Source: Chromobacterium haemolyticum
Lineage (GTDB): Bacteria; Pseudomonadota; Gammaproteobacteria; Burkholderiales; Chromobacteriaceae
NCBI RefSeq assembly: GCF_002081825.1
Contig: NZ_MUKU01000033.1
Location: 1 to 56,153, forward strand
Length of the DNA: 56,153 nucleotides
Direction of reading: 5' to 3'
In this document: piece by piece, positions 1 to 56,153 of the stretch
How the letters are laid out: the number at the start of each line of letters is the position of its first letter
Position numbering within the stretch: position 1 is the first letter of the stretch
Position numbers and translations under genes: made by a program
Notes under the pieces: generated by a model
Told to the model about the DNA's origin: nothing
The model's database searches: none
The model's input: the letters and a program-made list of their open reading frames with translations, nothing else

Positions 1-194
1 ATTGAATGTGTTGTGCTTTGCCAGTCTGGCATCAGCAGGTACGTTACCCGCCCAATTGGCGCGCTTACTGGAGCAGTCGAGGCTGTTTGTGCTGCCACCA
101 CGCAGACCAGGCCGACATTGCCCGCGAGTCGTGAAGAACAGGGCACACAAATATCCAACGAAAAATGCCAGTCAGCGTTAACTGACTGGCATTA
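1..194 (+). mobile_element. Right end of an IS4-family-like insertion sequence (cut by window edge)
   Basis: The window opens inside a transposase reading frame. It closes just before a 12-bp stem (164-175 with 182-193) that looks like an IS terminal repeat. Read from the outside, the tip starts TAATGCCAGTCAGTTAACG, which resembles the remembered IS4-type tip TAATGCCGATCAGTTAAGG. The minus-strand copy of the hairpin is followed by a T run, so it could also stop transcription entering the element. The left end and target duplication lie outside the window. Confidence 0.55.
2..181 (+). CDS. IS4-like transposase, C-terminal fragment
   Basis: This frame is open from the window edge to a TAA at 179-181 and has no start inside the window. 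The 59 visible residues contain the stretch LLEQSRLFVLPPRRPGR followed by a basic tail HCPRVVKNRAHKYPTK. That basic tail after the last structured segment is typical of IS4-family transposase C-termini as I recall them. The frame runs into the terminal inverted repeat, as expected for the last gene of an insertion sequence. The DDE catalytic residues would lie upstream. The assignment rests on a short tail and on the IS4-like tip of the repeat, so the family is probable rather than certain. Confidence 0.5.
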   Translation: MNVLCFASLASAGTLPAQLARLLEQSRLFVLPPRRPGRHCPRVVKNRAHKYPTKNASQR

Positions 195-252
195 GGCCGC
201 CAGGCCGGGTTTTTCATTGCCGCTCTCTTCGCGAAACGCCGCTGCGCGCTAA

Positions 253-391
253 GAGCCTGTTCAAAATCTTGCGAGCAAGAGCGAGACAAGGCGAAAACGG
301 CTTCGAAATGCTCATGTACCATCTGTACATTCCGCTTCCTCAGCTGTTTTCGCCTTGTCTCGCTCTTGCTCGCTAGATCGTAAACAGACTC
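253..391. repeat. Dispersed MITE-like inverted-repeat element, copy 1
   Basis: A 139-bp near-palindrome. The tips are GAGCCTGTTCA on the left and the complement of GAGTCTGTTTACG on the right. Both arms carry GCGAGCAAGAGCGAGACAAG, and the centre is an ATGTAC/GTACAT dyad. It is flanked by TAA on both sides (250-252 and 392-394), which fits a 3-bp TNA target duplication. This is the most symmetric copy in the window: both halves are of the 'left-arm' type. Confidence 0.8.
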
Positions 392-395
392 TAAG

Positions 396-775
396 CGTGG
401 CGGGAGCGGCGGGTAAAGGGTGTTTTTGCCGTGGCGGGCTGTCCGTCCGGACAGGCGGCGGCGCGGACGGGGTCATGCCTGCCGGGCGGCGAGGGGGTCA
501 TGTCCCCGCGGTGCGGATCTGGGCTCGGTTCCGGTCCGCGCGATCTTGTTTTCATACATTTCATTTTCTTTTCAATGGCTTGTGCCGTTTGGTGTCAGGC
601 GATCCGCGCGCTGTCTTTCCGGTTTCCAAATACCGTCATGCGCTTTGTCATGGTCGGAAAATTCATTCTTGTCCCTTATACCTATCGAGTATGTCTATTA
701 CAGTGCAATCCATATTGCATAACAAGACGGCGCGCCGCCGCTTGTTGGCATCCATATCGATTGGGAGGTTTAGGC
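396..775. other. Non-coding interval upstream of the DoxX-type gene
   Basis: No convincing gene is present. Three dyads can be seen: CTGTCCG-TC-CGGACAG at 439-454; TGCAAT-N4-ATTGCA at 704-719, about 57 bases before the next start codon; and a GC-rich hairpin with arms AACAAG and CTTGTT at 721-746. The 704-719 dyad sits where a repressor or activator of the downstream genes could bind. I could not place a confident -35/-10 pair. Confidence 0.5.
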
Positions 776-1216
776 ATGCAAAAGGAAAGCGCCTGGAAGG
801 CGGTGTTGCTGTTGGCCCGGTTCGCGTTGGCGGCGGCGTTCTTGTCGGCGGTGGCGGATCGTTTCGGCTTCTGGGGCCATATGGGTGAACTGGGGGTGTC
901 CTGGGGAACGATGGAAAACTTCTATCGCCATGTGGCCAAGCTGTGCCCGTGGGCGCCGGCCGGTCTGATTCCGGTGCTGGCCTGGGCGGTGAACGCGCTG
1001 GAGGCGGTGTTGGGCGTGACCCTGTTGCTGGGCGTGCAGTTGCGCGCCTCCGCCTGGATCAGCGCGGCGCTGCTGCTGGTGTTCGCCTTGAGCATGGCCG
1101 CGTTCCAGAGCCTGAAGCTGTCGCTGAATTTCAGCGTGCTCACCTGCGCCGCCTGCGCCGCGCTGGTGTACCTGGCCAGTTCGCTGGAAGCGGCGCCGGG
1201 CGCGCGCCGCGCTTGA
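776..1216 (+). CDS. DoxX-family membrane protein
   Basis: This is a 146-residue protein with four hydrophobic segments (about residues 8-25, 60-80, 87-105 and 110-130), the size and layout of the DoxX/DoxD family. The ATG at 776 is chosen because GGGAGG precedes it at good spacing; the longer open frame upstream has no comparable site. Such proteins are linked to quinone or thiol redox chemistry in the inner membrane, but the substrate cannot be read from the sequence. It is 64 bases upstream of an AhpD-like gene on the same strand, a pairing often seen. It may be the first gene transcribed with the metabolite cluster downstream, although a hairpin at 1727-1752 intervenes. Confidence 0.7.
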   Translation: MQKESAWKAVLLLARFALAAAFLSAVADRFGFWGHMGELGVSWGTMENFYRHVAKLCPWAPAGLIPVLAWAVNALEAVLGVTLLLGVQLRASAWISAALLLVFALSMAAFQSLKLSLNFSVLTCAACAALVYLASSLEAAPGARRA

Positions 1217-1280
1217 AGTTTCCGGGCGCGGCCGGGCCGCGCCCGCTTCCTGTCCTTATCCAAATTTAGGAGTGTTGATC

Positions 1281-1712
1281 ATGAGTAGCTTGCGTCTTGC
1301 GTATTACGAATTGTCCCCGGAACTGCTGCAGGGCTTCCGCCTGGTGAAGCAGGGCCTGGAAAAGAGCGTGTTGGGTCTGCCGCTGATCGAGCTGATCTAT
1401 CTGCGCGTGTCCCAGATCAACGGTTGTTCCTTCTGCCTGAACATGCACACCAAGGCCCTGCGCGAGCGCGAGGAAAGCGACCGCCGTTTGGCGGAGCTGG
1501 CCGGCTGGCGCGTCAGCGCCCAGTTCAGCGAGCGCGAGAAGGCCGCGCTGGAATGGGCGGAGGCGCTGACTTATGTCGTTGAAAGCCATGCCGACGACGC
1601 CGCCTATCTGCCGCTGAAAGCGCATTTCAGCGATCAGGAGATTTCCGATCTGACCTTCGCCATCGCGTTGATGAACGGCATGAACCGGCTCGCCGTTGGC
1701 ATGCGTCAGTAA
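1281..1712 (+). CDS. Carboxymuconolactone decarboxylase / AhpD-like protein
   Basis: This 143-residue protein carries the AhpD core: a CxxC followed by His in GCSFCLNMH (residues about 50-58), preceded by the helix LIYLRVSQIN. In AhpD-type alkylhydroperoxidases these cysteines and the following His form a proton-relay disulfide centre. The family also includes decarboxylases without peroxidase activity. The ATG at 1281 follows an AGGAG-like site. It lies between a DoxX-type gene and an acyl-CoA ligase, all on the same strand. A peroxide- or quinone-detoxifying role beside an oxygenase cluster is possible but inferred. Confidence 0.8.
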   Translation: MSSLRLAYYELSPELLQGFRLVKQGLEKSVLGLPLIELIYLRVSQINGCSFCLNMHTKALREREESDRRLAELAGWRVSAQFSEREKAALEWAEALTYVVESHADDAAYLPLKAHFSDQEISDLTFAIALMNGMNRLAVGMRQ

Positions 1713-1726
1713 GCGCCTGACCAAGG

Positions 1727-1752
1727 GCCCGCTCGCGAGAGCGCGAGCGGGC
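1727..1752 (+). terminator. GC-rich hairpin between AhpD-like gene and ligase gene
   Basis: A perfect 11-bp stem (1727-1737 with 1742-1752) has a 4-base loop, just after the AhpD-like stop codon. No T run follows, so it is at best a partial terminator or an mRNA processing site separating the first two genes from the cluster. Confidence 0.4.
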
Positions 1753-1823
1753 TCGCAGACAGTCCACCCACCCGCCTGGCCGCAAGCGGCGGGCTAAACC
1801 AACGCCAGCAGACACACACCGAC

Positions 1824-3566
1824 ATGGACCACCTGATTAAAACGCAAGCCTGGGACGCGCTGTTCAACGATCCGGAACTGGGCGCCGGCAATTTCCTGTT
1901 CAAGGCCCACGCCGCCTACGGCGGCAGCCGGGAAGACTATCTGTTCCTGGAAAAGCCTTTTATCGGCCCGCGCGGCAACGCCTATCAGTCCTTTTCCTTG
2001 GACAGCCTGTTCCATCTGGTGAGCGATCTGGCGGCCTGGTACCGCCAGCAGGGCATCCAGGCGGGGCGGCATGTCTGCTTGTTCCTGGGCGACGGCATTC
2101 CGTCCTTCCTGCACTTCCTGGCGCTGGGCAGCCTGGGCTGCGTGCCGGTGCTGATCAACGGCCATCTGCGCGCGGACATCGCGGCGCTGTACGCGCAGCG
2201 CAACCGCTTCGACGTGTTCGTCTACGACAAGGAAACCGACGCGCGTTGGGACCTGGCCGGCGCGCTGCGCGGCCTCACCGCGCTGGACGCGGGCTTCAAC
2301 GCCGGCGCGGCGGTGGCGTTGGCGCCGCTGCCGGCTTCCGGCTGGCCGGCGGCGGTGAAGGACGAGGACATCGTGATGGTGTGCCACAGCTCCGGCACCA
2401 CCGGCATTCCCAAGGCGGTGCTGTTTGGCCACGCGCAGTTCTTCAACGGCAAGCGCGAGCGTCTGCGCGGCTTTGTCGAGCAAGACGAAGACAAGCTGGC
2501 CACGGCGATGCCGCCTACCCACGCGGCCGGCGTCAGCTATCTGATGACGGCCACCATGCTGCAATTGCCGGCGCTGGCGCTGGCGACGCAAACCGGCCAG
2601 GTGGCGGCCAATCTGATCGCCAGCTTCCAGCCCACCATCGTCACCGCGTTTTCCCAGACTTACGCCTCCTTCGCCGAACTGAACCTGCCGGACGGCTATT
2701 TCGACTCGGTGCGCCGCTATTACAACACCGGCGACACCGCGCACGAGGCGCATATCCGCCAACTGCTGCGCCTGGCGCCGCGGGGCCGCTTCACCGATAT
2801 GTTCGGCGCGTCCGAGCTGGGCATGTCGCAGTTCTTCAAGGTGTCCACGCCGGAGCAAGTGGCCAGCAAGCGCACGGTGGGTGCGGCCGCGTCCTACGCG
2901 CGCTGCGACGTACTCACTCCGCAGGGCGAGTTGCTGCCGGACGGCCAGCCGGGCTATATCGGCGTGCGTTCGCCCACGGTGACGCCGGGTTATTACGGCC
3001 AGCCGCACCTGACCGCGCTGACCACGCTGAACGGCTACTGGCTGACCGGCGACATCGGCCTGCGCCTGGACAACGGCGAGTTCGTGCACCTGGACCGCAT
3101 CGTGGACGCGGTGCCGACCCCGCTGGGCGTGCCGGCCTACACCCTGCTGCTGGAAGAACATTTGCTGAGCCATGCGGATCTGTTCGACGTCAGCGTGATC
3201 GGCGTTTCGCGCGGGCCGACGCGCGAAGAGGCGGTGCTGGTGCTGGCGCGCGGCAAGGCCGGCGCGGCGCTGGACGCGGACGAGGTGCTGCGCCAGGCGC
3301 TGGACTGCTTCCCGTTCAAAGGCCGCGGCGCGCTGCCGGACTACACCGTGTGCGTGGGCGTGCTGGGCGACGACTACGCGCTGCCGGTGGGCTCCACCGG
3401 CAAAGTGCTCAAGCGCGTGGAGCGCGATCAGTTCTGGAGCTGGCAGCGCGACTACGACGACGGCCTGCGCGACGTATTCAGCGCGCTGCGCTGGAACCAG
3501 TCCCTGGACCGTCAGCCGGAGGCGGCGGCGGAGCCGCAGAGCCTGCTGGACTACCTGAGGGGCTGA
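1824..3566 (+). CDS. AMP-forming acyl-CoA ligase (ANL superfamily)
   Basis: A 580-residue adenylate-forming enzyme that activates a carboxylate with ATP, normally to a CoA thioester. Visible motifs in order are the P-loop HSSGTTGIPKAV (about 189-200), the A5-type motif GASELGM (about 329), YWLTGDIG (about 403), the hinge LDRIVDAV, and the C-terminal catalytic lysine in GSTGKVLKR (about 525). It is the first gene of the Paa-like oxygenase run and lies 3 bases before paaA. It is not of the PaaK type: length and motifs differ from the roughly 430-residue phenylacetate-CoA ligases. A second ligase domain is encoded in the DAHP synthase fusion at 9762, so this one may act on a different or later acid. 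No good ribosome site precedes the ATG; a later start is possible. Confidence 0.8.
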   Translation: MDHLIKTQAWDALFNDPELGAGNFLFKAHAAYGGSREDYLFLEKPFIGPRGNAYQSFSLDSLFHLVSDLAAWYRQQGIQAGRHVCLFLGDGIPSFLHFLALGSLGCVPVLINGHLRADIAALYAQRNRFDVFVYDKETDARWDLAGALRGLTALDAGFNAGAAVALAPLPASGWPAAVKDEDIVMVCHSSGTTGIPKAVLFGHAQFFNGKRERLRGFVEQDEDKLATAMPPTHAAGVSYLMTATMLQLPALALATQTGQVAANLIASFQPTIVTAFSQTYASFAELNLPDGYFDSVRRYYNTGDTAHEAHIRQLLRLAPRGRFTDMFGASELGMSQFFKVSTPEQVASKRTVGAAASYARCDVLTPQGELLPDGQPGYIGVRSPTVTPGYYGQPHLTALTTLNGYWLTGDIGLRLDNGEFVHLDRIVDAVPTPLGVPAYTLLLEEHLLSHADLFDVSVIGVSRGPTREEAVLVLARGKAGAALDADEVLRQALDCFPFKGRGALPDYTVCVGVLGDDYALPVGSTGKVLKRVERDQFWSWQRDYDDGLRDVFSALRWNQSLDRQPEAAAEPQSLLDYLRG

Positions 3567-3569
3567 GGG

Positions 3570-4532
3570 ATGGAGACGACGGACGATCTGGAAGCGCTGG
3601 AGCTGGCGTTTCAACAGCGGATAGACCGCGGCGAGAAGATAGAGCCGCAGGACTGGATGCCGGAGGCCTACCGCCGCACTTTGCAGCGGCAGATGGCGCA
3701 GCACGCTCATTCCGAATACGTGGGCATGTTGCCGGAGGGCGCCTGGATCACCCGCGCGCCCAGCCTCAGCCGCAAATGCATTTTGTTGGCCAAGGTGCAG
3801 GACGAGGCCGGCCACGCCCAGTATCTGTACAGCGCGCTGGAGAGCCTGGGCCTGAGCCGGGAGCAGGCTTACGGGCAGTTGCTGGCCGGCGAGGCCAAGT
3901 ATCTGAATATTTTCAACTATCCGGCATTGAGTTGGGCGGACGTCGGCATGATCGGCTGGCTGACCGACGGCGCCGCCATCGTCAACCAAGTGCCCTTGTC
4001 GCGCTGTTCCTACGGCCCTTACGCCCGCGCCATGGTGCGCATCTGCCAGGAGGAGAGCTTCCACCACCGCCAGGGCTTTGATCTGGTGCGGCGGCTGGCG
4101 GAGGGCACGCCGGCGCAGCGGCGGATGGCGCAGGACGCGCTCAACCGCTGGTGGTGGCCGACGGTGATGGTGTTCGGCCCGCCGGACGAGGATTCGGTGC
4201 ACTCGCAGCGTTCGATGCGCTGGGGCGTCAAGCTGTATTCCAACGACACCCTGCGCCAGAAGTTCGTCGATCAGACCGTGCCGCAAGTGCTGCACCTGGG
4301 CCTGACGGTGCCGGACCCGGATCTGCGTTTCAACCCGGACACCGGCCATTACGAGATCGGCCGCATCGACTGGGACGAATTCAACCGGGTGATCCGGGGC
4401 CAGGGCCTGTGCAACCGCGAACGCATCGCCAGCCGCCGCCGGTCCTGGGACGAGGGCGCCTGGGTGCGCGAAGCCGCCGCCTGCCACGCCGTCAAGCTGG
4501 CGGCGCGGCCGCAAGGAGAACGAGATGCATGA
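3570..4532 (+). CDS. paaA: Phenylacetyl-CoA epoxidase-type catalytic subunit PaaA
   Basis: A 320-residue ferritin-like diiron oxygenase subunit, close to the 309 residues of E. coli PaaA. The ligand motifs are visible: [10 protein letters not shown] (about 77-86) and [10 protein letters not shown] (about 159-168), each giving the E..E/H set for iron. PaaA with PaaC forms the catalytic core that epoxidises the ring of an aryl-CoA thioester. Here the neighbours are anthranilate biosynthesis and an aryl-CoA ligase. The usual phenylacetate catabolic genes (paaF, G, H, J, Z, K) are absent, so the substrate is probably not phenylacetyl-CoA. It starts 3 bases after the ligase stop and overlaps paaB by 8 bases. 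Confidence 0.9.
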
Positions 4533-4806
4533 GTGGAAGCTTTGGGAAGTGTTCGCGCGCAGCCAAAACGGCGTGGCGCACCGCCACGTGGGCAGCGTGC
4601 AGGCCAGCGACGCGGCGATGGCGCTGCAGCACGCGCGCGATGTGTTCACCCGCCGCGGCGAGTTCGTCAGCTTGTGGCTGGTGGCCGCCGAAGACCTGGT
4701 GAGCAGCGGCGAGGTGGAGCGCGCGCCGTGGTTCGAGACCGCGGCGGACAAGGGCTTCCGCCACGCTACCTATTACGAGGTGCCAGAGGGAGTGCAACAC
4801 CTGTGA
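4525..4806 (+). CDS. paaB: Epoxidase small subunit PaaB
   Basis: A 93-residue protein, matching the usual length of about 95 for PaaB. The opening [14 protein letters not shown] and the block [14 protein letters not shown] are characteristic of this structural subunit, which bridges PaaA-PaaC units in the epoxidase complex and has no metal site. The ATG overlaps the end of paaA and its stop overlaps the paaC start, indicating translational coupling in one operon. There is little doubt about the family; the physiological substrate of the complex is the open question. Confidence 0.9.
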
Positions 4807-5573
4807 CCCTGCATCCGGAATTGAAAAACCTGCGCGCGGAATACCTGCTGCGCCTGGGCGACAACGCGCTGATTCTGTCGCAGCGCTTGTGCGAATGGTG
4901 CGGCCACGCGCCCACGCTGGAAGAAGACCTGGCGCTGAGCAATGTGGCGCTGGACTTGCTGGGCCAGGCGCGGCTGTGGCTGGACGCCGCCGGCCTCGGG
5001 CTGACGCCGCCGCAGAGCGAGGACGATCTGGCCTACGGCCGCGAGGCCCAAGCCTTCCGCAACGTGCTGCTGGCGGAGCTGACCCGCGGCAATTTCGCCG
5101 ACACCCAGATGCGCCAGTTCCTGTTCGACAGCTGGCATTGCCTGCTGCTGCGCGAGCTGTCGGATTCGGCGGACGCGGAAGTGGCCGCCATCGCCGCCAA
5201 GGCGTTGAAAGAGGCCACTTACCACCTGCGCCGCAGCAGCGGCTGGGTGGTGAGGCTGGGCGACGGCAGCCGGCAAAGCCGGGAATTCTGCCGGCTGGCG
5301 CTGGAGCGCTGCTGGCATTACGTGGGCGAATTGTTCGAGATGGACGAACTGGAGCAGGCGATGCTGGCCCAGGGCGTGGGCTGCGACCTGGCCGCGCTGT
5401 ATCCGGAATGGCTGGCCTACGTCAACGAAGTGCTGGCCGCGGCCACGCTGGAGCCGCCGCGCGCGGCGCCCGGCGTTAGCGGCGGCAAGCGCGGCGCGCA
5501 CGGCGAGGCGCTGGTGGCCCTGCTGATGGAGATGCAGTTCCTGACCCGCGCCCATCCGGGAGCCGGCTGGTGA
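4803..5573 (+). CDS. paaC: Epoxidase structural subunit PaaC
   Basis: A 256-residue ferritin-fold protein (E. coli PaaC is about 248). It starts with GTG at 4803, overlapping the TGA of paaB, with GAGGGAG just upstream. Recognisable blocks are YLLRLGDNALILSQRL (about 13-28), LSNVALDLLGQAR (about 46-58) and YHLRRSSGWVVRLGDG (about 139-154), all typical of PaaC, which pairs with PaaA but does not hold the catalytic iron. The open frame continues upstream of the GTG, but that part is the out-of-frame shadow of paaB. Confidence 0.88.
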   Translation: MTLHPELKNLRAEYLLRLGDNALILSQRLCEWCGHAPTLEEDLALSNVALDLLGQARLWLDAAGLGLTPPQSEDDLAYGREAQAFRNVLLAELTRGNFADTQMRQFLFDSWHCLLLRELSDSADAEVAAIAAKALKEATYHLRRSSGWVVRLGDGSRQSREFCRLALERCWHYVGELFEMDELEQAMLAQGVGCDLAALYPEWLAYVNEVLAAATLEPPRAAPGVSGGKRGAHGEALVALLMEMQFLTRAHPGAGW

Positions 5574-6091
5574 GCCGGGTGCACGGCCTGGAGGTGCAAA
5601 GCGGCACCGAGCGCGTTTGGGAATGGCTGGCCGGCATTCCGGACCCGGAAATGCCCTACGTCTCCATCGTGGATCTGGGCATCGTGCGCGACGTGCGCTG
5701 GGAGGACGACGCGCTGCGCGTGGTAGTGACGCCCACCTATAGCGGCTGCCCGGCCAAGGCGCAGATAGACAGCAATATCCGCCAGACCCTGCAAGACCGG
5801 GGCGTGGAGGCGGTGCGGCTGGAAACGCGGCTGCACCCGGCCTGGAGCACGGACTGGCTCAGCGAAAGCGGCCGGTCCAAGCTGCGCGCCGCCGGCATCG
5901 CCCCGCCCTTGCCGGCGGAGCCGGGCTGGCAGCGCTTGAGCTTCGTCGCCGTCGCCGCGCCGCGGGTGTCCTGTCCGCGCTGCGGTTCCGACGCCACCCG
6001 CCCGCAGGGCGAATTCGGCGGCACCGCCTGCAAGTCGCTGTATCAGTGCGACGCCTGCCGCAATCCGTTCGAGCACTTCAAGAGTTTATGA
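5570..6091 (+). CDS. paaD: PaaD-like FeS/zinc assembly protein
   Basis: A 173-residue protein with an N-terminal MIP18/DUF59-type domain (PDPEMPYVSIVDLGIV, about 25-40; GCPAK about 62) and a C-terminal zinc-ribbon-like cysteine set, CPRC and CDAC (about 137-168). PaaD is needed to mature the epoxidase, probably the Fe-S cluster of PaaE. It starts with GTG at 5570 in a 4-base overlap with the paaC stop and is followed 10 bases later by paaE. Its retention shows that the whole five-gene epoxidase set was kept as a functional unit. Confidence 0.87.
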   Translation: MSRVHGLEVQSGTERVWEWLAGIPDPEMPYVSIVDLGIVRDVRWEDDALRVVVTPTYSGCPAKAQIDSNIRQTLQDRGVEAVRLETRLHPAWSTDWLSESGRSKLRAAGIAPPLPAEPGWQRLSFVAVAAPRVSCPRCGSDATRPQGEFGGTACKSLYQCDACRNPFEHFKSL

Positions 6092-6101
6092 GGGAGTAGC
6101 C

Positions 6102-7169
6102 ATGCCGCAGTTTTACCCCTTGCAGCTGACCGAGATCCAGCGCGACACGCCGGACAGCCTGCTGTTGACGCTGGAGCCGTCGGAAGAACACCGCGACCGC
6201 TTTCGCCACGAGCCGGGCCAGCATCTGACCCTGCGCGCCTGGCTGGACGGCGAGGAAGTGCGCCGCAGTTATTCGCTGTGCAACGCGCCGGACGCGCCCA
6301 AGCTGCAGCTGGCGATCAAGCGGGTGGCCGGCGGCCGCTTCTCGCAATGGGCGCACGATAGTCTGGGGCCGGGCGCGATGCTGGAAGCCTTGCCGCCGTC
6401 CGGCCGCTTCGGCCTGCCGGCGGCGCCGGAAACGGCCCGCCATTACGCCGGCTTCGCCGCCGGCAGCGGCATCACCCCGGTCTTGTCCATCCTGCAGGCC
6501 TCCTTGCTGCGCGAACCGCTCAGCCGTTTCACCCTGGTTTATTGCAACCGCAACCTGGCCTCGCTGCAGTTCCGCGAAACGCTGGCGACGCTGAAGGACC
6601 GCTACCCGGCGCGGCTGTCCCTGGTCTATCTGTTCAGCGCGGAAGAGCAGGAGATCGAGCTGTTCAACGGCCGGCTGGACCGCGAGCGCTGCCTGGCGCT
6701 ATTGCGCGGCTGCCTGCCGGCGGCCTCCATCGACCACGCTTACGTTTGCGGCCCGGCCGGCATGATGGCGGCGGTGAGCCAGGCGCTGAGCGACAGCGGC
6801 CTGCCGCCGGAACGCATCCGCAGCGAACACTACGCCGCGGCCCCGGCCGCCGGTCCGGCCCGCGCCGAGCGCGCGTTGGCGGACAGCCCGGAGCGGGTGC
6901 GGGTGACGGTGAGGATGGACGGCATGCAGCGCCAGGTGGAATTGGGCGCGCCGGTGGACAACCTTTTGGACGCGCTGCTGCAAGCCGGCGTCACGCCGCG
7001 CTATTCCTGCAAGGCCGGCGTTTGCGCCACCTGCCGCTGCCAGGTGCTGGCCGGCGAAGTGGACATGGAGGCGCCGCACGCATTGGCGCCCGAGGAGGTG
7101 GCCGCCGGCTATGTGCTCAGCTGCCGCAGCCGCCCGCTGACTTCAACACTGGCGCTGTCATTCGACTGA
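6102..7169 (+). CDS. paaE: Epoxidase reductase subunit PaaE
   Basis: A 355-residue electron-transfer protein. Residues about 1-100 form an FAD-binding ferredoxin-reductase barrel (RRSYSLCNAP), about 105-235 an NADP-binding domain (GFAAGSGITPVLSIL; YVCGPAGMM), and about 265-355 a plant-type 2Fe-2S domain (CKAGVCATCRC with a fourth Cys in LSCRSRP). It passes NADPH electrons to the PaaA diiron centre. Size and domain order match E. coli PaaE (356 residues). GAGGGAG precedes the ATG. It is the last epoxidase gene, 22 bases before the MFS transporter. Confidence 0.9.
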   Translation: MPQFYPLQLTEIQRDTPDSLLLTLEPSEEHRDRFRHEPGQHLTLRAWLDGEEVRRSYSLCNAPDAPKLQLAIKRVAGGRFSQWAHDSLGPGAMLEALPPSGRFGLPAAPETARHYAGFAAGSGITPVLSILQASLLREPLSRFTLVYCNRNLASLQFRETLATLKDRYPARLSLVYLFSAEEQEIELFNGRLDRERCLALLRGCLPAASIDHAYVCGPAGMMAAVSQALSDSGLPPERIRSEHYAAAPAAGPARAERALADSPERVRVTVRMDGMQRQVELGAPVDNLLDALLQAGVTPRYSCKAGVCATCRCQVLAGEVDMEAPHALAPEEVAAGYVLSCRSRPLTSTLALSFD

Positions 7170-7191
7170 TCCGCGCCTAAGGACACACATC

Positions 7192-8373
7192 ATGACCTCT
7201 CAAAACGCCCTGTCCCGCTGGGCGCTGACCCTCTATTGCCTGGCCACCGGGTTTTCCGTGGCGGCGGTGGTCTACCACCAATCCATGACGCAGCTGATCG
7301 CCGTCTCCTTCGGCCTGTCCGCGGACTCGCTGTGGGGGCTGTCGGTAGCCACCCAGTTCGGCTACGGCGCCGGCCTGGTTCTGGGCTTGCCGCTGGGCGA
7401 CATGATCGCGCCGCGCCGGCTGATCCCCGCCGCCATGCTGGCGCTGGGCGTGGTGCTGCTGCTGGTGGGCATCGCCCCGTCGCCTTGGCTGATGGTGCTG
7501 CTGTGCGGCCTGGCCGGCCTGCTGTCCATCGCTGGCCAGCTGTTACTGGCCTACAGCGCCAAGGCGCTGGCGGCGGAGCAGCGCGGGCGGGTGGTGGGCA
7601 GCTTGCTCACTTCTTTGTTCGCCGGCCTGCTGCTGGCGCGGGTGCTGGCCGGCTGGGGCGGCGAACATATCGGCTGGCGCGGCATTTATCTGGTGGTGGG
7701 CGGCCTGACCTTCGTCATCGGCCTGGCGCTGCGCGGCTGCATCGGCGAGGTGCCGCTGGCCGGCCAGCTGCGCTACGGCCGCATGCTGAGCCAGCAGGGC
7801 GCGCTGTGGCTGAAGCTGCCGGAGCTGCGCCGTCTGGCGCTGGTGGCCGCCTGCTTCTTCGCCGCCTCCAACGGCATCTGGGCCAATTTGTCCTCGCTGA
7901 CCCATTCCACCCTGAACTGGAACGCCGGCCAGACCGGCCTGCTGGCCTTCACCTCCATCGCCGCGCTGCGCGCGCCGTGGTTGGCGCAACGCCTGCAACG
8001 GCGGCTGGACTGGCACGGCGTGATCGCGCTGCTGGGCATCGCCATCGCCGCCACCTCGCTGGCCGGCGTCTGGCTGGGCAGCCAGGTGCTGATGATCGTG
8101 GCTTTCCTGATGGTGACCGATCTGGGCGTGCGTTCGGTACAGACCATTGCCCAGGGTCGGGTGCTGGGCATAGACCCCGCCGCCGCCTCGCGGCTGAACA
8201 GCTTGTTCATGACGGTTTTCTTCTTCGGCGCCGCGCTGGGCTCCTGGTTGGGCGGCATCGCCATCCACCGCTTGGGCTGGGCCGGCATGTATCTGTTCCC
8301 GGCGGCCTGCGCCGCCGCCGGGCTGCTGTTCCTGAGCTGGCGCAACCCCGCGCTGCGCTTTGCCCGGGCCTGA
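7192..8373 (+). CDS. MFS transporter, probable exporter of the cluster product
   Basis: A 393-residue, very hydrophobic protein with about 12 membrane segments and the loop-2 region PLGDMIAPRRL that corresponds to the MFS signature GxxxDxxGxRR. It is placed between the epoxidase genes and the HDO-cupin gene with only 22 bases to paaE, so it is most likely co-transcribed. In a biosynthetic setting the likely job is efflux of, and self-protection against, the end product; uptake of a precursor is the alternative. Substrate cannot be read from the sequence. Confidence 0.8.
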   Translation: MTSQNALSRWALTLYCLATGFSVAAVVYHQSMTQLIAVSFGLSADSLWGLSVATQFGYGAGLVLGLPLGDMIAPRRLIPAAMLALGVVLLLVGIAPSPWLMVLLCGLAGLLSIAGQLLLAYSAKALAAEQRGRVVGSLLTSLFAGLLLARVLAGWGGEHIGWRGIYLVVGGLTFVIGLALRGCIGEVPLAGQLRYGRMLSQQGALWLKLPELRRLALVAACFFAASNGIWANLSSLTHSTLNWNAGQTGLLAFTSIAALRAPWLAQRLQRRLDWHGVIALLGIAIAATSLAGVWLGSQVLMIVAFLMVTDLGVRSVQTIAQGRVLGIDPAAASRLNSLFMTVFFFGAALGSWLGGIAIHRLGWAGMYLFPAACAAAGLLFLSWRNPALRFARA

Positions 8374-8449
8374 TTTCGCAACACCGCAACACCTGGACGC
8401 CGCGGCGCTTTCCGCGCCGCGAACCGCACACTTCGATTGGGAGATGGAC

Positions 8450-9649
8450 ATGGAAGCATTGTTGGAAAAGAGCGGCAGCAAGACCCCGTTGATCGCAGGC
8501 ATGAGCTTGATCTGGGCCGACTGGCTGAAAGAAGAAGACCTGCAGGACCTGGTGGAACACCCGCTGCTGCAAGCGCTGGAACGCAATGAGGCCAGCCTGG
8601 CCACCGTGCGCACCCTGCTGATTCAGCACAGCCATTACTCGCGCCACTTCACCCGCTATCTGTGCGCCTTGATGGGCCAACTGAGCGATCCGGCCGACGT
8701 GATGGCGCTGATGGAAAACATGCGCGAGGAAATGGGCGTGGACGGCGGCAGCGCCATCACCCACGCCGAAATGTTCCAGCGCACCTTGCGCGTGGTGGGC
8801 GCGGTGCCGGCCTCGCACGCGCCGCTGCCGCAGACCCTGGCGATGGTGGACACCATGATGGGCCACTGCCAGTCCTCGGACGCGTTGGCCGGCCTGGCCG
8901 CGATGTGCCTGGGCGCGGAAGCCATCGTGCCGTTGATCTACCGCCCCATCCTGCAAGCGCTGCAACACCACGGTTTTGGCGAGGACGCCACCGAGTTCTT
9001 CAGCCTGCACATCGAGGAAGACGAAGACCACGCGCTGACCATGCTGGCCATCATGCAGCGCCTGACCCTGGACCAGGACGCGCGCCGCGAGCAAGCCATC
9101 GCCGTGGGCCGCGAGCTGATCGCCCGCCGCGTGGCGATGTTCGACGCCATCTGGGCGCATTGCCAGGCGCAGCCGGCCGCCGCGCCCGCCGCGGCCCCGG
9201 CCGGCCATTTCTCCTCCGCCGATTTCTGGCGCGTGCCCAGCCAGTTGCAGGCCCAGTTGCCGGCGCGGCTGAGCCACGAGCAGGTGATGGCAGCCAGCCA
9301 GGGCGGCGACCAGGCCTTCTCCTCCGAGCGCAAGCACAAGGTGCACATCGTCGATCTGCCCAGCCGCACCATCAGCCTGACCATAGGCCGGCTGGAAGAG
9401 GGCGAGTCCACCCGCCTGCACCGCCACAACTACGAGACGGTGATCTACGTCACCCAGGGTCAGGGCTATTCCCGCATTGGCGACCGCCAGGTGCCGTGGC
9501 GCGCCGGCGACGCCATCTACGTGCCGGTTTGGGCCGAGCACCAGCACGTCAATACCGGCGCGGAGGAGTGCGTCTACCTGGCCTGCGAGAACGCGCCCTT
9601 GTTGCAGAACCTGGGCGGCATCGCGCTGCGCGAGGAACTGAGCGCCTGA
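8450..9649 (+). CDS. Haem-oxygenase-like diiron oxidase fused to a cupin domain
   Basis: A 399-residue two-domain protein. Residues about 1-240 are an HDO-type helical bundle with candidate iron ligands E93/E94, H105, E157 and the H187-x3-D191-x2-H194 motif. Residues about 260-399 are a cupin with HRHNYET (about 324-330) and EHQHVN (about 364-369). The same HDO-plus-cupin order occurs in SznF, which N-hydroxylates a guanidine and rearranges it to an N-nitrosourea; SznF also has an N-terminal dimerisation domain not seen here. The ATG at 8450 is preferred to 8444 and to the frame start at 8360 because GGGAG lies 6 bases before it. N-oxidation or oxidative C-C chemistry on an anthranilate-derived intermediate is an inference. 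The first-helix ligand is unclear (H60/H62/H66 rather than an obvious Glu). Confidence 0.75.
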   Translation: MEALLEKSGSKTPLIAGMSLIWADWLKEEDLQDLVEHPLLQALERNEASLATVRTLLIQHSHYSRHFTRYLCALMGQLSDPADVMALMENMREEMGVDGGSAITHAEMFQRTLRVVGAVPASHAPLPQTLAMVDTMMGHCQSSDALAGLAAMCLGAEAIVPLIYRPILQALQHHGFGEDATEFFSLHIEEDEDHALTMLAIMQRLTLDQDARREQAIAVGRELIARRVAMFDAIWAHCQAQPAAAPAAAPAGHFSSADFWRVPSQLQAQLPARLSHEQVMAASQGGDQAFSSERKHKVHIVDLPSRTISLTIGRLEEGESTRLHRHNYETVIYVTQGQGYSRIGDRQVPWRAGDAIYVPVWAEHQHVNTGAEECVYLACENAPLLQNLGGIALREELSA

Positions 9650-9683
9650 AGCCCGGCCGCGTCTCCCGCCCCTGGGCGGCGCG

Positions 9684-9731
9684 GCCCGCCAGCCTTGCCC
9701 GGCGCAAGCGGCCCTTGTCGGGCGGGCTTTT
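9684..9731 (+). terminator. Possible terminator after the HDO-cupin gene
   Basis: GCCCGCC (9684-9690) pairs with GGCGGGC (9721-9727), directly followed by TTTT. The loop is long and may hold a second small stem. It may split the cluster into two transcripts, or act as an attenuator before the DAHP synthase fusion. Confidence 0.4.
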
Positions 9732-9761
9732 CCCAATCAGCACCCGATAAACGAGATCCCG

Positions 9762-12527
9762 ATGCTGACACTATCCAAAGCCTGGAGCCCAAGCAGCTGG
9801 CAGGCGAAACCGCACACGCAAATGCCTGATTACGACGACGGCGCCGCGCTGCATGCCGTGCTGTCGCGTCTGAGCGCCTATCCCAACCTAGTGCCCTCCG
9901 CCGAAATCCGCCGGCTGCGCGCCGCGCTGGCCGGCGTGGCGAGGGGCGAGGGTTTCGTCATCCAGGCCGGCGACTGCGCCGAGCGCTTCGCCGGCCTGCG
10001 GCCGGACGTGCTGGGCGGCCACTACCGCCTGCTGGAGCGTATGGCCGCGGACCTGGGCCAGGCGCTGCAACGCCCGGTGCTGCGCATCGGCCGCATCGCC
10101 GGCCAGTACGCCAAGCCGCGCAGCCAGCCGCAGGAAGCGCTGGGCGGATTGAGCCTGCCCAGCTACCGCGGCGACATCATCAACGGCGTGGAATTCGCCG
10201 CCGCCGCGCGCGCCCACGACCCGCAGCGGCTGGAATCCGCTTACTTCCACGCCGCCGCCAGCCTCAACTACCTGCGCGGCCTGGACCGCGAGGCCGCGCC
10301 GCGCGACAGCGGCTACTACGTTAGCCACGAGGCGCTGCTGCTGCCCTATGAACAGGCCCAACTGCAACAGGACGAGCGGGGCGACTGGTATTGCGGCTCC
10401 GGCCACTTCCTGTGGGTGGGCGAACGAACCCGCCAACTGGACGGCGCGCACGTGGAATTCCTGCGCGGCGTGAACAACCCCGTGGGCGTCAAAGTGGGTC
10501 CCGGCATGGCGCGCGACGAACTGCTGCGTCTGATCGACGCGCTGAACCCGGACAACGAGGCCGGCCGGCTGACCCTGATCACCCGCTTCGGCGCGGCTCA
10601 CATCCAGCGCCTGCCGGAACTGCTGAACGCGGTGCGCGCCGAAGGCCGCCACGTGTTGTGGCTGTGCGACCCGATGCACGGCAACGGGGTACAGGCCGCC
10701 AACGGCGTGAAGACCCGGCGCTATGAAGACATCCTGGCCGAGGTGGAGGCCTTCCTCGCCGCCCACCGCGACTGCGGCAGCCACGCCGGCGGCGTGCACC
10801 TGGAATTGAGCGCCCAGGACGTCACCGAATGCCTGGGCGGACCGGAGGCGCTGGCCGAGGAAGACCTGGGCCGCGCCTATCACAGCAGCTGCGACCCGCG
10901 GCTCAACCCACGCCAGGCGCTGGCCCTGACCGATCGCTTGATCGCCGCGTTGACCCAGCCCTCCGGCGCGGCGGCGAGGCCGGCGCCGGACGCCGCCGCC
11001 CCGGAACCGCTGATCAATCTGGCCGAGCGCCTGGCCGCCAGCCGGCCGGACAGCGACCGGCTCTGCTTTGTCGGCCCCGGCTTCAGCCTCAGCTACCGCC
11101 AGCTCAACCGCGCGGTGCGCCGCCAGGCCGCCTGGCTGCAAACCGAAGGCGTGGCCGCCGGCGAGCGCGTGCTGATTGCCCTGGACGACGGCCCGGAGCT
11201 GGCGGTGGCTTTCTACGCCGCGCTGGCGGTGGGCGCTTTGCCGGTGGTGGCCAATCCGCGGCTGGACGCCGCCTCGCTGCACCATCTGCTGGCCGACGCC
11301 GCCCCGGCGCTGTGCCTGGGCCAGTCCTCGCAGATCGCGGTGTGGCCGGCCGCGGCCAAGCTGCGGCTGCTGGACGCCGGCGCTCACCTGGAATGGCTGG
11401 CCGGCGACAGCGCCGACGACGATTGGGACGATTTCGCGCGCCAGCCGGAAGACGCGCCGGCGCTGATCCAGTACACCTCCGGCAGCACCGGCCAGGCCAA
11501 GGGCGTGGTGCACAGCGCCCGCTCCATGCTGGCGGTGTGCTCGCACTTCGCCGCCGGCCAACTGCGGCTGGGCGCGGACGACGTGCTGTACTCGGCGCCC
11601 AAATCCTTCTTTGGCTACGGGATGGGCAACAGCCTGTTCTTCCCGCTGTATCTGGGCGCTTGCGGCGTGCTGGACGGCGCCTGGCCGTCGGCCGAACGCG
11701 TGGCCGGCGTGCTGCGTCAGTTCCGCCCCACCGTGCTGTTCGCCGTGCCCACTCTGTACCGGCTGCTGCTGGAACACGGCCTGGAGCCGTCCGACGTGGC
11801 GATCCGGCTGGCCTTCTCCGCCGGGGCTCCGCTGTCCGCCCCCTTGGCGCGGCGCTGGCGTCAGCGTTTCGGCTTTGATCTGCACGATGGCATCGGCGCC
11901 ACCGAAATGTGCCATGTGTTCGCCACCAGCTACCCGGACGCGCTGCGCTCCGGCAGCGTTGGCCGCATGTTGCCGGGCTGGGAGGCGCGCATCGTCGACG
12001 CCGACGGCCGGGACGCGCCGGCCGGCGAATGCGGGGTGCTGCTGGTCAAGGCGCCCAGCCGCGCGCTGGGCTACTGGCGGCGTCCGCAGGAAGAACAGGA
12101 GCGTTTCCAGGACGGCTGGTATCGCACCGGCGACCTGTTCAGCCGCGACGAGCACGGCTATCTGAGTTTCCACGGCCGCGAGGACGACCGCTTCAAGGTG
12201 TTCGGCCGCTGGGTGGTGCCGGTGGAAATCGAAAACCTGCTGGCCGCGTTGTTGCCGGAACTGGGCGACGCCTATGTGGTGGCCGCGCCGGACCGCGACG
12301 GCGAAGCCCGCCCGGCGCTGATTCTGCGCGCCGGCGACGACAGCGAGGCGCTGGTACGCCTGGTGCACGCCACGCTGGAAGCCCATCTGGAAAGCTATAA
12401 GCGTCCGGCGCTGGTGCTGGCGCTGGAGGAGATTCCGCTGAACAAGAACGGCAAGCCGGACCGGCGTGCGATGGCGCAGCTGGCCGCCCGGGAACAGGCG
12501 GAGCGCAAGGAGGAAAAAGTATGCTGA
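9762..12527 (+). CDS. Class II DAHP synthase fused to a benzoate/anthranilate-type CoA ligase
   Basis: A 921-residue bifunctional protein. Residues about 1-398 are a class II (PhzC/plant-type) DAHP synthase: FVIQAGDCAERF (about 65), RIGRIAGQYAKPRS (about 107), GVNNPVGVKVGP (about 236) and CDPMHGNG (about 304). It would condense PEP and erythrose-4-phosphate, opening the shikimate route. After an Ala/Pro linker, about 415-921 is a complete AMP-forming ligase with P-loop YTSGSTGQAKGVVH, GIGATEMCHVFATS, YRTGDLF and the catalytic Lys in NKNGKPDRR. SAPKSFFGYGMGNSLFFPL is diagnostic of the benzoate-/2-aminobenzoate-CoA ligase family. The fusion joins the first and last steps of anthraniloyl-CoA synthesis. 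The next gene overlaps it by 7 bases. There is no frameshift; both domains are full length. Confidence 0.85.
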   Translation: MLTLSKAWSPSSWQAKPHTQMPDYDDGAALHAVLSRLSAYPNLVPSAEIRRLRAALAGVARGEGFVIQAGDCAERFAGLRPDVLGGHYRLLERMAADLGQALQRPVLRIGRIAGQYAKPRSQPQEALGGLSLPSYRGDIINGVEFAAAARAHDPQRLESAYFHAAASLNYLRGLDREAAPRDSGYYVSHEALLLPYEQAQLQQDERGDWYCGSGHFLWVGERTRQLDGAHVEFLRGVNNPVGVKVGPGMARDELLRLIDALNPDNEAGRLTLITRFGAAHIQRLPELLNAVRAEGRHVLWLCDPMHGNGVQAANGVKTRRYEDILAEVEAFLAAHRDCGSHAGGVHLELSAQDVTECLGGPEALAEEDLGRAYHSSCDPRLNPRQALALTDRLIAALTQPSGAAARPAPDAAAPEPLINLAERLAASRPDSDRLCFVGPGFSLSYRQLNRAVRRQAAWLQTEGVAAGERVLIALDDGPELAVAFYAALAVGALPVVANPRLDAASLHHLLADAAPALCLGQSSQIAVWPAAAKLRLLDAGAHLEWLAGDSADDDWDDFARQPEDAPALIQYTSGSTGQAKGVVHSARSMLAVCSHFAAGQLRLGADDVLYSAPKSFFGYGMGNSLFFPLYLGACGVLDGAWPSAERVAGVLRQFRPTVLFAVPTLYRLLLEHGLEPSDVAIRLAFSAGAPLSAPLARRWRQRFGFDLHDGIGATEMCHVFATSYPDALRSGSVGRMLPGWEARIVDADGRDAPAGECGVLLVKAPSRALGYWRRPQEEQERFQDGWYRTGDLFSRDEHGYLSFHGREDDRFKVFGRWVVPVEIENLLAALLPELGDAYVVAAPDRDGEARPALILRAGDDSEALVRLVHATLEAHLESYKRPALVLALEEIPLNKNGKPDRRAMAQLAAREQAERKEEKVC

Positions 12528-14038
12528 GCGAAGAGGCGTTTCTGCGTTACGGCGACCACGGCTTCAGCCTGGCGCCGCTGTGGCGGACCCTGCCGCTGCC
12601 GGCGGGCGCGGACCCGCTGGCGCTGTACCAGGCGCTGGCCAACCAGGGCAGGGACTATCTGTTTGAAACCGGCCACTGGCGCTACGGCGAATTCCAGCGC
12701 GCCTATTCGGTGATCGGCCTGCCCTGCCGCGAGCGGGTGGAACTGGACGAAGGCCGGCTGCGCCATTGGCGCGACGGCCAACTGCTGCGCGAACTGGAGT
12801 GCGAGGACCCGCTGGCGGAGCTGGCCAGGCTGCGGCTGGGCTGGACCGCGCCGCATTTCAGCGCCTTGCCGCCGTTCTCCGGCGGCCTGTTCGGCTATTT
12901 CGGCTTTGAAACCACCCGTTTGATCGAGCCGCGGCTGCGCCGCCAGCCGCGCAAACCGTCAGGGCTGGCGCTGCCGGACGCGCTGCAATGGCTGAGCCTG
13001 GATTTGCTGGTGCTGGACCACCAGCAGGCCAGCGTCTACTGCATCGTCCACGAATCCACCGAGGCGACGGCCGCTTACGCGCGCGGCCAGCGGCGCTTGA
13101 GGGAGCTGTGCGAGCGCACCCGCGCGCTGCTGGCGGAACCGCCGGCGCCGCCGCCGGCGTTCGCCGCGGACGCGGCGGCGGACCCCGCGCTGAATCACGC
13201 TTTTTCGCGCGAGGACTTCCAGCGGGCGGTGGGCCGGATCAAGGACTACATCGCCGCCGGCGACGTGATGCAGGTGGTGCTGTCCCAGCGCATGAGCCAG
13301 CCCTTCGCCGCCGATGCGCCCACGCTGTACCGGGCTCTGTCCGGCCTGGGCGACACGCCTTACCGCTACCTGCTCAATCTGGGCGACGCCCAGATCGTCG
13401 GCGCCTCGCCGGAAATGCTGTTCCGCCAGCAAGACGAGCGGGTGACCAGCCGCCCGATGGCCGGCACCCGCCGCCGCGGCGCGGACGCGGCGGAAGACCA
13501 GGACCTGCGCCGCGAACTGCTGGCCGATCCCAAGGAAATCGCCGAGCACATGATGCTGGTGGACCTGGCGCGCAACGATCTGGGCCGGCTGGCCGAGCTG
13601 GGCAGCGTGCAGGTGGACGAGTTGCTGACCGTGGAGAACTTTTCCCACGTCATGCACATCGTCTCCACCGTGTCCGGCAAGCTGCCGCAACAGGCGCAGG
13701 CGCTGGACGTACTCAAGAGCACCTTCCCGGCCGGCACCCTCAGCGGCGCGTCCAAGGTGCGGGCGCTGGAAGTGATCGCCGAGCTGGAGCCGCATTCGCG
13801 CGGCGTCTACGGCGGCTCCATCGGCTACATCGGCTGGCGCGGCAACGCCGACCAGGCCATCACCATACGCACCGGCGTGCTGCAAGGCGGCCAACTGCAC
13901 GTGCAGGCCGGCGCCGGCGTGGTGCAGGACTCGCTGGCCGAGCGCGAATGGCAAGAGACCCTGGAAAAAAGCCGGCTGATGCTGCTGGCGGCCAAGCTGG
14001 CCGCGGCGGCGCGGCAAGAGGAGGCGGCATGCATTTGA
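12521..14038 (+). CDS. Anthranilate synthase component I (cluster paralogue, TrpE-like)
   Basis: A 505-residue chorismate-utilising enzyme. The C-terminal catalytic domain shows SPEMLF, RPMAGTRRRG, EHMMLVDLARND and TFPAGTLSGASKVRALE, as in anthranilate synthase I; GASK replaces the common GAPK. The N-terminal feedback-binding motif LLES of biosynthetic TrpE corresponds here to LFET (about 47-50), which could weaken tryptophan inhibition. With the adjacent glutamine amidotransferase it would turn chorismate into anthranilate. It overlaps the upstream fusion gene by 7 bases and the downstream component II gene by 10, so the three are translationally coupled. Aminodeoxychorismate or ADIC synthase activity is the main alternative. 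Confidence 0.82.
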   Translation: MLSEEAFLRYGDHGFSLAPLWRTLPLPAGADPLALYQALANQGRDYLFETGHWRYGEFQRAYSVIGLPCRERVELDEGRLRHWRDGQLLRELECEDPLAELARLRLGWTAPHFSALPPFSGGLFGYFGFETTRLIEPRLRRQPRKPSGLALPDALQWLSLDLLVLDHQQASVYCIVHESTEATAAYARGQRRLRELCERTRALLAEPPAPPPAFAADAAADPALNHAFSREDFQRAVGRIKDYIAAGDVMQVVLSQRMSQPFAADAPTLYRALSGLGDTPYRYLLNLGDAQIVGASPEMLFRQQDERVTSRPMAGTRRRGADAAEDQDLRRELLADPKEIAEHMMLVDLARNDLGRLAELGSVQVDELLTVENFSHVMHIVSTVSGKLPQQAQALDVLKSTFPAGTLSGASKVRALEVIAELEPHSRGVYGGSIGYIGWRGNADQAITIRTGVLQGGQLHVQAGAGVVQDSLAEREWQETLEKSRLMLLAAKLAAAARQEEAACI

Positions 14039-14637
14039 TGATCGATAACTACGATTCCTTCACCTACAACGTGGTGCAGTACCTGGGCATGCTGGGCGCG
14101 GACATCATGGTGAGGCGCAACGACGAGATCAGCCTGGAGGAGATAGAAGCGTTGCGGCCGCGCTCGCTGATCGTTTCGCCCGGACCCTGTTCGCCCGCCG
14201 AGGCCGGGGTGTCGCTGGCGGCGATTCGCCGCTTCGCCGGCCGCCTGCCCATCCTCGGCATCTGCCTGGGCCACCAGTGCATCGCCGCCGCCTTCGGCGC
14301 GCAAGTCCGCCGCGCCGACGAAGTGCTGCACGGCAAGGTGTCGCGCCTCCATCACGACGGCGAGGGCCTGTTCGAAGGCCTGGCCGACGGCCTCAAGGTG
14401 GCGCGCTACCACTCGCTGGTGGCGGACGCGCTGCCGGAGGAACTGGTCGCCACCGCCTGGGCGCTGCGCGCCGACGGCGGCCGGGGCGAGATCATGGCGC
14501 TGCGCCACCGCAGCTTGCCCATTCACGGCCTGCAATTCCATCCGGAATCGGTGCTGACCGAACAAGGGCTCAGCATGCTGGGCAATTATCTGCGGCTGGC
14601 GGAGCGCGCCGCGCAAGCGGAAGCCGAACCTATCTGA
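14029..14637 (+). CDS. Anthranilate synthase component II (TrpG-like amidotransferase)
   Basis: A 202-residue class I glutamine amidotransferase supplying ammonia to component I. It has DNYDSFTYN at the start, SPGPCSPAEAG (about 54), the nucleophile Cys in GICLGHQ (about 82) and the His/Glu pair in QFHPES (about 172). The ATG at 14029 overlaps the end of component I by 10 bases. PabA, the folate-route paralogue, cannot be excluded by motifs, but the neighbouring aryl-CoA ligase of the aminobenzoate type favours anthranilate as product. Confidence 0.87.
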   Translation: MHLMIDNYDSFTYNVVQYLGMLGADIMVRRNDEISLEEIEALRPRSLIVSPGPCSPAEAGVSLAAIRRFAGRLPILGICLGHQCIAAAFGAQVRRADEVLHGKVSRLHHDGEGLFEGLADGLKVARYHSLVADALPEELVATAWALRADGGRGEIMALRHRSLPIHGLQFHPESVLTEQGLSMLGNYLRLAERAAQAEAEPI

Positions 14638-14684
14638 CACGCGTAAGGGGCGGCCATGGCCGCCCACGCCAAGAAAGCGACAAG

Positions 14685-15113
14685 ATGCAAGATCCCCATT
14701 TTTCCAAGGCCTACCCGATCCGCTTCTCCCACTGCGATCCGGCCGGCATCGTTTACTTCCCGCAATACCTGGTGCTGAGCAACTGGCTGGTGGAAGACTG
14801 GTTCACCGAAGGGCTGGGCATCAGCTTCGCCGACTTCATCGGCCCGCGCCGGCTGGGCCTGCCCATCGTCAAGCTGGACTGCGAATTCCTGCGCCCGTCC
14901 CGCCAGGGCGATCAGCTGACGCTGCAACTGCGCGTGGCGCGGCTGGGCGGCAGCTCGCTGACCCTGGACATCGAAGGCCACGCCAACGGCGAACTGCGGC
15001 TGCGTTGCCGCCAGGTGCTGGTGCACACCTCGCTGGACAGCGGCGCCGCCATCGACGCCCCGGCCGACGTGCGCGCCGCCTTGAGCGGTTTGCTGGAGGA
15101 GGCGGCGGCATGA
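14685..15113 (+). CDS. 4-hydroxybenzoyl-CoA thioesterase-family protein
   Basis: A 142-residue hot-dog-fold thioesterase. FSHCDPAGIVYFPQY (about 14-28) is the 4HBT signature, with the catalytic Asp in HCDPAG. It would release a CoA thioester made by the ligase/epoxidase part of the cluster, or clear a dead-end aryl-CoA. The ATG at 14685 is the first in frame after the component II stop; the intergenic 47 bases carry no terminator. The stop overlaps the RidA-like start. From memory, thioesterase and Rid-family genes also sit together in 2-aminobenzoyl-CoA catabolic clusters, which supports the substrate assignment. Confidence 0.8.
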   Translation: MQDPHFSKAYPIRFSHCDPAGIVYFPQYLVLSNWLVEDWFTEGLGISFADFIGPRRLGLPIVKLDCEFLRPSRQGDQLTLQLRVARLGGSSLTLDIEGHANGELRLRCRQVLVHTSLDSGAAIDAPADVRAALSGLLEEAAA

Positions 15114-15502
15114 TGCAAATCCTGCAACCACCGGAATGGGCGCGCCCGCGCGGCTACGCCAACGGCATCGCCGCGCGCGGCACCCTGGTGTTCACCTCCG
15201 GCCAGCTGGGCTGGGACGCGGAAGAAAAGCTGGTGGGGCCGGGCTACGCCGAGCAGGCGATCCAGATCCTGAAGAACATCGTGGCGGTTCTGGCCGAGGC
15301 CGGCGCGCGGCCGGAGCATCTGGTGCGGTTGACCTGGTATGTGTCCGACCGCGACGCTTATTTCGCCGAGGCCCGGGAAGTGGGCCGCGCCTACCGGGAG
15401 CTGATCGGCCATTTCCCGGTGATGAGCGCGTTCCAGGTGGCGTCTTTGATGGTGCCGGGGGCCAAGGTGCAGATCGAGGCGACGGCGGTGATTCCGGATT
15501 GA
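15110..15502 (+). CDS. Rid-family (YjgF/YER057c/UK114) protein without the catalytic arginine
   Basis: A 130-residue protein starting at ATG 15110, overlapping the thioesterase stop by 4 bases. The fold markers TSGQLGWDAE (about 28-37), EAGARPEHLVRLTWYVSD and VPGAKVQIEA are clear. In RidA imine deaminases a conserved Arg sits in FPARS; here the equivalent is FPVMS (about 101-105), so Arg is replaced by Met. It is therefore unlikely to be a classical enamine/imine deaminase and more probably belongs to one of the Rid subgroups found in ring-cleavage and biosynthetic clusters, where the protein may act on an unstable enamine or ring-opened intermediate. It is the last gene of the run. Confidence 0.8.
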   Translation: MMQILQPPEWARPRGYANGIAARGTLVFTSGQLGWDAEEKLVGPGYAEQAIQILKNIVAVLAEAGARPEHLVRLTWYVSDRDAYFAEAREVGRAYRELIGHFPVMSAFQVASLMVPGAKVQIEATAVIPD

Positions 15503-15550
15503 GGCTTACTGGGTCGGGCGGGGCCCTTGGGCGACGCCCGCCAAGCCCCG

Positions 15551-15599
15551 CCGTTTTCAACGCCGTATCGACGACGCGCGGCAGATCGTAAACAGGTTC
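15551..15599 (+). repeat. Truncated MITE-like element (right half only)
   Basis: About 50 bases match the right half of the 140-bp element (TTTCAACGCCGTATCG, then GCAGATCGTAAACAGGTTC). The left half is missing. Its right flank TCA (15600-15602) is the complement of the TGA stop of the MocR gene. Confidence 0.65.
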
Positions 15600-17057
15600 T
15601 CAGCCGCCCGACGGCAAGGACCGGCCTTCCAGACATAGGCGCAGATTCCGCGCCTGTTGCGCGGCCTGCTCCGGCGTGGCCACATTGGCGAAACCGAACA
15701 ACAGCCCTTTGCCGCAATCCGCCTCCAGCGCCCGCGCAGACAGCGCGGCGATGCCGAAGCGCTCGCGCTTGGCGCGCTGAGCCAAGGCGATGTCGTCCTC
15801 CGAACGATGCAGCCGCGCCAGCAAATGCAGGCCGCAGGCCGGCACGTCGAAACTCATTCGTTCGCCGAACTCATGCCGCAAACTGGCGATCACCAGCTCG
15901 CGGCGCTGGGCGTAGGCGGAGCGCATCTTGCGCAGATGGCGGATGAAGTGCCCTTCCTGCATGAAATCCACCACCACCCCCTGATTCAACAGCGGGCAGC
16001 CGTCGTGCCAGGTGTGGCAGGCGGCGTTGAAGCGCGTCAGCAGGGGCTTGGGCACCACCAGATAGGCCAGGCGCAGCGCCGGGCTCAATACCTTGCTGAA
16101 GCTGCCGACGTAGAGCACGTTGTCGTTGGCGCCCAGGCTGGCCAGCGCCGGCTGCGGGCGACCGTCGTAGCGGTATTCGCTGTCGTAATCGTCTTCGATG
16201 ATGAAGGCGTTGTTGTGCTCGGCCCAGGCCAGCAGCTCAAGGCGCCGCACCAGGGACAGCGACACCCCCAGCGGGCTTTGATGCGCCGGGGTCACCAGCG
16301 CGAAACGGGCGTGCGGCGCTCTCTCCTTGGCGATGGCCACCTGCATGCCGTCCCGGTCCACCGGCACCGGCACCAGCTCCGCGCCCATTTCCGCCATCAG
16401 GTGACGGCTGGGCGGGAAACAGGGGTCTTCAATCCACACCTGGTCCAGCGGCCGCAGCAGGGTGCGGCCGATCAAATTCAGCGCGCCGCGGTAGCCGGCG
16501 GTGATGAATACCTGCTGCGGCGAGCAGTCCAGCCCGCGCGACAGGTGCAGATAGGCGGCGATGGCCTCGCGCAGCGGCCCGTAGCCGGCGGGCTGCGGGT
16601 AGGACAGAAAACGGTTTTGCAGCCGCAGCTGGCGGGTGTTCAGGCTGGCCCACAATTTGCGCGGGAACAGGTCCAGCGCCGGCAAGCCCAGTTGATAGGG
16701 CAGGGGCTGCCAGTCCGAGGCGGAGTCGAACAAGGACAAGCTGGCCGGGCGCGGCGCCGGCGCGTCCGCAGGGCGGGGCTGCTGCATGCGCACTTCCGCC
16801 AGCCGCGGCGACACCACGGTGCCGGCCTGGCCGCGCGCCTCCAGATAGCCTTCGCCTATCAATAATTCGTAAGCCAGCTCGACGGTATTGCGCGACACTT
16901 GCAGCTCGCTAGCCAGCGCGCGGATGGACGGCACCCGTTGTCCCGGCGTCAGGCTGCCCTGGCTGATGGCCTGGATGAAGCGTTGATACACTTGGCGGTA
17001 CAGCGGCAGCGCGTCGTCCTGACTGGATAGCTCCGGGGCGGCAAGGCCGGCGCTCAC
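15600..17057 (-). CDS. MocR-type (GntR-aminotransferase) transcriptional regulator
   Basis: The protein has an N-terminal GntR winged-helix domain (LYRQVYQRF; PGQRVPSIRALASELQVSRNTVELAYELL) and a C-terminal fold-type I aminotransferase-like domain with the PLP lysine in SFSKVLSPALR and IIEDDYDSEYRYD. MocR proteins sense PLP or amino-compound ligands and usually govern a neighbouring locus, so it may control the anthranilate-type cluster or the divergent DedA gene. I favour the GTG at 17057 (485 residues): GGGAG lies 7 bases upstream. The longest frame begins at 17198, but that codon falls beside a probable -10 box, upstream of the expected transcript start. Confidence 0.8.
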   Translation of the reverse strand: MSAGLAAPELSSQDDALPLYRQVYQRFIQAISQGSLTPGQRVPSIRALASELQVSRNTVELAYELLIGEGYLEARGQAGTVVSPRLAEVRMQQPRPADAPAPRPASLSLFDSASDWQPLPYQLGLPALDLFPRKLWASLNTRQLRLQNRFLSYPQPAGYGPLREAIAAYLHLSRGLDCSPQQVFITAGYRGALNLIGRTLLRPLDQVWIEDPCFPPSRHLMAEMGAELVPVPVDRDGMQVAIAKERAPHARFALVTPAHQSPLGVSLSLVRRLELLAWAEHNNAFIIEDDYDSEYRYDGRPQPALASLGANDNVLYVGSFSKVLSPALRLAYLVVPKPLLTRFNAACHTWHDGCPLLNQGVVVDFMQEGHFIRHLRKMRSAYAQRRELVIASLRHEFGERMSFDVPACGLHLLARLHRSEDDIALAQRAKRERFGIAALSARALEADCGKGLLFGFANVATPEQAAQQARNLRLCLEGRSLPSGG

Positions 17058-17169
17058 GTCGGCGCTCCCGAGCGCGGACAGGAGAAGAGGGGGACTTGCG
17101 GCAACTGAGGCATGGCGGCTTCCTGAAAGCGGTTTAGTTTGAAAGTCGATAGCCGTTGCAGAATCAATT

Positions 17170-17217
17170 CTGACATTTGCTGTCATCATTAAAAACAAAA
17201 CAATATGCTCATGTCAA
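17170..17217 (-). promoter_or_regulatory. Probable promoter and dyad operator of the MocR gene
   Basis: Reading leftward, TTGACA (17217-17212) is followed after 18 bases by TTTAAT (17193-17188), a near-consensus sigma-70 promoter. Just downstream, over the expected start point, lies the dyad TGACA-TTTGC-TGTCA (17171-17185). This is a plausible autoregulatory operator, although many MocR proteins prefer direct repeats. Confidence 0.5.
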
Positions 17218-17317
17218 ATTAAGATTCCGCAGCCGCGCCCGTAGTTCGGGGAAACATCCTTCCGGCGCGGCGGTCAAGCACTAGACGGACGAATTCATTG
17301 AAGCAAGGAGAGCAAGC

Positions 17318-17944
17318 GTGTTGACCATGGGGTTTCTGAGCTGGTTGTTCGGGGATGAGAATCTGATGTCCTTGCTGGCGCAGAACTGGGTGCTGGGGGT
17401 GTGGATCGTGGCCGCCATCGTGTTTTGCGAAACCGGTCTGGTGGTCCTGCCCTTCCTGCCCGGCGACGGGCTCTTGTTCGCCACCGGTGCCTTGTTGGGC
17501 GCGCAGGGCGTGTCGCCGTGGTGGCCCATGGGGCTGATCATGCTGGCGGCCATCCTGGGGGATTTGCTGAATTACAGCATTGGCCGCTCCGCCTTGGGAC
17601 AGACGCTGATCCGCCGCGGCTGGGTCAAGCCGCGGCATCTGGCCAAGACCCAAACCTTTTTCGACCGCTACGGCGCGCCCACCATCACCATCGGCCGTTT
17701 CGTGCCCATCGTGCGCACGGTGGCGCCGTTCCTGGCCGGCTTGACCGGCATGTGTCCGCGACACTTCGCCTGCTACAACGTGCTGGGCGCGGTGATCTGG
17801 TGCGGCGGGCTGGTGTCCATGGGCTATTGGCTGGGGGCGATTCCATGGGTGCAGGACAATATGCTGTGGCTGGTGCTGGGCATGGTCGCGCTGCTCTTGC
17901 TGCCGCCGCTGTGGCAATGGCAGCGCAGCCGCCGGAACGGCTGA
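17318..17944 (+). CDS. DedA-family inner-membrane protein
   Basis: A 208-residue membrane protein starting with GTG at 17318, placed 7 bases after AAGGAG. LPFLPGDGLLFATGALLG (about 45-62) and FFDRYGAPTITIGRFVPIVR (about 112-131) are the DedA/VTT-domain signatures, including the re-entrant G-x-R-F-x-P-x-x-R element. DedA proteins act as lipid scramblases or transporters, e.g. recycling undecaprenyl phosphate. It is divergent from the MocR gene and convergent, 7 bases away, with the dsbG-like gene. No link to either neighbour is evident. Confidence 0.85.
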   Translation: MLTMGFLSWLFGDENLMSLLAQNWVLGVWIVAAIVFCETGLVVLPFLPGDGLLFATGALLGAQGVSPWWPMGLIMLAAILGDLLNYSIGRSALGQTLIRRGWVKPRHLAKTQTFFDRYGAPTITIGRFVPIVRTVAPFLAGLTGMCPRHFACYNVLGAVIWCGGLVSMGYWLGAIPWVQDNMLWLVLGMVALLLLPPLWQWQRSRRNG

Positions 17945-17951
17945 GCCGGAC

Positions 17952-18701
17952 TCAGCGCGGCCCTAGCAGCCGTTGCAGGGTGGCCGCCGTGGGCAAGCCC
18001 TGCACTTTTTGCAGCTGGCCCTGGGCGTCGCGGTAGAAGGAGGCCGGGGTGGCGAACACGCCGAAGCGTTCCATCAACTGTTGGTTGGCCGCCAGTTTGG
18101 CGCCGACGGCGGCCGGCGGTTTGGCCAGCGGTTGGATTGAAGCGCCGGCCTCGTGGCGCGCCAGCGCGGCGGCCGGGTCCGGCGCGGCCAGCAGGGCGGC
18201 GGCCTTGGCCGGGCTGTCTTCGGCCAGCAGGCCCACCAGGATGTGGCGGATCTGGACCTTGCCGGCCTGGACCCAGGGCCGGGCGTCGCGCCAGAGTTGT
18301 CGGCAGTACGGGCAGTTGGGATCAGTGAAGGTGTAGATCACGCGTTGGGCGCCGGCCTTGCCGTCGGCGATCCAGTGGCTGGTCTCCAGCTGCCGCCACA
18401 GCGCGGCGCTGAATTGCCGGTCCAGCAGCTCGGAGTTCCATTTTTCGCCCTTGGCGTCGGTGACGTTGCCGACGATGGCCTGCTGGCCGTTCGCGGTCAG
18501 GTAGACGGCCTGCGGGCGGCCCAGGTAGAGCGAGGCGTAGCCGGTGAGCCCGGATGGGCCGGGAAAGCTGCCGAGAATTTCATAGCCCTGGGCCTCCAGT
18601 GCCTGGATAGGCGCCGGCCAGGGCTGGGCGTGGGCCGGGAGGGCGTTCAGGCTGAGCCAGAGCGCCAGCGGCGCCAGGCGGAGAACGAGCGGAGCGGTCA
18701 T
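17952..18701 (-). CDS. dsbG: DsbG/DsbC-family thiol:disulfide isomerase, second copy
   Basis: A 249-residue periplasmic protein with a signal peptide ending near PAHA/QPW. An N-terminal dimerisation region (about 30-100) precedes a thioredoxin fold with the active site NCPYC (about 135) and the cis-Pro loop FATPASFY (about 215). It is the last gene of the leftward dsb operon and is a same-length paralogue of the protein encoded at 19697-20446. The two copies flank the TlpA-like gene. DsbG guards single cysteines from sulfenic acid oxidation; DsbC isomerises disulfides. The motif CPYC is compatible with DsbG. Confidence 0.82.
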   Translation of the reverse strand: MTAPLVLRLAPLALWLSLNALPAHAQPWPAPIQALEAQGYEILGSFPGPSGLTGYASLYLGRPQAVYLTANGQQAIVGNVTDAKGEKWNSELLDRQFSAALWRQLETSHWIADGKAGAQRVIYTFTDPNCPYCRQLWRDARPWVQAGKVQIRHILVGLLAEDSPAKAAALLAAPDPAAALARHEAGASIQPLAKPPAAVGAKLAANQQLMERFGVFATPASFYRDAQGQLQKVQGLPTAATLQRLLGPR

Positions 18702-18708
18702 GGTGCGC

Positions 18709-19530
18709 TTATTCCTTGGAGTTTGAGCGGGCGAGCGTTTGCAGTTTGCTGGCCAGGGTGGCCGTGGAGAGTTCGCCCAGATGGACGGAGGCCAGACGTC
18801 CGTCTGCGTCGAAAAACAGCGTGGTGGGCAGCGCCACGGAGCCGTATTCCCGGCCCAGAGCGCCGGCGGGGTCCAGCAGCACGTGCTGAAGCCGCAGCGG
18901 CTGTTTGCGGAAGAAATCGCGCACCGCGACTTCGTCCTCGCCCTGGTTGGCGAAAAGGAAGCGCACGTCGGACCTTTGCTGTTGGGCGTCTTGCAGCAGC
19001 GGCATTTCCCTCAGGCAGGGCGGACACCAACTGGCCCAGAGGTTGAGCACCACCGGCTTGCCGCTGGCCAGGGCCGGCAGCGAGGCGGGCGGGCCGTCCA
19101 ACTGGCGCAGTACGCGCGGAGACAGCGAGGCCTCGGTGCCGCTTTGTTGCAGCGCTTCGCCGCCGGCCCAGACCAGGGCGCCTGTCAGGACGGCGGCGGC
19201 CAGCGGGCGGCGCCGTTCCGGCCGGCGCCAGCCGCGCCACGCGGCCAGGGCGAGCGCGGCGGCGATGCCGGCCCAGGGCAGAAAGCCGCCGTCGCGCAGG
19301 TCCAGCATCGCCAGCGGCTGGTGGGCGTACAGCGAAAACCAATACAGGACGAAACCGACGCGCGCGGCGACGAAGCCCCACAGCAGCATGTCGTTGAGGT
19401 GGGCGGCCACGCTGACGCGGCGGCCTCGACCGGCGAGCAGGCCGGCGCTGTGGGCGGCCAGCCAGGCGGCGACGACGACGATGGTCAGGCTGGTGGGAAT
19501 GGCCAGCGGGCCAAGGTGGAAAGAGAGCAT
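18709..19530 (-). CDS. TlpA/DsbE-like thiol reductase with Lgt-like membrane half
   Basis: A 273-residue protein. Residues about 1-130 hold four or five membrane segments resembling part of prolipoprotein diacylglyceryl transferase (FVAARVGFVLYW; FLPWAGIAAALALA), but they lack the catalytic Lgt signature. Residues about 140-273 are a periplasmic TlpA-type thioredoxin domain with WCPPC (about 166-170) and cis-Pro in VALPTTLFF. The membrane part probably anchors the thioredoxin domain next to DsbD. It corresponds to the 'dsbE' position in dsbD-dsbE-dsbG operons. It lies 7 bases before the last dsbG gene. Confidence 0.78.
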   Translation of the reverse strand: MLSFHLGPLAIPTSLTIVVVAAWLAAHSAGLLAGRGRRVSVAAHLNDMLLWGFVAARVGFVLYWFSLYAHQPLAMLDLRDGGFLPWAGIAAALALAAWRGWRRPERRRPLAAAVLTGALVWAGGEALQQSGTEASLSPRVLRQLDGPPASLPALASGKPVVLNLWASWCPPCLREMPLLQDAQQQRSDVRFLFANQGEDEVAVRDFFRKQPLRLQHVLLDPAGALGREYGSVALPTTLFFDADGRLASVHLGELSTATLASKLQTLARSNSKE

Positions 19531-19696
19531 GGTTCAGTCCTGTGCCGCGCGGGGCGGCATGGCGGGGGCTCCCTCTTCGCGCCGGCCGCTTAAGATGGCC
19601 GTGCGCGTGGCGGGGGCTGTTTTTTTAATCGTTTGAATAGACTGAGTTCTTTCCAAAAAATTCAGAGGGTCGCGTCGGTTTGGCGTCAAGCCGGCG

Positions 19697-20446
19697 TCAA
19701 CGCGGGCCAAGAATGCGGCGCAGCAGTTCGGAATTGGGCGCGCCCTGGATTTTTTGCAGGGCGCCCTTGGCGTCGGCATAGAAGATCACCGGGGTGGCGA
19801 ACACGCCAAAGCGCTCCATCAGTTGATGGTTGGCTTCCAGTTTGGCGCGCGCCTCGGCGGGCGGCTTTGTCAGCGGTTTGACGCCGCCGCTGGCGTGTTG
19901 CCGCTCATGGCGGTTCAGCGCGGCGGCCGGGTCGGCATCGGCCAGGATGGCGGCGGCCTTGCCCGGGCTATCCGCCTTGATCACGCCCACCAGGATATGG
20001 CGGATTTGAACCTTGCCGGCTTGCACCCAGGGGCGGGCGTCGTTCCAGAAGCGGTTGCAGTAGGGGCAATTGGGGTCGGTGAAGACATAGACGGTGCGCG
20101 GGGCGCGGGCGTCGCCGTCGGCGACCCAGTGGCTGTTTTCCAGCTGCCGCCACAGGACTTGGCTGAATTGCCGTTCCAGTTGCGAGGCGTTCCAAGGCTC
20201 GCCGTTGGCGTCGCTGAGCTGGCCGACGAGGGCCTGCTTGCGGTCCTGAGTCAGGTAGACGGTTTGAGGCCGTCCCAGATAAAGAGCGGTGTAGCCGCTG
20301 AGGCCGCCAGGCGCGGGGAAGCTGCCCAGGATTTGATAGCCTTGGCGTTCCAGCGCCTGGATGGGAGCGGGCCTGGCCGGCGCGGCCAAGGCGTGGACGG
20401 GCAGGCTCAAGGCCAGCAGCAGGGGCGGAATCATTCTGAAAAACAT
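19697..20446 (-). CDS. dsbG: DsbG/DsbC-family thiol:disulfide isomerase, first copy
   Basis: A 249-residue periplasmic protein with a signal peptide (LALSLPVHALA). The active site NCPYC (about 135) and the cis-Pro loop FATPVIFY (about 216) are present. It lies 26 bases after dsbD and belongs to the same operon. It is clearly paralogous to the protein encoded at 17952-18701, with long shared blocks such as ARPWVQAGKVQIRHILVG. The 166-base gap downstream, before the TlpA-like gene, carries no obvious terminator and may contain an internal promoter. Confidence 0.83.
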   Translation of the reverse strand: MFFRMIPPLLLALSLPVHALAAPARPAPIQALERQGYQILGSFPAPGGLSGYTALYLGRPQTVYLTQDRKQALVGQLSDANGEPWNASQLERQFSQVLWRQLENSHWVADGDARAPRTVYVFTDPNCPYCNRFWNDARPWVQAGKVQIRHILVGVIKADSPGKAAAILADADPAAALNRHERQHASGGVKPLTKPPAEARAKLEANHQLMERFGVFATPVIFYADAKGALQKIQGAPNSELLRRILGPR

Positions 20447-20472
20447 CGATAGTCCTTTGCGGTGTGTTGAGC

Positions 20473-22242
20473 TCAGCGGGCCTGCCGCGCCTGGTTTAGG
20501 CGATCTAGGAAGGCGTCTGGACTAAGCGCACCGACGATGCGTTGAGCGCGGCGCTCCTGGCCGTCCGGGCCGATCAACAGCAGCGTGGGCGGGCCTATCA
20601 CTTGGCGCGAGGCCAGCAGCGCGGCGCTGTCCGGGCCGGATTCGGTCACGTCGGGCCGCAGCAGCGTCATGCCGGCCAGCGCTTGTCGCACGAGGGGATC
20701 GCCAAACACCTTGTGCTCGATTTCCTTGCAGGCTACGCACCAGTCGGCGTAGTAGTCCACCAGCGCCCACCGGCCTTGGCGCGCGGCCTCGTCCAGACCC
20801 TGTTGCAGAGAGCGGACGTCGCGCACGGTGACGAAGCCGAGTTGTTCCATGCCGGCGGCGGGCGTGGCCGCGGAGGAGACGAAGGCGAGCGGCCGCAGCG
20901 GATCGCTTTGCCCGGCGGCCGCGCCGATCAGCATCGCCGCCGCCCACAAGCCCAGCAGCGCCGCTGCGCCGCGCAGCGTCCATTGGCCGGGGCTGGCGCG
21001 CCAGGGCCGGCTCAGCGTCAGCAGGCCTATGGCGACGGCGAACAGCCACGCGCCCCACAAGGCCAGGCTGGCCGCCGGGGGCAGCACGCGGCCGAGGAAC
21101 CAGATCGCCATGCCCAGCAGCAGAAAGCCGAACACCGCTTTGACCCGATTCATCCACAGGCCGGGACGCGGCAGCAGCTTGGCGCCCAGCACGCCCACCA
21201 GCAAGAGCGGCACGCCCATGCCCAGGCCCATGGAGAGCAAGGCCAGGCCGCCTTTGAGCACGTCGCCGCTGTCGCTGATGTAGAGCAGGGCGCCGGCCAG
21301 CGGCGCGGTCATGCAGGGGCCCACCAGCAAGGCGGACAGCACGCCCATCGCCGCCGAGCCGCCCAGGGTGCCGCCGCGCTGGCGCTGGCTGGCGGCGGCC
21401 AGCCGGTCGCGCAATACCGTCGGCAATTGCAGCTCGTAAACGCCGAACATGGCCAGCGCCAGCAGGACGAAGAGCGCGGCGAACAGGCCCAGCGCCCACG
21501 GCGTTTGCAGCGCGGCCTGCAGATTGGCGCCCATGCTGGCGGCCAGCGCGCCCAGCGCCGCGTAGGTCAGCGCCATCGGCAGCACAAAGGCCAGCGCCAG
21601 GACCAGGCCGCGTCGCGGCGTGGCGCCGCTGCCCACGATCAAGCTGCTGAGAATGGGCACCATGGGCAGCACGCAGGGGGTGAAGGTCATCAGCAGGCCC
21701 AGGCCGAAGAAGGCCAGCAAGACCCAGCCCGCGCCGGATTGCGCCAGCCGCGCCGCCAGCGCCTGGTCTTCGCCCAAGGCCGGCGCGGCGGGGGCTGCGC
21801 TTACCAACCCAGCGGCGGCGGTTTTCACGGCTTTGCCGCTACCGGATAGTTCAACGGTGCGATGCTGCGGCGGATAGCACAGCCCGGCTTCGGCGCAGCC
21901 TTGCCAGCTCAGCGTGAGGCGGCGCGCCTGGCCGGCCTGCACCAGCAGCTCCAGCCGCTGGTAATACACCTCCGATTCGCCAAAGAATTCATCATGGATG
22001 GTTTTGCCGGCAGGCATCGCCGGCGGCGGGACGCTGCCGACGGGTTCGGCCGCGATCTTGATGTTCTTGCGATACAGGTAATAGCCGTCGCGGATGTCCC
22101 AGCGCAGGCGGACCTGGCCGTCGCCCAACTCGCTGACGCTGAGGCGGAAGGCCTGTTCCGGCGGCAGAAAATCGGTTTGCGCCTGGGCGGCGGGCATCCA
22201 GAGAAAAAGCAGCAGCAACAGGCTGCGGAAAATGAGCGGCAT
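20473..22242 (-). CDS. dsbD: Thiol:disulfide interchange protein DsbD
   Basis: A 589-residue electron-transfer protein moving reducing power from cytoplasmic thioredoxin to the periplasm. It has a signal peptide, then the alpha domain with CAEAGLCYPP (about 115-124), an eight-helix membrane core with FTPCVLPMVPIL and GPCMTAPLAG (the two transmembrane cysteines), and a C-terminal gamma thioredoxin domain with YADWCVACKEIE (about 497-508). I start at the second in-frame ATG (22242) because GGAG falls 6 bases before it; the first ATG is at 22254. It heads the leftward operon feeding the two DsbG proteins and the TlpA-like protein, and is divergent from the two-component system. Confidence 0.9.
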   Translation of the reverse strand: MPLIFRSLLLLLFLWMPAAQAQTDFLPPEQAFRLSVSELGDGQVRLRWDIRDGYYLYRKNIKIAAEPVGSVPPPAMPAGKTIHDEFFGESEVYYQRLELLVQAGQARRLTLSWQGCAEAGLCYPPQHRTVELSGSGKAVKTAAAGLVSAAPAAPALGEDQALAARLAQSGAGWVLLAFFGLGLLMTFTPCVLPMVPILSSLIVGSGATPRRGLVLALAFVLPMALTYAALGALAASMGANLQAALQTPWALGLFAALFVLLALAMFGVYELQLPTVLRDRLAAASQRQRGGTLGGSAAMGVLSALLVGPCMTAPLAGALLYISDSGDVLKGGLALLSMGLGMGVPLLLVGVLGAKLLPRPGLWMNRVKAVFGFLLLGMAIWFLGRVLPPAASLALWGAWLFAVAIGLLTLSRPWRASPGQWTLRGAAALLGLWAAAMLIGAAAGQSDPLRPLAFVSSAATPAAGMEQLGFVTVRDVRSLQQGLDEAARQGRWALVDYYADWCVACKEIEHKVFGDPLVRQALAGMTLLRPDVTESGPDSAALLASRQVIGPPTLLLIGPDGQERRAQRIVGALSPDAFLDRLNQARQAR

Positions 22243-22287
22243 TGCGGTCTCCATGGCGATGAATGCGCACAGCCTGGGCGCCGGGGA

Positions 22288-22314
22288 TTAAGCCGCCGTT
22301 AACAATGGGATAAT
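22288..22314 (+). promoter_or_regulatory. Putative response-regulator site and promoter in the dsb/two-component divergent region
   Basis: Two TTAA half-sites start 11 bases apart (22288 and 22299), the phase typical for OmpR/PhoB-family dimers. They are followed by GATAAT (22309-22314), a good rightward -10 box 38 bases before the regulator ATG. Binding here could control both the regulator and the divergent dsbD operon. Confidence 0.5.
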
Positions 22315-22352
22315 CCGTTGCCGGCAAGCTGGCGGCGACAAGGAGGCAGGAA

Positions 22353-23018
22353 ATGCGGGTGTTATTGGTGGAAGACAACGAGTTGATCGCGCTGGGCATC
22401 GTCGCCGGGCTGCGCGCTCACGGCCTGACGGTGGACGCGGTGGGCAGCGCGGCCCAGGCCGAGGCGGCGCTGGCGACGCTGGACGCCGATTTGATGATTT
22501 TGGACCTGGGGCTGCCGGACGAGGACGGCATGCGTTTGCTGGCGCGCTTGCGCGCGCGCGGCGTGGCGCTGCCGGTGCTGGTGTTGACCGCGCGCGACGC
22601 GGTGGAAGACCGGGTGGCCGGCCTGCGCGCCGGCGCGGACGATTATCTGCTCAAGCCCTTTGATCTGGACGAACTGGTGGCGAGGCTGCACGCTTTGCGC
22701 CGGCGCGCCGCCGGCCGTTGCGTGGATGTGATCGAGGACGGTCCGCTGCGGCTGGACCCGGTGCGCGGCGAAGTCTGGCTGCACGGCCGGCCGGTGGCGC
22801 TGGCGCGCCGCGAACTGGCGCTGTTGGCGGCCTTGATGCAGGCGCGGGAGCGGATTCTCAGCGCCGAGCAGCTAAAGGACCGGCTCTATGATTACAGCGA
22901 GGAAATCGAAAGCAACGCCCTGAACGTGCATATCCACCATTTGCGACGCAAGCTGGGGCCGGCGGTGGTGGAGACGGTGCGCGGCCTGGGCTACCGCTAC
23001 GGCAGGGCCGGCGAATGA
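22353..23018 (+). CDS. OmpR/PhoB-family response regulator (DsbR-like)
   Basis: A 221-residue protein. The receiver domain (about 1-115) shows VEDNE, the phospho-acceptor Asp in LDLGLPDEDG (about 51), Thr in LTARD and Lys in LLKPFD. A C-terminal winged helix (about 125-218) ends HIHHLRRKLGPAVVETVRGLGYRY. AGGAGG precedes the ATG. It is divergent from the dsb operon and overlaps the kinase gene by 4 bases. Gene order matches DsbR of P. aeruginosa, which activates dsbDEG under copper stress; orthology is inferred from context. Confidence 0.85.
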   Translation: MRVLLVEDNELIALGIVAGLRAHGLTVDAVGSAAQAEAALATLDADLMILDLGLPDEDGMRLLARLRARGVALPVLVLTARDAVEDRVAGLRAGADDYLLKPFDLDELVARLHALRRRAAGRCVDVIEDGPLRLDPVRGEVWLHGRPVALARRELALLAALMQARERILSAEQLKDRLYDYSEEIESNALNVHIHHLRRKLGPAVVETVRGLGYRYGRAGE

Positions 23019-24331
23019 GCTTGCGTCTGCGTTTGTTGTTATGGATAGGGGTGTCGCTGTGCCTGCTGTGGGGCGGCGTGGCGGCCTGGACGCTGCATGA
23101 TCTGGACCGGCAGATGCGGCTAACGCTGGACCGGCGGCTGGCGATGTCGGCGCAGATGGTGGCCGGCCTGATGGAACAATTGCCGGCGCCGCCGCCGCGC
23201 GCCTTGCCGCGTTTCGAGGGCATAGGCGCCGGCATTGCGTGCCAGATTGTTTCCGTGCGTGGCGAAGTGCTGGCGCGCACGCCGGGCGCGCCGGATACCC
23301 GCGCTGACCCGGCGCCGGGCTATGCCGAGCAAACCCTGAGCGGCGAGCGCTGGCGCAGCTATACGGTGGTGGCCAACGGCTTGCGGGTGACCACGGCGGA
23401 CAGGCTGACCGAACGCGAGGCGATGTTGACGGATATCCGTTGGGCCGCCGCCGTGCCCTTCCTCGCGGCCTTGGCCGGCAGCCTGGTGGCCTTGTGGCTG
23501 GGCGTGAGCCGGGGCTTGAGCCCGCTGGAGCGGCTGCGCCGCGCCTTGGCGCGCCGCGCGCCGGAAGCCCTGGAGCCGGTGGCCACTCAGGGTTTGCCGC
23601 GCGATGTGTTGCCGCTGGCGGACAGCCTGAATCAGCTGCTGCGGCGCGTTGGCGAGGTGTTGCAACGCGAGCGGCGTTTGACCAGCGACGCCGCCCATGA
23701 GCTGCGCACCCCGCTGACGGCGATCAAGACCCACCTACAAGTGGCGCGCATCACTCAGGGGCCGGACGCGGCGCAGGCGCTGGCCCACGCCGCCGAAGGG
23801 ACGGAGCGTTTGCAGAACACCCTGGGGCAGTTGCTGATGCTGGCGCGCTTGGAAGGGGCTTTCGATTGGGAAGAAGGTCCTCCGGCCCGCATAGACGAGG
23901 TGGCGCGGCTGGCGATGCGCGACGCGGAGCCCGCGCCGCCGCGGCGCCTTGTCTGCGGCCCGTTGCCGGAGGCCACGCTGGCCTTGCCTCAGGCGCTGGC
24001 GGCCACCGCGCTGCGCAATCTGCTGGACAACGCTTTGCGGTATTCGCCGCCGGACGCGCCGGTGCGTTTGGAGGCCGCGCTGAGCGAGGCGGGTTTGCGT
24101 TTTGAAGTGTGCGATCAGGGGCCGGGATTGACGGCGGCTCAACGCGAGCAGGCCGCACAGCGCTTTTGGCGCGGGCGGCATGCCGGCGCCGGCAGCGGCC
24201 TGGGCCTGTCCATCGTCTCCGCGATCGCAGGGCGTTTTGGCGGCCGCCTGGAACTGCTGGCCGGCGAGGAGGGCGGACTATGCGCCGCCCTGACGCTGCC
24301 GGCGCTCAGCTCGACTGATGAAGGCGCATGA
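23015..24331 (+). CDS. Sensor histidine kinase (DsbS-like)
   Basis: A 438-residue inner-membrane kinase with two membrane segments (about 5-27 and 145-165) bounding a periplasmic sensor, a HAMP-like linker, an H-box SDAAHELRTPLTAIKTHL (about 228), an N-box LRNLLDNALRYSP (about 335) and G-boxes DQGPGL and GLGLSIV. The only cysteine in the periplasmic part is Cys76 (GIACQIVS). DsbS of P. aeruginosa is reported to sense Cu(I) through a periplasmic cysteine near position 82, so this residue is a candidate sensor. The 3' end overlaps the convergent ferritin-like gene by 26 bases. Confidence 0.85.
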   Translation: MSLRLRLLLWIGVSLCLLWGGVAAWTLHDLDRQMRLTLDRRLAMSAQMVAGLMEQLPAPPPRALPRFEGIGAGIACQIVSVRGEVLARTPGAPDTRADPAPGYAEQTLSGERWRSYTVVANGLRVTTADRLTEREAMLTDIRWAAAVPFLAALAGSLVALWLGVSRGLSPLERLRRALARRAPEALEPVATQGLPRDVLPLADSLNQLLRRVGEVLQRERRLTSDAAHELRTPLTAIKTHLQVARITQGPDAAQALAHAAEGTERLQNTLGQLLMLARLEGAFDWEEGPPARIDEVARLAMRDAEPAPPRRLVCGPLPEATLALPQALAATALRNLLDNALRYSPPDAPVRLEAALSEAGLRFEVCDQGPGLTAAQREQAAQRFWRGRHAGAGSGLGLSIVSAIAGRFGGRLELLAGEEGGLCAALTLPALSSTDEGA

Positions 24332-25403
24332 ACGGCGGCGCGGCCACCACGTCCGGCACGCTGCTGCTGACCGGGTGCTGCATTACTTTCTGCGCCACCA
24401 GCTTCAGCTCGTACATGATGCCGATGGCGGCGTCCAATTGCCGCGGCTCGCCGTTGAAGGTGCGGTCCAGCGCGGCCAGCAGGTTTTGGTAGGCCTGGTA
24501 GAACTGGGCGCCGCTGACGGCCGCGCCGCTGCCCGCCGGGTAGTCTGAAAGCGCGGCGTTGGGCAGCAGGTTGAACACCCCGGTTTCGTCCAGAGGCACC
24601 GGCTCGCCGGTGTAGGACCAGCCGGAGGGGCTGGAATAGTCCCGGATCAGCCGCTTGCCGTAGTAGATTTCGCCAAACTTGAAATAGTGAGCGTAGCCGC
24701 CGCCGGCCTCGTCCTTGGGGTTGATCCAGTCTTCCTCCACCTGCACGCCTTCGCCCTGGCGCACGATGGTGTTGATCACCGCCCGGGCGCTGGCCATGTC
24801 GTAGACCTTGCCGTCCGGACAGCCCGGCACCTCGTGCGGGAACCACTGGCTGACGTCCACCTGTTCGTCCAGCCGAGGCTGGGCGAAGCAGTCGTGGCCG
24901 TGGTTTTCCAGGTGCTGCAGCCGCTCCAGAATGGCCTGGTAAAAGCGGCCGATGGAATCGAAGCCGGGCTGGTTGTCGACATAGGCCTGGGTTTCGCCGG
25001 GCAGGATGGCTTGGGTGTCCGGGCGTTCTATCTCCATGAACACTTCCTGCGCCTGCTGCCGGCTCAAGGCCTTGAGAGTGACGATAAGGCCGGTGTCCAC
25101 GCACATCGGCAGCGGCCCAGGGTAATTGAGCGCCAGGCCGTCTTCGACGACGCGGGGGTTGCCGCCGATGGCGATCAAGGTGTTGGCGGCCAGGGTCATG
25201 TGCAGCATTTCCTCCACCACCACCGATTGCACCAGCGCGCGCGCTTCCTGGTTTTGGCCGGGCTTGATGGAGAACAGCGCGGTTAGATAAGTGGGGATGG
25301 TGGACAGCTCCAGCTGCACCGCGCCGGCCAGCATGTCCCGCACGGCTTGCACATTGTCGGCCTGGCGCAGTTCGTCCATCAGTTCTTGACGTATCTTCAG
25401 CAT
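24306..25403 (-). CDS. Ferritin-like protein homologous to the C-terminal half of VioB
   Basis: A 365-residue protein of the VioB-type ferritin-like family (Pfam 'Ferritin-like', PF12902 from memory). Candidate ligands are Glu in VQLELSTIP (about 31) and the E-E-x-x-H block VVVEEMLHMTLAANTLIAIG (about 61-80). It matches recalled VioB: DLELSVMLQYL and AHEEMIHYLVVNNLLMALG. VioB couples two oxidised tryptophan-derived imines in violacein synthesis. Here the ferritin-like half is a separate gene, 39 bases after the gene for a VioB N-half homologue. VioA or VioE is not nearby. The function is unknown; oxidative coupling of an imine-type substrate is a reasonable hypothesis. Confidence 0.75.
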   Translation of the reverse strand: MLKIRQELMDELRQADNVQAVRDMLAGAVQLELSTIPTYLTALFSIKPGQNQEARALVQSVVVEEMLHMTLAANTLIAIGGNPRVVEDGLALNYPGPLPMCVDTGLIVTLKALSRQQAQEVFMEIERPDTQAILPGETQAYVDNQPGFDSIGRFYQAILERLQHLENHGHDCFAQPRLDEQVDVSQWFPHEVPGCPDGKVYDMASARAVINTIVRQGEGVQVEEDWINPKDEAGGGYAHYFKFGEIYYGKRLIRDYSSPSGWSYTGEPVPLDETGVFNLLPNAALSDYPAGSGAAVSGAQFYQAYQNLLAALDRTFNGEPRQLDAAIGIMYELKLVAQKVMQHPVSSSVPDVVAAPPFMRLHQSS

Positions 25404-25442
25404 GGCTTGGTTTCCTTGGAAGGTAGGATGACGGGGCCGGAA

Positions 25443-27395
25443 TCAGCCGCGGGGCTTGCGCAGCTTGCTGGCGGACGGGGAGGCGAGCGTGGCGGCGATA
25501 TCGGCTTCGCTGGGCGGCGCGCTTTGGCGCAGCGGGCAGCGCTTGCCGTACATCAACTGGCGGTCGAAGGTTTTGCCTGTGCGGTCTATCACGTTCTGGA
25601 AGTAGTTGATCAGCATGCGGCGCTTGCTGGCGGACAGGTCGCGCGTTACCGGCATCTGGTCCGGGTCTTCCATCGGCTTGTCGAAAACGAAGCGCATGAT
25701 GAAGGCGCTGGCGTCCGCCACCGCTTGCTTGGAAAAGTCGAACAGGCCCTGGCTCATCACCGGATAGAGGTTGGCGTATTGCTGCAGGATGGGCTGTACG
25801 TCTTCCCAGCGCGGATTGTCCAGGTCTATGTCCTGGCCCGGCTGCGGGAAGCTGCTGAAAACCACCACCGCCAGGTTGTCGTAATGTTGTTGCAGCGCCG
25901 GATCGGAGCCGGCCAGATTGTAGGAAAGGGTGAACAGCTGGCCGTCCATGTATTCACGCGGGGTGCCGAAGCTTTCCGGCCCGTGCAGGGTGATGGCGGC
26001 TCGGCCGGCCTGATCGGTGACCGGTTCCGCCGGGCTGATGCGGATGGCGGCGTTGGGCACGTTGTTGACCGGCAGCAGCGCGCGCGGGGTGGTGCCCACG
26101 GTGGTGTCCGCGGGGGTGTTGCTGTAGTCCAGCATCGGCGCGCCGGCCCAGAAGGCCAGCGCTGCGCCGGCCAGGGGCTGGCCGTAGCGCGCGGCGTAGA
26201 CATGGGTGTGCTGGTGGTTTTTATCCGGGTGGTTGGGGTCCAGGCGGATGGCGAAGTCTTCGGCGCGCACCTCGTTGCCCAGCAGCGTTTCGCGCACGCA
26301 GACGGTGGCGCGGCCCTCCGCGCCCACCGGCTGGACGATGGCCAGCGGCAAGGGCTGATTGGCCAGCCGCAGTTGCTCCTCGGTTAGTGGCACCGACTGG
26401 ATGCCGGCCTGCTGGTCTTGCAACGTTTGCGAGGTGTCCACGCCGGAGATGAGGGTGTAGTCGCGGGGGCCTATCTCCGCGTCCTGCGCGGTCCATTCAT
26501 TGTGCAGGATGGCGTATTGCAGCGCGGGCAGCGCGGCGATCTGGTTATTGCCGTCCAGCGGCAGCGCGTTGCTGAGATCCACTTGCAAGCTGGCGCTGTC
26601 AGGGTCCAGCCAGGAGGAGAAACAGCCAATGCCGTTGCCGCTTGCCGAATCCTGGACGCTGTTTTGCGTGGTGGGCATGAAGCGGCGGCCCAGGATGAAA
26701 GAGCGCGGCTGGCCGGCGTAGGCCGGGCCGATGGCGCCGAGCACGGTGCCGTAGCCGAACAGCGGCGCGCCGGCGTTCATATTGTAGCCGTAGGTGGTCA
26801 GGCGGATGGAGAGCCGGTCCTGATCGCTCAGCTCGATCAGGCGAGCCAGCAGCGGGCTGTCGAAGCCGTCCAGATGCCAGTGGATATTGGTGAGCACGGA
26901 TTGGAAGATCGCCGAGGCGCCCATATCGCTGCCGTTGCCCTGGCCGCGGCCGAACCATAAATCGCGGAAGGGGTTGCTCTGGTAGTCGGCGGTCATTAGC
27001 GGCGTGCCGTCCGGCTTGAGCAGCGACACCGCCAGGCCGTAGACATTGGAGGCCAGCTGCCAGTCCGGATCCAGGTCCACCATTTTGGCGGACGGCTTGC
27101 CAATGGCGTTGCCCACGCTACAGGACAGCAGCGGGTCCTGCGCCGGATCGGTGATCAGGATGCCGCTGGGCCCGCGCAAGCTGCTCACCTGGCAGTTGGC
27201 GAAGCGCATGATGGCGGTGCCGGTGGGGTGCCACCAGCCGTTGTTGGTGTCGCCGGCGGCGCTGGTCTGCTGGAATTCCTGGAAGCGGGCTTCGAAGGTG
27301 GCGTTGTCGAAGTGGCGCGGATCGTTGTTGACGGTGGAGACGTCGGCCTGGAACTGACCGGAAAAGGCCAGGCGGGGAAACTGCAGATAGCTCAT
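25443..27395 (-). CDS. Homologue of the N-terminal half of VioB (iminophenyl-pyruvate dimer synthase-like)
   Basis: A 650-residue protein. The start SYLQFPRLAFSGQFQADVST resembles VioB (ILDFPRIHFRG), and the end aligns well: YPVMSQGLFDF and MPVTRDLSASKRRMLINYF against VioB YPFMSDKVFSL and MPSTRELSAPKARLFLKYL. It has no signal peptide or membrane helix. With the downstream ferritin-like gene it reconstitutes a VioB-like pair of about 1,015 residues, near the 998 of VioB. It is preceded by the frameshifted FAD oxidase gene. The products of such split VioB pairs are not known to me. Confidence 0.7.
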   Translation of the reverse strand: MSYLQFPRLAFSGQFQADVSTVNNDPRHFDNATFEARFQEFQQTSAAGDTNNGWWHPTGTAIMRFANCQVSSLRGPSGILITDPAQDPLLSCSVGNAIGKPSAKMVDLDPDWQLASNVYGLAVSLLKPDGTPLMTADYQSNPFRDLWFGRGQGNGSDMGASAIFQSVLTNIHWHLDGFDSPLLARLIELSDQDRLSIRLTTYGYNMNAGAPLFGYGTVLGAIGPAYAGQPRSFILGRRFMPTTQNSVQDSASGNGIGCFSSWLDPDSASLQVDLSNALPLDGNNQIAALPALQYAILHNEWTAQDAEIGPRDYTLISGVDTSQTLQDQQAGIQSVPLTEEQLRLANQPLPLAIVQPVGAEGRATVCVRETLLGNEVRAEDFAIRLDPNHPDKNHQHTHVYAARYGQPLAGAALAFWAGAPMLDYSNTPADTTVGTTPRALLPVNNVPNAAIRISPAEPVTDQAGRAAITLHGPESFGTPREYMDGQLFTLSYNLAGSDPALQQHYDNLAVVVFSSFPQPGQDIDLDNPRWEDVQPILQQYANLYPVMSQGLFDFSKQAVADASAFIMRFVFDKPMEDPDQMPVTRDLSASKRRMLINYFQNVIDRTGKTFDRQLMYGKRCPLRQSAPPSEADIAATLASPSASKLRKPRG

Positions 27396-27572
27396 ATTGG
27401 CTCCTTGCTGGCCGGAAAATCCGCGGACAGCTGTGGCTGGCGATTTAATTCCATAGGCATGGCGCGGGTATAGGCAGCGCTGACCATAAGGGCAATGTTC
27501 TTTAGGACAGGTGGATGCCGGGCGCGGCGAGACGAGGCCGGCGCTTTGCGCGCGCCGGCTGGCGTTGAGCGC

Positions 27573-29175
27573 TTACTCCGCGCCCAGCGACATCGCGTGC
27601 TTGAACACATTGCCCGGGTCGTATTTGCGCTTGATCGCCACCAGCTCCGGATACAAGGCGCCGTAATACAACTCGCCCCAGCTATAGCCAGGGGTGTCCG
27701 GCTGCGCGCCGCTCAACATGTCCACATCCGGGTAGTTGATGTAGCAGCCCTGGTAAGGCGAGTCCGGCAAAGCCGCCGAACTTGGATACGGCGTGCCGTT
27801 GAAGCCGTGCGCGGCGTAGACGGCGTCGAAGAATTCCCGCATCCAGTTCACATGCATGGCGTCGTTGGCCGGGTCGGTCCAGTAGCTTTGGTATTGCAGC
27901 TTCATTACCGAGGCGCGCTGCGGCACCGCGGTCTGGTTGTCGGCCGGGTCGAAACCGTTGTTGCCGGCGCTGCGGTGGTTGATCGCGCCGCCGTAGGAAT
28001 CCAATTGCAGCAGCGACTGGGCAAGGTCCTGGTTGTCGGGATCGGACGTCAGATGCAGGTGGATGGCCTTGCACTCTGCCGCGGAGAAGTTTTGCTTCAT
28101 GTAAGCGGACTTGTATTTGCCGCGCTGATTGCTGCCGGAGCCATTCAGCGTCTGGGTGGCGTACAGCCAGTCCATCGCCTGCGCGTGTTCCGGCAAGGGA
28201 GCGGCGTTTTTGGGCGGCGAGCGATGCGGGATGTGGGGCAGGTGGCCGCCGCCGGGCAGATAGGTGTTGAGCAACTGCGGCGAGGCCACTTGCTTGATGC
28301 GCCGGTAGAAATCGTTGAAGGGCGCGGTGTGGTTCAGCTTGCCGTCCCTGTCGGTGTATTGCACCACCAGGCCCAGGTTTTGGCGCTGACATGAGTCAGC
28401 TTGAGCAGGCTGAACAGGCCGTAGCCTTCGGGGTCGTTGTCCGCCTCCTGCCAGTATTGGCCGTAGGTTTGCAGCAAGTCGGTGAAGCGGCCCGGGTCCT
28501 GGAATGCTTTCCAGTCGAATTGCAAGAGCTGTACGCCCACCTGCTGCGGCGCCGGCGGCAAATCGTCAAAGTAAAAGCTGGTGATCAGGCCGACATTGCC
28601 GCCGCCGGCCCCCTTGCACAGCTTGAGCAAGTCGGCGAACTCATTGTCGACGCGGCGTGTACCTTGCGCACCTTGCCGCCGTCCGCCAGCAGAATGTCCA
28701 CTGCGCTCAGCCAGTCCACGGTTAGGCCCTGCAGCCGCGATAGCAGGCCGTAGCCGCCGCCGCTAATGTGGCCGCCGGCGCCCACTGAGTAGCAAGAGCC
28801 GCCGGGCATGGTCTTGCCGGTGAGTTTGTACAGGCCTACGTAGCCGTCCCAGTTTTGATTGCCGGCCAAAAGCTGGAAGCCATAGCGCCGGCCGTCCGCG
28901 GCTATGTCGCGGCGTAGGCCGGAGAGCTGGCCGATGTCTATGATCAGGCCGCCGGGGTTGTTGCTGACGAAGCCCTCGTAGCAATGGCCGCCGCTGCGGA
29001 TAGTGGGCTTGAGCTTGTGGTCCAGCGCGTATTGCAGCGCGGCGACGACTTCGGCTTCATCGCTGCAGATGATGATGCCGCCCGCGGCCTGGCCGGCTGC
29101 CGGCCAGCGAAGATTGAAACCTTTTTTCAGTGTTTCGTAGCGGTGATCGTCCGGGGTGATGGCATTTAGGCCCAT
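27573..29175 (-). pseudogene. Bicovalent-FAD oxidase (berberine-bridge type), two frameshifts
   Basis: Three consecutive frames rebuild one FAD-linked oxidase of about 534 residues. The FAD domain has the His attachment site [10 protein letters not shown], the Cys site [19 protein letters not shown] and [12 protein letters not shown]; the C-terminus has the BBE block YYGALYPELVAIKRKYDPGNVF. One base appears lost near 28647 (TCGACAAT where TCGGACAAT restores the frame) and one in an A run near 28374 (AAAA for AAAAA). Homopolymer loss could be a sequencing error, otherwise the gene is a recent pseudogene. The start is the ATG at 29175 with GGAG upstream. It would supply an oxidised substrate to the VioB-like pair, as VioA does for VioB. 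Confidence 0.75.
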
Positions 29176-29410
29176 AGCGCTTTCTCCTTGTGCGGCCGCA
29201 GTGGCGGCGTCAATTTGATTTTCATGACATTGTTTTATAGACGAGACGAAAGCGGAGAAAGCTGGCAAATGCTGAGCGTGGAGGGTCTTGAGTGTTTTAT
29301 TACTTCATTGTTGGCCCTCAATGCTTGAAACAGTTAGGTATTGTTCTGGCATGAAATGACATTTGTATGTTGTTTTGCTACGCTGCCAGCCAACTCAGGA
29401 GCGAGCGGAC

Positions 29411-32020
29411 ATGATCAAGCAATGGATGGGCCTGGCCCTGCTGGCGGGAAGTTTGAGCGGCGCGGCGCAGGCCGGCGAGGCGTTTGGCGCGCCGGGGCTG
29501 ACGCCGGTGCGCGGCCCGGCGGCCAAGTCTTTCGTGGGCGTGGCGGCGGAGGGGCCGTCGCGGGTGTATTTCACCGGCTATCGCGGCGTGGTGTCCGAGG
29601 TGTTCTATCCGGCGGTGGACACCCAGGCGGCGGTGGATCTGCAATTCCTGGTGGGCGACGCCGGCGGCGGCTTCGTCGACGAGGAAAAGCGGCAGGACTA
29701 CCGCGTGCAGCGGCTGCATCCGCGCAGCATGAGTTGGCAAGCGCAGACCGGCAACGCGGCCCATCACTGGCGCATCAGCAAGCGCATCTTCACCGATCCG
29801 GCGCGCGACGCGCTGATCCAGCGCGTCACCTTCAACGCGCTGGACGGCCGCCGCGTCGGCGATTTCCGGCTTTATCTGCTATTCAAGCCTTATCTGGACA
29901 ATGCCGGCGCCGGCAATAGCGCCACCACGCTGGAGCGAGCCGGCGGCGGCACGGCCTTGGCGGCCAGCCGCAATCAGCGCGCCTCGGCGCTGCTGAGCAG
30001 CTTGCCGTGGAAGACGCAGAACGGCCGCCGCATGCTGTCCAACGGCTTTGTCGGCCTCAGCGACGGCTGGACCGATCTGTTGGGCGGCGCGGCGGACAAG
30101 CGCATGGACTGGACTTTCGATTCCGCCGGCAACGGCAATGTGGCGCAGATGGGCTGGCTGGATTTGGGCGACCCGCGCGCGGCCAGCGTGTCCTTCGACG
30201 TGGTGCTGGGCTTCGGCGCCAGCCAGGGGCAGGCCCTGGACACGGCCGCCGCCGCGCTGGGCGGTGATCTGGAGGCGGCGCAGCGGCGCTACGACGCCGG
30301 CTGGCAGGCTTACGCCGCCGGCCTGTCCGATCAGGGCGGCAGCGCCGACGACGGCTACTACCTGGCGGCGATGACGCTGAAAACCATGCAGGACAAGGCC
30401 AGCGGCGCGATGGTGGCCGGTCTGGGCACGCCGTGGGGCGCCAGCCAGGGCGACGCCAACGCCGGCGGCTACCATCTGGTGTGGCCGCGCGACCTGTTCA
30501 AGTTCGCCAACGCCCTGCTCACCGCCGGTGACCGCGCGACCGCAGCGCGCGTGACGGATTATCTGTTCAATACCTTGCAGCAGCGTCGCGACTGCGGCGC
30601 GGCGGAATACGACGCCGCCGGTTGCCCGGACGGCTTCAGCCGCAATGGCCGTTTCCCGCAAAACGCCTGGGTCAGCGGCGCGCAGTATTGGCAGGGCACC
30701 CAGATGGACGAGCAGGCCATGCCCATCCTGCTGGCCTGGCGGCAGGGACCGGCGGTGTACTCGCCGCTGTGGCCGCGCATCAAGCTGGTCGCCGACTACA
30801 TCCTGAGCGCCGGGCCGTGGACCTATCAGGAGCGCTGGGAGGAGAACAGCGGCTATTCGCCGTCCACGCTGGCGGCGCAGATCGCCGGGCTGGCCGCCGC
30901 CGCCGACATCGCCCGCGCCAACGGCGACGACGCCAGCGCGGCGCGCTATCTGTCCGCCGCCGATTACTGGCAGCAGAATGTGGACGCCTGGACCTTCTCC
31001 CGCAGCGGCTGCTTTGGCGACGGCCGCTATTATCTGCGCCTCAATCCGTCCGCGCGCGCCGGCGGGGCCAGCCGTGCCGGCCAGGCGCCGGCGTTGGGCC
31101 CGGACACGCCGCAGACGCTGGAAGTGAAAAACGGCGGCGGCAGCCGCGACGCGCGCCGGGTGGTGGACGGCGGTTTCCTGGAACTGGTGCGCATGGGGGT
31201 GAAGCGCGCCGACGATCCGGCTGTGCTCGCCACGCTGGGCATTTACGACGCGGTGCTGGGCCAGCGGCTGGAACTGCCCGGCGTGCCGGCTTTGCCGGTC
31301 AACGCCTGGTTCCGCTACAACTTCGACGGTTATGGCGAGCGCAACGACGGCGGTGATTTCGCCGGCAGCGGCGTGGGCCGGCTGTGGCCCATCTTCACCG
31401 CGGAGCGCGGCATCTATGAAATTGCGCGCCAGGGCGGCGGCGCGGCCGGCCAGCCGTATCTGGCCGCCTTGAAACAGCTGGCCACGCCGGAGGGCATGCT
31501 GCCGGAGCAGGTGTGGCCGCACAGCGCGGTGCTGCCGGACGGCTGGGCGGTGGAGACGCCGGCCGGCAACCGCGCCGGCACGCCCACCCGCTCGATCGCG
31601 CCGCTGAGTTGGGCGATGGGCGAATACATCAGCCTGCTGGCTTCCATCCGCGCCGGCCGCGTCGTCGATCTGCCGGAAGCCGCCTGCGCGCGTTACTACG
31701 CCTGCCGCGTTGAACCCAAGGCCGGTGAGGCGACGGTGGAGATCCAGGCCGCCGCCGAGACCAGCTGGGGGCAGCAGCTGTATGTAACCGGCGCGGCCCG
31801 CGCATTGGGCAATTGGAACACCGATCTGGGCCTGCCGGCGGACGCGGCGGCCTACCCGCTGTGGAAGACCCGGGTCAATCTGCCGGCTGGCCAGCGCATC
31901 GAGTACAAGTACTACCGCAAGAACGCCGACGGCAGCGTGAGCTGGGAGCAGCGCGCCGGCAACCGCGTGTTGCAGGCGCCGGCCGGCGGGTTGACGTTGA
32001 ATGATCAGGTGAACTGGTAA
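29411..32020 (+). CDS. Secreted glucoamylase (GH15) with C-terminal CBM20
   Basis: An 869-residue exo-alpha-glucosidase releasing glucose from starch ends. Its signal peptide ends near GAAQA/GEAF. An N-terminal beta-sandwich (about 30-290) precedes an alpha/alpha barrel with WPRDLFKFANALL, QMDEQAMP, the likely acid Glu in RWEENSGYSPST and the likely base Glu in PLSWAMGEYISL. Residues about 775-869 are a CBM20 starch-binding domain (LYVTGAARALGNWNTDLG, IEYKYYRKN, SWEQRAGNRV). The ATG at 29411 is chosen with AGGAG 9 bases upstream. It is divergent from the VioB-like operon. The TAA stop directly abuts a MITE-like element. Confidence 0.9.
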   Translation: MIKQWMGLALLAGSLSGAAQAGEAFGAPGLTPVRGPAAKSFVGVAAEGPSRVYFTGYRGVVSEVFYPAVDTQAAVDLQFLVGDAGGGFVDEEKRQDYRVQRLHPRSMSWQAQTGNAAHHWRISKRIFTDPARDALIQRVTFNALDGRRVGDFRLYLLFKPYLDNAGAGNSATTLERAGGGTALAASRNQRASALLSSLPWKTQNGRRMLSNGFVGLSDGWTDLLGGAADKRMDWTFDSAGNGNVAQMGWLDLGDPRAASVSFDVVLGFGASQGQALDTAAAALGGDLEAAQRRYDAGWQAYAAGLSDQGGSADDGYYLAAMTLKTMQDKASGAMVAGLGTPWGASQGDANAGGYHLVWPRDLFKFANALLTAGDRATAARVTDYLFNTLQQRRDCGAAEYDAAGCPDGFSRNGRFPQNAWVSGAQYWQGTQMDEQAMPILLAWRQGPAVYSPLWPRIKLVADYILSAGPWTYQERWEENSGYSPSTLAAQIAGLAAAADIARANGDDASAARYLSAADYWQQNVDAWTFSRSGCFGDGRYYLRLNPSARAGGASRAGQAPALGPDTPQTLEVKNGGGSRDARRVVDGGFLELVRMGVKRADDPAVLATLGIYDAVLGQRLELPGVPALPVNAWFRYNFDGYGERNDGGDFAGSGVGRLWPIFTAERGIYEIARQGGGAAGQPYLAALKQLATPEGMLPEQVWPHSAVLPDGWAVETPAGNRAGTPTRSIAPLSWAMGEYISLLASIRAGRVVDLPEAACARYYACRVEPKAGEATVEIQAAAETSWGQQLYVTGAARALGNWNTDLGLPADAAAYPLWKTRVNLPAGQRIEYKYYRKNADGSVSWEQRAGNRVLQAPAGGLTLNDQVNW

Positions 32021-32160
32021 GAGCCTGTTCAAAGCCTGCTGCGCTGCGGCGATACGGCGTTGAAAACCAGCTCAAAATGCTCATGTACCACTTGTACATT
32101 CCGCTTTTTCGCTCGTTTTCGCCTTGTCTCGCTCTTGCTCGCGAGACTTTGAACAGGCTC
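32021..32160 (-). repeat. Dispersed MITE-like inverted-repeat element, copy 2
   Basis: A 140-bp copy in reverse orientation relative to copies 3-6: tips GAGCCTGTTCA and TGAACAGGCTC, with the GCCTTGTCTCGCTCTTGCTC arm on the right. It starts at the base after the glucoamylase TAA stop (32018-32020). The right flank is CAA, so the target duplication is imperfect. Confidence 0.8.
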
Positions 32161-32267
32161 CAATACGCTATTGATTTATTTGGAATATTGAAAGCAAATT
32201 TAATTACTTTTTGATATTAAACATGGCTTTTATAGTGTGCTGAGTCCCCCTTGTTCAGGAACTCGCC

Positions 32268-33278
32268 ATGTCCATGTTCATCTCCCGCCGTTCCCTGCTG
32301 GCGCTCAGCTTCGCCAGCCTCTCTCTCGTTGTCTTGGCGGCAAACGCCGCCGAGGCGCCCATCGTCATTGGTTACCAGACCGGAGTCGATCCTTCCAAAG
32401 TGGCCCAGGCCGACGGCTTGTATGAAAAAGCCATCGGCCGGCCGCTGCAGTGGCGCAAGTTCGAGAGCGGCGCGGAAGTGCTCGCCGCGCTGGCTTCCGG
32501 CGACGTGCATATCGCCGATCTGGGCTCCAGCCCGCTCAGCGCCGCCGCCACCCGCCAACTGCCGATCCAGACCTTTCTGATCGTCGCCGAGATCGGCAAT
32601 TCCGAAGCGCTGGTGGCGCGCAAGGGCAGCGGCATCAAGACCCCGCAGGACCTGATCGGCAAAAAGGTGGCGGTGCCCTATGTCTCCACCACCCATTACA
32701 GCCTGCTGGCCGCGCTCAAGCACTGGAAGCTGGACCCGGCCAAGCTGTCCATCGTCAATCTGCGCCCGTCCGAGATCAGCGCCGCCTGGCAGCGCGGCGA
32801 CATCGACGCCGCCTATGTCTGGGACCCTGCCTTGAGCCAGGCGCTGAAAACCGGCTCGGTGCTGGTCAATTCCGAACAAGTGGGGCAATGGGGCGCGCCC
32901 ACCTTCGAGGCCTGGGTGGCGCGCAAGGATTTCGCCGCCGCTCAGCCGCAGGCGCTGGCCGCCTTCGCCAAGGTGACTTTGCAGGCCTTCGCCGATTACC
33001 GCGCCAAGCCGGCGGCCTGGAGCGCCGGCTCGCCGCAGGTGGCCAAGATCGCGCGGCTGACCGGGGCCGATCCGGCGCAGATTCCCGGCCTGCTGGCCGG
33101 CAGCCGCTTCCCGCTGGCGCAGGAGCAGCTGTCGCCGCGCTTGCTGGGCGGCGGCACCGCCAAGGCGCTGCGCGACACCGCCTTGTTCCTGAAGGAACAG
33201 AAGAAGGTGGAAGCGGTGCTGCCGGATTATCAAGCCTATGTCGAGCCGCGCTTCGTGCGGCTGGCGCAGCCGCGCTGA
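32268..33278 (+). CDS. tauA: Taurine ABC transporter substrate-binding protein TauA
   Basis: A 336-residue periplasmic binding protein with a signal peptide ending near [39 protein letters not shown]-like [12 protein letters not shown] and [16 protein letters not shown] are typical of TauA. It delivers taurine to the TauBC permease for use as a sulfur source. AGGA precedes the ATG. It heads tauABCD. The 107-base AT-rich leader after copy 2 of the MITE contains a TATAGT box (32231-32236) without a clear -35, fitting activation by CysB/Cbl, which is known for tau operons but not shown here. Confidence 0.9.
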
Positions 33279-33294
33279 GCGCGAGGAGGCCGCG

Positions 33295-34089
33295 ATGGCG
33301 AGCTTGATCGTGGAAAACGCCGGCGTCAGCTACGCCGGCCCGTCCGGCCCGGTGCAGGCGCTGGACCGGGTGTCGCTGGAGCTGCGTTCCGGCGAGATCG
33401 TGGTGGCCCTGGGGCCGTCCGGCTGCGGCAAGTCCACCTTGCTGGGGCTGATGGCCGGCTTCCAGACGCCCAGCCAGGGCCGGGTGCTGGCCAATGGCCG
33501 GCCGGTGCGCGGGCCGGGCGCGGATCGCGGCGTGGTGTTCCAAGACGACGCGCTGATGCCCTGGCTCAACGCCGAGGACAATGTGGCCTTCGGCCTGCGC
33601 CTGCGCGGGATGCCGCGCGAGCAGCGGCGAAGCGAGGCGCGCCGCATGCTGGGCTGGGTGGGGCTGGAAGCCTTCGCCGGCCACGCGCTCAGCCAGATGT
33701 CCGGCGGCATGCGCCAGCGCCTGGGCCTGGCGCGCGCGCTGGCGGCCGATCCCGACTTCCTGCTGCTGGACGAGCCCTTGGGCGCTCTGGACGCGCTGAC
33801 CCGGGAAAAGATGCAGTCGCTGATCCTCAGCCTGTGGCAGCGCAGCGGCAAGGGCATCTTCCTGATCACCCACAGCATCGAGGAAGCGCTGTTCCTCGGC
33901 ACCGAGCTCTTGGTGCTGACGCCGCGCCCCGGCCGCATCGCGCTGCGGCAGAAACTGGGTTTCGCCCACCGCTACGCCGCCGGCGAATCGGCGCGCTCGA
34001 TCAAGGCCGATCCCGCCTTCATCGCCATGCGCGAGCATTTGCTGGACTGGATTTTCCGCGCCGAGGAGGCCGACCATGCCGCCGCTTGA
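33295..34089 (+). CDS. tauB: Taurine ABC transporter ATPase TauB
   Basis: A 264-residue ABC ATPase starting at ATG 33295 after GAGGAGG. Walker [10 protein letters not shown] (about 40), signature [11 protein letters not shown] (about 131), Walker B FLLLDEP and the switch His in [13 protein letters not shown] are present. It energises sulfonate import by the TauC permease. It overlaps tauC by 14 bases. The motif content matches the nitrate/sulfonate/taurine importer group. Confidence 0.9.
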
Positions 34090-34948
34090 ACTGACTGAAT
34101 TGGGCCCGTCCGCGCAGGCCGAGCTGAGCGCGCCGCCGCCGGCCCATGCCCCCGCACCGCTCTCCGGCCGCTTCGCCGCCTGGCGTCGGCGCTGGCCCAG
34201 CGCGCTGTCCGTGGGCGGCCTGCTGCTGCTGTGGTGGGCGGCCAGCGCCGGCGGCTTGGTGTCGCCGTTGTTCCTGCCCGACCCGGCCCAGGTGGCGGCG
34301 CGGCTGGCGGACCTGGCCGTCAACGGCTTCATGGACGCCAGCCTGTGGCGTCACGCCGCCGCCAGCCTGGGCCGGGTGGGCCTGGCGCTAGTGCTGGCCG
34401 CGGCTACCGCGGTGCCGCTGGGCATGCTGATGGGCCTGAGCCGGCGCGCGCATGCTGCGCTGGACCCGCTGATCGAGTTCTACCGGCCGGTGCCGCCCCT
34501 GGCCTATCTGCCCCTGATCGTGATCTGGTTCGGCATTGGCGAGGCCAGCAAGGTGCTGCTGATCTATCTCGCCATCTTCGCGCCGCTGGCCATCGCCACC
34601 GCCGCCGGCGTGCGTCGCGCGGACCCGGCGCGGCTGCAGGCGGCGCGCTCGCTGGGCGCCAGCCGCGGCCAGCTGCTGCGGCTGGTGGTGTTGCCCAGCG
34701 CGCTGCCGGAGATTCTGACCGGGCTGCGCATCGGCCTGGGCGTGGGCTGGTCCACCCTGGTGGCGGCGGAGCTGGTGGCCGCCACCCGCGGCCTGGGTTT
34801 CATGGTGCAGTCCGCCGCCCAGTTCCTGGTCACCGACGCGGTGATCGCCGGCATCCTGATCATCGCCTGGATCGCGCTGGCGCTGGAATTGGGGCTGCGC
34901 TGGGTGGAGCGGCGCTTCGCCGGCTGGGCCGCGCCTGAGCGTTTCTGA
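34076..34948 (+). CDS. tauC: Taurine ABC transporter permease TauC
   Basis: A 290-residue inner-membrane permease with about six transmembrane segments and the EAA-type coupling loop in [24 protein letters not shown] (about 197-220). [22 protein letters not shown] is typical of the taurine/sulfonate permeases. The N-terminal about 45 residues are an Ala/Pro-rich cytoplasmic tail. The ATG at 34076 has GAGGAGG 6 bases upstream, inside tauB. Confidence 0.9.
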
Positions 34949-35003
34949 TCTGGTTTTCGTTTTTCTTGGTATTGAATCCGCCGCGCGGATAAGGAGCACA
35001 TTC

Positions 35004-35834
35004 ATGAGCCTGCAATTGCAAGCCATCAGCCCGGCCCTGGGGGCCATCGTTTCCGGCGTCGATCTGAGCGCGCCGCTGTCCGGCGCCGAGCGCGACGCGA
35101 TCGAGGCGGCGCTGCTGCGTCACCAGGTGCTGTTCTTCGAGAACCAGCCGCTGACGCCGCGCCAGCAGCGCGACTTCGCCGCCCGTTTCGGCGATCTGCA
35201 CCTGCATCCGGTCTACCCGACGGTGGCGGAGCAGCCGGAGATCATCGTGCTGGATACCCATGTTGACAACCTGCCGGACAACGACAACTGGCATACCGAT
35301 GTCACCTTCATCGCCACCCCGCCGTTGGGCGCGGTGCTGGCGGCGCGGCAGCTGCCGGACGTGGGCGGCGACACGCTGTGGAGCAGCAACAGCGCCGCTT
35401 ACGAAGCGCTGTCGCCGGCCTTGCGCGCGCTGCTGGACGGCCTCAGCGCCGAGCACAGCTTTATTCACTCCTTCCCGGAAAGCCGCTTCAAGGACACGCC
35501 GCAATACGCGCGCTGGCAACAGGCCAGCCGCGACCATCCGCCGGTGGTGCACCCGGTGGTGCGCACCCATCCGGTCACCGGCCGCAAGGGCCTGTTCGTC
35601 AACGAAGGCTTCACAACCCGCATCCTGGAACTGGCGCCGCGCGAGAGCGATGCCTTGCTGGCGCTGTTGTTCGCCCACGCCGCGCGGCCGGAATTCACCG
35701 TGCGCTGGCGCTGGAAGGAAAACGACCTGGCGTTCTGGGACAACCGCGTAACCCAACATTACGCGGTGGCGGATTACCTGCCGCAGCGGCGAGTGATGCA
35801 CCGCGCCACTATCCTGGGCGACCGGCCGCGTTGA
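35004..35834 (+). CDS. tauD: Taurine dioxygenase TauD
   Basis: A 276-residue Fe(II)/2-oxoglutarate dioxygenase that hydroxylates taurine, releasing sulfite and aminoacetaldehyde. The iron ligands are His and Asp in NWHTDVTF (about 97-102) and a distal His near TQHYAV/MHRATI (about 249-264); the 2-oxoglutarate-binding Arg is in MHRATI. Length equals the family's usual 280. AAGGAG precedes the ATG. It is the last gene of tauABCD and is followed by a strong terminator. Confidence 0.92.
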
Positions 35835-35860
35835 GCGCGGCGGAATGAGCGGGAAAAGGA

Positions 35861-35883
35861 AACCCGGCATTGCCGGGTTTTTT
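35861..35883 (+). terminator. Rho-independent terminator of tauABCD
   Basis: A stem AACCCGGCA/TGCCGGGTT (35861-35869 with 35871-35879) runs into a six-T tract. It lies 26 bases after the tauD stop. Confidence 0.9.
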
Positions 35884-36022
35884 ACGGGGTCGTACAGCGT
35901 ATATCTTCAAATGAAATGATATTGGCATCTTAATTTAACGATTTTCGGGTAATATCCGTTCGCCATAAAAACGGCGGGCGGCGCGCCCGTCTCGGCATAT
36001 CACAATCACAAGAGAAACCGTC

Positions 36023-36850
36023 ATGAAGAAATTTACGCTCGCCCTGTTATTGTCCGCCGCCTTCGCGCTGCCCAGCGCTCAAGCGGTGGCCTGGGGTCAG
36101 GAAGGCCACCGCATCACCGGTTACATCGCCCAGCAATTGCTGAGCCCTCAAGCCAAGGCCGCGGTCAATCAATTGATCCCCAACGCGGACTTCGCCCAGC
36201 TGGCCTTGTACATGGACCAGCACAAGCAGGAATTGAAACAGCAGCTGCCGGGCTCGGATCAATGGCATTACAACGACGAACCGGTGTGCGACGGCGTGGA
36301 AGAGGACGATTGTCCCAGCGGCAACTGCGCGTCCAATCAGATCGGGCGCTACAGCAAGGTGCTGGCCGACAAAACCGCGAGCAAGTCCGCCCGCGCCCAG
36401 GCGCTGACCTTCTTGCTGCACATGATCGGCGACATCCACCAGCCGCTGCACGCGGCCGACAACCACGACCGCGGCGGCAACGACGTCCGCGTGCGCCTGG
36501 CCGGCAGCAGCAAGGTCAGCAATTTGCATTCGGTGTGGGACACCGCGTTGGTGCAGCAGGCGCTGAACGGCGCCAACGAGCAGAGCTGGGCGGCGCAGGA
36601 CCTCAAGTACTACGCGCGCAATATCGCCGGTTGGCAGAGCGGGCAGGTCAATGACTGGATCAAGGAATCCAACCAGTACGCGCGCAGCGAAGTGTACGGC
36701 CCGCTGTCCAACTTCAGCTGTGGCAGCGCGCCCAGCGACGTGGCCTATCTGGACCGCACCTACCAGACAGCCGGCGCTCAGCTGGTCAAACAGCAGTTGG
36801 CCAAGGCCGGCGCGCGCATCGCCATGGTGATCAACCAGGCGCTGCAGTAA
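36023..36850 (+). CDS. Secreted S1/P1-family nuclease
   Basis: A 275-residue zinc-dependent single-strand nuclease. The signal peptide ends at AQAVA, leaving a mature N-terminal Trp (WGQEGH), which in S1/P1 nucleases is itself a zinc ligand. Further ligands are visible: HYND (about 82), HMIGDIHQPLH (about 133-143) and HDRGGND (about 148-154). Residues LHSVWDTALV also fit the family. It would degrade extracellular RNA and DNA, probably for phosphate and nucleoside scavenging. It is a single gene with its own leader between two terminator-like structures. Confidence 0.9.
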   Translation: MKKFTLALLLSAAFALPSAQAVAWGQEGHRITGYIAQQLLSPQAKAAVNQLIPNADFAQLALYMDQHKQELKQQLPGSDQWHYNDEPVCDGVEEDDCPSGNCASNQIGRYSKVLADKTASKSARAQALTFLLHMIGDIHQPLHAADNHDRGGNDVRVRLAGSSKVSNLHSVWDTALVQQALNGANEQSWAAQDLKYYARNIAGWQSGQVNDWIKESNQYARSEVYGPLSNFSCGSAPSDVAYLDRTYQTAGAQLVKQQLAKAGARIAMVINQALQ

Positions 36851-36870
36851 AACGGCGCGTCCGCGCTAGA

Positions 36871-36901
36871 ATGGCGGCTCCGTCGTCACCGGAGCCGCCA
36901 T
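36871..36901 (+). promoter_or_regulatory. Perfect hairpin covering the ribosome site and start codon of the AAA ATPase gene
   Basis: ATGGCGGCTCCG (36871-36882) pairs perfectly with CGGAGCCGCCAT (36890-36901) around a 7-base loop. The 3' arm contains the only Shine-Dalgarno-like GGAG (36891-36894) and the first two bases of the ATG at 36900. It could silence translation of the ATPase, or serve as a T-less terminator for the nuclease gene. Confidence 0.6.
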
Positions 36902-37997
36902 GTCCATTCACGAGCTCAGCCTCAAGGGTTTCCGTTCCATCCGTCAGCTGCGGCTGGAGCTGGAGCCGCTCAACGTCGTCGTCGGGCCCAACGGCTGCGG
37001 CAAATCCAACCTCTACAAAGCGGTGCGCCTGCTGCACGAGGCCGCCTGCGGCCGCCTGTCCGCTGCGCTGGCGGAAGAAGGCGGCATCCAGAAGGCGATG
37101 TGGGCCGGCGGCCTGCGCCGCGGGGACCGCAAGGGCGAGCCCAAGCGCATGGCGCTGGCGGCGCGGCTGGCCGATTACGACTACGAATTGCAGCTGGGCT
37201 ACCCCGAACCCAGCCGCAGCCTGTTCTCGCTGGACCCATTGGTGAAGGAGGAGACGTTGTGGCTGGCCGGCCAGGGCCGCCGCCCATCGGCCCAGGTGTT
37301 GGAGCGGCGCAATCAGAGCGCCTTTCTCACCAGCGTGGACGGGGTCAGGACCACCTATCCATTGGGCCTGCAGGCTGAGGAGTCGGTGTTCGGCCAGTTG
37401 TCGGAACCGCATCTCTATCCCGAGGTGTCGCAAGTGCGGGAGACGCTGCGGCGCTGGCGTTTCTACCATGAGTTCGCGGTGTGGCCCGGCTCGCCGCCGC
37501 GCGCGCCGCAAGTGGGCATCCGCTCGCCGGTGCTGGCGCACGACGGCGGCAACCTGGCGGCCGCCTTCCAGACCATCGTGGAGATCGGCGATGTCGAGCT
37601 GCTGCGCAGCGTGCTGGCCGACGCGTTTCCGGACAGTGGCTTTCAGGTGGAAGCGCTGCATGGTCGTTTCCAGATGCTGATGCAGCGCGACGGCATTCTA
37701 CGGCCGCTGGAGGCGGCCGAATTGTCCGACGGCACCTTGCGTTTCCTATGCCTGGCGGTGGCCTTGCTCAGCCCGCGTCCGCCGGCTTTCATGGCCTTGA
37801 ACGAGCCGGAAAACAGCCTGCACCCGGACTTGCTGCCGGCCTTGGCGCGGCTGATCGCCGAGGCCGGCCGCCACAGCCAGCTGTGGGTGACCAGCCATTC
37901 GCCGCGCTTGGCGGAGCTGATCGCGCTCCACCGGCCGCTGCGTCGTTTCACGCTGACGCAGCGCGATGGCGAGACGGTGCTGGCGGATGAGGATTGA
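36900..37997 (+). CDS. AAA-family ATPase (RecF/OLD-like, no TOPRIM)
   Basis: A 365-residue SMC/RecF-type ATPase. ELSLKGFRSIRQLRLEL and Walker A GPNGCGKSN (about 28-36) begin it. A signature-like ELSDGTLRFLCLAVALL (about 275-291) precedes Walker B FMALNEPENSLHP and the H-loop WVTSHSPRLAE. The domain matches AAA_21-type proteins; there is no TOPRIM nuclease domain and no partner gene, unlike Gabija or retron ATPases. The role is unknown. Its start codon is buried in a 12-bp hairpin, and a bidirectional terminator follows. Confidence 0.75.
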   Translation: MSIHELSLKGFRSIRQLRLELEPLNVVVGPNGCGKSNLYKAVRLLHEAACGRLSAALAEEGGIQKAMWAGGLRRGDRKGEPKRMALAARLADYDYELQLGYPEPSRSLFSLDPLVKEETLWLAGQGRRPSAQVLERRNQSAFLTSVDGVRTTYPLGLQAEESVFGQLSEPHLYPEVSQVRETLRRWRFYHEFAVWPGSPPRAPQVGIRSPVLAHDGGNLAAAFQTIVEIGDVELLRSVLADAFPDSGFQVEALHGRFQMLMQRDGILRPLEAAELSDGTLRFLCLAVALLSPRPPAFMALNEPENSLHPDLLPALARLIAEAGRHSQLWVTSHSPRLAELIALHRPLRRFTLTQRDGETVLADED

Positions 37998-38035
37998 GTT
38001 GGGGTTGAGGTGTGTTTCAGGCTGCGCGCCGAGTG

Positions 38036-38067
38036 CAAAAAGCCCAAGCATCCGCTTGGGCTTTTTT
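38036..38067. terminator. Bidirectional terminator between ATPase and lysozyme genes
   Basis: AGCCCAAGC/GCTTGGGCT (38041-38049 with 38054-38062) is flanked by A5 on the left and T6 on the right, so it can serve both convergent genes. Confidence 0.9.
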
Positions 38068-38086
38068 CATCACTCAGACCACTCGC

Positions 38087-38521
38087 TCAGACCGGTTGCA
38101 GAAACAGCGCCTGCTCCGCCGCGCGGCGCCGGGTGAGGCCGGGCAAGACCTTGCCGCCGGCCTTGTTCCAGCGCGGAAACTGGGCGGCGGCGCCGGCGTA
38201 GTCGCGCTGATTGAGCAGGCGCAGCAGGGTGGAGTTCTGCAGCGAGCCCAGGCCCAGGTTGTAGCTGAAGCTGACCAGCGCGTCGAACTGGTTCTGGTGC
38301 AACGGCACCGCCGCCAGCCGGGTGACGCCGGTTTCGAAGCGGCTCAAATCGCGCGCCAGCAGCGCGTCGGCCTGGGCCTGGGTGATGACCAGGCCCGGCG
38401 TCACGTCCGGACCGGTGTGGCCGTAGCCTATGGTCCAGACGCCCACCGCGTCCTGGTAGGCCTTGAGGCGCAGGCCTTCGAATTGCTGGATCAATTTGAC
38501 GCCGTTGGCGCTGATATTCAT
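38087..38521 (-). CDS. Phage-type lysozyme (GH24 endolysin)
   Basis: A 144-residue muramidase. Catalytic Glu in LIQQFEGLRLKAY, then Asp and Thr in DAVGVWTIGYGHTG give the T4-lysozyme E-D-T arrangement. NQFDALVSFSYNLG and NQRDYAGAAAQFPRWNKAGG are standard GH24 blocks. The ATG at 38521 with CAGGAG 7 bases upstream is chosen; the open frame to 38644 has only low-complexity Pro/Ala residues. There is no signal peptide, as in holin-dependent endolysins, yet no phage genes adjoin. It is a solitary remnant or domesticated gene. Confidence 0.85.
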   Translation of the reverse strand: MNISANGVKLIQQFEGLRLKAYQDAVGVWTIGYGHTGPDVTPGLVITQAQADALLARDLSRFETGVTRLAAVPLHQNQFDALVSFSYNLGLGSLQNSTLLRLLNQRDYAGAAAQFPRWNKAGGKVLPGLTRRRAAEQALFLQPV

Positions 38522-38830
38522 GTCGGGCTCCTGGGAAGGGCCCCCGGCGGACGCGGAGAGACGCTCGAAAGAATCTGAGGCAGGAGGAGAAGCGGGCGGG
38601 GGCGGGACCGGCCGCGCGGAGCGGTCCGGGTGCGTCGTCCCCATTATGCTCAGGGCCCGGAAACGGGCCGAGGCGACAGGCGTCAGTGGCGGGAGAGGGG
38701 TATTTTTGCGGCTCCCCCACCCTAGGAGTGATTGCTCGTTATAGGCAGGGTGGGTGGAGCGTAGCGATACCCACGCGGGAATCCCATCGGGAGATGGCGT
38801 CGCGGAACGCAGCGCACTTTGACGCGGTTT
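38522..38830. other. Intergenic interval with a GGGTGGGTGGAGC repeat unit
   Basis: No gene is seen. At 38749-38777 lies one unit of a short repeat (AGGGTGGGTGGAGCGTAGCG, then ATACCCACG) that also occurs twice, in opposite directions, at 41739-41819. The rest is unremarkable GC-rich sequence upstream of the lysozyme gene and downstream of the methyltransferase gene. Confidence 0.6.
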
Positions 38831-39652
38831 TTAGTATACGAAGCGCTCGCGCAGGTCTTCCAGGTTCAGCTCTTTCAGAATCGCCTCCTGGCGTTCGCGC
38901 GCGCTGTTTTTGCGCTGGCCGGTGTACTTGGCGATGATCAACTCGTTCTTCATCGAGTGCTCCCAGCCCACCAGCTCGGTGACGGTGAGCTGATAGCCGC
39001 GCGCTTCCAGCTGCAGGCAGCGCAGCACATTGGTCAGATGGCTGCCGAACTCGCGGGTGTGGATGGGGTGGCGCCACATCTCGGACAGCGGAGTCATGCC
39101 GAAGCTCTGGTTTTTCTTCTGGCGCAGCACGCCGGCCACTTCCGCCTGGCAGCAGGGCACCAGCACGATGTAGCGCGCGTTCTTGGCCAGCGCGAAGCGG
39201 ATGGCGTCGTCGGTGGCGGTGTTGCAGGCGTGCAGCGCGGTGATGATGTCCACCTGCTCCGGCAATTGCTCCGAGGTGATCGACTGCTCCACGCTCAGGT
39301 TCAAAAAGCCCATGCGTTCGAAGCCGAGGCGAGCGGCCAGCTCTTGCGAGCGGCTGACCAGTTCCGGCCGGGTTTCGATGCCGTAGACGCTGCCGGCGGC
39401 CTTGTCCTTCAGGAACAGGTCGTAAAGGATGAAGCCCAGATAGGATTTGCCGGCGCCGTGGTCGGCCAGGCTCATCTCGCCTTTTTCCGCCAGCACGTCG
39501 GCCATTAGCGGCTCGATGAACTGGTACAGGTGGTAAACCTGTTTCAGCTTGCGGCGGGTGTCCTGGTTGATCTTGCCGTCGCGGGTCAGGATGTGCAGCT
39601 CTTTGAGCAGTTCCAGCGATTGCTGCGGTTTGATCTCGGGAATCAGGCTCAT
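38831..39652 (-). CDS. SAM-dependent methyltransferase (Methyltransf_32-like)
   Basis: A 273-residue protein with a Rossmann methyltransferase core: the SAM-binding loop LADHGAGKSYLGFIL (about 62-76), the acidic residue after beta-2 in YGIETRPELV, and ALHACNTATDDAIRFAL (about 139-155), followed by LVPCCQAEV (about 163-171). The ALHAC and PCC blocks are typical of the family that includes eukaryotic METTL25/GSTCD-like proteins, suggesting an RNA or protein substrate. CAGGAGG precedes the ATG. It stands alone on the minus strand; a MITE copy lies upstream. Confidence 0.75.
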   Translation of the reverse strand: MSLIPEIKPQQSLELLKELHILTRDGKINQDTRRKLKQVYHLYQFIEPLMADVLAEKGEMSLADHGAGKSYLGFILYDLFLKDKAAGSVYGIETRPELVSRSQELAARLGFERMGFLNLSVEQSITSEQLPEQVDIITALHACNTATDDAIRFALAKNARYIVLVPCCQAEVAGVLRQKKNQSFGMTPLSEMWRHPIHTREFGSHLTNVLRCLQLEARGYQLTVTELVGWEHSMKNELIIAKYTGQRKNSARERQEAILKELNLEDLRERFVY

Positions 39653-39776
39653 GGCGGCCTCCTGCGAAAAACGAATCGCCGGATTTTAGTCCAATTCGCG
39701 GCGGCGCGCTTGGGAGCTGGTTTCAATGCTCCTGTCTAACTGTCCCGCCGAAGCGCGGCGGACATTCTCAGGCGTA

Positions 39777-39916
39777 GAGCCTGTTCAAAGTCTCGCGAGC
39801 TAAGGCGAGACAAGGCGAAAACGGCTGAGAAAGCGGAATGTACGCGTGGTACATGAGCATTTCGAAGGTGTTTTCAACGCCGTATCGCCGACGCGCAGCA
39901 GACTATGAACAGGTTC
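39777..39916 (+). repeat. Dispersed MITE-like inverted-repeat element, copy 3
   Basis: A 140-bp copy: tips GAGCCTGTTCA and TGAACAGGTTC, left arm GCGAGACAAGGCGAAAAC, a central TGTAC/GTACA dyad, and right half GTATCGCCGACGCGCAGCAG. The right flank TCA (39917-39919) is the complement of the TGA stop of the hydrolase gene. The left flank is GTA. Confidence 0.8.
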
Positions 39917-40849
39917 TCAGCCTGTACTGACCGGCTGCACGCTAATCCGCTCCAACCAGCGCAGCATGTCCTGCTCCACTTCCACGCGGTTGGTTTCGTT
40001 CAGCATTTCGTGGCGGCCACCGGGGTAGACCGTGGTTTGCACGTCCAGCAGGCCGGCTTCGCGGTAGCGGATTTCCAGCTGGCCCAGGCCCAGCTTGCCC
40101 AGGCTGACCGGGTCGCGGCTGCCGGCCAGCAGCCAGACCGGACAGCGGCGCGGCAGGCTGTCGCCGCTTGCCTCGCCGCGTTCCATGGCGATGATGCCGC
40201 CGAACAAATCTATCCACAGGCCGGGGCAGGGGTCGAAGCCGCATAGCGGGTCCGCCAGGTATTTGTCCACTTCCGCCGGGTCGCGGCTCAGCCAATCCAT
40301 GCCGGTGCGGGCGGGCAGGAAGCCCAGGTTGAAGCTGCCGAAGATCAGCCGCGCCAGCAGCCGGCTGGGGCGCTCCGGGCTGCCGAAGCGGGCCGCCAGC
40401 CGTGCCAGGCCGCGCAGCAGCCAGGCCAGCGGCCGCTGGCGGTAGCCGGTGGCGGACAGGATCAGGCCGGACAGCGCCGCGCCGTGGCGCAGGAAATAGG
40501 CGCGGGCGATGAAAGAGCCCATGCTGTGGCCGAACAGCGCCACCGGCAGGCCGGGATGGTGTTCCGCGGCGTGGCGGCGCAGGGTGTCCACGTCGGCCAC
40601 TACCTTGTCCCAGCCATTCTCGGTGGCGAAATGGCCGCGCAAGCGCGGCGCGGCGCCGTGGCCGCGGTGGTCGTGGGCGTAGACCGCGTAGCCGGCGGCG
40701 GTCAGCGTTTGGGCGAAGCGGTGGTAGCGCACCGCGTATTCGCTCATGCCGTGGGAGATCAGCACCACGGCGCGCGGCGCGCCGTCCGGCAGCCAGCAGG
40801 CGGCGTGCAGGGTTTCCCCGTCGTCGGCGTTCAGGTGGAAGGTTTGCAT
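39917..40849 (-). CDS. Alpha/beta hydrolase, lysophospholipase/monoacylglycerol lipase type
   Basis: A 310-residue serine hydrolase. The oxyanion region is VLISHGMSEYAVRYHRFA (about 28-45), the nucleophile elbow GHSMGSFIARAY (about 110), the acid Asp is in AGSRDPVS and the His in GGRHEMLNE (about 280). HDHRGHG and the blocks after it are typical of the PldB/monoglyceride lipase group (Hydrolase_4). The ATG at 40849 begins at the conserved domain; the frame extends to 40921 without added homology. There is no signal peptide. The stop codon is the TGA adjoining MITE copy 3. Confidence 0.85.
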   Translation of the reverse strand: MQTFHLNADDGETLHAACWLPDGAPRAVVLISHGMSEYAVRYHRFAQTLTAAGYAVYAHDHRGHGAAPRLRGHFATENGWDKVVADVDTLRRHAAEHHPGLPVALFGHSMGSFIARAYFLRHGAALSGLILSATGYRQRPLAWLLRGLARLAARFGSPERPSRLLARLIFGSFNLGFLPARTGMDWLSRDPAEVDKYLADPLCGFDPCPGLWIDLFGGIIAMERGEASGDSLPRRCPVWLLAGSRDPVSLGKLGLGQLEIRYREAGLLDVQTTVYPGGRHEMLNETNRVEVEQDMLRWLERISVQPVSTG

Positions 40850-41286
40850 GGCGGTGAGCCCTTTTATGGCCTGTTTCGACCGCGTCGCGGCATCAGGGTT
40901 GCGGCGCGGCGGCGGTTTCACAGCAGAACATGGCGCGACGATGCTGGCAAGCGCTATCCAAATGTCCTGGCGCGGGTGCCGTCATCGGGATGGGGTGCCG
41001 GTTTTCCGAAACGCGCCCGGGCCCTCCGCGCTTGACCAGGCCCGGCGGGGTGGGCAACATGGGCCGCGTGCCGTTTCATACAGCGCGGCATCAGGAATGG
41101 AAGCCTGAATTGAGTCGGGGGACTTATCATCCCAATGCCACGCTATAGCTGCGCCCATCAGGGCAGGTTATGGCAGGGAGGCCTTTGGCCTGCTGGCTCC
41201 GACTCGCCTGTCTTCCAACCCTGCCATATGCCTGCCCATCTTGATTGGAAGCGGGGTGGCAGGCTCATTTTGGATCGGAGCCCGTC
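40850..41286 (+). other. Intergenic interval with a long structured leader
   Basis: The first 300 bases hold nothing I can name. From 41161 to 41237 there is a strong fold before the next gene: GGGCAGG (41161-41167) pairs with CCTGCCC (41231-41237), ATGGCAGGG (41170-41178) pairs with CCCTGCCAT (41219-41227), and an inner hairpin AGGCC-TTT-GGCCT lies at 41179-41191. The inner 27 bases (41192-41218) are unpaired by eye. No known riboswitch class is recognised. Confidence 0.55.
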
Positions 41287-41658
41287 ATGCCTCTATTGTC
41301 AGTTCTGTCCCTGCTTTCCAAACCGCCTCCGTCCAAGGAGGCCGCTCAATCTCCAGCCGCTCTCCCTGCGGCCAGCCGTCTGATCAAGACCGTCAAACAT
41401 CTGCAAGGTCTGCGTTCGGAAAATACCGTGCTTTCCGCCATCGATCCCGTTCTGATTCATTTAGCCCGTTGCTGCGAGCATTACGACGATATCGCCGAAG
41501 AGCTGCGTCAATGCAATGAGGCCTTGGGCGCGGTGCTGTTGATGCTGCGTCACACCGAAAACGCGCAAGTGCGCGGCAAGGCGCTGTGGGCCTTGCTGGA
41601 GCCTTTGCAGCAGCGTTTGCAGGGGGCGATGGAGAGGCTGGAGACGGTGACGTCTTAG
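41287..41658 (+). CDS. Small unknown protein, helical
   Basis: A 123-residue protein with a Pro/Ala-rich N-terminus (about 10-30) and a predicted all-helical remainder containing LARCCEHYDDIAEELRQCNEALGAVLLML and an amphipathic C-terminus. It somewhat recalls the Ralstonia/Chromobacterium DUF1484-type proteins, but I cannot confirm this. The ATG at 41287 has GGAG about 7 bases upstream. It follows the structured leader at 41161-41237. The TAG stop overlaps the first base of a MITE-like element, so the natural C-terminus may have been altered by the insertion. Confidence 0.55.
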   Translation: MPLLSVLSLLSKPPPSKEAAQSPAALPAASRLIKTVKHLQGLRSENTVLSAIDPVLIHLARCCEHYDDIAEELRQCNEALGAVLLMLRHTENAQVRGKALWALLEPLQQRLQGAMERLETVTS

Positions 41659-41913
41659 AACGTGTTTACGATCCGTTGCGTGTTGCGAGCAAGGCCTTGT
41701 TTCGCTTTGGTTGGCGTGATCCTCAACCGCGGGTGCTGGTGGGTATCGCCTGCGGCTCCACCCACCCTACGTGTGGTCGTTGGCCAGGGGTAGGGTGGGT
41801 GGAGCGCAGCGATACCCACGCGGCGGTCTTGGAGAGGCTTGGGGCGCTTCGGATAGGCGGTTTCCTGTGCGGCAAGCCAGGGTCAAAACACTGAAAAGGT
41901 CGTGAACAGGCTT
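41658..41913 (+). repeat. Long MITE-like element with a nested inverted repeat
   Basis: The tips are GAACGTGTTTACGATCC on the left and CGTGAACAGGCTT on the right, flanked by TTA on both sides (41655-41657 and 41914-41916), a clean TNA duplication. Inside, 41739-41770 and 41790-41819 form a 30-base inverted repeat of the GGGTGGGTGGAGC unit with a 19-base loop. It is a mosaic of two repeat families. Confidence 0.6.
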
Positions 41914-41916
41914 TTA

Positions 41917-41974
41917 GCATCGGTACTCGTCGCACCGTGTGTCTACTGATGCGCAGCAGATGGTGGACAGGCGC
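41917..41974 (+). repeat. Degenerate right half of the MITE-like element
   Basis: TGATGCGCAGCAGATGGTGG followed by ACAGGCGC matches the right end of the 140-bp family with several changes. Its flank TCA (41975-41977) is the complement of the TGA stop of the GNAT gene. Confidence 0.5.
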
Positions 41975-42556
41975 TCAGGCCAGCATGTGTTCCGGGTCGA
42001 AGTCCGGATTGAGCCGCGAGCTCAGCACGTGGTCGCGCCAGGCGCCGTTCAGATAGAGGTAGTTCTTGGCGTGGCCTTCGATCTCGAAACCCAGCCGCTT
42101 GAGCAGGCCGGCGCTGCGCAGATTGTGCGGCTGGTAGTTGGCCTGGACCCGGTGCAGCTTGAGGGTGTCGAAGGCGCAGCGTATCACCGCTTCCAGCGCT
42201 TCGCGCATCAGGCCCTGGCCCTGGCAGTGCTGGTCCAGCCCATAGCCCAGATGACAGGACTGGAAGGCGCCGCGGCTGACATTGCTGAGGCCGACGCTGC
42301 CTATCACCCGTTCCGGCTCGGCGTGCAGTGCCAGCAGGAAGCGGCCGCCACGGCCTTCTTCCCAGTCGCGGGCGCGCTGGCGCAGCTGCATGGTCCAGTA
42401 CAGCTCGGTGTAAAACATGTCGCCGGGCTTGGGGTCCCAGGGTTCGAAGTGCAGGCGGTTGTGGACGTGGAAGTCCAGCATCGCGCGCGCCAGCGCGGGC
42501 TGCGCCGGCAACAGCAGCAAGCGCGGCGTGCTGAGGGTGGGCTGGGCGATGGGCAT
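41975..42556 (-). CDS. GNAT N-acetyltransferase, RimJ/RimL type
   Basis: A 193-residue acetyltransferase. TPRLLLLPAQPALARAM opens the fold; IGSVGLSNVSRGAFQSCHLGY and the acetyl-CoA loop QGQGLMREALEAVIRCAF (about 115-132) follow, with NLRSAGLLKRLGF near the end. This is the RimJ group, acetylating N-termini of ribosomal or other proteins or small molecules. The ATG at 42556 is used; the frame runs further upstream but only as a shadow of the isochorismatase gene. The stop coincides with the MITE-remnant boundary. Confidence 0.83.
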   Translation of the reverse strand: MPIAQPTLSTPRLLLLPAQPALARAMLDFHVHNRLHFEPWDPKPGDMFYTELYWTMQLRQRARDWEEGRGGRFLLALHAEPERVIGSVGLSNVSRGAFQSCHLGYGLDQHCQGQGLMREALEAVIRCAFDTLKLHRVQANYQPHNLRSAGLLKRLGFEIEGHAKNYLYLNGAWRDHVLSSRLNPDFDPEHMLA

Positions 42557-42566
42557 GCGGGGCGGG

Positions 42567-43112
42567 TCAGGCGCTGGCGGGAAAGGCGATCTCAGCCGCC
42601 GCGCGCAGCAGGATGGGCACGCCGAAGCTGCCCAGCTTGGGCAGAGTGGCGTTTTCATGGGCGCGGATCTGGGCGGCGCTGGCGTGGTCCTTGTCGTGGG
42701 TGGTGTGTGCGTCGCTGACCAGGATGATGGCGTAGCCGTGGGCCGCCGCGCTGCGGGTGGTGGTGTCGATGCAGAATTCGCTGGCGTAGCCTGCGATGAC
42801 CAATTGGCCGACGCCCCATTGTTGCAGCTGCTCATGCAGGCCGGTGCGCAGGAAGGAATCCGGCGTGGTCTTGCGCAGGTAGTGGTCGTCCGGCTGCGCG
42901 TCCAGGCCGCGGGCCAGCCGCCATTCTGCCGAGCCGTGGGTCAACGGCGCGCTGGCGCGTTCATGCTGAACCCAGACCACCGGCGTTCCGGCCGCGCGCG
43001 CGGCGGTGGCCAGTTGATTGAGGCGGGCGATGACGGCGTCGGCCTGGTCGGCGCGCGGTTCGTGGTCGAACATGCCGCTTTGCACGTCGATGATCAGCAG
43101 GGCGGTTTTCAT
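42567..43112 (-). CDS. Isochorismatase-family cysteine hydrolase
   Basis: A 181-residue hydrolase with Asp in ALLIIDVQSGMF (about 9), Lys in YLRKTTPDSF (about 80) and the nucleophile Cys in YASEFCIDTTTRSA (about 113), the complete D-K-C triad. The family includes nicotinamidases, ureidoacrylate hydrolases and N-carbamoylsarcosine amidases, and the substrate is not evident. AGGAAA precedes the ATG at 43112. It is 10 bases upstream of the GNAT gene, probably co-transcribed. Confidence 0.83.
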   Translation of the reverse strand: MKTALLIIDVQSGMFDHEPRADQADAVIARLNQLATAARAAGTPVVWVQHERASAPLTHGSAEWRLARGLDAQPDDHYLRKTTPDSFLRTGLHEQLQQWGVGQLVIAGYASEFCIDTTTRSAAAHGYAIILVSDAHTTHDKDHASAAQIRAHENATLPKLGSFGVPILLRAAAEIAFPASA

Positions 43113-43163
43113 CGGGGTTTCCTGTCGCGGGATTGAGTCGCCAATGTCATATGAAACGCGGCA

Positions 43164-43192
43164 AAAAGCAAGCCCCGCTAGGGCGGGGCTTG
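43164..43192 (-). terminator. Terminator for purC, displaced by a MITE
   Basis: CAAGCCCCGC/GCGGGGCTTG (43169-43178 with 43183-43192), read leftward, ends in a T5 run. The nearest upstream leftward gene is purC, whose stop is 152 bases away with MITE copy 4 in between. Confidence 0.75.
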
Positions 43193-43204
43193 GGTGGGAA
43201 CTTG

Positions 43205-43344
43205 GAATCTGTTTACGATCTCGCGAGCTAAGGCGAGACAAGGCGAAAACGAGCGAAAAAGCGGAATGTACGAGTGGTACATGAGCATTTTGAGCTCATT
43301 TTTAACGCGGTATCGCTGAAGCGCAGCAGATCGTAAGCAGGTTC
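43205..43344 (+). repeat. Dispersed MITE-like inverted-repeat element, copy 4
   Basis: A 140-bp copy with tips GAATCTGTTTACGATC and GATCGTAAGCAGGTTC. The right flank TCA (43345-43347) is the complement of the purC TGA stop; the left flank is TTG. It lies between purC and its apparent terminator. Confidence 0.8.
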
Positions 43345-44223
43345 TCAGGCGGTCAGCCTGTCCAGTGCTTCTCTATACTTGGCCGCGGTCTTCTCGCGCA
43401 CTTCCAGCGGCACCGCCGGCGCCGGCGCCTGCTTGTCCCAGCCGGAGGCTTCCAGCCAGTCGCGGACGAACTGCTTGTCGAAGGACGGCGGGTTGCCGCC
43501 CGGCGCGTAGCTGTCCGCCGGCCAGAAGCGGCTGGAGTCCGGGGTCAGCGCTTCATCCATCAGCGTCAGCACGCCGTTTTCGTCCAGGCCGAACTCGAAC
43601 TTGGTGTCGCAGATGATGATGCCGCGGCTGGCGGCGAATTCGGCGGCGGCGCGGTAGAGCTTGATGGCGGTGTCGCGCACCTGGGCGGCCAGCTCGGCGC
43701 CGACGATTTCCTCGCAGCGCTGGTAGCTGATGTTTTCGTCGTGATCGCCCACCGCCGCCTTGGTGGACGGGGTGAAGATGGGTTCGGGCAGCTTGTCCGC
43801 CTCGCGCAGGCCGGCTGGCAGCGCCAGGCCGCAGACGGTGCCGCTTTGGCGGTACTCCTTCCAGCCGGAGCCGGCCAGGTAGCCGCGCACCACGGCTTCG
43901 ATCGGCACCGGCTTCAGGCGCTTGGCCACCACCGCGCGGCCGGCCACTTGCGGCAGGTCGGCGGCGGAGACTACGTCTTCCGGCGCGTCGCCGGTCAGGT
44001 GGCAGGGCACCAGGTCTTTGAGCTTGTCGAACCAGAAGTTGGAGATGGCGGTGAGAATCTGGCCCTTGCCGGGAATGGGGTCGTCCAGGATCACGTCGAA
44101 GGCGGACAGCCGGTCGGTGGCGATCATCAGCATGCGCTGGTCGTCGATCTCGTACAGGTCGCGGACCTTGCCGGAGTAGATTTTCTTCAAGCTGGTCAGT
44201 TGGGTGGTGTTGAGTCCGGTCAT
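43345..44223 (-). CDS. purC: Phosphoribosylaminoimidazole-succinocarboxamide synthase PurC
   Basis: A 292-residue SAICAR synthase joining CAIR and aspartate in purine synthesis. [15 protein letters not shown] opens the fold; [33 protein letters not shown] and [12 protein letters not shown] are diagnostic. The length fits the longer PurC form (SAICAR synthase of about 290-300 residues). The ATG at 44223 overlaps the TGA of the upstream AlkD-like gene (ATGA), so translation is coupled. Its stop is the TGA at the edge of MITE copy 4. Confidence 0.93.
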
Positions 44224-44906
44224 TGGAAGTCCTCGGTGGAACGGGCAATGTGTTTCAAGGCTTCGCGCCGGCTGAGCCCGGATAGCGGCGTGGCCGCTAC
44301 AAAGGCGCGCACGGCGTTGGCGTCGGTGTAAGCGTATTCGCGCAAGGCCCAACCTATGGCCTTGCGGATGAAGAATTCGGCGTCGCCGGCATTCGCGGCG
44401 CAGTAGCGGAACAGGCGTTCGGCGTCGGTGTCGGCTTTCCAGCGCAGCTGGTGCAGGATGGCGACGCGGCGCAGCCAGAAGTCGGCATCGCCGCTGAGGG
44501 CGTCCATGTCGCGCTGCAAATCCCGGTGCTGGCGCGTGAGCGCGCCGACCACCCAGGCGGCCAAGCCGTCCACGCAGTCCCACCAGGGCTTGGCGGCGGC
44601 GAGGGCCAGCAGCCGCGGCAGGCTGGCGGCCGGCAGTTCCTCGGCGCGCGCGGTCAGCAGGTCCACCGCCGCGTATTGGAATTCGCGTTCCGGTTGCCGC
44701 CACAGTTGCTCGGCCAGGTCCAGGCAGTATTCCGCGGAGCGGCTCTTGAGCGCGCGGATCCAGGGCGTGGATACTTTTCGGCGCGCCGGCGTGGGCACGC
44801 CGAGAAAGTCGAACCGCTCGCGCATATAGGCGCGCATCGGCGCGGCCTGCTCCGGGACGGCGGCGGCGCTGAGTTCAGCGCGCAGCGCGGCGATGTCGGC
44901 GTTCAC
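44220..44906 (-). CDS. AlkD-like DNA alkylation repair protein
   Basis: A 228-residue all-helical HEAT-repeat protein of the DNA alkylation repair family. [11 protein letters not shown] (about 34-44), YAAVDLLTA and especially [16 protein letters not shown] (about 108-123), carrying the conserved catalytic-type Asp after WW, are family hallmarks; [17 protein letters not shown] follows. It would excise alkylated bases such as 7-methylguanine. The start is GTG at 44906, overlapping the fosA stop by 4 bases; the stop overlaps purC, so fosA-alkD-purC reads as one coupled transcript. Confidence 0.83.
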
Positions 44907-45322
44907 GCCGGGGCCTCGTCGAAAAAGCGCATGCCGGCGTAAGGCCGGGCGCGGCAGGCGGCCAGCCGCGAGGCCAGCGTGCCGACATGCAGTTCCAGTT
45001 GATGGCCGTCCGGGTCCAGGAAGTAGAGCGAGTCGCCCTCGCTGCGGTTGTCCCGCCATTGGCGGACGCCGGCGGCGGCCAGGCGTTCGCGCCAGGCCGG
45101 GAAGTCGGCGGCGTCGACGCCGAAGGCGTAATGGGTGTAGCCGGCGGGCGGCACGGCGTCGGGGTCCAAGGACAGGCACAGCCACAGGCCGTCCAGGCTC
45201 AGATAGCCGCCGCTGTCCCAGCGCGCGTGGGGCTGGCAGCCCAGGATGCCGGCGTAGAAATCCCAGGCGCGCTCCAGATCTCGCACCGCCAGGGTCAGGT
45301 GATTCAGTCCGTTCAGTGTCAT
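44903..45322 (-). CDS. fosA: Fosfomycin glutathione transferase FosA
   Basis: A 139-residue VOC-fold metalloenzyme that opens the fosfomycin epoxide with glutathione. [11 protein letters not shown] gives the first His ligand (His8), [13 protein letters not shown] [13 protein letters not shown] the second (about His65), and [12 protein letters not shown] the Glu (about 111). [16 protein letters not shown] (K+/substrate loop) and [16 protein letters not shown] complete the FosA pattern. The ATG at 45322 is chosen; the upstream frame runs into a MITE. A chromosomal resistance gene sits between DNA repair/purC and purK. Activity depends on details I cannot test. Confidence 0.88.
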
Positions 45323-45348
45323 GGCGGAAAAATGGCGAAGTTCTGTAA

Positions 45349-45488
45349 GAACCTGTTCAAAGTTTAGCGAGCTAGAGCGAGACAAGGCGAAAACGGCTGA
45401 AGAAGCGGAATGTACATGTGGTACATGAGCATTCTGAAGTCGTTTTCAACGCAGTATCGCCGACGCGCAGCAGACATTGAACGGGCTC
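45349..45488 (+). repeat. Dispersed MITE-like inverted-repeat element, copy 5
   Basis: A 140-bp copy between fosA and purK with tips GAACCTGTTCAAAG and TTGAACGGGCTC. Flanks are TAA (45346-45348) and TTA (45489-45491). It separates fosA-alkD-purC from purEK and may provide or disrupt the fosA promoter. Confidence 0.8.
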
Positions 45489-45506
45489 TTAGGCTTCGCC
45501 ATGCGC

Positions 45507-46637
45507 TTACAAGGTGTCCTTCAAGGCCCGGGCCTGGTCCAAGGCTTCGTCGGCCGTGGCCGCCATCACATTGAAGTGGCCCATCTTGCGGCCGGGGCGC
45601 GCGCTTTTCTTGCCGTACAGATGTAGTTGGGCGTTGGGCGCTTCCGCCAGCACGTCCCAGTTGGGCTGGCCGCCGTTGTCCTTCCACACATCGCCCAGCA
45701 GGTTGACCATCACCACCGGGCTGAGCAGGTCGGTGCGGCCCGGCAGCAGGCCGCACATCGCGCGCACCTGTTGCTGGAACTGGTCGGTCAGGCAGGCGGT
45801 GAGCGTGTAGTGGCCGGAGTTGTGCGGCCGCGGCGCGATCTCGTTGACCACCAGGCTGTCGTCGTCCAGCACGAAGAATTCCACCGCCAGCACGCCAACA
45901 TAGTCCAGCGCCTCGGCCAGCTTGAGCGCCATGCTTTGGGCTTCGGCCGCCAGCGCAGGCTTGATGCGCGCGGGCACGATGGATTCGTCCAGAATGCCGC
46001 CGGCGTGGATGTTCTCGGCCACCGGGAACACCGCGCACTGGGTGGCGCTGACCCGGGTGACGATGGCGGACACTTCCAACTGCAGGTCCAGCATCTTTTC
46101 CAGCACGCAGGCTTGACCGCCCAGATTAGCGTAGGCGGCGCGCGCTTCTTCCGCGGTGCCGACCCGCACCTGGCCCTTGCCGTCATAGCCCAGGCGGGCG
46201 GTTTTCAGGATGCCGGGCAGGTAGGGCGCGAGTTCAACCTGGATGTCCTCCACGCTCTGGATGGCCAGATAGGGCGCGGTGGGCAGGCCGGCCTTGGCGA
46301 TCCAGGCTTTTTCCACGATGCGGTCTTGGGCGATGGCGACGCAGTCGCCGGACGGGGACACGCGGGTGGTCTTGGCCAGCAGGCGCATGGCGTCGGCGTT
46401 GACGTTCTCGAATTCAGTGGTGACGGCGGCGCAACTCTTGGCCAGGTCTTCCAGCGCGGCGGGGTCGTTGAACGGCGCGCACAGGTGGCGGTCGGCGAAG
46501 TCCGCCGCCGGCGCGGCTTCGTCCGGGTCCAGCACGGTGACGCGGTAGCCCATGGTCTTGGCGGCCACGGCGAACATGCGGCCCAACTGGCCGCCGCCCA
46601 GGATGCCCAGCATCGCCGGGGGTAGGATGGCGGCCAT
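45507..46637 (-). CDS. purK: N5-carboxyaminoimidazole ribonucleotide synthase PurK
   Basis: A 376-residue ATP-grasp enzyme converting AIR and bicarbonate to N5-CAIR. LGILGGGQLGRMFAVAAK (about 10-27), KTARLGYDGKGQ (about 145), VLEKMLDL and VNEIAPRPHNSGH (about 263) are the standard PurK blocks. The ATG overlaps the purE stop by one base (TAATG). The stop lies 16 bases from the edge of MITE copy 5. Confidence 0.94.
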   Translation of the reverse strand: MAAILPPAMLGILGGGQLGRMFAVAAKTMGYRVTVLDPDEAAPAADFADRHLCAPFNDPAALEDLAKSCAAVTTEFENVNADAMRLLAKTTRVSPSGDCVAIAQDRIVEKAWIAKAGLPTAPYLAIQSVEDIQVELAPYLPGILKTARLGYDGKGQVRVGTAEEARAAYANLGGQACVLEKMLDLQLEVSAIVTRVSATQCAVFPVAENIHAGGILDESIVPARIKPALAAEAQSMALKLAEALDYVGVLAVEFFVLDDDSLVVNEIAPRPHNSGHYTLTACLTDQFQQQVRAMCGLLPGRTDLLSPVVMVNLLGDVWKDNGGQPNWDVLAEAPNAQLHLYGKKSARPGRKMGHFNVMAATADEALDQARALKDTL

Positions 46638-47125
46638 TATTCGATCTCCGGCAGGGTCATCGCCAGCACGGTTTCTTCTTGCTTGCGGCGGAAGGCGATC
46701 AGTTGTTCCGCCAGTTCCGGGCGGGTGGCGGCCAGCATGGCCACGGCGAACAGCGCGGCGTTGGCGGCGCCGGCTTCGCCGATGGCGAAGGTGGCCACCG
46801 GGATGCCCTTAGGCATTTGCACGATGGAGAGCAGCGAATCCTCGCCGCGCAGGTATTTGGACGGCACCGGCACGCCCAGCACCGGCAGATGGGTCTTGGC
46901 GGCCAGCATGCCCGGCAGGTGGGCGGCGCCGCCGGCTCCGGCGATGATGGCCTTCAGGCCGCGCTCGGCAGCGGTTTCTGCGTATTGGAACAGCAGGTCG
47001 GGAGTACGGTGGGCGGAGACGACGCGGGTTTCACAGGCGATGCCGAAGTCCTTGAGCACGCGGGCGGCGTTCTGCATGACTTCCCAATCGCTGTTGCTAC
47101 CCATCACGATGCCGACTTCAATCAT
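46637..47125 (-). CDS. purE: N5-carboxyaminoimidazole ribonucleotide mutase PurE
   Basis: A 162-residue mutase converting N5-CAIR to [55 protein letters not shown] and [24 protein letters not shown] are diagnostic of class I PurE. It is the first gene of purEK. The 102-base upstream region is AT-rich in part (a TTGATG and a TAAAAT box can be seen), but I see no convincing purine-repressor operator. Confidence 0.95.
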
Positions 47126-47227
47126 GGCGGAGAAGCTCGCTGGTTGAGGCTAAAGGCGTGATTTTACCCGATTGGGGCCTGCTGCCGTTATGGTTTTTTA
47201 TTTTGACATCAAGGTACTTAGGGCATA

Positions 47228-48049
47228 TCACATCAGCCGCGGATAAGTGAACAGAATCAGGTGCACAGTGTTGAAAGCGACGTGAGCCAGCACCGCCCAC
47301 AAGACCTGGCGGGTGGCGGCGTAGACCAGGCCGTAACCCAGGCCGGCGAGGGTGGCGAGGCCGACCCAGACCCAGCCGCCGGCGATGTGGACCAGGCCAA
47401 AGGCCACGGAGGCGGCCATCAAGGCGGCAAAGGGTTCGGTGCGCAGCTCCAGCCAGCGTTGCAGGCCGGTGCGGAAGAAGGCTTCCTCGGCCAGCGAGAC
47501 CAGGAAGAAGTTGGCGAACAGCCAGGGCAGCAGCCAGTGCGGCCATTTCGGCGCCCAGGCGATGACGCCGGCCACGCTGGCCAGGCCCAGCACGACCAGC
47601 AACAACAGCGCGCCGACGCCGGCGGCGGCCGGTCCCCAGCGCCGTTCCACCTGCGGACTGGCGGACAGCACCATCAGCAGCAGCCAGCCGGCGGCGCCTT
47701 TGTCGTAGCTCCAATACAGCCGATAGGGCGCGCTGTTCGGCGTGCTCAGGCCTTGCCACAGCAAGGGGTTGTCGAAGCCGGGCAGCGCGTGCAGCGCCAG
47801 CGCCAACAGCAGCGCGATCCAGACCAGCCACAACTCCGGCCGCCGGTAGCGGCTCGCGGCCAGGCTGACGGCGAGGGCGGCGATGAGGGCCGCCGCGCCC
47901 AAGGGCTGCACCAGGCCGCAGGCGACGGCGACGCCGGCGCTGCTGAGCGCGGCCAGACGCGACGGCCAGCGCAGACGCAGGCTTTCCGCCAGCAGGGCCA
48001 AAGCCAGCAGGGCGAAGGCGGCCAGGGTGAGGGTATCGGGCAGGGGCAT
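47228..48049 (-). CDS. CPBP-family intramembrane metalloprotease
   Basis: A 273-residue membrane protein with about eight hydrophobic segments. The CPBP/Abi motifs are all present: EEAFFRTGLQ (E-E-x3-R, about 189), FGLVH (F-x3-H, about 215) and a final HVAFNTVH (about 256-263). The family comprises type II CAAX-processing-like proteases, some linked to bacteriocin self-immunity. The ATG at 48049 is preferred; the frame begins at 48106. It sits alone between purE and the S8 protease gene and no bacteriocin gene is apparent. Confidence 0.83.
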   Translation of the reverse strand: MPLPDTLTLAAFALLALALLAESLRLRWPSRLAALSSAGVAVACGLVQPLGAAALIAALAVSLAASRYRRPELWLVWIALLLALALHALPGFDNPLLWQGLSTPNSAPYRLYWSYDKGAAGWLLLMVLSASPQVERRWGPAAAGVGALLLLVVLGLASVAGVIAWAPKWPHWLLPWLFANFFLVSLAEEAFFRTGLQRWLELRTEPFAALMAASVAFGLVHIAGGWVWVGLATLAGLGYGLVYAATRQVLWAVLAHVAFNTVHLILFTYPRLM

Positions 48050-48180
48050 GGCGGGCTCGCGGAGGATGGGCGGAAAGCCAATGATACTGAAGCGGGGCGG
48101 CGACAAAAAGACCGCCGCGGGTCAGGCCGGAACCGGACCCGCGATGGTAGAGCGCTCCCGTGTGCGGGGAGAGGCGATGT

Positions 48181-49659
48181 TTAGTTGAGTTTGGCCGCGC
48201 GCACCGCGGCGGCGGCGTCGGTGATGCCGGCGGAGCAACCTTCGCAATCCGCCGCCGGTTGGCGCGCGGTCTTGATCAGGATGTTGCGCACCGCTTTCCA
48301 GTTGAGGCTGGGGTTGGAGGACAGCATCAGCGCCACCAGGCCGGCCACGTGGGGCGTGGCCATGGAGGTGCCCTGGAAGGCGGCGTAGCTGTCCGCTCCC
48401 GGCACGGTAGTACCGCTGTTCAACGTGGAATAGATGCCGGGGTCGCCGCTGTTGAGGTCGCCGCCGGGCGCGGTGACGGTGGTGATCGCGCCGTAGTTGG
48501 AGTAGGAGGCGATGCCGCCGGATTTGCCGTTGGAGGCCACGGTGATCACGTCGGGGCAGCTGGCCGGGTTGGTGTTGCGCACGTTCTTCATCGCGTTGCC
48601 GGCGGCCACCACCACCACGCCGTTGCGGGCGTTGACCTGCTGGATGGCGTCGCGATAGGTGCGGCTGCAAGGCTGAGCGCCGCCCAGGGACATGCTCAGC
48701 ACCCGCGCCACATTGGCGTTGATCGGCGCGCCGGGCACGGTGGCGCCCACCGCCCACAGCATGGCGTCGGCGATGTCCGAGCTGGCGCCGCCGCACTGGC
48801 CCAGCACGCGCAGCGGCAGCAACTTGGCCTTGGGCGCTACGCCGGTCAGGCCGTTGCCGTCGCCGGCGGCCGCGGCGATGGTGCCGGCCACGTGAGTGCC
48901 GTGCCAGCTGCTGTTGCCGGCGCGGCACAGGCTGCCGTCGCTGTAATCGCCCTGATCCAGGCCGTTGTTGGTGCGCGCGCTTTGCACCGGCTGGCCGTTG
49001 CTGTCCAAGAGCGGGCTGCCGTCGGCGTTGGTTTGCGCCACCGCCGGCAGGCGCGCGCGCTTGGCGTCGGAGATGAAGTTGTAGCCGGGCTCCAGCAGAT
49101 TGGGCTTGAGGTCCGCGTGCGGACGGTAGCCGGTGTCCAGCACCGCCACGGTGACGCCGGCGCCCAGGGACAGGTCCCAGGCGGCGGGCAGGTTCATCGC
49201 GCCCGGTTCGCCGGCGCTGGCCTGCATATCCCATTGCTTGCCGGCGTACAGCGGGCTGCTGGGCAGGTAGTTGGGGCTCATGACGAAGTCCGGCTCGGCG
49301 TATTCCACCGCCGGGTCTTGCTGGATTTTGCGCGCCAGGGTTTGGGCTTCGGCCACGCTCATCGCCTTGCTGCTTTGATAGACGTAGGCGCCGGTGCCCA
49401 TCTGGTGATGGAACTGCAGCGGGCTGCCGCTCAGTTGCTGCACGCGTTGGGTGCGGGAGGCGAAATCCGCCGGGCGGCTGGACGGCGCGCGGCCGCCGTT
49501 AGCGATGCGAGCCTGGGTCAGTTGCAGCTGGGAGACGCTGTGGTATTTGACGATGATGCCGGTGATGCCGGCGGCGGAGGGCGCGGCCATCGCGATTTCA
49601 GCGCCGGCGCCGGCCAGCAGCGCGGCGGTCAGCAGGGACAGCGAGGTTTTGCGGTTCAT
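48181..49659 (-). CDS. Secreted subtilisin-like serine protease (S8)
   Basis: A 492-residue protease with a signal peptide (ending near EIAMA/AP), a propeptide of about 120 residues and a catalytic domain with Asp in VAVLDTGYRPHADL (about 171), His in HGTHVAG (about 256) and Ser in GTSMATPHVAGL (about 428). The C-terminal DCEGCSAGITDAAAAV tail is common in related extracellular proteases of Neisseriales and gammaproteobacteria. It starts 27 bases downstream of the RCC1-repeat lipoprotein gene, so the two are one operon. An extracellular degradative role is likely. Confidence 0.9.
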   Translation of the reverse strand: MNRKTSLSLLTAALLAGAGAEIAMAAPSAAGITGIIVKYHSVSQLQLTQARIANGGRAPSSRPADFASRTQRVQQLSGSPLQFHHQMGTGAYVYQSSKAMSVAEAQTLARKIQQDPAVEYAEPDFVMSPNYLPSSPLYAGKQWDMQASAGEPGAMNLPAAWDLSLGAGVTVAVLDTGYRPHADLKPNLLEPGYNFISDAKRARLPAVAQTNADGSPLLDSNGQPVQSARTNNGLDQGDYSDGSLCRAGNSSWHGTHVAGTIAAAAGDGNGLTGVAPKAKLLPLRVLGQCGGASSDIADAMLWAVGATVPGAPINANVARVLSMSLGGAQPCSRTYRDAIQQVNARNGVVVVAAGNAMKNVRNTNPASCPDVITVASNGKSGGIASYSNYGAITTVTAPGGDLNSGDPGIYSTLNSGTTVPGADSYAAFQGTSMATPHVAGLVALMLSSNPSLNWKAVRNILIKTARQPAADCEGCSAGITDAAAAVRAAKLN

Positions 49660-49686
49660 ATTCTGTTGCTCCAGTGCGTCGGGGAC

Positions 49687-51357
49687 TTAGTTCTTGACGT
49701 AGGGGATGGCGGCGAGGCCGGCCGGGGCGTTGCCGCCGGCGGACGGGCTGCCCCAGGCGACGAACTTGCCGTCCTTGGCCACGGCGAGGAAGCCGCCGAG
49801 CGGGGTGCTGTAAATGGCGCGGATATTGACCAGGCGCGAGCGGATGGCGGAGCTGTCGCCGCCGTGGGTGGGCGCGCCCCAGGTGACCACGCTGCCGTCG
49901 GCCTTCAAGGCGGCGAAGGCGTAGTCGTTGGCGAACACGGCCACCACATCGCGCAGGCGGTGCCGCACGGCGCTGCTGTCGCCGCCGCGCAGTTCGTCGC
50001 CCCAGGTCACAACGCTGCCGTCCTGACGCAGCGCGGCGAAGGCCAGTTCGGTGGAGGTGATGGCGCGCACGCGGTTGAGCTGGTGTTGCACGCCGCTGGC
50101 GTCGTTGCGGGCGCTGTCGCCCCAGGTGACCACGCTGCCGTCCTTGCGCAAGGCGGCGAAGGCGGTCTTGCTGGCGTAGAGTTTGGCCACGCCCGCCAGG
50201 TTGCCGGCCACCGGGCCGGTGTCGGCGCCGCGGTCGAAGTAGGCGCTGCCTATGGTGGCGACGCTGCCGTCCTGCTTCAGCGCGGCGAAGACGTTGAGGT
50301 TGGTCTGCACGGCGCTGACGCCGGCGGGCATGGGCTCGCTGCCGTCGTAGTAGTCGCTGGTCTGGCCGTCCCAGTTCAGGCCCCACACCACCACGCTGCC
50401 GTCTTTTTTCAGCGCGGCGAAGTTGTAGTCCGTGGCGGCGATGCTGGCCACGTTGTTGAGTTTGGCGGCCAGCGGCGAGGCGTCGCCGCCGGAGTTGGGG
50501 TCGCCGAAGGCGAGCACGCTGCCGTCCTTCTTCAGCAGCGCCACCGCGCCCAGGTTGTGGCTGACGCTGGCGACGTCCTTCAGCGAGGCCAGTCGGGCGG
50601 CGTCGAAGTAGGAGGAGATGGATTTGGAGCCGCCGTTGCCGTCGAAGGTGGTTTCGATATTGCCCCAGCTGGTGGCGCTGCCGTCGCCGTTGAGGGCGAC
50701 GAAGCCGCGCTTGGTGGGCCACAGTTTGGTGATTTTGCCCAGCGGCGCCACCGGCGAAGTGGAGTCGGCGCTGCCTATGCCCACCGGGCCGGCGAAGCTG
50801 GCGCCGGAGCCGGCGCGGCCCCAGCCGACGACGGTGCCGTCGGCCTGCAGCGCGGCCATCGCGCGTTCATTGCCGGCCACCGCCACTACGTCTTTGGGTT
50901 GGGCGGGCAGGGCGGAGGTGTCGCCGCCCAGGCGGCTGCTGCCCCAGACCGCCAGCGTGCGGTCCGCCTTCAGCACGGCGAACACCGACGGCGCGCTGAA
51001 CACGTTCTGCGGCACCAGGGTCTGGCTGGCGCTGGTCAGCGCGCAGCTGACGGTGGCGGTCAGCGGCTGGTCCGGCGCGCTGTCTTCGGCGCTGAAGCCG
51101 CGGGCGCCATTGCTCCACTGCACGCGCGGCTGGCCCAGGCACAGGCCGCTGGGCACCGCGGTCAGCACGCCGCCGCGGTTGCCGAAGATGTCCACCGCCA
51201 GGCGGCCGCTGCCGCCATGATGGCTGGAGCCGTCGCCGGGCTGGCTGCCGCTGCCGTCGTCTTCGCAGCCGGACAGGCCGCCGATCAGCGCTACGCCCAC
51301 GGCGATAGCGCCAAGCCGGAACCATTGGGTTCCGCTTGCTTGTGTGGTTCTCATCAC
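49687..51357 (-). CDS. RCC1-repeat lipoprotein
   Basis: A 556-residue protein with a lipobox (IGGLSGC, Cys about 31) and a Gly/Ser/His-rich linker, then about ten repeats of about 45 residues with the core AALKKDGSVVVWG, the RCC1/beta-propeller pattern. It is probably an envelope-anchored seven-bladed or larger propeller; such bacterial RCC1 proteins usually act in binding rather than nucleotide exchange. It heads an operon with the S8 protease, so it could be a surface partner or inhibitor, but this is inference. AGGAG lies 9 bases before the ATG at 51357. Confidence 0.75.
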   Translation of the reverse strand: MMRTTQASGTQWFRLGAIAVGVALIGGLSGCEDDGSGSQPGDGSSHHGGSGRLAVDIFGNRGGVLTAVPSGLCLGQPRVQWSNGARGFSAEDSAPDQPLTATVSCALTSASQTLVPQNVFSAPSVFAVLKADRTLAVWGSSRLGGDTSALPAQPKDVVAVAGNERAMAALQADGTVVGWGRAGSGASFAGPVGIGSADSTSPVAPLGKITKLWPTKRGFVALNGDGSATSWGNIETTFDGNGGSKSISSYFDAARLASLKDVASVSHNLGAVALLKKDGSVLAFGDPNSGGDASPLAAKLNNVASIAATDYNFAALKKDGSVVVWGLNWDGQTSDYYDGSEPMPAGVSAVQTNLNVFAALKQDGSVATIGSAYFDRGADTGPVAGNLAGVAKLYASKTAFAALRKDGSVVTWGDSARNDASGVQHQLNRVRAITSTELAFAALRQDGSVVTWGDELRGGDSSAVRHRLRDVVAVFANDYAFAALKADGSVVTWGAPTHGGDSSAIRSRLVNIRAIYSTPLGGFLAVAKDGKFVAWGSPSAGGNAPAGLAAIPYVKN

Positions 51358-51687
51358 GGGTAACTCCTTTGTATATCTTGTCGTTTGTGTTTTTATCCTG
51401 GGTTTAAACCCAGAATGAATATATTGTCATGCGGTAAGCATGTTTGGTAGAGAAAACGCATGGACAAGGCAAGAGGGAGCGGGAGGAGAAGCAGATGGAA
51501 AAGACGGAGCAATGCGCTATTTTGGTGCAGCGTGCCGATAACCAGCGGTTATAATTATTTGTGTTTTAATTTTTTGTTGAAAAATCAGGTATTTGCCGGG
51601 GGAGAAAATGGCGCGTAAGACAAAGCCAGCCGCGGCGGGCTGGCGTCAAAATGGGGCATGAGGGCCGGAAGGGAGCCGGCCGGGGTG
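51358..51687. other. Intergenic interval with a 16-bp palindrome
   Basis: The perfect palindrome CTGGGTTTAAACCCAG (51398-51413) lies 41 bases upstream of the RCC1 gene start, a candidate operator. The rest is AT-rich around 51540-51600. A terminator of the tol-pal operon occupies 51617-51644. No gene is seen. Confidence 0.55.
51617..51644 (-). terminator. Terminator of the tol-pal operon
   Basis: GCCAGCC/GGCTGGC (51625-51631 with 51638-51644), read leftward, is followed by a T-rich stretch (TTTGTCTT). It lies 44 bases after the cpoB stop. Confidence 0.65.
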
Positions 51688-52431
51688 TTACATTTTTGCC
51701 AGTTGCTGGCGCGCTTTCTGGGCGGAATCGGTCTTGGGATACAGTTTGATCAGGCGTTTGTAAGTGGTTTTGGCCTGATCCATCTGGCCCAGATCGCGCT
51801 GGCAGTTGCCGATATTGCGCAGGGCCTCCGGCGCGAAGTGATTGTCCGGAAATTGCTCGACGAAGCGGCGGTGGATGTCGATGGCGGCGTCGTATTGGCG
51901 CAAGGCGGTGTGGGACACGCCCAGCCAGTAAGTGGCTTCAGCCACTTGCGGCGCCTGCGGGTTTTGTTCGATGAAGCCGCGCAGCGCGTCGGCGGCTTTG
52001 GCGAAGTCGCGAGCGCGCAGCAAGTTCAGCGCCTTGTCGTAATCCGGGCTGGTGGCCGCGCCGCCGTCCGCGGAGCCCGAGGCGTCGCCGTGCGTAGCGG
52101 GCACCGGTTTGGCGCCGCTGTTCTCCAGATGGCCCAGCCGGCCGTCCAGGTCGTTGTACAGATCGTTCTGACGCTTTTGGGTGGTTTGCAGATTGTAGTT
52201 CAGCACTTCCACGTCGCCGCGCAGCTTGGCCACTTCTGCCTTCATCGTTTCCAGTTGGCTGACCATCTCCAGCAGCTTTTCATTGGAAAGCTTGCTTTCC
52301 ACTTCATTGAGCCGCGTAGAGGCCTGGCGGTTGACTTGGTCCAGCTGGCGGCGGGTTTCTTCCAGATCGCCGGTGGTGGCGCAGCCGGTGAGGACCAGCA
52401 GCAGCGCGCTGCAAAGGGTGAGCCGTTTCAT
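51688..52431 (-). CDS. cpoB: Cell division coordinator CpoB (YbgF)
   Basis: A 247-residue envelope protein. A signal sequence ends in LVLTGCATT; the Cys gives a lipobox, unlike E. coli CpoB which is soluble. A coiled coil follows (about 25-95, with ETRRQLDQVNRQASTRLNEV), then three TPR-like repeats (DYDKALNLLRARDFAKAADA; ATYWLGVSHTALRQYDAAI; ALRNIGNCQRDLGQMDQA). CpoB links Tol-Pal function to septal peptidoglycan synthesis. The ATG at 52431 starts the signal sequence; the frame to 52494 is unsupported. It is the last gene of the tol-pal operon. Confidence 0.88.
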   Translation of the reverse strand: MKRLTLCSALLLVLTGCATTGDLEETRRQLDQVNRQASTRLNEVESKLSNEKLLEMVSQLETMKAEVAKLRGDVEVLNYNLQTTQKRQNDLYNDLDGRLGHLENSGAKPVPATHGDASGSADGGAATSPDYDKALNLLRARDFAKAADALRGFIEQNPQAPQVAEATYWLGVSHTALRQYDAAIDIHRRFVEQFPDNHFAPEALRNIGNCQRDLGQMDQAKTTYKRLIKLYPKTDSAQKARQQLAKM

Positions 52432-52601
52432 GGTTGTCCCGGGATGTCCCGCCGTCCGGCCCGGAGGGGACGACGCTAGTGAGTTGGGTGGCAATGAATA
52501 CAGCCGGATATCTTAACGGCAAGCGCGCGAAAGCGCATCCGCCCGATGTCCGGCTGTAATGCCGGCCCGGAGGGCCGGCGTCGTAAACAGACCCAGTGCT
52601 T

Positions 52602-53129
52602 TTAGTGGCCTTGGTACACGATGTCGGCGCGACGGTTCTCGGCGAAGTCCGACTCGGTGTTGCCGGTGGCGCGCGGTTTTTCCTTGCCGAAGCTGACCGC
52701 TTCCAGCTGGCTTTCCTTGGCGCCCAGCACTTCCATCGCCTTCTTCACGCTCTCGGCGCGGCGCTGGCCCAGGGCCAGGTTGTATTCGCGGCTGCCGCGG
52801 GCGTCGGTGTTGCCCTGGATGATGACTTTTTTGTCAGCGTTCTGCTTCAGGTAGGCGGAGTGGGTTTCCACTACCGGTTTGCCGTTGGCGTCGACGGAGG
52901 AGGAGTCGAAGCCGAAGTAGACGCTGCGCTTGGCCAGCGGGCTGTTGGGATCGTTCAGCGGATCCACGGACACCTGGTTCTGGTTGCCGCTGCCGGTGTC
53001 CACCGGCGCGGTGGTCTGCGGCGCGGTGGGCTGCTGGGTGCCAGTGGTGGTGTCGGCCGGTTTGGTGCTGGCGCAGGCGGCCAGCAGGGTTACGGTGGCG
53101 GTGCCGAGGACGAGTTGTTTCCAGTTCAT
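52602..53129 (-). CDS. pal: Peptidoglycan-associated lipoprotein Pal
   Basis: A 175-residue outer-membrane lipoprotein with lipobox LLAACAS (Cys about 19), a Pro/Thr-rich linker and an OmpA-like domain (about 60-175) with VYFGFDSSSVDANG, IQGNTDARGSREYNLALGQRRAESV and SEVDFAENRR-type SDFAENRRADIVY. It tethers the outer membrane to peptidoglycan and binds TolB. It lies 14 bases after tolB. The 170-base gap to cpoB contains two hairpins (52501-52556 and 52561-52579) that may stabilise or attenuate the transcript. Confidence 0.94.
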   Translation of the reverse strand: MNWKQLVLGTATVTLLAACASTKPADTTTGTQQPTAPQTTAPVDTGSGNQNQVSVDPLNDPNSPLAKRSVYFGFDSSSVDANGKPVVETHSAYLKQNADKKVIIQGNTDARGSREYNLALGQRRAESVKKAMEVLGAKESQLEAVSFGKEKPRATGNTESDFAENRRADIVYQGH

Positions 53130-53143
53130 ATCAATAGCTCCAA

Positions 53144-54433
53144 TTAAGGACGATTAAATGGGCCCCAAGCCGGGTCCTGTACATCGCCGTTGATAACGGC
53201 CAATTTCACTTTGCTGCTGCCATCCGTGGTGGCGGCGTACAACACGCTCTTGCCGCCGGCGTCGCTGGCGTACAGCACCATGCGGCCGTTGGGGGCGAAG
53301 CTTGGGCGTTCGTTGTAGCCGCCGTCCGACAGCACTCGGCTGTCGTTGGTGGCCAGGTCTTGCGCCATCACGCGGAAGTTGCCTCCCTCGCGACGGATGT
53401 AACTCAGGGTCTTGCCGTCCGGCGACACCTTGGGCGACACGTTGTAGCGTCCTTCCCAGGTGACGCGCTGGGCGTTGCCGCCGTCGGCGGACACGCGGTA
53501 GATCTGCGGGCCGCCGGCGCGGTCGGAGACAAAGTACAGGCTGCCGCCGTCCGGGCTCCACGCGGGCTCGGTGTCGATGCCTCCGTTGTACATCAGCCGG
53601 CGCGAGCCGCCGCCGTTGGCGTTGATCACGTAAATCTGCGAATTGCCGCTGGTGGTCAGCACCACCGCCAGCTTGCTGCCGTCCGGGCTCCAGGCCGGGG
53701 CGGAGTTGCTGCCCTTGAAGTTGGCGGCGGCAAAACGCTGGCCGGTGGCCAAGTTCTGCACCCAGACCACCGGCTTCTTGCTTTCAAACGACACGTAGGC
53801 GATGCGTCCGCCGTCCGGGCTCCAGCTCGGGGAGATGATGGGCTCCCTGGAGCGCAGAATGGTCTGGGCGCGCCCGCCGTCCACGTCCGCCACTTGCAAG
53901 AGATAGCTGCCGCCGGTCTTCAGCACGTAAACGATGCGGGTGTTGAAGAAGCCTTTCTGGCCGGTGATCGCCTCGTAAATCATGTCGGCGATCGCGTGCG
54001 CCACCTGGCGGGTGCGGTCCGGGGTGACGGTGAATTCGCCGCCGGTCAGCTGTTTCTTCTGCGCGACGTCCATCAGCCGGAAACTGATCTTCAACTGGCC
54101 GCCGCCGGCCGCCTCCACCTTGCCGATGGCGACGGATTGCGCACCGGCGGCTTGCCACAGCGGGTAGCGGATGTCAGCAGGCTCAAACGGCACATTGGCC
54201 ACGCCGGCCGCGTCCACCATGCGGAAGACGCCGGAAATCGTCAGATCATTCTTGATCACCGGACCCAGGCCGCCCTGGGCGTTGGCCTCGTCCTTGAACG
54301 GAGCGATGGCGATGGCGTGGCGATTCGCCCCGCCGCCGACGATCTCAATAGTCATTTCCGCTTGCGCGCCGCCTGCGGCCATCAGACCCAGCGTGACGAG
54401 CAGCATATTCAACAGAGTTTTAAAGCTGGACAT
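53144..54433 (-). CDS. tolB: Tol-Pal system protein TolB
   Basis: A 429-residue periplasmic protein with a signal peptide ending near AQA/EMT. The N-terminal domain (about 22-160) precedes a six-bladed WD40-like propeller marked by repeats of SPSWSPDGGRIAYVS, APAWSPDGSKLAVVL and EPAWSPDGGSLYFVS. TolB shuttles between TolA and Pal. It is 74 bases downstream of tolA, in the standard order. Confidence 0.95.
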   Translation of the reverse strand: MSSFKTLLNMLLVTLGLMAAGGAQAEMTIEIVGGGANRHAIAIAPFKDEANAQGGLGPVIKNDLTISGVFRMVDAAGVANVPFEPADIRYPLWQAAGAQSVAIGKVEAAGGGQLKISFRLMDVAQKKQLTGGEFTVTPDRTRQVAHAIADMIYEAITGQKGFFNTRIVYVLKTGGSYLLQVADVDGGRAQTILRSREPIISPSWSPDGGRIAYVSFESKKPVVWVQNLATGQRFAAANFKGSNSAPAWSPDGSKLAVVLTTSGNSQIYVINANGGGSRRLMYNGGIDTEPAWSPDGGSLYFVSDRAGGPQIYRVSADGGNAQRVTWEGRYNVSPKVSPDGKTLSYIRREGGNFRVMAQDLATNDSRVLSDGGYNERPSFAPNGRMVLYASDAGGKSVLYAATTDGSSKVKLAVINGDVQDPAWGPFNRP

Positions 54434-54507
54434 TAGTTCCCTCGAATCAGTCTATCGGCATGAGGCGACGCCGCAGCCGTTCCATCATGGCTTGTGCTTG
54501 ATCCGTC

Positions 54508-55377
54508 TTATGACCTGGGACGGAATTCCATTTTGAACTGCCGGTAGCCGTCGTTGAAATTGGCGCCGGGCGGCAGCGCCGGAAAGGTTTTCGCTTCCCA
54601 GATCGCCCTTTGCACAGCGTCGTCGTAGGCCTTGCTGCCGCTGCTTTGCAGCAGTTGAACCCGGTTCACTTCCAGCGAGGGCAGCAGGCTGACCTGCAAC
54701 ACTACCTTGGGGTTGCCGCTCAGTTCCGGCGGCACCTGCACCAGCGGAGTGACTTTGGCCTTGACCCGGCTGATCCAGCCGGCCTTGGCCGTTGACGAGC
54801 CGTTGGCCGCGCCGCCGGCCACGCCGTTGGGGGAACCGGCCTGGTCGCTGCGCGCATTGGCTTTGCCGTGGGTGCGGGGGCTGTCCAGGCTGGCCAGCAG
54901 GTCGTCAGCCTCCGGATTGTAGGTCTTGGACGGCTTGGGTTTTGCCTGCGGCTTGGCGGCCGGCGCCGGCGGCGCTTTGGCCTCCGGTTTTTTCTCGGCC
55001 GGTTTGTCCGCTTGTTTGGGTTCGGGCTTCTTCGCCGGCTCGGGTTTGGGCTCCGGCTTAGGCTCGGGCTTGGGTTCAGGTTTGAGCTTGGGCGGCTCCG
55101 GCGGTTTCTTGTGGCGGCCCAGGTTGACGTCGGCCGGCGGCTCCGCCACGGCGGGACGCGGCGGCTCCACCACCGGCGCGGGCTTGGGTTCGGCCACGGC
55201 GCTGGGCGCGGGGGGCGGAGGCGCGGTGGTCCATAGCTCCAGCGCCACCGGCGCTTGTTCCTGCAAGGTTTGGGAATGGAAGCCGCCCCACAGCAGCAGG
55301 CCGACCACGGCGACGTGCAGCAGCACCGAAACGATCAGCGACCAAGGACGCGGCGAGGTGGACACTGCGGCCATCAT
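54508..55377 (-). CDS. tolA: Tol-Pal system protein TolA
   Basis: A 289-residue protein with one N-terminal membrane helix (SLIVSVLLHVAVVGLLLWGG) containing the Ser/His-type helix that contacts TolQR. A Pro/Lys/Ala/Glu-rich extended region (about 50-150, with KPEPKPEPKPEPKPEPAKK) replaces the long helical domain of enteric TolA, and a C-terminal TonB_C/TolA domain ends with GANFNDGYRQFKMEFRP. It transmits proton-motive-force energy to Pal. The start overlaps the tolR stop (ATGA). Confidence 0.92.
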   Translation of the reverse strand: MMAAVSTSPRPWSLIVSVLLHVAVVGLLLWGGFHSQTLQEQAPVALELWTTAPPPPAPSAVAEPKPAPVVEPPRPAVAEPPADVNLGRHKKPPEPPKLKPEPKPEPKPEPKPEPAKKPEPKQADKPAEKKPEAKAPPAPAAKPQAKPKPSKTYNPEADDLLASLDSPRTHGKANARSDQAGSPNGVAGGAANGSSTAKAGWISRVKAKVTPLVQVPPELSGNPKVVLQVSLLPSLEVNRVQLLQSSGSKAYDDAVQRAIWEAKTFPALPPGANFNDGYRQFKMEFRPRS

Positions 55378-55784
55378 CCCTGCTTCTGCTGCTTGACTGT
55401 CAGCGCCACGCGCTTGACGCCGGCCTGGTGGAGTTTGTCAGCGATCTGCACCACTTCGGCGTATTTGAGGTTGGCGTCGGCGGAGATGGCCACCGGGCGC
55501 TCGGCCGCGCCCAAGGCCTGGATTTGCACCGCAAGATCGGCGACGGAGGCGACGTCGGTCTTGCGGTCGTTGTCTATCAGTTGAATCTTGCCCTGGGCGT
55601 CCACGGTCACTTCCAGAGGACGGATGTCGATGCTGGTGGCTTGGGACACGCTGGGCACTTCGATCACGCCGGGCGTGAACATTGGCGCGGTCACCATGAA
55701 GATGACCAGCAGCACCAGCATCACGTCGATGTAAGGCACGACGTTCATCTGGTTCATCTGGCGGCGGGGACGGCGATTGAGCAT
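55374..55784 (-). CDS. tolR: ExbD/TolR-family protein TolR
   Basis: A 136-residue protein with one membrane helix. NVVPYIDVMLVLLVIFMVTAP carries the essential Asp (about 19) that conducts protons with TolQ. The periplasmic domain shows ISADANLKYAEVVQIADKL, as in ExbD/TolR. It is translationally coupled to tolA. In most genomes tolQ directly precedes tolR, but the 369 bases upstream contain no tolQ, only a short leader and repeat elements. It could alternatively pair with a distant TolQ/ExbB. Confidence 0.9.
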   Translation of the reverse strand: MLNRRPRRQMNQMNVVPYIDVMLVLLVIFMVTAPMFTPGVIEVPSVSQATSIDIRPLEVTVDAQGKIQLIDNDRKTDVASVADLAVQIQALGAAERPVAISADANLKYAEVVQIADKLHQAGVKRVALTVKQQKQG

Positions 55785-55906
55785 GGAGCGTCTGTTAGCG
55801 TTGGCAAGCGGTCATGATACACCGGGCTCCGGCCGGGTGTCCGGGGTAAGCGGGTCAGACCGCGGCGGATCATGAAAAGTTCATGGCCGCGCCGGCCTGG
55901 GGGCGC
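55785..55906 (-). other. Leader upstream of tolR without tolQ
   Basis: About 120 bases of GC-rich sequence separate tolR from MITE copy 6. A TATCAT box (complement of 55814-55819) could be the -10 of a tolR promoter. No part of a tolQ gene is seen here or up to the window end. Confidence 0.45.
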
Positions 55907-55909
55907 TTA

Positions 55910-56052
55910 GAGCGTGTTTACGATCTCGCGAGCTAAGGCGAGACAAGGCGGAAACGAGCGAAAAAGCGGAATGTACACGTGGTACATGAGCATTTTGAGC
56001 TTGTACTCACCGTGTAACGCTCCACGACGCGCAGCAGATCGTAAACAGGTTC
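55910..56052 (+). repeat. Dispersed MITE-like inverted-repeat element, copy 6
   Basis: A 143-bp copy with tips GAGCGTGTTTACGATC and GATCGTAAACAGGTTC and identical TTA flanks (55907-55909 and 56053-56055), the clearest TNA duplication with copy 1. The right half is slightly diverged. Confidence 0.8.
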
Positions 56053-56055
56053 TTA

Positions 56056-56153
56056 GAGCCTGTTCACGATCTTTTCGTCCTGAGATAATTGCCGAATGCG
56101 AAGAAGCCATTATCCAAGCGACGTAAGTCGTGAACAGTTCGAACAGATCAGAC
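56056..56153 (+). repeat. Start of another element with the same tip, cut by window end
   Basis: Directly after the TTA flank of copy 6, GAGCCTGTTCACGATC begins a sequence that diverges from the 140-bp family (TTTTCGTCCTGAGATAATTG onward). It may be the tip of the parental insertion sequence that mobilises these elements, or another MITE type. An inverted TCGTGAACAG occurs at 56128-56137. Confidence 0.4.

Follow-up and report, generated by a model that had tools for sequence, protein, structure and literature searches.

Gene content and conservation of the run

What could be made by an operon that provides its own anthranilate, encodes a complete phenylacetyl-CoA-type epoxidase and opens with a gene whose product resembles enzymes that join nitrogen to nitrogen? 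We lean, by a small margin over even, towards an anthranilate-derived, Paa-oxidised metabolite that would pass through an N-N bond, and the end product is probably a reactive diazo-type natural product, as judged from the genes themselves. The run comprises 13 co-directional, tightly packed genes at positions 1824-15502 of the window (the whole 56,153-nucleotide stretch analysed), and domain and profile matches, called at Pfam cut-offs and at NCBIfam equivalog or subfamily cut-offs, recovered every gene family that the first-pass annotation had named. That list overlooked the first gene, the most telling of all, a probable N-N-bond-type enzyme at 1824-3566. The class II DAHP synthase and the benzoate-type CoA ligase that it names form one 921-aa fusion (9762-12527).

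1272-1712, forward: AhpD-like gene (CMD family), flanking the run, membership uncertain
1824-3566, forward: L1, 580 aa, putative adenylate-forming enzyme of the CreM/AvaA6/Tri17 type (ATP-dependent, nitrite-activating, N-N bond), from profile, PDB search and tree
3570-4532, forward: PaaA-type catalytic epoxidase subunit, with diiron ligands and the equivalents of Lys68 and Phe108 kept
4525-4806, forward: PaaB-type subunit, from profile match
4803-5573, forward: PaaC-type structural subunit, GTG start at 4803
5570-6091, forward: PaaD-type Fe-S maturation protein, from profile match
6102-7169, forward: PaaE-type reductase, under the equivalog cut-off
7192-8373, forward: MFS transporter, probable exporter, from domain match
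8444-9649, forward: HDO-cupin didomain oxidase of SznF-like architecture, from domains, Foldseek and ligand spacing
9762-12527, forward: class II DAHP synthase fused to a PqsA-like anthranilate-CoA ligase, 921 aa, from domain matches and similarity to PqsA
12521-14038, forward: anthranilate synthase component I, from PMAGT motif and domain match
14029-14637, forward: anthranilate synthase component II (glutamine amidotransferase)
14685-15113, forward: hotdog thioesterase, CDPAGIV motif in 7 of 7 loci
15110-15502, forward: Rid-family protein, from family match
15600-17198, reverse: MocR-type (GntR/aminotransferase) regulator, flanking the run

The same 13 genes stand in identical order in all eight genomes inspected, which belong to Chromobacterium, Pseudomonas, Solimicrobium and Lonsdalea, so that the run can be treated as one unit; the order of the 13 genes was kept in each of the six named loci (four genera) and in one further Chromobacterium genome. 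This recurrence across four genera exceeds chance, and the gene set is rare but shared among bacteria. The MocR-type regulator lies near the run in all seven checkable loci, upstream of it in Solimicrobium, and the AhpD-like gene precedes the run in five of the eight genomes within the stretches viewed. The DAHP synthase and ligase are fused in five of the eight genomes and are two neighbouring genes in Solimicrobium; both Pseudomonas loci lack the DAHP synthase part of the fusion.

A probable N-N-bond-type enzyme at the head of the run

The best NCBIfam match of L1 is the model for the 3-aminoavenalumate diazotase AvaA6, at 277 bits (next model 139.5), a score which, set against that narrow model's equivalog cut-off of 975, makes L1 a relative of AvaA6 and not its equivalog. 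In the PDB, L1 matches 9xb8 (3.9e-71), 8ztz (3.4e-68) and Tri17 (8tf7/9bq0, about 1e-53), the last of which forms an N-N bond from nitrite (PMC11705231), and the best ordinary CoA ligase follows at 1.3e-17. By sequence L1 stands nearer the CreM/AvaA6/Tri17 group than the acyl-CoA ligases. In a tree that includes seven cluster L1s and leaves out that of genome G410, these seven form the sister group (support 100/99) of the L1-like enzymes found in genome G077 and on a Klebsiella plasmid, both encoded beside a 3-amino-4-hydroxybenzoate (3,4-AHBA) synthase pair; the two Streptomyces relatives opened both adjoin nitrosuccinate lyase (CreD) genes above the NCBIfam cut-off. We consider it likely that L1 forms an N-N bond.

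L1 could instead be a second acyl-adenylating enzyme. The HDO would then be the N-oxygenase of the aryl amine, and the operon would yield an aminobenzoate that is hydroxylated or oxidised at nitrogen (nitroso, nitro or hydroxylamino). Such an assignment agrees with the superfamily's ATP-binding SGTTG and C-terminal TGK lysine motifs, both retained in L1, with the score far under the AvaA6 cut-off, and with the existence of N-oxygenases among HDOs, as PMC13108848 describes. We nevertheless judge it unlikely: L1 is more than 100 bits nearer to Tri17-type enzymes than to any CoA ligase of known structure among the matches listed, and its hinge reads DRxxD, as in N-N enzymes, where the cluster's own CoA ligase has GRxDD.

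The HDO-cupin protein and the possible source of nitrite

The top Foldseek match of the HDO-cupin protein is SznF, over 366 columns that span both domains at about 16% identity. An HDO domain precedes a cupin, and both the candidate EHEHDH set (E95/E96, H107, E159, H189, D193, H196) and the cupin HxH...H (H326, H328, H366 or H368) are present, these candidate ligands being assigned by spacing and not from a solved structure. The protein matches SznF, with residue numbers taken from PMC11705231, in H-x3-D-x2-H, in an E-to-H distance of 30 and in HxH; the first HDO E-to-H spacing is 11 or 12, against 10 in SznF. That the protein serves as the nitrogen-oxide source is possible, though we would put it somewhat below even.

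CreE-like and CreD-like matches, which would mark the aspartate-nitrosuccinate genes, were found together in none of nine genomes; CreD-like proteins are present in four, the three scanned all being PcaB-type, and narG exceeds its cut-off in five of the nine. CreE/CreD genes are not required in every diazotase cluster, PMC10777205 giving 72 of 134 ava-type clusters as lacking nitrite genes. The L1 relatives in Klebsiella and genome G542 showed no neighbouring HDO. No L1 was seen with the HDO-cupin or HDO relatives of G840 (beside an EctB-type aminotransferase), Pantoea (fused to an EctB-type aminotransferase) and G1039, nor in G256, where HDO-like and cupin genes are separate; the pairing of L1 with HDO is therefore not exclusive.

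The HDO-cupin layout common to SznF, GrbD and ChmM (PMC11705231) would also suit a route in which this protein equips an amino acid with an N-nitroso or diazeniumdiolate group and L1 then joins it to a hydroxyanthraniloyl unit, and the two HDO relatives tied to EctB-type diaminobutyrate aminotransferases do point to amino-acid substrates. Against this, the run within the window holds no amino-acid-building gene and the cupin domain, taken alone, is closest in sequence to gentisate dioxygenase, and we regard the route as quite unlikely.

Anthranilate supply and the proposed ring epoxidation and release

Component I of the anthranilate synthase carries PMAGT, which we take to be the motif of that enzyme, PabB having one of the Lys type. 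Scores for the DAHP synthase, ligase and component I parts all lie far above the Pfam cut-offs and short of the equivalog or subfamily cut-offs of NCBIfam (489.7 of 614.7, 319.4 of 375.25 and 437.7 of 517.7, respectively). The ligase domain matches PqsA, its closest solved structure, at 6.4e-88 and benzoate ligases at 8.8e-72, and the 13-residue motif FFGYGMGNSLFFP is identical in PqsA and all eight cluster ligases; by sequence this putative anthranilate-CoA ligase is closest to PqsA rather than to the benzoate ligases. The earlier proposal that anthranilate is the building block is strengthened by this ligase and by the dedicated supply within the run.

All five subunits of the Paa epoxidase are recognisable and the diiron ligands are retained; four of them, PaaA to PaaD, score above the respective NCBIfam equivalog cut-off, and PaaE reaches 372.6 of the 420.8 needed. 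The cluster PaaA shares 62-64% identity with four canonical copies, and 11 fixed differences separate six cluster PaaA from these four, with no significant clustering around the active site (Fisher p 0.06). In P. trivialis the cluster paaA is interrupted by an in-frame stop codon. Five of the eight genomes have no paaA match besides that of the cluster. PaaK exceeds its cut-off in three, precisely those with another paaA match, has weak matches only in four and none in one; the PaaZ model exceeds its cut-off in none of the eight, even those with a second paaA and PaaK, so that this negative carries no weight. The run contains none of paaF, G, H, J, Z and K, as the first-pass annotation had stated, but elsewhere, on a different contig, the source genome does have another paaA/paaC together with a paaK. 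Anthraniloyl-CoA, proposed there as the epoxidase substrate, seems to us a fairly likely one, given the PqsA-like ligase and the five genomes with neither another paaA match nor PaaK over cut-off. Counting against our best explanation is the behaviour of PaaABCE toward benzoyl-CoA, which inhibits the complex and with which PMC4498308 reports no cross-reactivity.

Named relatives of the thioesterase include 4-hydroxybenzoyl-CoA thioesterase, its best structural match being simply a 'putative thioesterase', and its group would fit the release of a still-aromatic acid. The Rid protein has methionine in all seven loci at what we take to be the catalytic arginine position of RidA, located from the RidA motif and an alignment, and so would lack the arginine expected of a RidA imine deaminase. 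Among four Rid relatives opened, one adjoins a thioesterase gene with a benzoate-CoA ligase and another a thioesterase gene with a salicylyl-CoA 5-hydroxylase/oxidoreductase, and the Rid/thioesterase module was probably derived from a CoA-dependent catabolic operon.

The complete PaaABCDE was first taken to yield an anthraniloyl-CoA epoxide leading to an oxepin or a ring-expanded aminotropone or azepine, as in tropone biosynthesis, for which the early Paa steps are a known entry (PMC7497051, PMC11110157). This no longer serves as the leading reading and appears improbable, since the N-N-type enzyme and the SznF-like HDO-cupin, which such a route does not need, would be left without a role and fewer genes explained, and since the thioesterase group would suit a still-aromatic acid. 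Tropone biosynthesis is a diverted PaaZ/PaaG shunt, and the run contains neither a PaaG-type isomerase nor a PaaZ-type hydrolase.

CoA-dependent degradation of anthranilate or phenylacetate, to which the neighbourhoods of two of the four Rid relatives might point, is very improbable for a run that encodes both a DAHP synthase and an anthranilate synthase of its own, and neither PaaK nor ring-opening or beta-oxidation enzymes; the five of eight genomes lacking a second paaA or PaaK over cut-off argue against phenylacetate catabolism, and the earlier preference for biosynthesis holds.

Proposed pathway and its significance

In the pathway that we favour, chorismate would be converted to anthranilate and then to anthraniloyl-CoA, whose ring the Paa complex would epoxidise. 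Because anthraniloyl-CoA is one carbon shorter than phenylacetyl-CoA, C2-C3 would come to lie over the diiron site and be the bond epoxidised, as in BoxB. The 2-amino group would open the epoxide and aromaticity be restored, giving 3-hydroxyanthraniloyl-CoA, an ortho-aminophenol, from which the thioesterase would release the hydroxyanthranilic acid. The 3-position is a guess, since 2-aminobenzoyl-CoA is oxidised elsewhere at C5, by a flavoenzyme (PMC3534580), and 3-hydroxyanthranilate as the amine is a tentative choice, just short of even. L1 would adenylate nitrite and diazotise the amine, the HDO-cupin would make or process the nitrogen oxide in place of CreE/CreD, and the MFS protein would export the product. 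The joint reading, in which Paa makes 3-hydroxyanthraniloyl-CoA, nitrite or nitric oxide from the HDO-cupin feeds a CreM-type diazotisation that replaces the aspartate-nitrosuccinate pathway, and the pathway ends in an ortho-quinone diazide or a heterocycle derived from one, is speculative and, taken whole, rather unlikely.

We know of no earlier Paa epoxidase acting on aminobenzoyl-CoA, and if the pathway is correct this would be, to our knowledge, the first so used, an enzyme borrowed from phenylacetate degradation as a further bacterial route to 3-hydroxyanthranilate. It would also place a diazo-type pathway in the Gram-negative genera Chromobacterium, Pseudomonas, Solimicrobium and Lonsdalea; the characterised diazotases given in the available part of a review are actinomycete enzymes. 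The tie between a CreM-type enzyme and an SznF-like HDO-cupin provides a candidate nitrite source, of interest where about half of the ava-type clusters in one survey have no known nitrite genes (PMC10777205).

Comparison with known systems

The epoxidase shares all five subunits and the conserved metal ligands with the PaaABCDE phenylacetyl-CoA epoxidase, but is co-encoded with anthranilate synthesis in a run without PaaK, PaaG or PaaZ. The ligase has the anthranilate-CoA ligase PqsA of P. aeruginosa as its closest solved structure and shares its 13-residue motif; in five of eight clusters it differs from PqsA by its fusion with a class II DAHP synthase. SznF (streptozotocin), GrbD and ChmM have, like the cluster protein, an HDO domain followed by a cupin and a similar ligand pattern; the cluster protein, at 401 aa with its HDO starting near residue 30, lacks the SznF-type N-terminal domain. 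The diazotase clusters for cremeomycin, avenalumic acid and p-coumaric acid (CreM, AvaA6, CmaA6) use a same-group ATP-dependent ligase-like enzyme on an ortho-aminophenol-type aromatic amine, but take 3,4-AHBA or a related amino-hydroxybenzoate as starting material and draw their nitrite from aspartate, and CoA epoxidation is not described there.

The statement that no product is known for this gene set still stands, no description of one having been found in the literature searched, but a close parallel had gone unnamed. The nearest that we found is the penzonemycin (pzm) cluster of Streptomyces sp. SCSIO 40020, whose gene roles are themselves proposals (PMC9323291). Like the present run it has a DAHP synthase, an anthranilate-type synthase, an MFS transporter and a homologue of CreM, whose proposed task is the diazotisation of an intermediate of the 3-hydroxyanthranilate core. 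There, according to the same source, the 3-hydroxyanthranilate would arise through an isochorismatase and a dehydrogenase and the nitrite from CreE/CreD homologues; here the CoA ligase, PaaABCDE and thioesterase would substitute for the former, and the HDO-cupin for the latter.

A conserved and rare gene run

The window's run of co-directional genes, some overlapping by a few bases, is apparently an N-N-bond (diazo-type) cluster. It lies on contig C27 of a 5.29 Mb genome, and proteins of the window match those of Chromobacterium alkanivorans at 97-100%, which places the genome in Chromobacterium. The features discussed here are:

1824-15502, + strand: 13 genes, 5' to 3': L1, an adenylate-forming enzyme (1824-3566); paaA; paaB; paaC; paaD; paaE; MFS transporter; HDO-cupin didomain protein (8444-9649); class II DAHP synthase/benzoate-type CoA ligase fusion; anthranilate synthase I; anthranilate synthase II; hotdog thioesterase; Rid-family protein
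15600-17198, - strand: MocR-type regulator, facing the run
24306-29268, - strand: PF12902 ferritin-like protein (VioB-type domain), a 650-aa protein that matches no Pfam family, and an apparently frameshifted FAD oxidase of the berberine-bridge type, its FAD and BBE domains being in separate reading frames

Peptide patterns from the HDO-cupin protein, which recover close relatives only, were searched against 84,980 species (one genome each) and returned six loci, in C. alkanivorans, C. alticapitis, Pseudomonas fontis, P. trivialis, Solimicrobium silvestre and Lonsdalea quercina. All 13 genes are present in unchanged order in all six, at 55-100% identity. A further Chromobacterium genome, G410, also carries the 13 genes, bringing the total to eight genomes including that of the window. 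DAHP synthase and CoA ligase are fused in five of the eight; in Solimicrobium the synthase is a separate gene adjoining the ligase gene, and both Pseudomonas loci lack the DAHP synthase part, in the ligase gene and in the flanks alike. A MocR gene is found near all six scanned loci, upstream in Solimicrobium; the G410 stretch examined stops short of the corresponding position.

Full-length HDO-cupin proteins occur in 4 of 19 Chromobacterium genomes. Across 399 genomes sampled from the order, four had a match at 1e-20, full length only in the window's own genome. A sample of 398 genomes from the genus of P. trivialis gave three matches at 1e-60, namely P. trivialis (71%), a full-length relative (47%) from a different type of cluster, and a stand-alone HDO. 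No relative of the HDO-cupin protein turned up on viral contigs, and none of 38 matching plasmid records covered 80% of it. The run is one conserved unit, it is rare, and it is a real biosynthetic unit. Among the literature matches listed, no title or abstract opening describes the 13-gene set.

The first gene product resembles diazo-forming enzymes

The first-pass annotation missed the likeness of L1 to AvaA6 and Tri17. Of the NCBIfam models, AvaA6 (3-aminoavenalumate diazotase) fits L1 best, with 277 bits, below that model's cut-off of 975; the next model scores 139.5. Against solved structures the top four matches are 9xb8, 8ztz and two entries for Tri17, with E-values from 4e-71 to 1e-53, compared with 1.3e-17 for the best ordinary CoA ligase. 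Tri17 (8tf7 and 9bq0) couples nitrite to hydrazones and also converts anilines to diazo compounds, according to passages of a review (PMC11705231).

In a 16-row tree, whose distant rows carry a long-branch warning, the seven cluster L1 proteins included form a clade whose sister (100/99) comprises an enzyme of a ninth genome, G077, and one from a Klebsiella michiganensis plasmid. Both sister enzymes adjoin a 3-amino-4-hydroxybenzoate (3,4-AHBA)-type synthase pair and an SDR; for the G077 SDR the best model is AvaA7, a weak match at 74.6 bits against a cut-off of 400. Remoter relatives accompany AHBA-type genes in genome G542 and on contig C18 of the window's own genome, and adjoin nitrosuccinate lyase genes (788.6 and 774.2 bits; cut-off 650) in two Streptomyces plasmids. 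L1 relatives lie on four plasmid records, of which three were opened. At 1e-50, among 369 class-wide genomes, L1 relatives occur in the window's genome and one other only.

Several of these relatives sit in clusters of their own. Contig C18 carries a second cluster at about 44.4-59 kb (L018, L027), where genes for an AHBA-type synthase and aldolase lie with those for an HDO, a benzoate-CoA-ligase-like protein and an L1-like enzyme (about 30% identity); in three further Chromobacterium genomes an aldolase gene is again found with HDO and L1-like genes. The compact G077 locus (L017, contig C28, 3774-10478) holds the AHBA-type synthase pair, SDR, MFS, AvaA6-like enzyme and an HDO, and is likely an uncharacterised diazo-type cluster. 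The Klebsiella plasmid (NZ_CP048110, L035, 5759-13477), from a fruit-fly isolate, carries the AHBA-type pair, SDR, MFS, L1-like enzyme and a MocR-type regulator.

Anthraniloyl-CoA as the probable substrate

The substrate is probably anthraniloyl-CoA, as the first-pass annotation held, because the run encodes anthranilate synthesis itself and because of its ligase, the neighbourhoods of Rid relatives, and the distribution and features of PaaA. The fused ligase domain is nearest PqsA (6.4e-88; best benzoate ligase 8.8e-72), and FFGYGMGNSLFFP is unchanged in all eight clusters and PqsA. Four Rid relatives were opened: one adjoins thioesterase and benzoate-CoA ligase genes, a second adjoins thioesterases and a salicylyl-CoA 5-hydroxylase/oxidoreductase, a third has neither partner and an AMP-binding protein nearby, and the fourth record is without annotation. 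Relatives of the thioesterase include 4-hydroxybenzoyl-CoA and dihydroxynaphthoyl-CoA thioesterases, its best match being a putative thioesterase only.

The cluster paaA is the sole match at 1e-20 in five of the eight cluster genomes. Its product shares 62-64% identity with four canonical copies and retains all six ligands together with Glu49, Lys68 and Phe108 (residues as given in PMC4498308). Eleven positions show fixed differences between cluster and canonical PaaA; their enrichment by the active site falls short of significance (p about 0.06) and does not count as evidence here: 5/11 changed versus 27/138 unchanged positions lie within two residues of it (Fisher p 0.059), and 6/11 versus 38/138 within three (p 0.065). 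P. trivialis paaA was left out of this count because of an in-frame stop (L014, 5031-5990; TAG at codon 120), a pseudogene or sequencing error. Speaking against anthraniloyl-CoA, benzoyl-CoA is an inhibitor of PaaABCE and not cross-reactive with it, as stated in parts of PMC4498308.

A catabolic role was set aside, given anthranilate synthesis in the run and PaaK above cut-off in only the other three of the eight genomes; of the five, four have weak matches and one has none. As a genome-wide test the PaaZ model carries no weight, since its cut-off is missed even where a second paaA and PaaK are present.

The HDO-cupin protein and nitrite supply

Foldseek ranks SznF first (E 3e-9, 366 columns, both domains covered) for an AlphaFold model of the 401-aa HDO-cupin protein built from seven sequences (mean pLDDT 70.6, linker below 50); the superposition rmsd of 15.6 means that each domain matches separately and the pair does not superpose as one rigid body. 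For the HDO half, CtCADD gives an E-value nearly as good and a better TM-score. Candidate ligands conserved in all seven sequences are E95/E96, H107, E159, H189, D193, H196, H326, H328 and H366/H368. Compared with the SznF ligands published in PMC11705231, the E-to-H spacing of 30, H-x3-D-x2-H and HxH are common to both, whereas the first E-to-H spacing is 11 or 12 rather than 10 and the spacing to the last cupin histidine is 38 or 40 rather than 39.

HDO genes accompany the L1 relative of G077 and those of the C18 type (four Chromobacterium genomes), and none was found beside those of Klebsiella and G542. HDO and HDO-cupin relatives also occur without L1, two of them tied to an EctB-type diaminobutyrate aminotransferase: a Pantoea plasmid encodes an HDO fused to it (L016, 11938-13938), and in Pseudomonas G840 (L078, 1607-10840), another cluster type, an HDO-cupin gene adjoins an EctB/ATP-grasp-like fusion and ThiF, TauD, GNAT and PurD homologues. 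In genome G256 (L020, contig C63, 9588-10999) a gene judged by eye to be HDO-like lies beside a cupin gene, with neighbours resembling electron-transfer flavoprotein and homocitrate-synthase homologues.

The HDO-cupin protein is a candidate nitrogen-oxide source, because none of nine genomes (the eight cluster genomes and G077) has CreE-like and CreD-like matches together, the CreD-like proteins scanned are PcaB-type, and narG, which covers part of nitrite supply, is above cut-off in five of nine. Four of the nine have CreD-like matches: P. trivialis, P. fontis (with two weaker ones as well), the window's genome and C. alkanivorans; the PcaB-type assignment covers the top match in each of the first three. 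The single CreE-like match among the nine, in Lonsdalea, and the two CreE-like proteins from Streptomyces match no NCBIfam model; their CreE identity is presumed from gene position.

Proposed route and relation to known clusters

The sister clusters start from the ortho-aminophenol 3,4-AHBA. In the window type, genes for anthranilate synthase, a CoA ligase, PaaABCDE and a thioesterase take the place of their AHBA gene pair; on the simplest reading these genes would also yield an ortho-aminophenol. After epoxidation across C2-C3 of anthraniloyl-CoA, the amino group could assist opening of the ring, followed by rearomatisation to 3-hydroxyanthraniloyl-CoA; after hydrolysis by the thioesterase, L1 would diazotise the freed ortho-aminophenol, with the HDO-cupin protein as the putative nitrogen-oxide source. 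The ring-expanded product of the first-pass annotation, an aminotropone- or azepine-like compound formed after epoxidation, is less likely than an N-N-bond/diazo-type product, and we keep the tropone reading as a rival only.

For the diazo-type product, the route to the aromatic amine is apparently new, and the nitrogen donor possibly so. The penzonemycin cluster, in the parts of its report drawn on here (PMC9323291), combines DAHP synthase, an anthranilate-type synthase, isochorismatase, a dehydrogenase and CreD/CreE/CreM homologues, with proposed roles, around a 3-HAA core: the same logic as the window's run, built from different parts.
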